Positions 1 to 64,000 of a stretch of DNA of 64,000 nucleotides are shown here, piece after piece. Under the pieces are notes generated by a model, which saw only the letters and a program-made list of their open reading frames with translations, was not told where the DNA came from and ran no database searches. Position 1 is the stretch's first letter. The number at the start of each line of letters is the position of its first letter. Position numbers and translations under genes: made by a program. Origin of the DNA: Arenicola marina (lineage: Eukaryota > Annelida > Polychaeta > Arenicolidae); assembly GCA_964019135.1 (NCBI GenBank), contig OZ025261.1:35516820-35580819 (forward strand). Direction: 5' to 3'.

Positions 1-314
1 AAACTGATCTGGAAAGTTTTTGGTACCACCATGGTTTTAAACAGGACATAATTAGCATACCGAATGAATATGTGCGCACCAGATCCAAGGGGTATATTAA
101 TGCGTAATATGCATATTCGGTTTACCATGGAAATATCTGGGTTACCAAAATAAGTTGTATGATAAATAACAGCCAAAATCAATCACTGACTCAGCCAAAT
201 CAATTGCATAACATACCAACATCTTCATGACCTCCAGCGATATACCCTCAGGACAACAGCCGTATAATTCAGACTGATTTTAAAAATTATTTGTGTATCA
301 GTTAATACAGAGAA

Positions 315-795
315 CCTGCATTTACATATGTTTCTAAATACCAAAAATGTATATAGATATGTCTTGGTACACCCCAATTTTGAAAAAAATAATTAGTTTT
401 GGGGGCTGTTTGGTATGTTATAATATACCACAGATGATGGGTAAATCCTACAGCCCTAATTTGTAGGCTGGTCGACTGATAGTTATGCCCAATCTAACCC
501 CTCTCCCCCATCATCCCCATTCCTACCTCTCATTTGGCCAAGCCCCTGTGGTGATAAAGAGGCTGACTTTGTGATACCACCCCCTCCTCTATCTTATTGA
601 CCTATCTCTTTACACTTAGGGTGCTGTGAAGAGGCTAACTTTGATGCCAGGAAGCCATACACTTAGGTCAGTTCTGGCCTACCTTAAAAACCCTACCCCA
701 CCCTGCCCTTTACATGCCTCCTATGGTGGCCATCCGTTTTGGTACACCCAGTTTTGCAGTTGTTTTCTGTGTGTACCAAAAGATATGTGAGTGAT
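315..795. mobile_element. Diverged copy of a TA-flanked MITE
   Basis: The left part (CATTTACATATGTTTCTAAA..., then ACACCCCAATTTTG and ACCACAGATGATGGGTAA) is clearly related to the left part of the better-preserved element at 2564-3654. The right end (GTGTACCAAAAGATATG) resembles its inverted right end. No coding capacity is visible. The boundaries are approximate because the terminal repeats have decayed. Confidence 0.55.
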
Positions 796-1179
796 GTCAA
801 GTCTTCTACTGTCAAGAATCTCAATCAATACCCTATAAAACTTTAAAAGTGAACCAGTCAGTGCTCACTTGCATCAATGCACTTTATAACTTTATTTATG
901 AAAGTATTAGAGAAATTTTTACAAAGTGGATTCCATACTGTTTGACAGTTTTCTTGATACAATTATAAATAATGTTTATACAATAATTTATTATTAATTG
1001 GCTGCTGACACAGTAGTAGCCGCTGTAGCCACTGTGCTTCCCCAGAATCCATCCCTTTGGCCAATGTATAATAAAGGTTCTGTTGTAAATTATTTCCTGT
1101 TGTTGCCTTCAGACCAAATTTGCTATCCGATCCTACAATTAATCACTCAGATTGTTAGGCTGCTTTATGATTAATACAA

Positions 1180-1485
1180 TAGGAGAAGGAAGAGGGAGTG
1201 GAGCAATATCCTGCGAAGGATTACATGGCCACAACAGGGCATCGTGGGGTAACCCCTACTCTTTGCGAAGGATTACATGGCCACAACAGGGCATCCTGGG
1301 GTAACCCCCTACTTTTTGCAAAGGATTACACGGCCACAACAGGGCATCCTGGGGTAACCCCCTACTCTTTGCGAAGGATTACATGGCCACAACAGGGCAC
1401 GAACCACAGATTCATATGCCATTAGGCATTCCGGTGGCCAGAGCACTGACCCACTGAGCTAAAAAAAAAAAAAAAAAAAAAAAAA
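1180..1485 (-). mobile_element. tRNA-derived SINE (family A) with tandemly repeated body
   Basis: Read on the minus strand, a poly(T) run is followed by a perfect pol III A-box (TAGCTCAGTGGG) and, further on, a B-box-like GGTTCGTGCCC. The body shares AAAGAGTAGGGGGTTACCCC and the CTTCCTTCTCC-type tail with SINEs at 26345-26580 and 30865-31090. Unusually, a body segment of about 53 bp (GCGAAGGATTACATGGCCAC...) is present about four times between 1211 and 1400, so the element expanded internally after or during insertion. Confidence 0.75.
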
Positions 1486-1764
1486 TCTCACTTGTATGGT
1501 CTTTGTAGAATGTTTCATGGAGCACCAACGTTAACAGTCTTCATGATAAACTGATAACTTAAATCTATTCCCGCTTAAAGTGTGTGAATAATATGTGATG
1601 AAAAGTATAGAAAAAAAGCACAGATATAGATTTATCGCAAATGGGAATGCAAGCTGGCGCACACATATATCATTTCAGCATGAAAATTGCTTCTACTTTC
1701 TGTTGTATTATATGATATAACTTGTAAGCTTATATATCTTTCCTTTTGTAGATCAAGTGTGAAG

Positions 1765-4700
1765 ATGAAGTACGGTTTAGATATTGAGGAGGGACAAGAA
1801 GGAGTTGGAGGCCCGGGAGCCAACGTGGAACAAGCTGCAGCTTCTCAGTCAGGGTCTGGAAACAGCAATTGGGGAGGAGAAAATGAGAAAGATGAGGGTA
1901 CTAGCGATGAGGATGATAACATTGATGAAAGTGAGGGAGAAGAATGCAGTGGAAGTTCAGATGAGACTGATGGTTGGTATAGATTGATATGATACACTGT
2001 GGTGGACAGATGTTTCACTAGAAAATCCAAAAAGGCCACTTGCTTGATGTAAACATTTATGTTTAGAAAAAATATTGACCCAAAAATTTACTTTGTTAAT
2101 TTGTACTCATTGTATAGATCTATATGTTTTTTCACATGTTATGCAAAGTGTTTAAGTGCTGAGATTCACCCATGGCTCTATTTAACTTGGGTTTATCTGT
2201 ACCTCCTATGCTTAGAAACGGATGACGATGACGAGGAGGACGAAGAAGAGGAGTGTGAAAGCGATTCTGATGAAGGACAAGTGTCTGAAGATGGGGTGTC
2301 TGCCAGTCAGTCCCAAGACCTGGACAGCAGCTCCAGTTCAGGAGGAGAGGGGCAGACCGAAACCTGTCCTGTGTGCCTTGCAAAGATCAGAGAACAGGAT
2401 GTTGGCTCCCCAGAAGGTTGCGACCACAACTTTTGTCTGGAGTGTATTGTGGAATGGTCGAAGGTACAGGATATTTGTTTAAGTTGCTATTGTTATGGAA
2501 TATAAACATGCGACCCGGTGGAGACCACATGGACTAATTAAGCAGTTGTAAAATCGTAGATTACCGTCATTTACGTATGTTTTGGAACACCAAAAATGTC
2601 CCTATGTTTTGTAACACCCCCAATTTTGGAAAAAATAATTATTTTTTGTGGCTGTATGTTTTGGAACACCACAGATGGTGGGTAATTTTTTTGTATCAAT
2701 GTTTTAGAACTCCCTAATTTTCCGAAAATAGATCTATTTATTTAAGTCGCGGCCGTGAAGATATAAGACATATAACATTGAAATCGGTCTCAATAGTTTA
2801 TTCACTACAACAACCTTCGATCCAGCACCCTCCCAACTTTTAGGCATCAGTTCCCACGCTTACCGCTCATCCAATATCACTCAAGCTACTCAAATGGGTA
2901 ATATTGTAAAGGAGTTGTGTTCGTTTCGGGGCATATCAAATGTCAGTCAAAACTCGCGGTGGCCACGGTACCCGCGCGTTCATTGTATATATGTCTGGGC
3001 TGCCTGACTGACCGCCTTCCCCCTCCCCCCACCCATGACTCGTGTACATTGTTTATGTCTGGGCTGCCTGACTGACCGCCTTCCCCCCCCCCCACCCATG
3101 ACTCGTGTACATTGTTTATGTCTGGGCTGCCTGACTGCTCTGTCTGCACCAACCTCCACCCATTGCCTCTCCCTGCACCCCCTTCCACCCCCTCCCCCCG
3201 ACTCGCATACATTGTTTTATTTCTGCGCTGCCTGACTGCTCTGTCTGCACCGCCCTCCACCCCTGCCTAGCCATGTGACGCGTATTTCTCCGCTTCTCTT
3301 CTCTCCACCAGAGCTGGTTGACCGACACTAATCTAAGTTTGTGACACCCCCCACCCCTCCCTCTCCTTCTCGACCGGTCCCCTTACCCTCGTGCCAGGCT
3401 TTGTTTGACAGGAAGCAAGGAAGCCAAATACTGTGTGATGACCTTACACCACCCTGCCCCTTACACGCATCCTGTGGTGGCTACGGCTACGGAAGCTTTT
3501 GGGCTGACTGACCGTACAAGCCCCCTAGCCCCCCCCAAAAAAAGTATCAAAGTTTGGAACAGCTGCAAAATTAATTAATTTTTTTGACTATGTTTTGGAA
3601 CACCCAGGTTTGTAATTATTTTTGCGCGTGTTCCAAAACATACGTAAATGACGGTAGTTTCAGATCAGCTACACATTTGTTATGTTACCAGTACTTGGAG
3701 GAGACAATTGCCTTCCGTAATCCGTTAAAAACGGTATAGGCTTGTGTGCGATCAGATGTTATGCGCAAAAGTCAATCTTGCTAAAGAAATTTGATGAGCA
3801 AGATTAGATTTGCGCAGCTGTTCACTCCGACACTCTTTTGACATCTTCTGGTTGTTAATACAAATTCTTGCCAGATGCCTAAAGGTAGTTCCATCTCAAC
3901 TGACCTGGCAGACACATGTTCAACGTTAAGTCTTGTCTACTACTTAAAAGGTAATTGGCATGAGGGTGTTCCCTGCATTAAGCACAATTTAATCTACCAG
4001 AATAATGTGCTTGTATGTCGCTGGATATAGTGATATAAATGGTGCCTGGTCACGTGTAATATTACGTTAAATCAGCTTCCTTGTATTTTCAGAATGTAAA
4101 CACCTGTCCTGTTGACCGGCAAGTTTTCCACTTGATTCTTGCTCGGCACAGCCTTGAGGGTGTTATCTACAAAAAGGTACAGGCCAAGAATATGGCTCCA
4201 GAGATGTTTTGCCTATTACCTGTAATCATGCACTGCAAAGTTATGTCCCTAAACAATATCAAATGCGACACTTCATAGACGATAACATTATGCAAAGATG
4301 TATTCGCAGTTATGTGAAGTAAATAAGTAATTATTACGTTATGGTAGTAATAAATCTATACAAGGGCCTCCAATCAACTAGCGTGGCTTTGAATTTAATA
4401 TTTAAGACTTGCCTTATGCTCTTGATCATATTGTGTTGATCTTACAGACATCATTTACATGTTGTAGATTCCCATTCGGGACCAAGAGTTGCAGCTGGAG
4501 GAAGAAGGCTTTGAGGATCGCACAGACTGTGAAGAGTGTGGTAGAGGGGACAGAGAGGATCGTATGCTTCTCTGTGATAGCTGCAATTTAGGGTCAGTAT
4601 CTAACTTCCCACTTCCTTGGCTATTAATGCTTTACTGATATCCTTTCTCGCAATTAATCTGTAAACGACTAATTGGTGGTGCATTATATATTGTGCATTT

Positions 4701-7700
4701 GCAGACTTTAGATTTAACGTTTTCAAGTACCGGTAAATAGCTCAAATGTGACCTTTCTTCATCTGTGTTTATGGTAGTTGCACTATTTAGGTAGCAGCAT
4801 TTAAATTAAATTGGCAAGACAGGATTCTATATTTTTCTGCTAATAATAGTTTCGCTGTTGGATGCGACCAGGTGACAGTTTGTTGTGCCTGTTGTAGGTA
4901 TCACCTGGAGTGCCTTGACCCACCCCTGGAGAGCGTGCCACGTGGGACCTGGTACTGCCCAGGCTGCGCCAGGACCACCCGTCGTCTCCTGCATCAGGGT
5001 ACACACCTCCACATAGTAACAGTAGCCGTATTCATTGCCTTATTAAGGACGGCCTCTTTCTGTTTCTCGTTCTGTATGTACCCAGAGGCCTCCCTCGTGT
5101 ATTGATTAGCGCACTAGACCCAAGATCAATAGGTCCTTGGTTCGCATCGGGAAAATCTGGGGCATGTTTCATCTTTCATCTTGCCGGGAGAGGTTGCTGA
5201 TATGTACGTATGTCGGTTTCAGAGCCTATGGAAGAGGAGGTTGAGGAGGCGCCCGCCCCGCGCGCCCCCTACCGGGTCCAGAGACAAGTGCCCCGGACGC
5301 CAGTGCGGGAGCGCGTCCTAGCGGCCATCTCCAGGATCCGGGAGGTCCGCAGCAATGGCCGCCGAAGAATCGTCGACTCGGAATCCGAGGTAATGGTCTC
5401 CATTGTGCCTCGTTTTCATAATGAGCCTTCCATGCTTATTAATTTCTGAAGAAATCCAGAAAGAATGTGTCAGGGATTTTTTTTTACTTAGGTTTACATT
5501 CCACTTGTCTGGTGCAAGTTTCGTGCCCGATACAAACGACATTAAGGTTGGAATGAGTCCGGAGTAATCACTGGCAAGAGATGTCGCTGATCGCTGAATC
5601 AGCAGGAAAATGCAATAATTAATATGTATGAGTAGCGTAATATTGACATCGTAGATGTAAATTGTCGTAGAATAATGAAACAGGATAAGATTTATTTTAT
5701 TGGTATCTGAATGTGGTTTTGTGTCGACCAGTTTGAGGTCGATATCGGGTTTCTAGAGGAGTGCGAACCATCGACCTCAGGCGGGCCGTCCACCGCAGCA
5801 AGGTCAAGGCCAACTACTAAACGAAAGAAAACTACTCGGAGACGAAAACGAAAAAGTACGAAACGAAAAACTACCAGAAAGAGTAAGAAACCGAAGACAA
5901 TTACCAGTAGCACGGGAGTCGCCAAGAAAACGACGCGGAAAAGACGGAAGAAGAGGAAGGGGAAAAAGAGAAAGACAAAGAAATCGGTAAGAGAATCGTC
6001 TACCTCCTTTAAGGTCTTGTAAAGTCTGGTTGCTCCATGCAAGACTAGCAACAAACAGTCGGTCTAATCGTAAGGAGAATATCTTGTCCCGTGTGGAACC
6101 TACTGTTTCAAAGTCGCGACGAAGACTTCTTATAATTCTTTTAGGGCACTTTTATGTAATAAGCCTCTCTCAACAATAGGGAATTAGGGTTGGATGATAT
6201 GAAATAAGCCTCTCTCAACAATTAGGGAATTAGGGTTGGGTGAAATGTAATAAGCCTCTCAACAATTAGGGAATTAGGGTTGGGTGAAATGTAATAAGCC
6301 TCTCAACAATTAGGGAATTAGAGTTGGATGATATGTAATACGCCTCTCTCAACAATTAGGGAATTAGAGTTTGGTGACACTTGAAGTTACATTTCAAAGC
6401 CATGGAAAATGTACTCTACAATTTACAATTTAATCTAACGGTTTGTAGATTAACTGTTGTAACCTGGTCATTTTACGTTAACAGTTAAATCTACATATTT
6501 TATCTAAACCGTCTGTTATGTTTATGTGCTTTGAGCCTTGACCTTGAATGTTGATAAAACTCCCAATAACTTAATACTTGCCAGGCGGCGCGGACGAAGC
6601 GGACAACCCCGACCACCATTAAGACCCGCATTGCCGGCAAGCTGGGGATGTCGAGTCCCCCAGTGGGCCGGACGCTGCCGCTGGTGCGTGGGCGTTCGGA
6701 GCGTTCCGTTGACCTTCAGAGGTCAGACGTGGGCATCGCGCCGCTCTCCATACTCGGCGACCGCAACGAGTTGCTCGGCTGGAGGTGAGTACTGTACGCC
6801 ACTTGTTCTTGGCGAGGTTTTTGTATGTACAATATTCTGGGCGAGGTTTCATCTTTCTATATCTGTTATTGTTGTATTATTGTTACCGTGTAGTAGTGAG
6901 CCATGTACGCGTCCTTTAATGTGCCGGTGGTCGCATACACGTTGTTAGGTGGTAGGTTATTGAAGTAGCGGAAAGGTCAATCTGTCATCGAATGCATCAA
7001 ATAATCAGTCCATAATGTACTACTTGAAGGTGGGATTTAAAGTGGCACCTTATTAAATACTGGGCCGCCTTTTCGAGATTACTGATTGGAAGTCGTGGAA
7101 AGTTACTACATCCGTAATGTTAGCAACACGCGTTGTACTTGGAATGTACACCAGTATAATCACAACTTGATTGACAAGTTATAAGTGCGGCTTGCTTGGC
7201 TTTTAGTAACCAGAGTGACGATGAGGAAGTGGCCGTTGGCGGGCACGGGGGGACGCTGATAGCTCGTAGGGCAATCCCGCGATTCGGCCCCGGGATCAGC
7301 AAGACTGGCGTAAACAGCCACTCTCCGGACCCTTCAGCGCAGCGGTAGGTCTGGGCGGCCGTCACAGTAACGTCGACGAAAGTCAAGTTGCGAATGCAAA
7401 AGTGGTTAAGCAATTTAATCGCGTGTGTATTGATGTGTCAACATCGACCTTTCATAGCCTACATTACATTTTACTCGTTAAGTGCAAGTGATGTGTCCCC
7501 GAAAGCTTGATTTACTGTCTTACATTTTGTTGTGTTGCGAACGTACCAGGACGGAGGAGTTGGCTAAGAGCATTTTCCGTAATTCGATGGCCTTCGTTTT
7601 TTTTTGCATGGTCACAACTAACATCTCAGAACGGAGGCGTTGACTGCTTCCATATCCATAGTTTCATGGCCCGTTCCCACTTATCCCCCATTATCGCTCC

Positions 7701-10700
7701 CCAATACGTGTTCTCTTCGCGTTTGTACGTAGTCACACCTAGACGCCTGTTACTCGTGTGAGACCGCTGCCGTGTGGTGCTCAGTCCCGTGCGTCTGGTG
7801 GTTGTAGGTTTCGGGCGGCGTTACCGGACGTGAGGGGTGGGGGGTCGGCGGCCGGGGACCTCCTGGGCAACATCTTGTCAGGCCAGAGTCTCCTGCTCAC
7901 TGAGCCCAAGGACGTCACAATCAACAAGGACGGTGAGTATATCGCGGGAACCCGCCCCTCAAACAGAGGGTCCAGGGCGTGACCTGGAAACGAAGGTTGA
8001 GTATCTCGCTTATTTGTTACGGTACGGAGCTATTTCGAACGTGTTTAAACAAGTTGTGTACTGGAATACGCTATATTGTCAAATACTCATTTGATAATAA
8101 TTTCATCAATTGAACGAAAAGTTTCATGATTTGATAAATGTTTCATGGTTTGGTGAATGGCTAATGGTTTGATGAATGGCTAATGATTCGATAAATGGTT
8201 ATTGAATTAATAATGATTTTGAAAACAAATCTATGGCATTTATACGTGTCCGGTGCGGGGTTCTTACGACAGTGCATTTCCGCCTTTGGCTCCAGGTTCC
8301 CTGCTGTACAAGCAACTGCCAGTCGCAGACAAGTTGATGACTGAGAGCAAACTGATGCGACAGGTTGGTTTCTCTCTGAGCGAGCCTGCGTGGGGCTCCG
8401 GGAGGGGCGCCGGGGACGCGCTCCGTCGCCCCGCCCCCCGCACAGCCAGTCTGGAGCAAGTGGACGGCGAGGACGGAAAACGCGACGACGCGCCCGCCGG
8501 GGAGACGCCCTCGGGCGCCGGAAGTTCCGGGGCGCCGGACGCCGCGGCCGGCGACGCGACGACCTCGGACGCGGACAAATCTGGCGCCGGCGGCGACGGG
8601 GACTGCGCCCTGGGCGGTGGGGCAGCGGTGCCGGTCGCCATGGACGCGGCTAGGTCTGGCGACTCCGGGGCCCGGGGTGACGGCTCACCGCGCGGGACCG
8701 GCGGCCGGGAGGACGCCGAGGACAGTGACGCGGACGACGTGCCCAAGAAGCGGCGGCGACGCTCGGACGCGGAGGGCAATGTCAACAACAGCAACAGTAA
8801 TTCGGCCGGCGGGGGCGGGGACGGGGGTGGGGACAGCGACGAGTACGGCTCGGACCGGAACGGCGGGGACGGCTCTCCGCTGGAAGGCTGCCCGCTGGAA
8901 GGCTCCCCGCTGGAAGGCTCTATCGGCAGCGAGGAGGCTGAGCTGGACGCGGCGATGGACGCCTCTCGCGGGGAGGAGATGTTGGACCACGAGTTGGTGG
9001 TGGACGAACGCGACCAAGTCTTGCCGGAAACGTCTCCCGCGCCGCGTGTTGTGGAGGAGGAGGAGGAGGAGGAGGAGGACGGGGACCCGGATGAGGAGCG
9101 ACGGGGCGGCGGCGGCGGGGACGGCGCGCCGGAGCGGGACAACGACTGCAGCAGCAGCCCTACCGGCGCCGTCCTGGGAGACGTGTCTCCCTTGTCGGAC
9201 TCTGACGGCCCCGGGGACGGCGATGGAGACGGGGACCTGCGTCCCGAGGTGGACACCCCCGGGGACCCCCCGGCCCCTACCCCACCCAATGGTCGCCTCA
9301 CCCTGCAGGAGTCGTTCGGCTTCGACGCGACGCTGGACGAGACGTTAGACGACACGCAGGACTCTGGGGACCTGGCCATAGATGGGCCGGACGGGGACCG
9401 GGAGGAGGAGGAGGAGGGGGAGGGAAGCCAGGCTGGTGACAGGCGAGAGAACGGGGATGGGGAGGAGGAGGAGGAGGAGGGGGATGGGGGTGAGGACGAG
9501 GATGACGACGACATCCCGCCGTCCAATGTGGTCCCCATATCAGAGCTTCCCCGGATACCGAAAGTCCGGCAGCCGGAGGAGTCTTCCGCTGGCGCCATTG
9601 AACTTGCCCTGGCGCCCGAAGCCGTTGTGTCCAACACGGGCGTCCTGGGACGCCTGGACGTCGCGGAGGGCGCCAAGTCGTACCCCAAGTGGGATAAGGG
9701 TGAGAAGCGGGAAAAGGGTCGGGAGGGGCGAGCGGGAGCGGGAGGGGGGAGTGGGAGGGGCGACTCTCAGGACGATGCGGACGGCGAGGAGAGCGTCATT
9801 TCGAGTCGCGACCGCCGCCGACACAAGGACCGACACCGCGACAAGGACCGACGTGACGAGGACGACGCCTCGGTGTCGTCCCGCCACAAGCGCCATAAGC
9901 GTCACAGCCGCTCGCGGTCGCGGGGGAGGTCGAAATCCTCGCGACGGTCGAGATCCCGGTCGAGGGAACGCCGCCGGAGGTCGAGGTCGCGTGAGAGACG
10001 CTCAGACGATAGCCGCCGGCGCCGTGACCGCAGTGACCGCAGCCGGGAACGGCGCCGGCGGTCGCGCTCTCACAGCCCCCGTCGCCATGGCGACCGCGAG
10101 CGCCACCGCGCTTCCGCTGACGAGTACCAAGGGTCGGTGAAGATGTTCAGCCAGTCGTTAAAAGACGCGGCGGAAGCGGAGAGCAACAAACGCTTCCGGC
10201 TCAAGCGCAACTTCTACCAGCAGTACCAGGAGAAGTACGAGAACGACCCGATCTTCGACAAGCCGCCGCCTGACAAGCCGCCCTTCGAGCGGCCGTCGGC
10301 GGCGTCACTCCGCAACGACCAGCGGCGCTCGCCCTCCCCCGAGGAGCCGCAGGAGACACAGATCACCGTCATCGTCTCGGACCGCTACGAGGGCAGTCTA
10401 TCGAGTCGGGCCAAGCCCGCCAAGCAGCCGGAAAAGATTTGCGCCTTCAAGACGCCGGGATTGCTGCCCGAGCGGTCCGACAGGTCAGACCGCTCAGACC
10501 GGTCGGAGAGGTCCGGCAAGTCTGAGCGGCACGAGCGGTCGAGTCGCTCGCACTACGACCCCAAGCGGAACGATCGAAATGACAATGCGCCGGACGCCCC
10601 CTCGGAGGCCGGAGACTCGATCGCGGGGGATTCGGTCATCTCCTTGAGCGAGTCTGAAGCGCCCTCTGTGGGCAGACTGATGGACCCGGCGCTGGGCGAG

Positions 10701-13700
10701 GACAAGGAGTCCGGCCACTTCCGGTCTGACAGGAGCCTCGGCGGGCTTGGGAGCGTGGGCGACGTGCAGTCCCTGCTGGACCGCCAAACCATCTTCAAGG
10801 TGCCCGAGGCGCCCCCACCCCGCATCCGGCCACGTGACCTGACCACCCACCCCCACCTCAACCCCCAGCTGCCCTCCATCGTGCAACTGCCGGTCAGCCC
10901 GGAGAACTCGTCCTACGACCCGTCCGAGCCGACGGAGGCAGGCAGCCCGCCGATGCGGGATCTTTTTGAGCTGCGCCACCCGGCCGACCGCCTCTCGCCC
11001 GCCCCGCTGCGGTCCCCCTTCCACGAGATGGTGCGCGGCCCGCACCGGGGACCTCTGCTGGCAGACCCGCCCGGCGCCGGGGCCGTGGACGCCCTCCGCC
11101 CGCCCTACGTCACCGTCTCCGAGGGCGGCATGCGCCTCAGCACCGTGGTTGGCCCCCACCTGCCGGGCTTCAACCTCGTCCACCCGGGCCACCAGGTGGC
11201 CGCCGTCGCCGCCCGGGGGGTCGGGCGACCCCCACTGCTGATGAACCCGCCCGTGCTGGGCCCCCACCCGCACTCGCACCCGCACCACCACCCGCACGGC
11301 CACCCGCCCATGCGGCTGCTGCGCCCCGGGGGCCCGCACCAGATCAGCTGGCAGCAGATCAACGTCAACCAGCCGCACAACATCCTGCTCCACAACCGCA
11401 TCCCCATCTCCGTGGCGCAGAACGGGCTGCTGCACGCCCACCCCAACGGGCCCGAGGCGGCCCACTTCCAGCCCCCGCCGCCGCCGCGTTTCGAGCCCCC
11501 GCCCCCGCCCCCGAGCGTGCCGGACACCCTGGGCACCCCGCCGCCGCCCCTGCCGCCCAAGGCGCTGGAGGAGATGCAGCAAATATCGCAGCTGCTCAAC
11601 GCGCAGGCGCAGCTAGCGCAGGTGGCGCTCGTCAGTAAGTCGGGGGACATGCGCGCGCCGATGCACCCGCGGACTCACATGACGCTAGCGGGCGGCGGGA
11701 GCGGAGGGTCCCTGTCGGCCAGCAACGCGGTGTCCATGGCGCTGGCCCATGGCACATTCTCGCTGGACGGTCTCTTCAAGGCGCCGCCGCCGCCGCTGCC
11801 GCCGCCCAAGCTCAACGACCGCGTGACGATGGCGCCCTCTTACGACGAGACTATGGAGGTTGTGGACATGGACGTGGCCTCGCCGCTCTCGGATGAGGAC
11901 ATCAAGTTCTCGTTCTCGCCGCCGCCGACCCACGGGGGCCGCGACCTACCGGGCAAGGACAAGCGCGTGAAGCACGTGGAGGACCTGAAGGAGGATGACC
12001 TCACGTCGGCCGAGGACCTTCACAAGCAGGAGAAGGTCAGTCAGACGCCGGCTCACCGGGCGGGCCGCCAAGGTCACGGGTTCGCGCCCTGGCACCTGAA
12101 CCTGGGGCATTTTTCATTCAACCAGGGAAGCTCTAATTTCCCCAATTAAAACTTCAAGAGCCAATTACAATGCGTAGATGTGAACATACGGGTATCTTCG
12201 ATGTACGTGTCCATATGTTGATTTCGGCAAATCGCCCAGTGCGGCGTGCATTTCATTATGTCAGTAACTGAACGACTTTTATTAGCTGTTAATCGTGCAC
12301 TCGTTTCTGTCTTGTTACTTGACACTTTTAATTGGTCTGTCACGTTAGTTGGTGTCTGACGGCAAGGAGTAGTAAATATCTGGTGTTGCGAGGTGTGAGC
12401 GATAAAGGATAAAAAACAATTGGCGTGTGTAGGTCATTACACCTTTCGGTTTGGTGTTTCAGTTTATGAAGAAACTCAACCGGCAGGAGAGGGTGGTGGA
12501 GGAGGTGAAACAGGCCATCAAGCCGCACTACAGCAGGGGCAAGATCGACAAGGAGGAGTACAAGGAAATCATGCGCAAATGCGTCCCCAAAGTAAGTCTG
12601 TTTGAGACGGCGTGGCCCGCGTCCCCAAAGTAAGTCTGTTTGAGACGGCGTGGCCCGCGTCCCCAAAGTAAGTCTGTTTGAGACGGCGTGGCCCGCGTCC
12701 CCGAAGTAAGTCTGTTTGAGACGGCGTGGCCCGCGTCCCCAAAGTAAGTCTGTTTGAGACGGCGTGGCCCGCGTCCCCAAAGTAAGTCTGTTTGAGACGG
12801 CGTGGCCCGCGTCCCCAAAGTAAGTCTGTTTGAGACGGCGTGGCCCGCGTCCCCAAAGTAAGTCTGTTTGAGACGGCGTGGCCCGCGTCCCCAAAGTAAG
12901 TCTGTTTGAGACGGCGTGGCCCGCGTCCCCAAAGTAAGTCTGTTTGAGACGGCGTGGCCCGCGTCCCCAAAGTAAGTCTGTTTGAGACGGCGTGGCCCGC
13001 GTCCCCAAAGTAAGTCTGTTTGAGACGGCGTGGCCCGCGTCCCCGAAGTAAGTCTGTTTGAGACGGCGTGGCCCGCGTCCCCAAAGTAAGTCTGTTTGAG
13101 ACGGCGTGGCCCGCGTCCCCAAAGTAAGTCTGTTTGAGACGGCGTGGCCCGCGTCCCCAAAGTAAGTCTGTTTGAGACGGCGTGGCCCGCGTCCCCAAAG
13201 TAAGTCTGTTTGAGACGGCGTGGCCCGCGTCCCCAAAGTAAGTCTGTTTGAGACGGCGTGGCCCGCGTCCCCAAAGTAAGTCTGTTTGAGACGGCGTGGC
13301 CCGCGTCCCCAAAGTAAGTCTGTTTGAGACGGCGTGGCCCGCGTCCCCAAAGTAAGTCTGTTTGAGACGGCGTGGCCCGCGTCCCCAAAGTAAGTCTGTT
13401 TGAGACGGCGTGGCCCGCGTCCCCAAAGTAAGTCTGTTTGAGACGGCGTGGCCCGCGTCCCCAAAGTAAGTCTGTTTGAGACGACGTGGCCCGCGTCCCC
13501 AAAGTAAGTCTGTTTGAGACGGCGTGGCCCGCGTCCCCAAAGTAAGTCTGTTTGAGACGACGTGGCCCGCGTCCCCAAAGTAAGTCTGTTTGAGACGGCG
13601 TGGCCCGCGTCCCCAAAGTAAGTCTGTTTGAGACGACGTGGCCCGCGTCCCCAAAGTAAGTCTGTTTGAGACGGCGTGGCCCGCGTCCCCAAAGTAAGTT

Positions 13701-14874
13701 TGTTTGAGACGACGTGGCCCGCGTCCCCAAAGTAAGTCTGTTTGAGACGGCGTGGCCCGCGTCCCCAAAGTAAGTGTTTGAGACGGCGTGGCCCGCGTCC
13801 CCAAAGTAAGTCTGTTTGAGACGGCGTGGCCCGCGTCCCCAAAGTAAGTCTGTTTGAGACGGCGTGGCCCGCGTCCCCAAAGTAAGTCTTTGAGACGGCG
13901 TGGCCCGCGTCCCCAAAGTAAGTCTGTTTGAGACGGCGTGGCCCGCGTCCCCAAAGTAAGTCTTTGAGACGGCGTGGCCCGCGTCCCCAAAGTAAGTCTG
14001 TTTGAAACGGCGTGGCCCGCGTCCCCAAAGTAAGTCTGTTTGAGACGGCGTGGCCCGCGTCCCCAAAGTAAGTATTTGAGACGGCGTGGCCCGCGTCCAG
14101 CGCCAAAGTAAGTGTTTAAGACTACATGGCGCGTAATCTCACGTTCGATGGGAGACTCGAACCCGCTGAGTGCGCAGAACGTTGTAATTAAGTCGGTCAC
14201 GTGGTCCACGCCATGCTTCGCCCCTCCCCACTCTCACACACGCTTTCCCTGCGTGTTACTCGGTAAGTGTCCTCCCAGCTAGCCAACGTGGTGGAGAGGT
14301 AACTTACTGGACGTATACTTAACAAGTGGCGGGTTCACCCCCCTCCCTATCTGGGGCCCGTTCATAGCGGTCTAATACACCAATCCGTCACTCGGCCTCT
14401 TCGCAATTTATGGTTTCCACTCGCGATGTTTTATTATCATCTGTGGTTTTGACACGTGGTTGCTATTGGTAACTCGATTGATGGCAACTACATGTGTCAC
14501 TGGACCATGATTAGTCGATAGTCATATGTACTATTATAAACAACACTTAATTACGCTGATGACGTGAAACAAATCTTGTACTTGATGAAAGTTGCTCACG
14601 CCATATTCTCTCTGTGGCCCAGATCTGTCACAGTAAGAGCGGAGACATCAACCCGGAGAAGATCCGTAACTACGTGGAGGCCTACGTGGAGAAGATGCGG
14701 CAGACACGGAAATACGAGTCCAAGAAGGCGGGCGGCCCGGGCCAGAACAAGGGCCAGGCTGGTGCCGGCTCCAGGCCCGGAGCGACAGGGAACCAGCCCG
14801 GGTCAGCGTCCAGAGGTCACAGAGGTCAACGCGCGGGCGGCGGCCAGCGCCCGGCGTCGGCCAGACAGAAATGA
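1765..14874 (+). CDS. PHRF1: PHD and RING finger domain-containing protein 1 (PHRF1)
   Basis: Thirteen coding exons: 1765-1972, 2216-2463, 4093-4176, 4468-4592, 4898-4998, 5223-5389, 5732-5986, 6585-6784, 7207-7344, 7808-7932, 8296-12035, 12463-12591, 14623-14874. They sum to 5772 nt, giving 1923 residues (human about 1650). All introns are GT-AG and the phases agree. An acidic N-terminus leads to a RING finger (C120, C123, C138, H140, C143, C146, C157, D160; the last ligand is Asp, as in human) and a C4HC3 PHD finger (C201 to C245). A basic K/R block lies near 320-375. The family motif [14 protein letters not shown] follows, then SELPRIPK (about 964), an R/S/D-rich stretch (about 1055-1165), proline-rich runs and an SRI-like C-terminus. 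In mammals PHRF1 is a nuclear E3 ligase (TGIF turnover), reads H3K36 methylation and binds the RNA polymerase II CTD. The start is the first Met after an acceptor. The last intron contains the donor minisatellite. Identity is secure; the extreme N-terminus is less so. Confidence 0.93.
2564..3654. mobile_element. TA-flanked MITE (Tc1/mariner-like), 1.09 kb, in PHRF1 intron 2
   Basis: The ends are inverted repeats of about 27 bp: CCGTCATTTACGTATGTTTT at the left and its complement at the right (AAAACATACGTAAATGACGG). Both are flanked by TA, the target duplication typical of Tc1/mariner-class transposons. There is no transposase. The interior contains a tandem array (2985-3255). A diverged relative lies at 315-795. 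Confidence 0.8.
2985..3255. repeat. Tandem repeat, ~64-bp unit, inside the MITE
   Basis: About four imperfect copies of CATTGTTTATGTCTGGGCTG followed by CCTGACTGACCGCC and a C-rich run (CCTTCCCCCTCCCCCC). The array lies wholly inside the 2564-3654 element, so it probably belongs to that transposon rather than to PHRF1. Confidence 0.75.
5085..5195 (+). mobile_element. tRNA-like SINE fragment in PHRF1 intron 5
   Basis: TTGATTAGCGCACTAGACCC followed by CCTTGGTTCGCATCGGG reads like the D-arm/A-box and T-arm/B-box of a tRNA-derived SINE head, followed by an unrelated T-rich tail. It is not a functional tRNA: acceptor-stem pairing is not evident. Confidence 0.5.
6155..6375. repeat. ~47-bp tandem repeat in PHRF1 intron 7
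   Basis: About five copies of GTAATAAGCCTCTCTCAACA followed by ATTAGGGAATTAGGGTTGG. Copies differ by a CT indel and by GGTT/AGTT changes. Each unit carries an AATTAGGG core. It lies in the intron between the K/R-rich exon (to 5986) and the exon starting at 6585. Confidence 0.85.
12581..14113. repeat. 38-bp minisatellite carrying the PHRF1 5' splice site, ~41 copies
   Basis: The unit is GCGTCCCCAAA (last bases of the penultimate PHRF1 exon), then GTAAGT (donor), then CTGTTTGAGACGGCGTGGCC (intron). The first unit is the real exon end and donor at 12591/12592. I count 41 GTAAGT hexamers from 12592 to 14108, spaced 38 bp apart, with a few 36-39 bp units near the distal end. Variants include GACGTGG for GGCGTGG, CCCGAA for CCCCAAA, and missing CT or TG. 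Because 38 is not a multiple of three and the unit lacks stops on the minus strand, all three minus frames stay open. Those long frames are artefacts. Confidence 0.97.
14114..14400. repeat. Possible tRNA-like SINE debris after the minisatellite
   Basis: A minus-strand GGGTTCGAGTCTCCC (B-box-like) at about 14148-14162 and a plus-strand TAGCCAACGTGGTGG ... GCGGGTTCACCCCC at about 14280-14345 look like fragments of tRNA-derived SINE heads in the PHRF1 last intron. Both are degraded and the boundaries are uncertain. Confidence 0.35.
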
Positions 14875-16681
14875 CGCTGTTAGATACCCCGCCTAGGTTG
14901 TTTGTTTGTTTATTTTAACAATGTCACGCCACAAAAGCCAAATCGTTTCGTCGTCGATGCGGATCTTAAGTGATTAAGCGAGTAGTCATGAGTCTTCGTG
15001 TGGCTACAACAAGGTCGTTAAATTATTTTGTCTTCGAACTTCAATAGTAGATTGATTACACAGGAAGTTAGGTATCGAGATGATTGTGTCTGGTATTCGT
15101 ATTGCATAATGCATATCTTGCGAGTGTTGACCTAATGGCCAATATTTTTTTTTATGACAAGATTTGGTTGCATTACAATTATGGCGGTCAATCGTTACCA
15201 CAAATTACCGGTTAGGTTTTGTATGAACCTTCGTGTTCAGAGATTCAATGGAGATGTAGTCTCTGGTTGACAGGTTACTCATTGTTGTAAAATTTCAGGG
15301 AAAATCAGTCCCGAAACGGATGACGTCGAACTAATGTTGAGAAACCGAAATATCAGTAAGAAAAACGTTGCTTCGAAAAGCGACAGTTTGTTGAATTTAG
15401 GACTCAGGAACTGTTTATAGCCCCCTGGCAAGTAATTTTCAACAGCATGTTTTTTTGTGTTTCTATTCAACAATTATTGTGTTAGTCTGAATATTTTAAC
15501 TAGTTTTAGCTTGGACAAGATACGAAAAAAAAAGTGGAATAATTTGTGGGTGTCAAATCTAAACCGCGATTTTGGTAAGAGGTCGTGCTTAAAGGAGAGA
15601 GAAAGGTGGCGGCGCTCAGTTTGCGAATATGTTTTAGGAAAAAGAAATACTCCATGCTCTTGATTGCCATTTAGCAAGCGAACAGTAGGTGAAACCATCT
15701 TGTACCAGTGACCCTTATCCCCCCCCTTGCTTACCTATATTTTGTCTAGCAGACCCGTGTATCGCTGCTTGTAGCTCTTCAATTCCTGAGAATGTGTAGA
15801 CGTTTTACAGGGTGCTTCTTGTATGAAGCCGAGCAATGTGATCCCGGCAATTTTATTGCAGCCAGTTTGATTGTGTCTAATCTTATAAGTGTGTGTGTTG
15901 GAACAAGCTACCTACCCCTCAAATTGAAGTGTTTTTCGTAAATGACGTTTTTCTTAACGGCTTTCTAAATGCACATTTTCTCTTTAAAAGCTGATGTATA
16001 TTAACCATTGTGTTTGTGTTACAAATGTATCATAAAAACTCATTTGTATTTACTTAATCCATTGTAAATTAAAACAAACTTTGCGAAGTCTCTTTTGCCT
16101 CATATTTGGTCGTGACGCGGGCAGGCACAAGAAAGACAAAATACACTAGATTAAAATATGTGGCCGTCTTTATCAAAACTCCGGACCCTACAAACGAGTA
16201 CAGTGTATTACTTACGCCATTTTGCAAATTTCATTCATTACAAGTCGCAACAAACGTGTTTGGAAAACGTAAATCTCCCCTTTCAGTCCTTTCACTGCTT
16301 CACTCATTCACACATTGCCAGATACATGTCGGCAAACGTCAACAACTGCTGTCAACAGCCCTCTGGCGGCGGGATTCAGTAGCTCGAGACTCCTCAAACT
16401 GGCAAGACATTTGCTGATTGAAATAACTCCCAGCGACGCTGTCGTCCAGGGCGTCTTCAGAACAAACGAACACGCCACCGGACATCTTGAAGTGAGTTCA
16501 AACGGAAGTGAGCTCGTTCCGATCACGTGTGAGCTCGTTCCGATCACGTGTGAGCTCGTTCCGATCACGTGGTCAGCCAACGCCCGAGTGGCAGCTCTCC
16601 TCTCGCCTTGGCGCCGCCGAGAATGTAAGAGAATCTACTATATATAGTATATAAGAGAAAGTCTAGTGGCAAGTTGCGCTG
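14875..16681. other. PHRF1/GTF2H1 convergent 3' region
   Basis: This is the space between the two stop codons of convergent genes and should contain both 3' UTRs. An ATTAAA on the plus strand at 16068-16073 is the best candidate poly(A) signal for PHRF1. On the minus strand a TTTATT at about 15851 could serve GTF2H1. Apart from the triple E-box repeat at 16508-16571 I see no other feature. Confidence 0.5.
16508..16571. repeat. Three tandem 21-bp units each with a CACGTG E-box
   Basis: GTGAGCTCGTTCCGATCACG repeats exactly three times (21-bp period). It places CACGTG at 16524, 16545 and 16566 and a SacI-type GAGCTC in each unit. It lies about 110 bp beyond the GTF2H1 stop codon, probably within or just past its 3' UTR. 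Confidence 0.9.
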
Positions 16682-19600
16682 TCAGGACTTCTTCGGTCGC
16701 CGTCTGTTTTGCCACGTCGTGTACTTGGTGAACGCGGCCGACAACATCTCGTCCATGTGACCCAGTAACTGCCGACCAAACAAACGAACGAGATTTACCG
16801 CGAGAGGACCGCTTACAGGACAATAAAACAAGCAAAATCCAACATGGCCGATTGCACACAAATCAAGGTTTCAGCTATTTCTTCTAGTACTTACATTATT
16901 AATAGTAGTTCAAATGCATTGGTATATTCGAGATAAGTTTATTTTTAATTGGAACGCTGCGCATATGAAGTTATTTTTCATAACTTTTGATTTGGATAAA
17001 ATCAGAAATTTGTACTCTAAATAGATCAGTGTATATGGACTACCCGTAACAAGGGTTCTCTAAGTACAAATTACAACAACAAAATCTCCAGTCACTTTTT
17101 AAGACTGGGAGCTCAGATAAATATACAAGAAAAGCGTTTATGATGCGTACATTCAAGTATAACGATAGTGATCTACACCAGTATACACAAATAATAGAAG
17201 CAGATTTTGATCCGAGACAGACCTGGACATTTGCCAAGGGGGATGCGAACCACGTGCCAGCTTGAGCTGGCCCCGTAGAGCAAACTATAGTTTTAACTAA
17301 TGCGCTACCTGCTAGGCTACGGGGTGACCCCAACGCGCTACCTGCTAGGCCACGGGGAGACCCCAACGCGCTACCTGGTACGCCACGGGGTGACCCCAAC
17401 GCGCTACTTGCTAGGCCACGGGGTGACCCCAACACGCTACCTGCTAGGCCACGGGGTGACCCCAACGCGCTACCTGGTACGCCACGGGGTGACCCCAACG
17501 CGCTACTTGCTAGGCCACGGGGTGACCCCAACACGCTACCTGCTAGGCCACGGGGTGACCCAACGCGCTACCTGCTAGGCCACGGGCTGGCCCCAACGCG
17601 CTACCTGGTAGGCCACGGGGCGACCCCAACGCGCTACCTGCTAGGCCACGGGGTGACCCCAACGCGCTACCTGCTAGGCCACGGGGTGACCCCAACACGC
17701 TACCTGCTAGGCCACGGGGTGACCCAACGCGCTACCTGCTAGGCCACGGGCTGGCCCCAACGCGCTACCTGGTAGGCCACGGGGCGACCCCAACGCGCTA
17801 CCTGCTAGGCCACGGGGTGACCCCAACGCGCTACCTGCTAGGCCACGGGGCGACCCCAACGCGCTACCTGCTAGGCCACGGGTCGACCCCAACGCGCTAC
17901 CTGCTAGGCCACGGGGCAACCCCAACGCGCTACCTGCTAGGCCACGGGGTGACCCCAACGCGCTACCTGCTAGACCACGGGGTGACCCCAACGCGCTACC
18001 TGCTAGACCACGGGGAGACCCCAACGCGCTACCTGCTAGGCCACGGGGTGACCCAACGCGCTACCTGCTAGGCCACGGGGTGACCCCAACGCGCTACCTG
18101 CTAGGCCACGGGGAGACCCCAACGCGCTATCTGCTAGGCCACGGGGTGACCCCAACGCGCTACCTGCTAGGCCACGGGGCGACCCCAACGCGCTATCTGC
18201 TAGGCCACGGGGTGACCCCAACGCCCTACCTGCTAGGCAACGGGGTGACCCCAACGCGCTACCTGCTAGGCCACGGGGTGACCCCAACGCGCTACCTGGT
18301 AGGCCACGGGGCGACCCCAACGCGCTACCTGGTAGGCCACGGGGTGACCCCAACACACCCTTCCTGCTAGGCCACGGGGTGACCCCAACGCGCTACCTGC
18401 TAAGCCACGGGGTGACCCCAACACGCTACCTGCTAGGCCACGGGGTGACCCCAACGCGCTACCTGCTAGGCCACGGGGTGACACCAACGCGCTACCTGCT
18501 AGGCCACGGGGTGACCCCAACGCGCTACCTGGTAGGCCACGGGGTGACCCCAACGCGCTACCTGCGTGAGAGGAATATAAAATAAACGTTCACAGTCGCG
18601 GTTAATACAAAAATACCATACAAAAATTACACGTTGAGCCATCAGTAATCTGATAGACCTATCTAGAGGCAAATCATCACACAATATGACGTGCCTCCGA
18701 TCGAGAAGCACTTACATTCAGGTTGTAGTGGTAATTGTGAAGTCTCTCCCGCAGTGGGTTGAGCTTAACCTGCTGGTATCTCTCCAGGTTATTGCGCATT
18801 CTCAGCAACTGTGAGAAACACGTCAAGCGTTTACCCGAGTCACATCCCAGGATTTACAACCGAGTAGACATGCATGATGGCTGGGAACAAGGAACATAGA
18901 ACGGTCGGACCAAAACTATTCCAAATTGTCGCCAAATATCCCTTATGTACACATATAATCTAACGGTATCTTTATTACATTCTCATATTATCTTTAGTTT
19001 ATTGAATACAAGGCGGACTAGTAATTGTCCGTTATAAAGACCTTTTCTTCAAGTTGTTTCGTTGTCGTGGGATAGCAGGCCCAGTAATGCCGTAATAACT
19101 CGCAGAGGGCGCTGTAGTGCTGCTTAAGTTCTCTTTGAGTGTCGGTAGGTATCATTTCTGCGAAGGAAAAACAGCTTCACAATTTCTATAACATTTATAG
19201 ATATAACTTTACCAACGTACATATCATTCATTTTAACACAGCACATAACCCATCGATTTATTTAATTATTTATAGACACCTATATGTTCAAATCATATGT
19301 AAGAGATATAACATGAAATGTACATGTGTAACATAAATATTAATGTAAATGTGTGACATAAATATCAATGGACAAGAGGTTTGTTTCTATCTTCCTTTAG
19401 TCACGCGACTCTTGCATAAGCTATTCATTCTGAATAGGTTGTCTTAAGTTGGACACTTTATTCTGATCAAGTGTCCCGGTAGACAGGAGCCACATCTCCG
19501 GGGGTAAACCCTTACTCTTATATATAAACATGTAATATATATTTATCGTGCACAAACACCGGCCTCACATGCCGCCTGGCCCGGCCCAGTAGAGCACACT

Positions 19601-22600
19601 CGGTCATAGCAAAAGGCGCTACACCGATGACGGATGTCAAGTGGCACTGTGGCTCCTTCCTAACCGCTGAGGACGCTACTTACGATGTAGTTGCTGCTGT
19701 GTGTGGCCCTGCATCAAAGCGCCCCCTGGCGATAGTTCCATCAGTACATTCAAGGCAGAAGCGTTTTGTAATGTCTGCAAATACAAGGCCAAGCAAGCGT
19801 CAATCCTTTAAGCTACTTTGTGAGTTGTTTTCATATGAAGGCATATTTTTATTGTTTCCTCGGCGTCGTGTTTTGTCTGCAAGGACTTGGTGCGTCTTGT
19901 GCTGTGCTGAAGCAGCAGATCCTTACTTTGTTCGTGCACAACAGTAACCTGCCCAGGGAATATTAGGGCACTTCGCTCACATAAACTTATTTGAGCGCCT
20001 CCTCCTGAGAGGAAACAATAGCTTGAACAGCAGATCCTTATAGTGATCTCTTCGATCCTGAAGAGACCTGAATAAGGGCGTTGACCAGGTCGCGGGCCCC
20101 AGTGGGCCCCCCGTCCCCCTTAAATGGTTTAGCCTGGGGTGCCAGGCCTGCAGGCTCGTCTCCCAGGAGGTGGCAACACCGCCCCACCCCCCACCCCCGT
20201 GCCCCCTTACCTGGTTGAGCCTGGGGTGCCAGGCCTGCACCTCCTGGGAGACGAGCCTGCAGGCCTGCAACACGTCCTGACTGCTGGTGTAGGTGGAGGC
20301 GGTCAGCGGGGTGGGGCCGTGAAGGTAGCGTTCCATCTGACTCAGCCTCAGACTGGGACCCCCCGCGCCACCCTCGTCCGCCGTCAGGTCCGCGTACAGC
20401 AGCTTCTCTCTAATCTTCGCCTGGAAACCAATAGCGACTGGCGGTGAGTCTGGCGCGGGGCTTGAACGAACGACAGTCTACGTGTCTGTGAGGGTGTGTC
20501 GGTTTCAGATTATACAATGTTATTCATACTGGCATCTGTTCGTTTATGCATTGTTCACATTATGTGGCTGGTGCCAACGATCCGCGTAGTCACACCGAAC
20601 TATTTATAATTGTTGCGGGCATATCCACTAAATAATTATCGCTAATTTGAAAATAGCAAATATATTAAAAATATTGATAAATAAAGGATAATTATTGCGC
20701 ATCGATAGTTAGTGTTATCCTCTCGCCCGGCGTCTCCCCCGCGGTCCTCACCTTCTTGGCTGGTGGCGGGTCGTCCTCGGCGGGTGCCCCGTTCACGGCC
20801 AGCAGGTCGGCCCGGGACCCGGGTCTGGGCAGCGTGGCGGCGGCGGGGGCGGCCGCCTCGTGCCCGTTGGTGAGGGTGGACGCGGCCGAGGCCGAGGCGG
20901 CCGCCCGCTTCTCGCAGGCTTTGAGCACCATGGTGGAATGTTGGTTAAAGCGGCGCAGCAACGAGGCGTTGGACGGGTTGAAGGACGCCACCTTCTCCCC
21001 AGACTGGGAGCCATAACCCTAGAGAAACAAGGCATAAAGGAAGGAATCAATAGATGAATGACGCATGTGGGGGTGAGTGTGTTGGTAAAAATTAAATGTT
21101 TGTTCTTATAGCACGAGAGCTACTAAATTAGGCCAAGGACCCCCCGCGAACTGACCGATTTGGATGGAATATTCCCCAGACTAGATAGCCCAGACCGGGT
21201 TTTCAACCGGGGACCTATTGATCGAGTATTTTACCCTTAAGCATAAAACATCAAACCTTCCATGTGTTCCGCCAAGTGGCGCAAGAGAGGAAATTATAAC
21301 ACGTGCGCCATTGGCGTAATAACAAGACGTAACATAATCTGTCGTTGTCGCGGGAAGATTACAAGAGGGACCCGGTCGTACCTCTCCCGTGGGACAGTCG
21401 CTCATCTCACTGAGGTCCATCAGGGGATCCTCCTTGGGCGCGTCTAGCTCCTTCCTCATGTCTGCACGCCACATCAAAGCAAGCAATCACGGTCTAACGG
21501 CGTATGCAACTTCTACGTGACAATACTATTATTGTTGTTTCAATGGTTTTCTCGACGAATGTCGGGATATATAATAGAGGGGAATCACACATTTTGTGGT
21601 AAGTTATTTAAATAAATAGATAATCAATTTAGAAAAGCACCGTTGATGCATAATATAACATAGAACAAAAGGCTGCAGCATAATTGAGAGGAACCTCAAT
21701 TTTGTTTTACAACTTGCCTTGTTCGTCATGCTTGGCACATTCGGAAAATAAATCTTTACTGCTTATATTGATTCTGTCGCGATGGAAATAATGTGATTGG
21801 AAAAATTTGGTCCAGAAGTCCTGCTCGGAGAGTTTGTCGGGGACGTATTCGGCGTGTTTCTTTTGAACTGAAAGATGAAGCAAAAACATCGCATATCAAA
21901 CCAATACTTTGAACGCTTAAATGATATCTCACGCCATATTTGACACGTGTATGATATTGAAAATAAAATATGTAGGTCATATTACTCAAAGTAATTGATA
22001 GATCATTATCAGAAAGGTCAAAACTTAGGCTAGTAATGAGATAGGTGAATAATTAGATTGCGGTAGGTTGATAACTCGATAGGTTAAAATTAGTCGATAT
22101 TAGATCAATTAGGATATAGGTCAATAATTAGGTAGGTGGATAATTGGATAGGTGGATAGGTGGATAATTGGATAGGTGGATAATTGGAGAAGTGAATAGT
22201 TGGATAATTACATAGGTGGATAAATAGACAAGTGCATAATTGAATAAGAAAATGTAGAAATGTGGCGTTTCTTGTGATCTACCTGCCGGGTACGTCCTGA
22301 ATATCGACTCGATGATGTCAGCAGTGAGGTTATAGCGAAGTCCATTGCAGCCGTCTGTCTGCGGCTTGATGTCAGCCTGGACACCGAGAGGGAGACGGCG
22401 TCAGACATACACACGGCGTCAGATAGCCACACGCATCCGCCACCCGTCGGCTAAACATACGCCATTCCGCCTCAAATGGGTAAAATACTTCCCACTGACT
22501 AACGACTTACTTTGGCCGTATCATGCCCGCACATTAGTGGCCTAAACTAAATAATATGTCATTTTCATTTCCTGTTTCCCGGGTATTAGTAACCGGTGCA

Positions 22601-24106
22601 GTTTGCTAATGCGTCGGTTATCTAAGCTCAATCAACAGGGACGATTTGTTGATGAGGTCCAAGTTAAGTATGATATATGGTTAAAGAGCGACTTGTATGC
22701 ACAATCCACCTACCAAAAAAGCCGCCGATATTCCGACACCTTGACCAACGTTTGTCTGCGGGGCGTGTTTCTGCTACGGGAAAATAATAAACCGTTCAAA
22801 CTCAGTGATATTCCTCCAAATCTCAGTTCGTATTTTGGGAATATATTAACATTGCAATAGGATTTACTAATACCGGTATGTAAACATGGTCAGTAGTATC
22901 GTTGGGCGTCTCGGATATATATATAAACTTAATCACAGAAGGGTTCAGTTGCACTTTAACCAACAGACATCAAGGCTTTTGGTAAGTCTGTTTCGTAAAC
23001 AATTGCCTCTCATACTGTTGCTAGCTCAGCTTCGTAGAGACGAATCTTTACAAAGCAAATGTTATTTTATTGACAATCTTTGCTATGTATACAAGAATCT
23101 TTAGACACTGACTGTCGTCCTATTGGCCCAGAATTCATCTGACGTCACCACTCCGCTGACAACTAAGTCCTTGTACAGTTGGAACAATTCAGGATCGTCT
23201 TGCAGCATACTGAAAAAAAAATTGAACTATAGTTAGCTCTTTAAATCGGATGACGATGAACCGGTTTAACCAACAAAGAATCTGGAAAGGCACAGCTGTT
23301 TCTGGTTGTATTTGCTTCTGAGAAACCGATCGAATTCTATAAATATGTCCCAATGATAAATAGGAAAATTTTAAGTAAGCTGCTAATCAAGTAAGAAAAT
23401 ACAGCAAAAGAGTCGAACCGATTTTTCTCCTCCAGTTCGCTGTTCACTTTCCGTCGGAAATTTGGCAGGAGTTGTTGAAGCAGTTCTTTGATGCCTTCGC
23501 GGTCAGCTTTTTGGACATCGCGGCCTTTCTTATTACAAAAATGATATGTGTTGGCGCCGCCATCGTGCATGACAATCTGTAGCTGCACCTTGTCCTTTGT
23601 ATCAGGGGAAATCTTTTGCACTGAAGGAAAATGAAAACTCTCAATTCTCTCTTCACACAGATGATAAGTACGCAATGCACAACAAGTGTGTAATGTAATT
23701 CACAATAGAATGAGAATGACATGATCTGTGTGGCTTGTCTTAAAAAGAATTGCATGGGCATTCATCTTTATATTATAACCCAGATTAACTCATTGGCGCA
23801 AAAAAGTAGTCCATGTGTGGTTCCAAGCGAGAAGCGCACACAGTACAGCAAGAACATACATGTTAAAGAGAGCAATGGGATACAGCTCCCCCAAAACTAC
23901 ACATGGACACTAATGGAAACTTTAGCATTTGCTAAGGAAGTAGATGACTTACCCCTAATATCAGCATAATTATGGCTAATAGTGAAACTGTCTCTGGCTT
24001 GTGGCATCCATGCCATGCGCTGAGCCATCATGTATAATGATCCTTCTGTCTTCTTGTTTTTCACATGATTCACAATAAGCAGCACTTCTTCTGCAGAGCG
24101 AGACAT
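16682..24106 (-). CDS. GTF2H1: General transcription factor IIH subunit 1 (TFIIH p62)
   Basis: Minus-strand coding exons: 24106-23953, 23620-23419, 23209-23113, 22755-22714, 22376-22283, 21867-21718, 21461-21382, 21018-20752, 20420-20211, 19948-19927 (tentative 22-nt microexon), 19157-19042, 18808-18716, 16768-16682. The sum is 1614 nt, 537 residues (human 548). It is the core TFIIH subunit for promoter opening and nucleotide-excision repair. The N-terminus ([28 protein letters not shown]) is the pleckstrin-like domain that binds XPC, TFIIE and p53. Two BSD domains follow: [13 protein letters not shown]...DEFWANR (about 119-150) and [20 protein letters not shown] (about 197-228). Then come GVGISAAFL, the [11 protein letters not shown] and [11 protein letters not shown] blocks, and the C-terminal [11 protein letters not shown]. 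The intron after 21718 is GC-AG (CAAG|GCAAGT). An acceptor at 24133 implies a 5' UTR intron. The last intron holds the 33-bp array. Confidence 0.93.
17216..17330 (-). mobile_element. tRNA-derived SINE head (A-box and B-box) that seeds the 33-bp array
   Basis: On the minus strand this reads TAGCCTAGCAGG (a perfect match to the A-box consensus TRGCNNAGYNGG, plus coordinates 17308-17319), then GCGCATTAG, and later GGTTCGCATCC (B-box-like, 17241-17251). The distance between boxes is larger than in a tRNA, as in some SINE heads. The A-box half runs directly into the adjoining tandem array. Confidence 0.65.
17300..18575. repeat. 33-bp minisatellite of A-box units in the last GTF2H1 intron, ~38 copies
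   Basis: Unit on the plus strand: CACGGGGTGACCCCAACGCG followed by CTACCTGCTAGGC. On the minus strand, which is the sense strand of GTF2H1, nearly every unit reads TGGCCTAGCAGG, a perfect pol III A-box. Most units are 33 bp, with a few of 32 bp where GACCCCAAC is GACCCAAC. Variants alternate GGTGACC/GGCGACC/GGAGACC and CTGCTAGG/CTGGTAGG. The open frames seen through it on both strands arise because a 33-bp unit without stops stays open; they are not genes. Confidence 0.95.
19475..19520 (-). mobile_element. SINE family A body fragment
   Basis: GGAGCCACATCTCCGGGGGT followed by AAACCCTTACTCTT matches, in reverse orientation, the family A body (AAGAGTAGGGGGTTACCCC...GGAGA.GTGGCTCC). It is a short fragment within a GTF2H1 intron. 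Confidence 0.45.
20112..20170 (-). repeat. Partial duplication of a GTF2H1 exon end and its donor
   Basis: On the minus strand, GCAGGCCTGGCACCCCAGGC then TAAACCATTTAAGGGGG repeats the end of the exon at 20211 and its intron start (CAGGCCTGGCACCCCAGGCT then CAACCAG|GTAAGGGGGC). The duplicated donor is inactive (TTAAGG). It is joined to CTCCTGGGAGACGAGCCTGC, an inverted copy of nearby exon sequence. Confidence 0.7.
22020..22260. repeat. Degenerate AT-rich repeat (GGATAGGTGGATAATT)
   Basis: Loose tandem copies of GATAGGTGGATAATTG and variants (ATTAGGATAGGT, GGAGAAGTGAATAG) fill the GTF2H1 intron between the exons at 21867 and 22283. No coding or regulatory signal is visible. Confidence 0.7.
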
Positions 24107-25234
24107 TCTTAAAATCCATAGGCTGCACTCTCCTATGAAATTAAATAAAACCAATCAATCTACATTAACACTGGTGAAAATAAAATAACTTTGGCCACAA
24201 GAAGAACAACTGTGAGTGACCTAAAATGTGTAGGGTATGCTTTGTTTCCAAACCCCTATACTACAAAATTCTTCCCATTTATATGCCGTACATTGTTTTT
24301 AGGCATGTGAAGTAACACCAAACAGAACTACCGGTAGTAGGAATGAATAGCAGAGGTTTACATATCTACTGGCAGACTCCTGTAGCCTAGAAAGATACAA
24401 CCTGTAGGGGTTTTCGATTATATTCTCTACTGAAACATTCAAAGTGAATCCTGCCCTGCTTCCAGCACCTTGTAAAGTAGGCTTCTCACCATTATAAAGC
24501 CAAGTATGATGACTGGCTCTGTAGCAATATGGACAGTCTGTCAGTCTGATGTAACCTTTAACAATGGGGCTAGCTACCCGGAACTCTCCCCCAGCCCACT
24601 ATGGCACTATTAATGATGGATTACCCCAACTTTGAACACTTGATGATTTGGTTTATGTTTATATTTAAAGGGGTAGTCATGCCCAGGTGAAGAGGGATTG
24701 AAATAGCTGGTTGTTATCATTAATCAGCTGAAACATGGCAGCTGAGGCAAGGGCCGTCATTGGGTGGCGGCATCAGCCACAAGAGCTCCAGCAGCGGGAA
24801 TACTGGGTTGGGCATACCAGTCCGACAAGCTGGCTGCCTGCCTGGAGTAGTGAGACAGGGTCCCATTCTCCAGCCACATATGAGGCCTATACCCCCTTTC
24901 CCTTCTACAGTAAAATCATCTAGCGATCAAAATGGACATGCAGTCAAAGTGGGCCTACACTGATGATTTGACTACAGGCTGCTGCAGAGGGCAGGGTTGT
25001 GTTAGGGCTGGTGATATGATGTGAGCAGGTGAGGGCTTTGGTGATTACTATGTGAGGGGGTGAAGGCATGCCCAGGTAGCTGGGGATTAACATCAATAAC
25101 ATATGGATATTATTCGTTAAGCAGAGGTGGAGTGCCCCAGTGAAGGGGGACTGACAAGGCTGGTTATTATTCATTAATCTTCTTCAATTTCATTGCTGAC
25201 ACATATACAAATTCATCTTTTATTCCATTTATAT

Positions 25235-25280
25235 ATATATAAACATTGTCAGCAGTTACCCCCCCCCCCCCCCCCCTTCT
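25235..25280. repeat. (TA)n followed by poly(C)
   Basis: ATATATATATAAACATTG is followed by an uninterrupted run of about 17 C. Simple-sequence DNA; its length is probably polymorphic. Confidence 0.9.
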
Positions 25281-26344
25281 CTGTAGGTAAATTATCCAGT
25301 GGTCAAAGAGGACTACAGTCAAAGTAGGCCTACAGGCTACAGCAGAAGGACTGGACAGCTTGGTTGTTATCACTCTTTAGCAGTTTAGTGAGGGCAAAAC
25401 ACCTAGAAAGCCATTGAAGGAGGTTGGATGGTTATGACGTGAAATCTTTAATTTTGACATGGCTCGGTCAAGTTCATCAGCAGAGTATGTAGGTTAAAGG
25501 TCAAGGACACAGGATTTTCTTTATTTGTTCCCTAACCATTGGTAGATGGTAGATCGATATCGATATAACGTTCACAGTTTTCATTTAATGTTACTGTACA
25601 TTATGTCATGTATGGAGCCCGTCGGTAACTTGTATCACGTCTTTGAATTTTGTAAATTGCCTAAGTAGTTTGTCTGCAAAAAATTGCTAAACTTTAACAT
25701 AGGACCCTACGAGAGCTATTAACTATTAAAAACAGCTGGCCGACATCCGTGATATGTCGCCGGGGGCCCATCACTTGGCTTATCGAGATGTCAACACAGC
25801 GCAGCTCACTAATCTTATCATAACATTACAGCAATGCTCTTCCCTGTCGCTAGCTGTGCCAGTGACCGCGGTGCCAGTGTAGGCATACTGTTGTGGGGGA
25901 TGGGGCAGGGGAGGGGTGTTTGAAGCTGGGGTGGTGGGATGATCCAATTGGTTGCTATGAAAATGTGAATGGTAGGGATGTAGAAACTAGAAACTAAATA
26001 AATGGGCAGTTTGGTTTTAGCTGTCTACCGAGTGAGATTGTTGAGAGTGACTTTTACTTTTGGGATGGGGCTAACAATTGAGAGAATGCTCAATATAGTG
26101 ACAGTTTAAGAGCTGCCACATCTGAAGGGTCAATATAGATAGGAGGTATCAAATATAGATCTAAGGGGCTAATCTGGATCTAAGGTGTCAAATCTGGATC
26201 TGAGCAGCCAAATATGTCACATATAAAGTCAGTCAAGTCATCTGTTAAGTTCAATGGTCAGTGTAGTGGGCTAAAGACACAATCTGGATTTTACATTTTA
26301 CGTCATTCTTACCCTACAGGTGATGCAAGCTCGTTGATTATTGG

Positions 26345-26580
26345 CTAGGACGCTTTAACCACTTTTGGTCATTCAGGATGCTTTAACCACTTTTGGTCAT
26401 ATCGCATCAATGGGAGAAGGAAGGGAGAGTGGAGCCATATCTCCAGGGGTAGCCCCCTACTCTTTACAAAGAAAGACATGAGATCTTTATCCTGCAACCA
26501 CACAGACATGGCCACAGCAGGGCTTGAACCATCGATCAACATGCTGTTAGGCTCTCAGGCAGCCATTGAAAGAAGACTAG
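26345..26580 (-). mobile_element. tRNA-derived SINE (family A), 5'-truncated
   Basis: The minus strand reads ATGGTTCAAGCCCTGCTGTG (B-box region), GGCCATGTCTGTGTGGTT, AAAGAGTAGGGGGCTACCCC and TCCCTTCCTTCTCCCATTGA, ending in two copies of ATGACCAAAAGTGGTTAAAG. It aligns along its length with the copy at 30865-31090. The A-box part of the head is missing. Confidence 0.85.
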
Positions 26581-27558
26581 CCATGGTTCTGGGCTAAAGG
26601 AGGACAGATGTCAATATTATTTAGGCAAGTAAAGAATTTGTACAGGCAAGGATTTTTACGTCAGTCGCCTGGTTAGTTACCATCTAAATGTCACTTTGTC
26701 GAGACACTGTTTACGCGGTTTTACTGTAGCCAGCTAATCTGCTGATTTAATATCAAGCGAATCGCGAAAGAGCTGAATGTATGTTGGCTGGGCGCATTTC
26801 TTTAATACCCCGGGTGTATCCCTACGGTGGACTGAATACGCACATTACGCATCGGTTCACCGCCCGACACTTCTTTCACCCTGGTATGGGTGCGCGCGCA
26901 TCTATTCGGTATGCCGATGTGCCCCATTCAAAACAGCACGGGGCATTCGGGAGAAGATGGCGGCTGATTGAAAGGTGATGAGAGTAGGTTGGTTCCAGTG
27001 CCCTAACGTGCACCGGATGTGAACGGTGTGTACATTTCATTGGAATAGGCATATCTCTATCGGCACACTCGGAAGTTCCCTGTCACGTGTTGCGGGCCCG
27101 GAGCGGGATACCGAACCTGGCCCGAAAAGGCCAAAGAAATGCGCCCGCTGTGGCCGGTGGACATGCATGCTCTATCACTTACTATCACATGCAGAATTAT
27201 TTCGATAAATAAGCAATTTGCAAGAAAATTATAACATCACACACAAATGCCAATTGAAAGAGATACAAGGACTCACATCAACACATACTTAACTTACAAA
27301 CTTAGATATATCGTAAAACGCGTTGTTTGACAGTCTTTACTTTTTCGCACTGATCCCTGGGTAATATTACCGTAAAACGGTATAAATAAAATGTCGTAAA
27401 TGGTCGCTATCAAGTTAATCTTTATTATAATTTAGATCAAATAGATTATTATCCCTTATAAACTATTTGCTATAAATATGTCACCATTATGCATGAATCT
27501 GGTTAAATAAAAAAATTAGGTCTCATACGACATTTGCCAACAATTAGGTCAATCTGTC

Positions 27559-27587
27559 GTTACCATAGGGATAATTCAAACTTCCGG
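27559..27587 (+). promoter_or_regulatory. Candidate PIFO promoter: X-box-like RFX site plus ETS site
   Basis: GTTACCATAGGGAT (27559-27572) has a perfect left RFX half-site (GTTACC) with a degenerate right half. ACTTCCGG (27580-27587) is an ETS-type core. They lie about 105-130 bp upstream of the inferred PIFO ATG at 27690, the usual distance for X-boxes of ciliary genes. The assignment is inferred from motif and position only. Confidence 0.45.
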
Positions 27588-27689
27588 TGTTGTTTCTTGC
27601 TTACATTTTGTTGGTTGTGCATGTAAGAGGGACATTTTATTTGCGATACAGTCGCACATCTACTTACTAGAAAGAGATCGATTGACGTG

Positions 27690-30600
27690 ATGGAAGGTAA
27701 CTGCCTTTCTGCCGATAAGTTATTTGCAAAGTGACAATTTACATGCACAAAATATGGAACCCAAATATTGCCAGAAATTAAGGGTCAGGAAGATATTTTT
27801 AAATCATGTAACCTTGACCTAAACTAAAGTCAAAGTCATAAATGCCGTAGACACACGTTTCGGCCTATATTTTCCACGATTGTGCTGCGATCGCTCTACA
27901 AATCACTGACATGAGAAAGCAACACTAGACCATTTTAATGATACCAAACTTACGTTTGTACTGTCTGCGATGTTATCCTTTTTTATGACACAAACAATAT
28001 TTCTCCATGATGACACTCCCATTGGCAGCAGACACACTTTCGCAAATACTGAAATAGACTAAATCCCAGACAATGAAAGGTTCTATAGTTGCCATGGCAT
28101 CCTCGTGGCTGGTATAAATATAGAGCATGTATTGTTCAAAGCACGTTTGGCGCCATGGCAACCATCATTTTATGACACGTGTTTTAGCATTTTGGCGACA
28201 GAGCGTCTTCTGCCAATGGCGTGTCAGCATGGAGAAATATTCTTTGTGTCATAAAAAAGGATAACATTGCAGTACAAACGTAAGTTTGGTATCATTAAAA
28301 TGGTCTAGTGTTGCTTTCTCACGTCAGGTATTTTGAGAGTGATCGAAGCAAATTCGCGGAAAATATGGGCAGAAACGTGTGTCTACGGTATTTATGACTT
28401 TGACTTTAGCAGGGGGTGTAATAGTTGTTTAGCAGTCAATAATTTGTAATGCTAATACCTATATGCTTTGATATAGGAGATTTTTTAAATCAGATATTTG
28501 AAGGGCCAAATTAATGGTATAGACTCTAGATATCTAGATCTACATCTAGTCCTGCAAGTAATCCATGGCATATAGCCATAGTCACTGTGGATACCCCATC
28601 AGGACATTTGGCATATCAGAGCGGACTATGTTAAATTTATGGCACTATAGTGTGCATCCAGTCCTGTCGCAGCTATTGTTCAATACAATTGGCCAGCAGT
28701 AGCAGCTAGGAAGGGTGATGAGGGATGACATGTATATTATTTAGCTGGTGGGATTAGATGTAGTGATTTGGCGAGACATGTGCAAGGTAATTTAACTGTC
28801 TGAGATGAATAAATGGTGTTTCTCAACTCAAGTTGACCCTTCCCCATCATGGGACTGGTGCAAAAATTATGGCTTTGGTTATTCAGATAGTACAGATTTT
28901 GTGATTAAAACATGCCACACTTACAAAACTAAACTATATAATTTGCACAACCACACTTTTCAATATTTACTCTTCTATGGGTATATTATATTAGTTTTAA
29001 GAATTACGATATAATTTATCTATAAGCTGGCCTTTAGCAACTCTCCCTCAATCCAGTACAGTATTGCATATGATAGTAAAAAAAGCTGAAGGCAAAAGGG
29101 AATTGAGGTTATAGATATGCTGCAATCGCATTGGTCCAACTCTAGGTGATATTGGCATGGGCTAATGTGTCAGTTGGTCAAGAAACTTACTATAACATAT
29201 TAATCAGTTATCAGACTGGCATAATTTATATATATGCATGTTTATATAATGCTATCTTGATGTGTATATAGACTGGGCTCTCGCTAGGATATTTTTTTCA
29301 TTAGCCAATTTGGCTACTTCCGTGGAAAAAAATTAGCCAAATATATTGGTTATAAATTGGTTATAAATCTCATCGTGTAAACTTCCGCCAATATTTGTTT
29401 GAGCATATTCTGGTTCCATTTGTTGAAAAAAACATGAATAAAAATGTATTTGTAGTTGAAATTTTATATTCGCCATTTTGGTGAGTATCCAGGAAGATAG
29501 GAAGGAAGATCGATTTCTTCATTAATCATGTCTGAGACTTTGTATATATCACTATAGTCAACTGTATGGTCACCTAACATTTTCATCAGCTTATACAGAT
29601 TATGTTGTTTGTCATCTTTGCAGTAGATGACAAGAGCAGTGTTGCCTTTGGGACAACTTTGGACAGAGGAATATTTCCAAGCAATGTTGCTCCAACAAGA
29701 TTTGGAAATGATTTGTCACCTATCAGAGGTGCTCCAGACAGGGGCCCAGGCAAATATGACAATGAAGAGGTAGCAACTTGTACAAAGAACTCTTAATTTG
29801 ACCTTATCTGTATCTTTTGTATGTTTACAATGTTAACAATATATATATATATATATAAACAAGATAACATCACTACAGTACATGTCAACAAATTTTAAAT
29901 TTCAGTTCACCAACTTCTGGTACCAGGTTCAAAATAAAATAACAAGTGAAAAGGGTTACTCACTAGGAGCAAGGACAGCAAAACGATTTCCCAAGCAATA
30001 CCATGTAAGTACCAGCCCAAATAGTTTCAGAGCAATAGTAGAAATTATCGTATAGTAATACCGATATATGTAACGGCGGGTTTGGTCGCCAGCGGGAGTC
30101 GAACTCACGATCGCGAGTCAGCCACTCTACCCCTTAAGCTAAAGGGATGATCACTCCAGCCAAGGCTAGTAGGAATGGTTTATCTCCCTGTGACACCTAT
30201 AATACGTACTCTAAGTTTGTAAATTGTAAATCTTTGGCATATCATAGCCACTTCATACTGATTAGCAGAAACCATATAAGACCATATATTTTAGCTGACA
30301 AAATGCAACTGAAACCATTTTCATTTTATATTAGTTCTTGCATGCTTTCTTGTGTTCCCTATAGTTCTCAACGCCTGCTCCTGACACCTACCAAACGAAA
30401 TGTACAGAACGAAAGGAATTCGACCCAGCTTACAGACCATTCAATTCTGCCGCTGCACGCTTTATCGTCACGAAGAAGGATATGGAAGAAGTCTTGCCTG
30501 GGTACACAAACAAACTATTTATTTTCACATTACCATTTTGCACTAACATACATTGTGTGATACAAAGAGAACACAGCAATTAATTTTTCTTTTTTAATGC

Positions 30601-31490
30601 GAATAGCCGATAAATTGGCCGTTATACTCCTCAGATTATCGTAATGATAGGGGACTAGGGGTCAGGGATTGGAATCAGGGTTAGGAATTAGAGCCTATGG
30701 CTATGGCTTATGGTTGGGAGTTCGGTTCAAGGCCCAGAGCGTGTCGCCACGTTACGGGTGGAACAGCGATGAGGGACATATTAGACACTGCGACAAATAA
30801 AACCCCCACATACCTAGTTATTTATCGGCAGTGTTGTTTCAATTACGTATCTGATCATATTTATGGGGCCGGTCCGGTAGCTCTGTGGGTTAGAGCGCTC
30901 GCCGTGAGTGTCCTTGTCACCTGAGAGCCTAACGGTAAGTGGATCGGTGGTTCGCCCCGCTGTGGCCATGTCTGTGTGGTTCTTCTACGCAAAGAGTAGG
31001 GGGTTACCCCCGAGGACTTGGCTCCACTTTCCCTTCCTCCTCCCATTGACGCGATATGACCAAAAGTGGTTACAGCGTCCTATATATATACAACTATCAA
31101 CCAACCGATCATATGTATCGTTTGAACTGTACTGTAACATGATGGTCGTATATCTTCTAGGCCAGGAACTTATGAGCATCAAATCAGCAGAAACCGAAAG
31201 GTGAACTGGCATCAGACGTTTGGAGGGGCGCCTATCAACTTGCCTGCTGTTAACCAACACAGCACTATTGACAGGAACACCGAAAAGGTGACCACATTTA
31301 TATAAAGATAGATCGTCAGCGCCACATAGGAATTAACGTAGATGAAGCCAAACTTATTTTACATTGCAATGCAAACTATATTGTTATTACCACTAACGAT
31401 AAATCGTCCGTTTTCTTGTAGCTTTTGAGCACGAAAGAAGAAAAGAAGTATCATCGAAGACTTGCATATTTAAAGATGTACTACGAATGA
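27690..31490 (+). CDS. PIFO: Protein pitchfork (PIFO / CIMAP3), ciliary
   Basis: Coding exons: 27690-27696 (ATG GAA G), 29624-29769, 29906-30004, 30365-30501, 31161-31287, 31422-31490. The sum is 585 nt, 194 residues (human 191). Landmarks shared with vertebrate pitchfork are FGNDLSPIRGAPDRGPGKY (human NKFVPLRGSPHRGPGCY), EKGYSLGARTAKRF (IKGYTLGARTAVRF), FNSAAARF, PGTYEH and the C-terminal HRRLAYLKMYYE (HRNRVAYLSLYYN). Pitchfork acts at the basal body and ciliary base, where it is linked to Aurora A activation and cilium disassembly; the P/G-rich blocks resemble those of axonemal microtubule-associated proteins. The 7-nt first coding exon is inferred: it is the ATG that gives the required phase 1 before a GT donor, and it lies just downstream of an X-box-like site. 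Exons 2-6 are secure. Confidence 0.9.
27827..28406. mobile_element. Fold-back MITE, 580 bp, TA-flanked, in PIFO intron 1
   Basis: Long inverted arms begin AAGTCAAAGTCATAAATGCC and end with the complement (GGTATTTATGACTTTGACTT), each bordered by TA. Arm similarity extends inward for more than 200 bp (GATACCAAACTTACGTTTGT on the left matches ACAAACGTAAGTTTGGTATC on the right). There is no coding capacity. Two X-box-like sequences sit in the inner arms (28088-28101 and 28149-28162). A 223-bp relative lies at 49853-50075, and part of a third reaches the window end (about 63825-63890). Confidence 0.9.
29842..29864. repeat. (TA)n microsatellite in PIFO intron 2
   Basis: Uninterrupted ATATATATATATATATAT tract in the short intron between the exons ending at 29769 and starting at 29906. 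Confidence 0.9.
30083..30150 (-). repeat. tRNA-like pseudogene or SINE head in PIFO intron 3
   Basis: The minus strand reads TAGCTTAAGGGGTAGAGTGG (A-box) and, 40-odd bases on, GTGAGTTCGACTCCCGC (B-box and T-arm). The spacing is tRNA-like, but acceptor-stem pairing is poor and the anticodon arm is not clear. I call it tRNA-derived, not a working tRNA. Confidence 0.5.
30865..31090 (+). mobile_element. tRNA-derived SINE (family A), near full length
   Basis: Head: GGTAGCTCTGTGGGTTAGAG (A-box with one mismatch) and GGTTCGCCCC (B-box, 30949-30958). Body: GCTGTGGCCATGTCTGTGTG, AAAGAGTAGGGGGTTACCCC, CTTCCTCCTCCCATTGACGC, ATGACCAAAAGTGGTTACAG, ending in TATATATATA. It is the most complete copy in the window and lies in the PIFO intron 30502-31160, sense to the gene. 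Confidence 0.88.
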
Positions 31491-31823
31491 ATATAGAATG
31501 TATTTCTTAACAAAGTTCATTATTCAAGGTTTGTGGTATATAGATAAAACTTTTCTTCGACTGTCACGACAAAACTATTTTGACTGGCATTCTAGTCAAA
31601 ATCACCTACACACGAAATTGGTTTTAACGGAATATTTTAATGGCTCGTTAGTAAACTAGTAGAATTTTATCGGTCTGCGTGGAATAATTTTGTATGCCGC
31701 ACGCTTCTCATTTTTGACGAAGTAAATTCAGTAACATCACTCTTAAAGTTCTATTATGTTTAAATTGTGGGTGAGTCAATTTTATTTATATACATATTAT
31801 ACACATGTATGTTTGGTAGTGCA

Positions 31824-31829
31824 AATAAA
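31824..31829 (+). terminator. Candidate PIFO poly(A) signal (AATAAA)
   Basis: AATAAA stands 334 bp after the PIFO stop codon, in an AT-rich region followed by GT-rich sequence (GGAGTTGTCGTTG). It is the only canonical hexamer seen in the proximal 3' flank. Confidence 0.5.
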
Positions 31830-33143
31830 GAAAAACCTGTAGACATATACCGCTGGAGTTGTCGTTGATTTATAAAACTCGGGTGTTTGGATTAGTGTAA
31901 CAATGATAAGACTGAAAGGAGTTACATCAAATAACAATTAATGAAAATATCACAGAAACTGGTTCATCTTCCACGTCAGAATCCACGTTATCACTCACGA
32001 TTTAGACAAGTGGTACAAAAGTAATCAAATGCCATCCTGTTAAATAATATTTTATTCAACTTTTTGTTTACAAAATAATAATATATAAAGCTGTATGCTG
32101 CACTTTCACAAACAAACGCCATTAGCATGTAGCTTGCAGAGATATCCACCGTAGCCACCTGCATATCTGACTTTTGCACATCAATTCTTTATCCCATTCA
32201 AAACTTAAAAAGCCAACGAAACAAACTGGGTACATCGATTCCACGCTGCAGACAATGCCTGGATACCGGGCGTTAACTAAAACACCCTTAAATTGGTACT
32301 CTTGAAATCGAATATTAGACAAAACTACACAATTGTGTAATCTGATCACGTGTATTGTTCGTGATGTAAGCACCGATATTTTAAGAGGGTAGGTTTAATC
32401 CTCGCTATTTTTTTTTGTCGCTCACGACAAAGTGTTATTTCAACCACTTTGTGCGTACAACACTTCGACATCTTTAGCAGTATGTAGGAGGTAAGACTCG
32501 TTTAGTCTCATTTTGTACAAACAATACTGCACCCACGTAAAAAAACGAGGTTACGACCATATTGCATACTGGTCTTAAAAAATTTTGAATCACCTTCTTT
32601 GTGATTCACAATTGATTTACATTAAGACCTAGTGTAGCTTCCGCAACCAACCAGAAAGGGAGAATGCCCGCTACTGATAAAAGAAACATTTAAGAATCTG
32701 CCTCGATGACCCAAAGCCAACGAAGTACGGTTTTTAACCCAATATTGATCCTTGCACTAAGTCAATAGAAGCCTGCAGTAATCCGTGCTACAGTGGTTTA
32801 GGCGCGGGCATCTTACAAGTAGTACACACACGTCATCTTCTCCAACTCCACACTGGACCTAGATCGACGCAGGGATTACATCTTAGTTATTAATTAACAA
32901 TAAGCGATAAGCGGTTTTTCGGCATCATACTCTTTCACCTATTAGACTCCTGCATGTATCGCGTTCCTGTCCTATGTTCGTACCCTCCCGTGGTCTAAAG
33001 ACAACGGTCGTTACGCCAGCTTTTGAGACTCCTACATCTCCTGGCGTTCCTATCATATATCCTTCTCGCATCCTCACACGTACAGCACACACTAATATAT
33101 GGAACATGTATCCAAGGAAAAACTCTTCTAACTGCGAGACTCG
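31830..33143. other. Convergent 3' space between PIFO and ZC3H11A
   Basis: AT-rich sequence that should include the 3' UTR of ZC3H11A on the minus strand. A minus-strand AATAAA (plus TTTATT at about 32050) is a possible poly(A) signal. No coding or repeat feature is evident. Confidence 0.4.
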
Positions 33144-43594
<10,451 letters not shown>

Positions 43595-43849
43595 GATTGC
43601 AGCTTGCAGGGTTTCTGTATGTCCCACAACCAATATGTGACAATGTACGATGCTCTCTACGTTTATCTCCACGTCCTGCTAATATTAATGTTCTGTAATC
43701 CTGCAGTTGCGTATCTTCAGGAGTTTTGCTGCTGCTTGTTTTCAATTGTTTGTCTAATTTTCATCTTCTGTAGTTCTGCCAAAGTATATCTCCAGTAGTA
43801 CTTTTGCTGCTGCTTGTTTCCAATACTTTGGCTGATGTTCAATAGTTTA

Positions 43850-44065
43850 GCAGTTTATATCCACAATATTTGCTGATGTTTATATCCACAATATTTGCTG
43901 ATGTTTATATCAACAATATTTGCTGATGTTTATATCCACAATATTTGCTGATGTTTATATCCACAATATATGCTGATGTTTATATCCACAATATTTAGTA
44001 ATATTTATATCCACAGTATTTGCTGATATTTATGTCCAAACTATTTGATGATATTTTATGTCCAA
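43850..44065. repeat. 25-bp tandem repeat (TTTATATCCACAATATTTGC)
   Basis: About eight copies of TTTATATCCACAATATTTGC then TGATG. Distal copies are more diverged (TTTATGTCCAAACTATTTGA). It lies 250 bp upstream of the ZC3H11A start codon on the other strand's 5' side, so it may border that gene's promoter. Confidence 0.88.
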
Positions 44066-46017
44066 TATATTTGCTGTCCTTTATCTTCAGTGGTCTCGTG
44101 AATGTATCTTCTGTCCTAAAGCTGACAATAAATCTGTGGTTAAACTGTTGATCCTGGCAGTCATGCTTATGAAAGTTCTTTTTGATGCAATTGTTCTTTG
44201 TAGTTCTGGTCTTCCGCAGATCAATCAGAAGCTCAGGTTTTCCTCTCTGGATCTCATACTTGATCTTGCAATGTTTCCCAATATTCAGTGCTCCATATCT
44301 GTTGAGTAATATAACTTATGGACCTGCTGCTTTATGTATTGCTGTTCGGTTCTTCCATGTTGTCTCATTCCATTGGAAACAGATTCCCAAATAGAGGCCC
44401 TTGAAACACTGTCCAGTTCTGCATTAATATATATTACTAAATAAATCTAAGTTCCACTTCAATCCTCTGCTCCCAAAGCAGTATGGAGCCCAGCATAAAA
44501 TAGTTTTCTGCAAGAATAAAGTTCAAAAGCATGAAAATATGTCAGAGAAAATATGATTCTCAGGAGAGCTATTTTCTACAACATAACCTTGCTTACCCTA
44601 ATTTCTTTGGATAAGATAAATTTTTATTTAATGTAAGTATATAAAGCCAACAATAAGTTGATTGTACAAAAAACAGTCACTTGAAACATAATCCATAATA
44701 AATATGTTATTTATAGATAGGAAATAAATGTTTTCTTACCTTCATTTATTTCACTTTCATTCAGTTATTCTTTTCAACCACTGCATCAATAATACTCCCA
44801 TCTACCCCCTGGGATAAAAGCTAATCCATCTAACATAATAACATTTCAAATTTGGAATTTGCAATAAATACATCAGTATACAAAAATTGGAACGTCTCTA
44901 TTTCTTCTCTTAATCCTTACAGGGCTCTTACAGGAACAATCTATCAAGGTTCAGGTTGGAAATTATTGCCTGGCTTCATGCCTTGCCATTTTCTGCTATT
45001 CTAGTAGATAATATCATCTTTTATAATCATAATATTGATATGCTGACACAAGGGTACAGGCCAGCTCTGTCAATCAGAATACTGCCTGAGCAAAGTTCAA
45101 TTGCAATATTCAGTCAGGTGAAAGACCATCTGCCCATTCTACTATGAAGGGCTATGTAGCCAGCAATCTGTCTTATGGATAACTGGTCCTCTTTGCAAAT
45201 GAATAGTACTGATAACCATTAAAGATTACATGCCATAGTTACCCAAGGGTATTTTCTGACATGGTATTGCTAAATTTTTCAGCTTTTCTCAACATAGTCC
45301 AGATATTAGACTACAACATGTTGATTTAGCCAGAAATCTCAAATGGCACCCTTCTTCAAAAAGCTAAAGGTGTCTTCTGATGGACAATGATTTTCCATTG
45401 AGAATAGCTTCTAAGATAATAGAAATTTAGTAAAAAGAATTAAAATAACAGAAAATAAGCTAGAAGGATAATTACCTTGGTAAACCATAATTAGTTATTC
45501 ATAATCATGCAAGGAAAAAGCTTGCAACAAGGCCATCCAACTTCTGGCAGGTCCAGAAGAAAAGCATATGGGTTGCTTTGGTAATGACAATTTAATTAAT
45601 GTTCATGTAAAATCAAAGGGAAGGGTTAATGATAAAGAAGCCATATCCCAAGAGGTAAACCCTAGGACAGGACAGCATGTGTATCATGCAAAAGTGTTAA
45701 CATTCACACCATAGGTTGGGAATCCCTAAACTGTGGCATGACAACATATCTAGCCAAGCTCACTTGACAAAGATACAGTGACAAGTGAAACCCTTCACAT
45801 CTAGTAGTCAGATATGCTATAATAGCTGCCATAGACGAGCTCAAATCAAAAATATTTGACACATCATAATATTGGGTGCATAAGCCTATGCTAATAGACG
45901 TTATCAAGATGAAGGATTTTAAATCTTTAAAGGTACTTGTACAGCATCAATTTCCCAGATAAAATTATAAAATATTTTGAATGAAAAAAGTGATGTTACA
46001 GTTCCTAGTTTCGAAGA

Positions 46018-48405
46018 AGTGCACTTAATGTATACTATAAATAATGTTGTGCATGCAGCTTTTTTGGGGCCAAATTGGTGCTGCTCCTATGGAAAAATAT
46101 GGCTTTCTTGGATAATTACACATTTCCCCAATAGATCTTAAAAATTATAAATTGTATAAGTACCTTTAATATTTAAAAATCTACATTTGTATTCATTTAT
46201 TAATCTATACTGTCAAAAGTATATATCACTATTATATAATATTGATCATAAAAAATATTAACTGTAATAAAATTTCTAATAGTTCTAATTACTTTACATG
46301 TTAATATAAATTGATTTATTAAAATTTGTAAAACTTTCTAATTGTAATGGAAAGGTATTTTAATGCTATTTTTTGTACTATATTCTAAATAATAATAGCA
46401 TATAAGAAATTTAAATTATTCATATTTTAAACATCATATTGAATTGTTTGTATTTTATTAATTTTTATCATGTTTAGATATTACATAATTATAAATTAAA
46501 TCCCTTCTTTTACTTCTTCAAATTATAACTATAGTAATATTCGATTAAATTAGCCATCACATTGCTGTGAATAACTTTCATTATAACTTCCTTTTAATTG
46601 ACAATACTATAAAAGTTGGCTATAATCATAACAGAAGACTTACAAATAATTCCATATTTGCCAACCTGTCAGTTATCATATCTATCCTATTTTATATATA
46701 TAGTTCAGTCAGCTGCAGGGCTTATTTTGTTATTATTTACATAGCAACTTTAGCTGACTAATCTCAGTAGTTGTCTAAACTGCATTTATAAAATCTGCTA
46801 TAAGGTATTAGCTAGATCTGCCGGTGCATACTTATAATGGCTGAACGGCATAACAACATAATGACCGAAGGATTTAAGGGGCGTGGGGAGAGGGAAGGTG
46901 GTTGAGCAGAGAACTAATGGAGTAGTCTGCACCTTATCGATTGGGTGGCAGCCGGGTGAGGAGGTTTTCAAGTGGTTACGTTATCACAGCAAACAATAAT
47001 GTGTCAACATTGTCATAACATTGAACTTGATTCAACCTGAGCGCATGATCAGCCCAGATTTCCACCTCATTGCCCACCCTCTCCAAGACCCAGCTCTAAA
47101 TGCGGATTTGAAGTTGTATATATATATAGTAGCAGTGGCATTAGTGGTTTTGTAGTAGTAGCACTAGGGATAATTTTAAATTGAATAAATTTATTGTTAA
47201 ATCTTTCAGTTTCAGTTATCTTGCAAATCTCTATAAGTTTCAGTTATCAATCACACTAACAAAAACCATTGAAAACAACTCCACAATAGCCTTGGGGTCA
47301 TTCTGGTGAGATGGTACAAACAGCAACAGACAGTCCAATCGCTGAGATGCAGACTTATCCCCTCGCAGCTTGACCAACTCCTCCCACCTCTATGGTAGGG
47401 GGTGGTGAGAGCGACTAAGCTGTTATGCTATTCGGCCATTCTGCATAGCATTCGATCTGCCTACCCCCTAGATAGGCTAGCAATTTTCTTAGGCAGATAG
47501 GTCTTACTTAGCTAAAAAAACAAAACAAAAAGAGAGCCTTTTAGCTACAGTCTTGAAGAAATCATAGCATTTACCATTTTTTTTTACAAAAAAAACTAGT
47601 GTGGTTATAAGCTTAGGCAGGCAGCACTGACAACATCCAAAATATCTGGCTTGCTAATGCTAGCTAGCACTAGCAGGGACAGCCCAGGACTGCTGCCAGC
47701 ATTTAGGATTTCAAAGTTTTCATGTGCTGGACCACAACCTGCTAGTGCTACCACAGTACCAGTGATCATTTCACTGAAGCGTAACTTTTTAGCTGCCTTC
47801 GCATGCAAAACACTGTGCAGAAATCGTCATAAATTAATCGATTCATTTTACAATAAACGTTGCAGTCTGTCCTTTTTTGTCTCCAAATTTAGTGAATCTC
47901 ATTATTTGATAGCTTTTATGGCACATTTGAGCCTTTGCTGTCATTATGAATTTGATCATTTGGGCTACAGTAGTTGGTAAGTCGATATTTTAGGTTAAAT
48001 GGCGTTACAGTTGAGTTACTACCTGCTACTTTTCAATTAATTCGAATTTACAACACTCTTCGACCTGAATCGGCAATGTAGGCGGAAGTCACGAAATGGC
48101 GAAGTAATGAACTGCAGTGCAATATTACCGTAGACCTTTCCACAACAGCGCGCTCATTAACACTGATTAATTTCTAGGATATCGTGATAGGTCGCATCGG
48201 CTATCATTTAAAGTTACTTATCCAGCAATATTTTTCTTGAAAAATGTAAAAACTATTTTGTTTGGAAATGATTTATTTAAGCTTATATGCTTAGCATAGA
48301 AGTACACTTATTGTAGGCAATAAAAACCAAGCTTGTTGTGAAGCTCCTTTTTTGGCAAAATTAGTGCATCCCTCGTATAATAGTGTGGCTTTCTTGTGTA
48401 TTACG
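46018..48405. repeat. Diverged dispersed repeat pair (46018-46125 and 48298-48405)
   Basis: Both copies run GTACACTTA.TGTA..., then GCTTTTTTGGGGCCAAATTG / CTCCTTTTTTGGCAAAATTA, then ATGGCTTTCTTG / GTGGCTTTCTTG and a T-A rich end. The sequence between the two copies is not part of the repeat. The family is unknown. Confidence 0.4.
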
Positions 48406-49806
48406 TCATTGAAATATGCACATTGCGGTAGTTTTATACCTTTCATCATGCGATGACAGAATGACATGATGACATGAAGGTTACATTTATACAGTCAGAC
48501 AATGTGTTCTAAATGTTTCCAAAATGTTTCGTAATCCATAATGCATGTTTGCTGCATGAACAGTTTAAAAAAAATTTCAACCAGAGCAAGTATCAACAGT
48601 TTTATTTGTGTTGTTTCTGCCGATGCCGGATCAATTAGTTTAAACATATATGTAATATATATGTGACTCGCGTACGTATATAACGCTTGACTTGAAACCC
48701 CAGCCGGCGATGCACGAAGAGCAAGTGCAAAGTTTGACACTGGTACAGTAATTAATAAATTAAATAACTTTAAATAAAATAACAGGGGGGTGTATTTTGC
48801 TGTAGCAACATGTCCTGTGAACTTGCACACGTTATAGGTACTAAAACACTAACTTTCATCATTCAGTTTGAGAACATTTTAAAATTTTCTCATGTAAAAG
48901 AATGTAAAATAGGCATTTAAAGCCTAGAAATTTAAAGCTGCGGTCACGTTGTGTACCCTCAGTTTATGTGTGTAAATAAAATAATAATAGAATCGACAAT
49001 AGATGACTGATCGCCGGCTTTGATGTGATACGCTGACAGGGGTGCGTTGCACATGGGTGTCGATCGCGTGCGCACGCCATCGGCAACGACAAATAGGGAT
49101 TTGAACTTGGCGGATTGGTCAAGGACGCGTACAATTTTGAACCGGAAGTGGGATATGGTTCGCCGCGATCAAGAGCAGCCCCGAATGATAATATTAAACT
49201 CTGGACGACGATTCTTCTCAAATAAGTGGGGATAACCCGTAAATATCGATGCTTTATAGTTATCTTTTATTTATCAATATTTACACTATTTAGATTGTGC
49301 TGCTATTTCCAAAGTAAGGACATTTATTTAGTAGATATCCCCGCAACAAATGGAAATAGTTCGATGTGACCAATGTCGTTGCAAAGCGAGCTCTGAGTGA
49401 CCAAAAATGTTCGCGGCGGTCGAGCGTGCTCCGCAACTAAACCCAGGTGTCCATTTCCCGACTCCGCTTTAGTTATGAAAGTTTACGGTAATACACGGTT
49501 ATCTGTAGTTTAGTTATGAAAGTTTACGGTAATACACGGTTATCTGCAGTATATCTTTCCGTAAGCAGACGCACATGTTATGTTCGAGTGAGGCAGTGTT
49601 GACATCCGAGCCCCGAGGGAGAGGGATTTTGCCTTTCTGGAGTTTGGATAATTCTGTGTTTCATTATTGTCTCTTTCCACAGGAACAGTAAATTACTACA
49701 GCGAGGGATAGGGCGTGCACCTACGAACCAAAACTATAAAAGTATGCAATGGTCTGAGATTGAGTGTAAGGAGTCTGGGAGTAGCGCATTGCCATGGCAT
49801 TGGCAT

Positions 49807-50127
49807 AGTTCCATCTCCAAAACCTAGCCTAGCAGCCTAGGGCTAGGGCCTAAAGTCAAAGTCATAAATGCCGTAGCGTGTCGTTTTGGCACATATCTTT
49901 CGTAAATCTGCCGCGATCGTATTCAAAATGCCTGACGTGAGAAAGCAATGCCGTGCAATTTTAATGATACCAAACTTACGTTTGTACTGCAATGTTATCC
50001 CTTTTTATGACACAAACAATATTTCTCCATGCTGACACTCCATTGGCAGCAGACACCTATTTATGACTTTGACTTTAGTTAGGCTAGTAGTGGCTCCGGA
50101 GCCACTAGGTTTCGGAGATGGAACTAC
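49807..50127. mobile_element. Nested MITEs: 223-bp TA-flanked element inside a palindromic element
   Basis: The outer ends are AGTTCCATCTCCAAAACCTA (49807) and the complement TAGGTTTCGGAGATGGAACT (to 50127). Inside, bordered by TA, sits 49853-50075, which starts AAGTCAAAGTCATAAATGCC and ends TATTTATGACTTTGACTT, a shortened relative of the PIFO-intron MITE at 27827-28406. The inner copy lacks the central part of the long copy. Confidence 0.82.
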
Positions 50128-50144
50128 GCATTGGCAGTGCACAG

Positions 50145-50999
50145 TCAATCGTTACCAGGCCTGTCTCTCTCTAACTTATCACTTGATCACAGGGTGCCGT
50201 TAAAGCCAGGCCGCATTTACTGTCTTTGCAGTATTGCAGCGCATAATGGCGCGGCTGGTGCTGGTCGAATAAATGTGCCCAGAAAAAGCCCTTGACGTTG
50301 CAAGTTAGGACAATAAATCCAAATATTTTCCCTCCGCCAGGTCAGTAAATTGCATAAGGATTCTGGAAAGATCTATATTTTGTTGGCTAGTTAAAAACTG
50401 TGCGCCCTATATGCGAAAATATGCGCTGCAACACTGCATAGACAGCAAATGCTGCCTGGCTCTAACAGCACCTTGTGATGCGTTGGAGACAGGCCTGGTA
50501 AAGTCAATCGTAGCCAGAAAGTTCAGACGTTACAGTCCCGACACTTGTTCTTGTGACAGTCACAAAAACAAGTGTCAGGACTGTAACATCTGAACTTTCA
50601 GGCTAAGTCAATCATTCCCAACGTTGGCGCAAGTGGCACTTGCGCCAAAGTCAATTGTTACCAGGCCTGCCTCTAAGCAGCATATGCGCCATTAGAGCCA
50701 GGCAGCATTTGCTGTCTGTGCCTTGTTGCAGTGCATATTTTCGCGTGTAGGGTGCACAGTTTTTAACTATCCGACAAAATATACATCTGTCCAGAATCTT
50801 TATGCAATTTACTGACCTGGAGGAAAGAAAATACTTTTATTTATTCTTAACTTCCAATGTCAGAGCCTTTTCTGGCCAAATTTATTCGATCAGCACCAGC
50901 CGCGCCAATATTTATTGCAACACCGCGAAGACAGCAAAAGTTGCCTGGCTGTAACGGCACCCCATGATAAGTTAGAGGCGGGCCTGGTAAAGTCAATCG
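50145..50999. mobile_element. Two inverted copies of a ~365-bp MITE flanking a 93-bp hairpin
   Basis: Copy 1 (about 50145-50510) starts GTCAATCGTTACCAGGCCTG and ends CAGGCCTGGTAAAGTCAATC. Copy 2 (about 50637-50999) has the same ends but an inverted middle (TTAAAAACTGTGCGCCC against GGGTGCACAGTTTTTAA). Between them stands a hairpin (50512-50604) and a short palindrome (50624-50648). No coding capacity. Confidence 0.75.
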
Positions 51000-51149
51000 G
51001 CTTGCACAATCTGGGTTCCTACTGGCCTGAGCTGCTGTACCGGAGCACGATCCACCGCTGGTCGCATGTGTTTAATATACATTGTTGGGCCCCCTACCCC
51101 CTCCCCCCCCTTCCACTGATTTACTGTGCCTGTGAAGTGGCCTGTCATA

Positions 51150-52105
51150 AGGTTCCCACTAGTCTAGCCACACTAGACTCAGTGTAGCCACAGAAGGTAC
51201 ACAACATATCCAAGTTGGGAGCGGACTGCGTTTAATTTGTTGAACTAGGTTTCCACTACACAACAATGGCCAGGGTGATTTAGCACTAGGTTGCCACTAC
51301 CGTAAACTGCCTATTTGAAGCTGCGGCTTATATTAGGAAGTTGGAGTCGAGTTTGAGTCGCAAGTCAGGGTGCGGCTTTGAATAGGGCCTTTTGCTGATT
51401 TCAAGTGAGCATGGCGAGACAAGTGTGGGGGGGGGTAATATTACTGGTGTTGCCAAAATAATGTATTGCATCATAACGTCATACAAGTCAACAATTTGGG
51501 AGATCATTAAACTTGAAAGCTGCATAGTAAGATGTTCTTTTCTCAGGCATTGTGCTACTGTGGCAGTCAAGACTGACAATGAGCTACTTCCACGTCACTC
51601 TGCCCACACCTATTGTAGACCAATGATCAGAGGCCAGGTTTCAGGTGGTGTAAATTGATATGGCCGCCGCCGGCCCCGCACCAAATGCAATAAGTTAATT
51701 GTGCCAGCAGGAGAGCCAGCCACTGGTGTGACACTTGATAAGAGCTGCGTTCGGAGAGGGAGAGCTGAATGTTGTTAGTGGTCGCGACTGCTTGTATAAA
51801 CAATTAATTGGTTTGGTTGGTGGGATGGGATTAAGCAGGGATACAGGGGGGGGTGGGGAAGGGGTCCAGAGACCAAAGTCTGGGTGCAACTTATAATATG
51901 TAGTTTTCCGGGAAATGGTTCTGGGTGCCTGCCAACCCGGTTTTGAGGCCAAAGTGGGGGCGCAGCTTCTAATATGTATGCAGCTTCAAATAGGTAGTTT
52001 ACAGCAGTTCAACAAATAAAATGTGGCCAGCTCCCAACTTGGATATGTCCACACCTTCTGTTGATACACAGAGTCTAGTGTGGCTGGACTAGGTTACCAC
52101 CAGAG
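51150..52105. mobile_element. Nested inverted-repeat elements
   Basis: The outer arms are CTAGTCTAGCCACACTAGAC...ACATATCCAAGTTGGGAGC on the left and GCTCCCAACTTGGATATGT...GTCTAGTGTGGCTGGACTAG on the right. The inner element (about 51300-52003) has ends CGTAAACTGCCTATTTGAAG and its near complement CTTCAAATAGGTAGTTTACA. This is the second nested MITE within 2 kb. Confidence 0.78.
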
Positions 52106-52167
52106 TCTGGCAGAGAGAGAGAGTGAATATTTGTTATGAAAGAGATTAACAACTGATAGTTTAAAGC

Positions 52168-52213
52168 ACCTGGGGGGGGGGGGGGAGTAGACCTATCCCT
52201 GGAGGGGGGGGGG
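52168..52213. repeat. Two poly(G) tracts
   Basis: Runs of about 14 and 12 G separated by about 18 bases (AGTAGACCTATCCCTGGA). The block could form G-quadruplex structure on the plus strand. Confidence 0.85.
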
Positions 52214-52837
52214 GTACTACATTAGTACAGTGGGTGTGCCACCCAGTGCTCAGGCCATGGAAGGCTTATGAGGAGCGTGAGAAAAATGCAAGTCATTGAG
52301 AGAGAAATTTTTGGTTAAAACAAGCATCAAAACTAAATACTGGCAGTCATGGCAATATATATGAAGGTTAATTAATCCTTAATTGAACACATTTTTTATC
52401 AACCGGAATATATCAGTATATAGTGTAGTCAAGAGCTGTGGTCTCAGATAGGCATATCAAGAGAAATTCTAGATTATTCATTGGTGATCATGCAGTCAAT
52501 ATATACAGCCTCTCTGGACTGAGAGCCATATGCCATGGCTAGTATGCTGCAAGGCCTTAGCTGCTGGCATCAATATTGGATATTTCCATCATGGATGTTA
52601 TTCCAATATGACCAAAGCTATGCCAGGGCTGACAAGATTTCAAGAGGCTATATATTATTCTTTTATATAAATACAAAAAAATCAATAATTAATATTTTGT
52701 ATATGCAATATTATATTTTATTTTGTTACTGCTCCATGATAGCCCAGCAAAGGGTATGAGCTGTACCACGGAAATTGTATGCAATCTGTACTACTATTTA
52801 AATTTGATATATATGCACATGTTATATTCTTTCAGAA

Positions 52838-54456
52838 ATGGATTCCAATAAATGGAAACAGAAGAATATGAAGGTGAAAACAAAAAGAGAGAAAGCAGCA
52901 ATGAAGTATAAGACATATATTGGGAATAAGGAAGAAGGTATGTATATTACAGAATGTAAGACAACATACAATTCAATTGTGGTTTACAATGTTCAATATA
53001 TAAAGATCTTCAGAGATTTTTAAAAATTCAATGAAGCTACATGTACCCGCTAGTATTGGTGTTACCGGTAGTATCTTTTCAACAATTATGAGGTGCATAG
53101 ATATTCTTGTGGTATATCATGGCATTTCCTCTTGTTGTTTTGCAGCACACAATGTATAGGCATTAAAATGCTTATATATTCATGTAAATGTCATTTTTGA
53201 AATTTATATAGGGCAAGGTTTCGCTGACAAGAGGAAGAAGAAGATCACTCATGAATACCACAAAGTTATACAGAAGGAAAAACAGAAGATGGAGGAATTT
53301 TCTGCAAGGACGCAAAAGATTTATGAAGATGCAGATAAGGAAACAAAAACCATGCCAAAGAAAATGGAATCCCATGAGAAGAAAGAAAAGCCATCATGTG
53401 GCCCGGCAAAGTAATTACTATATTACCTTCGTAACAGTTTATCGATCAGTTAGAATAATATCAATTGCCGTCTAACTTTACAAGTAAATGCATCTCTCAC
53501 ATACATTTTAGTATTGCAGCATAATTGGTATCTTTCTGTGTTGAACGAATCTTGCAAATGAATCAAGTGAAATCAAGGATAGTGTACCGTTGATTTATTG
53601 CAGACAACAACAGCCCAGTAAAGTTAGTCGCTACCACAAGGCAGAAACTCAATGGAAAGGAAGGCAGGAACAGGAGGATAAGCGAAAGGAGGTGAGTTGT
53701 GTATTTTTGTCAATTATTCGCCATGAATGCCGCTAAAGTACAACATGGCTACCGGTAGTACTAGGATCTTGCACCCATCGCCGGCATCAGGCAAGTCACG
53801 TTTGCCTATTTCCCGATTGATTAAAGGGCAAAATAAGATACCGGTAGGTGGCAGGAAACAGCTTGCGACCTGTTTTATATCAGAGTGTGACAAGATTGGG
53901 CTTCTTATTTAGGGGGTTGGGGTGTCTTCTCATTTCGACCGCAGCTGCGATTACCAAGTCATATAGCCTGCTGACGAGAATTGATGGGATTTACCGGGAT
54001 TATTATTGACTTGTGTGGCGTTAAATATTGCGTCGGGATTGCCAAGATTGCACCATGTATGACCAAATGTCTTTTTACTTATCTTACTAGCCATGTTTGT
54101 CGACAAATCAAAGTTCTATACGATACCATCTATATTTAAGGGTTTCATCCTCCGGCCGTATAGTTCAGAGGTCAACAGGACTTTTCGCCCCAGCGCGATT
54201 ACCTTCATTTATACATCTCTACGGATAACAATTCAAGATGCTGTGGCGAAGATAATGACTCGTTATCCAGCCTATTTCTGCTATTATACAGGAGTTCCTG
54301 CGAAGACAACAAGAACGCGACGACGCCTTACAACGCTATAGGGCCAAGAAGAAAAAGACACACAAGAAGCTGGCCGTCAAGAACTACAAGGGACAGCCCA
54401 ACATGTCTGCACAAATGGAGCTACTTTTGGAAAAAATAGAAGGTTCTAAATCGTGA
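52838..54456 (+). CDS. CCDC59: Coiled-coil domain-containing protein 59 (TAP26 / BR22; Fyv7-like)
   Basis: Coding exons: 52838-52937, 53212-53410, 53604-53691, 54292-54456. The sum is 552 nt, 183 residues (human 241). The recognisable blocks are GQGFADKRKKKITHEYHKVI, matching human GQGFAFRRKLKIQQSYKKLL, and the C-terminal GQPNMSAQMELLLEKI, matching GQPNLNVQMEYLLQKI. The rest is Lys/Glu-rich with coiled-coil character (about 45-130). The family is nucleolar: yeast Fyv7 functions in small-subunit rRNA processing, and in mammals the protein was described as a TTF-1 associated factor. An acceptor (TTTCAG at 52830-52835) lies two bases before the ATG, so a 5' non-coding exon precedes it. The protein is shorter than human because the acidic middle insert is lacking. 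Confidence 0.9.
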
Positions 54457-54559
54457 CAATCGTTTTTAAATAACGGCAAAACAACATTACTACACGGGAT
54501 TTGTGGTTCGGGGTCAATGTAAATATGTCTATGAATGAATGCACGTGTACGGTATGTGA

Positions 54560-54565
54560 AATAAA
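54560..54565 (+). terminator. Candidate CCDC59 poly(A) signal (AATAAA)
   Basis: AATAAA stands 104 bp downstream of the CCDC59 stop and is followed by the T/G-rich stretch GTTATGATCGTGTG, as expected for cleavage and polyadenylation. Confidence 0.65.
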
Positions 54566-54717
54566 TGTTATGATCGTGTGAATTAGCGTTTTTGAATATG
54601 AAGAGTGGTATACAGGTTTTTACATCGGGCTTTGTTATAGTGACGCAATATCGTACACCGATCACTGCTTTAACCCACTGTTTATGTTGGTTCTATCGCA
54701 ACAATGGCGAAGATCAA

Positions 54718-54790
54718 TGTAGAAAGGAGCCGGGTCTCCGGGAGTAACCCTAGACTTTCTGCGAAGACAGACTGGATTATAACCAGGCAC
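54718..54790 (-). mobile_element. SINE family A body fragment
   Basis: GGAGCCGGGTCTCCGGGAGT followed by AACCCTAGACTTTCTGCG matches the reverse of the family A body (AAAGAGTAGGGGGTTACCCC). No tRNA-like head remains. Confidence 0.5.
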
Positions 54791-56097
54791 CTTCCGCTTG
54801 TCATAGACCATTATGCATGTAATTGGTAGATCCCATCTTTTTGGTCATTTACTATCTAGATTAAATCATTAAAGTGCCTGTTGGAGTATATAGTGTTGCG
54901 GAGGGTCGTCACAGAAAACTAACAACGACAGAGAATCATTAAAGTTTATTGTTCTCATTACAAAATACTGACCATTGCAAGATTCGTGGTTTTAATGTGC
55001 GCTGTATGTAATGATCAATGTTGTAACGGAAAAACACTACTACGGTGCAACGAAATGTTTAAAATTATTGCCCAGGTGTGAAATTTGTATCATTCTGATC
55101 ATTCAGGAAATACTTTTTCATGACATTCCTGATAGGGTTGTACAGTCACTACGGGATCTTATCGAGACCCCACGAGACAGGCATACTTATGCTCTACGTC
55201 AATGCGTAGCATCAACGGCCTGTATTTGCAGCCTACCTTTCGGTTGTTTGCCTTCACTCGCCTCACACAGAATATCGGCTAAAGCTGTTTTTGGATGCAT
55301 AACTAACCACTGATGTTCAGCGCCATTATAACCATCTAAGTATATTTATGTATGAGTATACTGTTTATGAGTATATTTATGTATAATATGGTTATACAAT
55401 TGATAAACCAGAATGCGGTTGTCTCATGAGTGACTGTCAGTGTCAGGCGACCTAATGTGTTGCGCGGGGTTTTCCATGTCGTATGACTCAATAATCTTCA
55501 TGACTCGCATGTCTGCGCCCGGTATCTATGGTTACTTAACACGCAAACGTTGACAACAATGAGTGCGCGTCAAGCATCTGTAGCAAGGCACCAGCGTGAT
55601 GCGCACTCGTTGTAAGAGCACGTGCTTTTTTGTTGGTCCCCAAAATACCTAAACCGGAAATAGAACCCGCGAGAACTGTACAGCCCTATACATGTGCATA
55701 ATTCACTCTTTCAAATTGAAACAGTTGATGAATGCAACAATGGCCCCAACTTAGTCGTTCTTCTATGTCATGGTGAACCATTGTTTTCGCATAGCTTACG
55801 TATTACTCACCATTTGCAACCATAATCCATTTCGTGGGTCTAACATAAAAGATGGACCCCCAACTTCAACCAGTAAATATTATTTAAACACTCAAATCAG
55901 GTCATCTCCGGAACAAACATGGGTTATCGCAGGCATGACACCAACATATTGAAAAAGACCTGCTTTAATTATGGCCACAGCTATATTGAGGTCAGCGCCG
56001 AAGTTACCATGTTGTGTCATTTATCCCCAACATGTCGTAATTCAGTACATTATATATTCAGTTCTACTGCTACAGTTTATCCGTTGCAGACGAACAA

Positions 56098-59000
56098 GAT
56101 CCCACGGAAATAAACATACAGGCTGCATGATCCCATGGAAATAAACATACAGGCTGCATGATCCCATGGAAATAAACATACAGGCTGCATGATCCCATGG
56201 AAATAAACATACAGGCTGCATGATCCCACGGAAAAAAACATACAAGCTGCATGATCCCATGGAAATAAACATACAGGCTGCATGATCCCACGGAAATAAA
56301 CATACAGGCTGCATGATCCCATGGAAATAAACATACAGGCTGCATGATCCCATGGAAATAAACATACAGGCTGCATGATCCCATGGAAATAAACATACAG
56401 GCTGCATGATCCCACGGAAATAAACATACAGGCTGCATGATCCCATGGAAATAAACATACAGGCTGCATGATCCCATGGAAATAAACATACAGGCTGCAT
56501 GATCCCACGGAAATAAACATACAGGCTGCATGATCCCATGGAAATAAACATACAGGCTGCATGATCCCATGGAAATAAACATACAGGCTGCATGATCCCA
56601 CGGAAATAAACATACAGGCTGCATGATCCCATGGAAATAAACATACAGGCTGCATGATCCCACGGAAATAAACATACAGGCTGCATGATCCCATGGAAAT
56701 AAACATACAGGCTGCATGATCCCATGGAAATAAACATACAGGCTGCATGATCCCATGGAAATAAACATACAGGCTGCATGATCCCATGGAAATAAACATA
56801 CAGGCTGCATGATCCCACGGCAATAAACATACAGGCTGCATGATCCCATGGAAATAAACATACATGCTGCATGATCCCACGGAAATAAACATACAGGCTG
56901 CATGATCCCACGGAAATAAACATACAGGCTGCATGATCCCACGGAAATAAACATACAGGCTGCATGATCCCACGGAAATAAACATACAGGCTGCATGATC
57001 CCACGGAAATAAACATACAGGCTGCATGATCCCACGGAAATAAACATACAGGCTGCATGATCCCACGGAAATAAACATACAGGCTGCATGATCCCACGGA
57101 AATAAACATACAGGCTGCATGATCCCACGGCAATAAACATACAGGCTGCATGATCCCACGGAAATAAACATACAGGCTGCATGATCCCACGGAAATAAAC
57201 ATACAGGCTGCATGATCCCACGGAAATAAACATACAGGCTGCATGATCCCACGGAAATAAACATACAGGCTGCATGATCCCACGGAAATAAACATACAGG
57301 CTGCATGATCCCATGGAAATAAACATACAGGCTGCATGATCCCACGGCAATAAACATACAGGCTGCATGATCCCACGGAAATAAACATACAGGCTGCATG
57401 ATCCCACGGAAATAAACATACAGGCTGCATGATCCCACGGAAATAAACATACAGGCTGCATGATCCCACGGAAATAAACATACAGGCTGCATGATCCCAC
57501 GGAAATAAACATACAGGCTGCATGATCCCATGGAAATAAACATACAGGCTGCATGATCCCACGGAAATAAACATACAGGCTGCATGATCCCACGGAAATA
57601 AACATACAGGCTGCATGATCCCACGGAAATAAACATACAGGCTGCATGATCCCACGGAAATAAACATACAGGCTGCATGATCCCACGGAAATAAACATAC
57701 AGGCTGCATGATCCCATGGAAATAAACATAGAGGCTGCATGATCCCATTGAAATAAACATACAGGCTGCATGATCCCACGGCAATAAACATACAGGCTGC
57801 ATGATCCCATGGAAATAAACATACAGGCTGCATGATCCCATGGAAATAAACATACAGACTGCATGACCCCACGGAAATAAACATACAGGCTGCATGATCC
57901 CATGGAAATAAACATACAGACTGCATGACCCCACGGAAATAAACATACAGGCTGCATGATCCCATGGAAATAAACATACAGGCTGCATGATCCCATGGAA
58001 ATAAACATACAGGCTGCATGATCCCATGGAAATAAACATACAGGCTGCATGATCCCATGGAAATAAACATACAGGCTGCATGATCCCATGGAAATAAACA
58101 TACAGGCTGCATGATCCCACGGCAATAAACATACAGGCTGCATGATCCCATGGAAATAAACATACAGGCTGCATGATCCCATGGAAATAAACATACAGGC
58201 TGCATGATCCCATGGAAATAAACATACAGGCTGCATGATCCCATGGAAATAAACATACAGACTGCATGATCCCACGGAAATAAACATACAGGCTGCATGA
58301 TCCCATGGAAATAAACATACAGGCTGCATGATCCCACGGAAATAAACATACAGGCTGCATGATCCCACGGAAATAAACATACAGGCTGCATGATCCCACG
58401 GCAATAAACATACAGGCTGCATGATCCCATGGAAATAAACATACAGGCTGCATGATCCCATGGAAATAAACATACAGACTGCATGACCCCACGGAAATAA
58501 ACATACAGGCTGCATGATCCCATGGAAATAAACATACAGACTGCATGACCCCACGGAAATAAACATACAGGCTGCATGATCCCATGGAAATAAACATACA
58601 GGCTGCATGATCCCATGGAAATAAACATACAGGCTGCATGATCCCATGGAAATAAACATACAGGCTGCATGATCCCATGGAAATAAACATACAGGCTGCA
58701 TGATCCCATGGAAATAAACATACAGGCTGCATGATCCCACGGCAATAAACATACAGGCTGCATGATCCCATGGAAATAAACATACAGGCTGCATGATCCC
58801 ATGGAAATAAACATACAGGCTGCATGATCCCATGGAAATAAACATACAGGCTGCATGATCCCATGGAAATAAACATACAGACTGCATGACCCCACGGAAA
58901 TAAACATACAGGCTGCATGATCCCACGGAAATAAACATACAGGCTGCATGATCCCACGGAAGTAAACATACAGGCTGCATGATCCCACGGAAATAAACAT

Positions 59001-59975
59001 ACAGGCTGCATGATCCCACGGAAATAAACATACAGGCTGCATGATCCCATGGAAATAAACGTACAGGCTGCATGATCCCATGGAAATAAACATACAGGCT
59101 GCATGATCCCATGGAAATAAACATACAGGCTGCATGATCCCATGGAAATAAACATACAGGCTGCATGATCCCACGGAAATAAACATACAGGCTGCATGAT
59201 CCCACGGAAATAAACATACAGGTTGCATGATCCCACGGAAATAAACATACAGGCTGCATGATCCCACGGAAATAAACATACAGACTGCATGATCCCACGG
59301 AAATAAACATACAGGCTGCATGATCCCACGGAAATAAACATACAGGCTGCATGATCCCACGGAAATAAACATACAGGCTGCATGATCCCACGGAAATAAA
59401 CATACAGGCTGCATGATCCCACGGAAGTAAACATACAGGCTGCATGATCCCACGGAAATAAACATACAGGCTGCATGATCCCACGGAAATAAACATACAG
59501 GCTGCATGATCCCACGGAAATAAACATACAGGCTGCATGATCCCACGGAAATAAACATACAGGCTGCATGATCCCACGGAAATAAACATACAGGCTGCAT
59601 GATCCCACGGAAATAAACATACAGGCTGCATGATCCCACGGAAATAAACATACAGGCTGCATGATCCCACGGAAATAAACATACAGGCTGCATGATCCCA
59701 CGGAAATAAACATACAGGCTGCATGATCCCACGGAAATAAACATACAGGCTGCATGATCCCACGGAAATAAACATACAGGCTGCATGATCCCACGGAAAT
59801 AAACATACAGGCTGCATGATCCCACGGAAATAAACATACAGGCTGCATGATCCCACGGAAATAAACATACAGGCTGCATGATCCCACGGAAATAAACATA
59901 CAGGCTGCATGATCCCACGGAAATAAACATACAGGCTGCATGATCCCACGGAAATAAACATACAGGCTGCATGAT
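56098..59975. repeat. 31-bp satellite array, ~125 copies, 3.9 kb
   Basis: Unit on the plus strand: GATCCCACGGAAATAAACAT then ACAGGCTGCAT. The span divided by 31 gives about 125 copies with almost no indels. The main variants are CCCACGG/CCCATGG, GGCAATAAAC (loses one A), CAGACTGCATGACCCC and GGAAGTAAAC. Most units contain AATAAA on the plus strand and TGTTTAT on the minus strand. A 31-bp unit with no stop on the minus strand leaves all three minus frames open for over 1300 codons; these are not genes. Confidence 0.98.
57781..59010. repeat. 620-bp higher-order duplication within the 31-bp satellite
   Basis: The rare GGCAATAAAC variant occurs at 57781, 58122, 58401 and 58742, spaced 341, 279 and 341 bp (11, 9 and 11 units). 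The intervening order of ACGG, ATGG and CAGACTGCATGACCCC variants repeats as well, so a block of 20 units (620 bp) was duplicated in tandem. Confidence 0.8.
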
Positions 59976-60293
59976 AATTCCGAACACAGTCCCTCCACTC
60001 ACATCCAGGACATATATGAAAAAGGAGTACTCGTTTTTTTCCCTTCATGTTTCATCAAGGCACTGCCACCGGAAAGATCAACAATTGTAAACCTACAAAA
60101 ATATCACTATGCATATTTACATTCAAACACTTCTTCTGCACAGATCACGCACCAGAACACCAGCATTCAACCGGATAGGATTCATACTTGTGTGCCACCT
60201 ACATACATACCGGTACCAGTAATACTTTAGGGGTCGCCAGAATTGTAATTTTCTGTTGATATGACGATTATCCTATATGCGCCCATCGCACTA

Positions 60294-60321
60294 CATTAGT
60301 GTACTAAATAGTACACTAATG
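60294..60321. other. 28-bp perfect inverted repeat
   Basis: CATTAGTGTACTA, two-base spacer AA, then TAGTACACTAATG. It lies between the satellite and the MGAT4C-like gene and has no obvious function. Confidence 0.9.
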
Positions 60322-60840
60322 AACTATTTAGACACGTTGGGAAAAGCGAACTCGAGAGTTGAACATTATCAATCCCACAACAATGGACAAAGAACTATGA
60401 ACAGAAAACATACGAGAAAAAAACAACATTCATATGACAGTACGTCTTGTAAAACCGTTGCCTCGTTAAAGTAGCATATTTGCGAATCATCACAGTAATA
60501 AGCAAATGTGCAAAGCCTGAGCAAAAAATGCGTCGAGATCTTGGAAAGTGAAGGGATACTTAATTATAGAATTGCCGGGCAAGAATAACTACATCCTTAT
60601 TTGGAGTGATATTGCAAAGTATAAATACCGCTGACACGGGTTATGGATTTGACAGAAAACATAGTTAATGAAATGCCTTATACAGAAGATATTTGTACCT
60701 AATTTTCCACACATCAAGAACAACCATTTGGCGTGTACACCATTCATCAGAATCGCCTTGGCCTCTTTCACTTTGGCGTATAATACAACGACTGGTATAG
60801 TAACTTGCAGTTTTCCAATAAATTGTTAGTTCTAATCCGG

Positions 60841-63569
60841 CTACGTCTTGATGGAGAAGACGTATATATTGTCAATGACAATCCAGTTGTCCTGGGATGA
60901 CACAACCTCGAGTTTAAGACACCGTACTGGTGGGAGTTTGAGGCGCGTTCGGATATCGAACACATCAATGTGGCCGCTGTCCAGTCTGCCCAGCTCCCGA
61001 TAGTCCTGACACGCGGCGCCAGGCGTCCCGCCGGCTGGCGCCACCGACAGACGGCCCTGGCGGAGGAAGTCGTCTGGTTTCAGGAGCGTTCCCGTGTTGA
61101 CGATGACGCGATTCAGAATGATATCGCGATGGAAGGTAAGCAGAAACCAATCGCCCGCCTTGGGGGACTGACCCCAAAAGAACCCGCCGCTGTCCTGCTC
61201 GTACGCCAGCCGAGGGGTGTAACGAGGATCAGAGGTCATGTTGGTTGTGATATCCGCTGCTGGGTTATCGGGTCGCACCTCGCCCCGGTTCAGGTAGCGG
61301 TCCCTGTTCGCTATCTCATCGATAACTCTTTGAGAGGAGCCCCCCTCGTGTCGGGAGTCGCTCCCAATGTGCTCAAACAACGGCGCCTTCCTGCTCAGTT
61401 TCCTCGGTTGAGCCATCGACTTGGAGTACAACGCCAGCAAGTTCTTCATTGGAGTGACGTCATAGAACATGGTGATAGTGTCGGCGAGCTTCGCCAAATC
61501 GCGGGTGTTAAACAGGGAGCCGACAAACTCCATATTGGTCAATTCCAGCACGGCCCACATCCCATCGTTAGACGCGAAGATGAGCTGTTTGATTTGGTCG
61601 ATGTAGCCCTCCATGGTTACCACATCGTCAGACAGCTGCAGGAAGTACCTGGACTGGTTGGTAGCGTGGCCATATCGGTACATGTACGTGAAGTCAGCCG
61701 CTTCCTTGGAAGACAACCGTCTGACATAGGTAGGACTTCGATTCCCTAGCGCTGGATTAGAATCGCCAATAAAGGTTTGGTAATATTGCTGAGGCACCTG
61801 TATAATTTGAAGGAATCCGCTGTCGATGTGATACATGTACTTGGCGGTGATGTTTCTAAACACCATGTTGTTGTATTCTATATCTTCATCCAGGAGAAAG
61901 ACGAGAATTGTGCACTGAAGCTGTTCGCGTAAACTTGAATGCTCCGTCAACGAGGACAAAGTTTTTTCCAAATAGAATATGGCGTGGCTGGCCTTCCATG
62001 TTGGTATAGCGATCGCCAAGAAATCTACAAAAAGAAGAAACAAGAAATGTGACACCCACAAAGTTGACCATTTCATTTATAAAATTTGTATTCGTATTGA
62101 TAGCGTCATATGCAATACAGTTTCACCGAATTTCCGTGACGTCGACACATTCACTCGTATCCAATGGTCACCGTAATCCCTACCTTATATCGTCGCTGAT
62201 CTGCTCGCCAACCTACTACATGTACAAACAACTACTTAGTTCTTCTAATAGTAGAAGAAAATACTTTTCCACTTGTTTTCGCACCTACTAATTTAAATTC
62301 TGAGAGGTGACGTCAAAGAGGAATACAATCTCATGTGCTTTTCCATTTAGATTCTCTCTGCTCATTGGCCCAAACTCAACGAAAAGCACTCAATCATGCG
62401 AACAAGACACGCCCTAGACAACCGATGTCTACGCACTCCATCAAAGCTCACCTGTCAATTTGTGACATCATGAGGGGAATTTCGAAATAATGCTCAGATG
62501 CAATAGTACGACAGAAAAAGGTTCGATTTTCAGAACAGGGATCCAAATCGTTACCTCCCCCATAAATCGATAGTTAATTACGTTCAACGACACGGAAAAA
62601 AAGAATATCACAAAGCAATATTAATGGAAGTATACATGTACCAGTAACCTATACCTTAAGCATTTGTTTCTTCGCTCCCTAACCACAAATTGTGAACGAA
62701 AGAAACCTGTATCTTGATGGACGGTCATAACCCATTAAGGGAGGGGGTGGGTATCTTACTTTGGTTTTTTCGTGTCAATCCAACGACTTGGCTCTGAGTC
62801 TTTGAAGCGATGGATTGCCAATCACGCCAGGCGTTCATTGAGCCCAGCGACTCCTGAGTTGGAAGAAATTATGTGCTCACTTAACATTAAATAGCTTGGA
62901 TAAAGACTTCGAGACATCATTTAATTAGGTGCATCTTTTTCACTATTGATATCACTATTGCACATTCTAATGTTGGGATTAAACACTAACTTTGCTGAGT
63001 TTTTTTTTTATTCCCTTGTTCTGTGAATAGAAGTTATTGCATGTATACTAGTATTAATACCTAAAAAAAGCTCTTTTTTGGTGATGAATGACTAATACTT
63101 TGTTATGAATACACAATTGTTGAAAAAGTTCTAGTATAAATTTATAGTTTAAACTAAAGAAATCTATTTCAGAACCCTTGCAAGTGATCATGGGAGTATT
63201 CTGACTTAATTACCATGTCAAACTTCACCAGAACTGGCCGCTCACACATCGATGTTCCACCTGCAAATAACCACAGATCGATATAGAATAAATCCCTCTT
63301 ATGGTACCAAATTATAGTCAATAAGAATGAAAACATTTGGGACATGTTAAGCATATAACACTAAAGGTGTATAGCATGCTATACACTATCATGAGTTTTT
63401 ACATGCATAAACCATAAACATGTTATGATACTTCATGACCCGTCAACTTACCTGTAAGCCACTCTGTATTTCCTGTCCAGATAAGCACATTAAGATTCAG
63501 GGTGACTACTGTCACAATCAATAGAGTAATTATCAATGTCCAAGAACGTGTTTGTGTAAACTCCCTCAT
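60841..63569 (-). CDS. MGAT4C: Alpha-1,3-mannosyl-glycoprotein 4-beta-N-acetylglucosaminyltransferase C-like (GT54)
   Basis: Minus-strand coding exons: 63569-63452, 63260-63214, 62853-62760, 62024-60841. The sum is 1443 nt, 480 residues (human MGAT4C 478). Exon 1 gives a short cytosolic tail (MREFTQTRSW) and one membrane segment (about 11-31), as in a type II Golgi enzyme. The GT54 domain begins near residue 87 (NFLAIAIPTWK). It contains FLQLSDDVV with the acidic pair at 219-220, in place of the family's EDD nucleotide-sugar/metal motif, and LFEHIGSDSRHEG. The C-terminal lectin-like region has FFWGQSPKAGDWFLLTFHRD and VIVNTGT, close to MGAT4C (FWGKPPSTGD, KVNTGT). MGAT4A/B add a beta-1,4 GlcNAc branch to N-glycans; activity of the C branch is uncertain. 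Most of the catalytic part is one exon. The small exon 3 is inferred from phase and splice signals. Confidence 0.9.
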
Positions 63570-64000
63570 GGCTGCAGTAACTTCATTCCTTCATGAAATA
63601 ATTGGAACAGCCTCACTCCTTCTTTCAGGACTTCATTGGAGCAACACAATATTTTTCTTGTCCGCCTCTGCAATGGCAAATGGTTGACAGTTTCTACTTT
63701 TTGCGGTAATACTTTGGTCATCTTATACATATACATACCTTTGGCAATTATATAGTTATATTTTATTATATAGTTGCATTTTATTATAGTTATACAATCA
63801 TAGGTTTGATATTGTTAAAATAATTTATTTCCCTCAGTGATTTTCAGAGGGATCGCAGCAAATTCAGGTACAAATATGGGCTGAAATGTCATGCATACTC
63901 ATTGCAGCAAAAGCCACAGTCGATTCCTGACTGGGATCTGAGGAATTTAGCATTCTTTAATCATAGCCATGGATTTATGGCTAGTTGTGCCCCTAGAGAA
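63570..64000. other. MGAT4C-like upstream flank with MITE fragment
   Basis: AT-rich sequence upstream of the MGAT4C-like start. At about 63825-63890, GATTTTCAGAGGGATCGCAG then CAAATTCAGGTACAAATATG resembles the right arm of the MITE at 27827-28406. No coding exon is supported. Confidence 0.45.

Follow-up and report, generated by a model that had tools for sequence, protein, structure and literature searches.

The 64,000-nt stretch of annelid DNA analysed here (the window) carries, at the end of the penultimate coding exon of PHRF1, a minisatellite in which the 5' splice site of that exon is itself part of the repeated unit. This raises the question of how such an array arises on a functional donor, and what it means for the transcript that has to be spliced beside it.

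The array and its position in PHRF1

All features of PHRF1 and its array described here lie on the forward (+) strand. At 2217-2463 (5' end approximate, placed by eye) lies a PHRF1 exon that encodes the greater part of the RING finger; the peptide joined from it and three further exons matches zf-RING_2 (1.6e-10) and PHD (3.3e-12) in Pfam. The penultimate coding exon (12463-12591; 129 nt, 43 codons, ending in EIMRKCVPK) was defined by its reading frame and by its in-frame join to the last coding exon (14623-14874; 83 codons and stop). The joined peptide exceeds the Pfam cut-offs for both SCAF11-like_C (PF23030, 4.9e-13) and SRI (PF08236, 5.4e-6). The intron between the two exons is 2031 nt long and carries the array. 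A DNA search that skips very common words located each of three elements (flanking exon, array and C-terminal exons) at one place in the assembly.

The original prediction described a 38-bp unit composed of 11 exon bases, GTAAGT and intron sequence, with 41 donors, all GTAAGT and mostly preceded by CCCCAAA, between 12592 and 14108, the whole having grown over a functional donor. Each of these statements agrees with our analysis. TRF delimits the repeat at 12581-14098 (period 38, 40.2 copies, 97% matches, score 2917); with the last copy included it extends to about 14113. In the unit table, the unit is made of the last 11 bases of the exon (GCGTCCCCAAA, 12581-12591), the donor GTAAGT and 21 further intron bases. 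Exact GTAAGT sites number 41, one per unit (12592-14113), the first starting at 12592 and the last at 14108, and the first of them (12592-12597) is the donor of the penultimate exon. They are spaced by 38 bp, apart from three 36-bp intervals and a single 40-bp one, and the seven bases on their 5' side read CCCCAAA in 38 of 41 cases, CCCCGAA in two and CGCCAAA in one. Units 1-23 equal the consensus, save for an A-to-G change in units 4 and 13, and the remaining variants are confined to units 24-41. Variation inside the array is ordered: G and A alternate over units 24-30, and three units are 36 bp long. The 41st copy, starting at 14097, is degenerate except for its donor. This last unit (14097-14134 in the unit table) probably lies near the original start of the intron, and its intron part runs into GCGT, a motif present at both edges of the array, on the exon side and on the intron side. 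Searching the genome DNA with the unit, again ignoring very common words, gave 39 matches, all within the PHRF1 array and its exon, and the unit was not found elsewhere. Tandem repeats with a period of at least 10 and at least three copies cover 8575 of the 64,000 bases of the window.

Predicted splice products differ sharply between the donors. The first is the sole one that yields the full C-terminus, the second leads to a frameshift, and donors 3-41 lead to a stop 13 codons beyond the exon, at a TAA (12631-12633) located within the second GTAAGT. Translation thus reproduces the isoform arithmetic proposed earlier.

Donor-bearing arrays at other genes

Sixteen donor-bearing arrays of this genome were examined, and seven, including that of PHRF1, begin at an apparent exon end. 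For the six such cases among the 15 further arrays, exon homology is clear in three, weak in one, and the exon was recognized by eye only in two. The clear cases are ALDH1L1, a peptide-receptor-like gene (7TM exon) and a PTPN23-like exon. At ALDH1L1, matches to the array span about 6.5 kb with 39 bp per unit; the exon ends in WCDKIQ, which lies within the repeated part and aligns to solved 10-formyltetrahydrofolate dehydrogenase (ALDH1L1). In a family scan, an Aldedh match was seen downstream of this array on the same strand (C1:647270). The presence of exon-plus-donor arrays at other genes argues for a general mutational process behind them, as far as sequence comparison can indicate. Since the same kind of structure is also in print from lancelets and humans, the earlier description of the PHRF1 array as the most unusual structure in the window was too strong. 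A wider claim appears possible to us, if rather doubtful: donor-seeded minisatellites may form a recurrent class across unrelated genes of this annelid, some holding large numbers of donors, with donors as hot or specially tolerated seed sites, and with arrays that lengthen introns, leak isoforms according to copy number and feed new introns.

Two kinds of counts bear on a special status of the donors. Variation was counted in ten arrays, leaving out L042, L043, L049, L050, L053 and L054, with L052 represented by its first 736 bases. Summed over the seven anchored arrays, GTAAGT contains 21 variant sites of 918, compared with 264 of 5313 in the rest of the unit, and selection could explain this difference. 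It was nevertheless rejected as evidence of selection on the donor: three other arrays (L044, L046 and L047) show the same direction in sum (27/630 against 244/3542), GTAAGT is the more variable part in three of the ten arrays (L045, L046 and L051), and the arrays were found through intact donors. Taken by itself, the PHRF1 array shows little difference (2/240 in GTAAGT, 15/1286 in the rest of the unit), and its two GTAAGT variants are due to the placement of deletions in the alignment, because all 41 hexamers are exact.

Donor motifs repeated at a short distance exceed their reversed controls, with 104 matches against 18 for AAGGTAAGT (gap 30-34), 2603 against 829 for CAGGTAAGT (gap 15-45) and 1071 against 406 for CAGGTGAGT (gap 28-36). 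These counts include non-independent matches from within single arrays, and genuine donors by themselves add to the background frequency of the motifs. An acceptor-like motif showed no excess over its reversed form (1917 against 1914). Among the matches listed for CAGGTGAGT, all places but one belong to a single array. Inspection by eye of C1:1-39.5 Mb gave, among the matches listed, four donor arrays of at least three units and one control array of at least three units, which itself carries GGTAAGA. Given the non-independent matches, the donor-raised motif frequency, the GGTAAGA in the control array and the ratio of four arrays to one among the matches listed, the motif excess does not establish preferential seeding, and special targeting of donors was rejected.

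Origin of the array and its effect on splicing

We propose that the array is probably a minisatellite of an exon-intron boundary (the "mirage" kind), which was duplicated over the donor, expanded, and is tolerated as a near-neutral structure that causes a small leak in splicing. The first step would have been a tandem duplication over the donor of the penultimate exon, probably by slippage or end-joining at the GCGT common to exon and intron; unequal exchange would then have expanded it to about 40 copies, each with a donor. Homogeneous copies beside the exon, degenerate copies at the 3' end and GCGT at both edges form a pattern that supports this origin. The exon-proximal donor is probably the one chosen in splicing, because it sets the normal exon length of 129 nt. 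Where donor 2 is occasionally used instead, the tail would be frameshifted; splicing from later donors would truncate the protein, with mRNA decay likely for transcripts from donor 4 on. If donor 1 is mainly used and later donors only occasionally, the array would therefore be tolerated and close to neutral. Lancelet mirages, reported not to disturb regular splicing (PMC3087553, PMC3902484), count in favour of near-neutrality. Human ABCA7, the nearest counterpart for which RNA data exist, counts against it, its array being described as not silent (PMC5954066).

A rival, unlikely reading is that copy number acts as a splicing rheostat, setting the share of PHRF1 transcripts with the full SRI-like C-terminus through donor competition and decay. 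Donor choice is indeed predicted to decide between full length, frameshift and truncation. Among human precedents, a longer ABCA7 array is described to go with lower expression and more exon 19 skipping, and in 90% of cases the alternative transcripts of one brain region together outnumbered the canonical transcript (PMC5954066); a review likewise links more CBS repeats with lower enzyme activity (PMC5188458). The part of the ABCA7 report drawn on here shows in this way that an array of donors can influence both expression and splicing, but it names one-unit retention as the sole use of a later donor, and the share of this retention is constant across VNTR lengths (PMC5954066). Skipping of the next exon, as in ABCA7, is moreover hardly an option in PHRF1, because the next exon is the last one.

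The remaining readings fare worse. The earlier suggestion that 41 donors load U1 snRNP onto the intron and so block premature polyadenylation was not borne out and seems very improbable. The array does offer 41 GTAAGT sites, each complementary to the 5' end of U1 over six bases, and the calculated duplex of its donor with U1 (-5.6 kcal/mol) is near the -6.2 obtained for each of two further donors of PHRF1; however, the donor has A at position -1, and its duplex stays well below the CAGGTAAGTAT reference (-15.0). Neither AATAAA nor ATTAAA was found in the 2031-nt intron, and the single AATAAA in 1700-15500 lies at 4349 (the search for ATTAAA covered just the intron). The intron therefore lacks a canonical poly(A) signal on which such a block could act, and telescripting was rejected. 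We give hardly more than nominal credit to the reverse history, an intronic satellite that spread leftwards into the exon instead of being seeded on it. It has no direct support, although array edges can move; the repeated exon bases encode VPK, directly before the Pfam-supported ICHSKSG, the genome search that skips very common words found no second place with the unit, and the repeated exon bases of the parallel ALDH1L1 array encode residues aligned to a solved protein. Tandem arrays are prone to assembly error, but an artefact is most improbable of all, given the ordered internal variants, the degenerate last unit and the further donor arrays in the same genome.

Relation to known splice-site minisatellites

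The PHRF1 array belongs to a kind already published, represented by lancelet mirages and by the human CBS and ABCA7 donor VNTRs. Recurrence of donor-seeded arrays in an annelid genome was not found in print among the literature matches listed. Intronic minisatellites are described in other annelid genes, the earthworm metallothioneins, where they occupy the first intron; the available part of that report does not mention that they span a splice site (PMC12783039). In human duplicated genes, minisatellites with a mean unit of 30 bp sit at exon-intron boundaries and alter splicing; they were found by comparison of paralogues in segmental duplications and have about four units on average (PMC2812944).

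Like CBS and ABCA7, PHRF1 has its natural donor included in the repeat and repeated with it. The CBS VNTR, c.1444_1467+7(16_21), has a 31-bp unit that, read from its name, is made of 24 exon and 7 intron bases, so that the donor would recur in each of 16-21 units (PMC2630376, PMC5188458, PMC1395315). Its intron share is smaller than in PHRF1, and it is polymorphic in people. The 25-bp VNTR in intron 18 of ABCA7 also starts at a functional donor, which it repeats, and retention of one unit there gives a frameshift and premature stop, as donor 2 of PHRF1 is predicted to give a frameshift. Unlike the PHRF1 unit with its 11 exon bases, the ABCA7 unit as described starts with the donor GT and is intronic; this array is polymorphic, from 12 to 427 units, and the exon next to it can be skipped (PMC5954066).

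Lancelet mirages, known from Adh3, the globins BflGb6 and BflGb9, troponin C and PGBD5, are minisatellite-like tandem duplications of an exon-intron boundary with a splice signal in many units (PMC3087553, PMC3902484). The PHRF1 array is likewise a tandem minisatellite-like repeat whose unit crosses an exon-intron boundary and carries a splice signal, as predicted from sequence. Its 38-bp unit falls within the 10-72 bp reported for Adh3, and its 41 copies compare with six and three in two BflGb6 haplotypes. Lancelet mirages differ in that they include acceptor boundaries, have globin units of 150-160 bp and come with RT-PCR data. Recurrence at several genes of one genome, reported for lancelets and not a structural criterion, is seen here as well. 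The host, likewise no structural criterion, is an annelid by its mitochondrial gene order, the name having been coined in cephalochordates; a lancelet host was accordingly rejected, and a search for the GFP family had given no match here or in the controls. An intron holding dozens of near-identical donors offers a natural test of 5' splice-site choice when local sequence cannot decide. As the same design occurs in lancelets, humans and several genes of this annelid, it may be common and insufficiently annotated, and a source of both splice variants and changes in introns.

The PHRF1 donor array

PHRF1 lies on contig C14 of the 867-Mb genome, on the + strand. Its RING and PHD finger exons, recognised by Pfam, are located upstream of the array, and a long open frame (ORF list) occupies 8223-12149. 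The penultimate exon (12463-12591, 129 nt) and the last coding exon (14623-14874, 83 residues) were placed by frame and join, with borders predicted from sequence. Pfam scores for the joined C-terminal peptide exceed the curated cut-offs for both PF23030 SCAF11-like_C (4.9e-13) and SRI (5.4e-6), and genome search found one place for the C-terminal exons.

The array is real. TRF places it at 12581-14098 (period 38, 40.2 copies, 97% matches, score 2917), and exact GTAAGT occurs 41 times from 12592 to 14108, the number of tandem donors originally counted there. The unit joins the exon end GCGTCCCCAAA to GTAAGT and a further 21 intron bases. Among units 1-23, only units 4 and 13 depart from identity, by a single base each. 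Variants lie at the 3' end: G and A alternate in units 24-30, three units measure 36 bp, one spacing is 40 bp, and unit 41, the 3'-most, is degenerate. This polarity suggests that the 3' copies are older and that those adjoining the exon were recently homogenised.

On the - strand, 12340-14115 is open in all three frames, for up to 591 codons; these frames were rejected as a gene, being a by-product of the stop-free unit. Elsewhere in the window there are long minisatellites at 17302-18565 (33 bp x 38) and 56098-59975 (31 bp x 125), an open frame (36707-37183, - strand) with 10-residue repeats over a 30-bp tandem repeat, and an MGAT4-like glycosyltransferase in a single open frame (60841-62076, - strand; Pfam MGAT4_cons 9.5e-42).

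Predicted consequences of donor choice

Translation of the predicted join shows that donor 1, the one nearest the exon, yields the last exon in full (83 residues). Use of donor 2 would insert 38 nt; the resulting shifted frame stays open beyond the normal stop and closes at 14896 (translation and ORF list). With donors 3-41, translation halts 13 codons beyond the exon, at a TAA inside the second GTAAGT; explicit translation covered six of these 39 donors, and the stop lies upstream of all 39. Both effects, the 38-nt frameshift and termination in the second unit from donor 3, had been predicted and are borne out. With donor 3 the premature stop is 34 nt upstream of the junction, and with donor 4 it is 72 nt upstream; as nonsense-mediated decay usually obeys a 50-55-nt rule, mRNA decay would be expected from donor 4 onward. 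Exon definition also bears on which donor is chosen, and because the penultimate exon would measure 129 nt with donor 1, 281 nt with donor 5 and 1645 nt with donor 41, the first few donors would be favoured.

Donor arrays elsewhere in the genome

Genome scans for AAGGTAAGT pairs spaced 39-43 bp gave 104 matches versus 18 for the reversed motif, and a wider CAGGTAAGT scan 2603 versus 829. Surroundings were inspected at 15 places among the matches listed, making 16 arrays with PHRF1; this set does not include some of the listed matches, among them single pairs found on contigs C10, C13 and C20. The PHRF1 array had been presented as the most unusual structure in the window, which puts it too strongly. 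Seven of the 16 arrays begin at an apparent coding exon end: PHRF1, L052, L041, L048, L045, L051 and L055. The exon of L052 is from ALDH1L1 and ends WCDKIQ (Pfam Aldedh 7.1e-8; PDB 3.9e-26, query with one residue added). L041 follows a 7TM exon (7tm_1 6.4e-14; top PDB names tachykinin and NPY receptors), L048 a PTPN23 exon (PDB 8.5e-10; Pfam ALIX domain 29.4 bits, slightly below the cut-off of 30.8) and L045 a kringle-like exon (20.6 bits, below the cut-off of 34.3). The exon ends of L051 and L055 were recognised by eye alone, with no convincing family match. For the other nine arrays (L042, L043, L044, L046, L047, L049, L050, L053, L054) no clear exon was seen, or the array start lay outside the sequence inspected. 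In six of the seven anchored arrays, exon sequence makes up 11 to 31 bases of the unit; the script returned 0 for L051, whose first unit differs in length.

The ALDH1L1 array (C1:605781-612276) has a 39-bp unit on the exon donor, a frame-keeping period, and no stop in 80 codons read, so that donor skipping would insert 13-residue blocks. L045 and L046 are related 42-bp donor arrays on C14, about 90 kb apart; their unit length is also frame-keeping, yet the copy directly after the exon contains a stop. At C1:52043620-52045891, most of the ~29-bp units listed carry TTTTACAG immediately followed by GTACGT, a predicted acceptor adjacent to a predicted donor, reminiscent of recursive splice sites lined up one after another. 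At C1:22498694-22505545, an array with a 44-bp unit extends over at least 6.9 kb and contains many copies of CAGGTGAGT.

Origin of the array and known counterparts

The donor was most likely the seed of the PHRF1 array. The last unit of this array, CGCCAAAGTAAGTGTTTAAGACTACATGGC, is followed by GCGT, and the repeated exon part likewise starts with GCGT; duplication between these two short repeats may have produced the first two units. L048 has AAAT at both edges, compatible with the same process, and the edge was not clear in L041, L045 and L051, the other arrays whose edges were inspected. In L052, residues encoded by the repeated exon bases align to solved ALDH1L1, so there the exon is older than the array.

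Off-consensus sites number 21/918 in GTAAGT versus 264/5313 in the rest of the unit in the anchored arrays, and 27/630 versus 244/3542 in three others (L044, L046, L047); L045, L046 and L051 show the opposite trend. As the overall trend runs in one direction in both sets and the arrays were ascertained through intact donors, we do not claim selection preserving the donor. Mutational growth with near-neutral consequences for splicing is probably the mechanism behind the PHRF1 array. A rheostat, in which copy number would adjust PHRF1 splicing, is less likely, and a role as U1 sink is most improbable.

Mitochondrial contig C762 (15,942 bp; 15,000 bp read) carries on a single strand nad4L-nad4, tRNA-Val, nad1-nad3-nad2-cox1-cox2-cox3-nad6-cob-atp6, a gap of ~1.1 kb and nad5, with tRNA-Val at the expected rRNA position. 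Ten frames were checked by Pfam (nad6 only below cut-off), cox1 in a separate search and cox2 by eye. The order agrees with the annelid order in the consulted parts of PMC2639372 and PMC9957428; the array host is thus not a lancelet.

In the literature searched, as far as its consulted text extends, no donor array was found in any annelid, nor several per annelid genome. In lancelets, excerpts of PMC3087553 and PMC3902484 describe "mirages", tandem repeats across exon-intron boundaries of Adh3, globins, troponin C and PGBD5, which are unstable in length, reportedly leave regular splicing undisturbed and have been suggested to give rise to new introns. The 31-bp VNTR of human CBS is designated c.1444_1467+7(16_21) (PMC2630376, in part), a name that we read as 24 exon and 7 intron bases. 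In human ABCA7, according to sections of PMC5954066, the first two bases of a 25-bp VNTR are the exon 18 donor, and its transcripts are canonically spliced, use a cryptic exon 18 acceptor, retain exactly one unit or skip exon 19. Among these forms, only exon 19 skipping increases with VNTR length, and expression drops as the VNTR lengthens; in one brain region, 90% of cases had more of the alternative forms combined than of the canonical form. The PHRF1 array has the structure that defines this comparison set of lancelet mirages and human donor VNTRs. Boundary minisatellites are already known from lancelets and humans, and the PHRF1 array adds another case.
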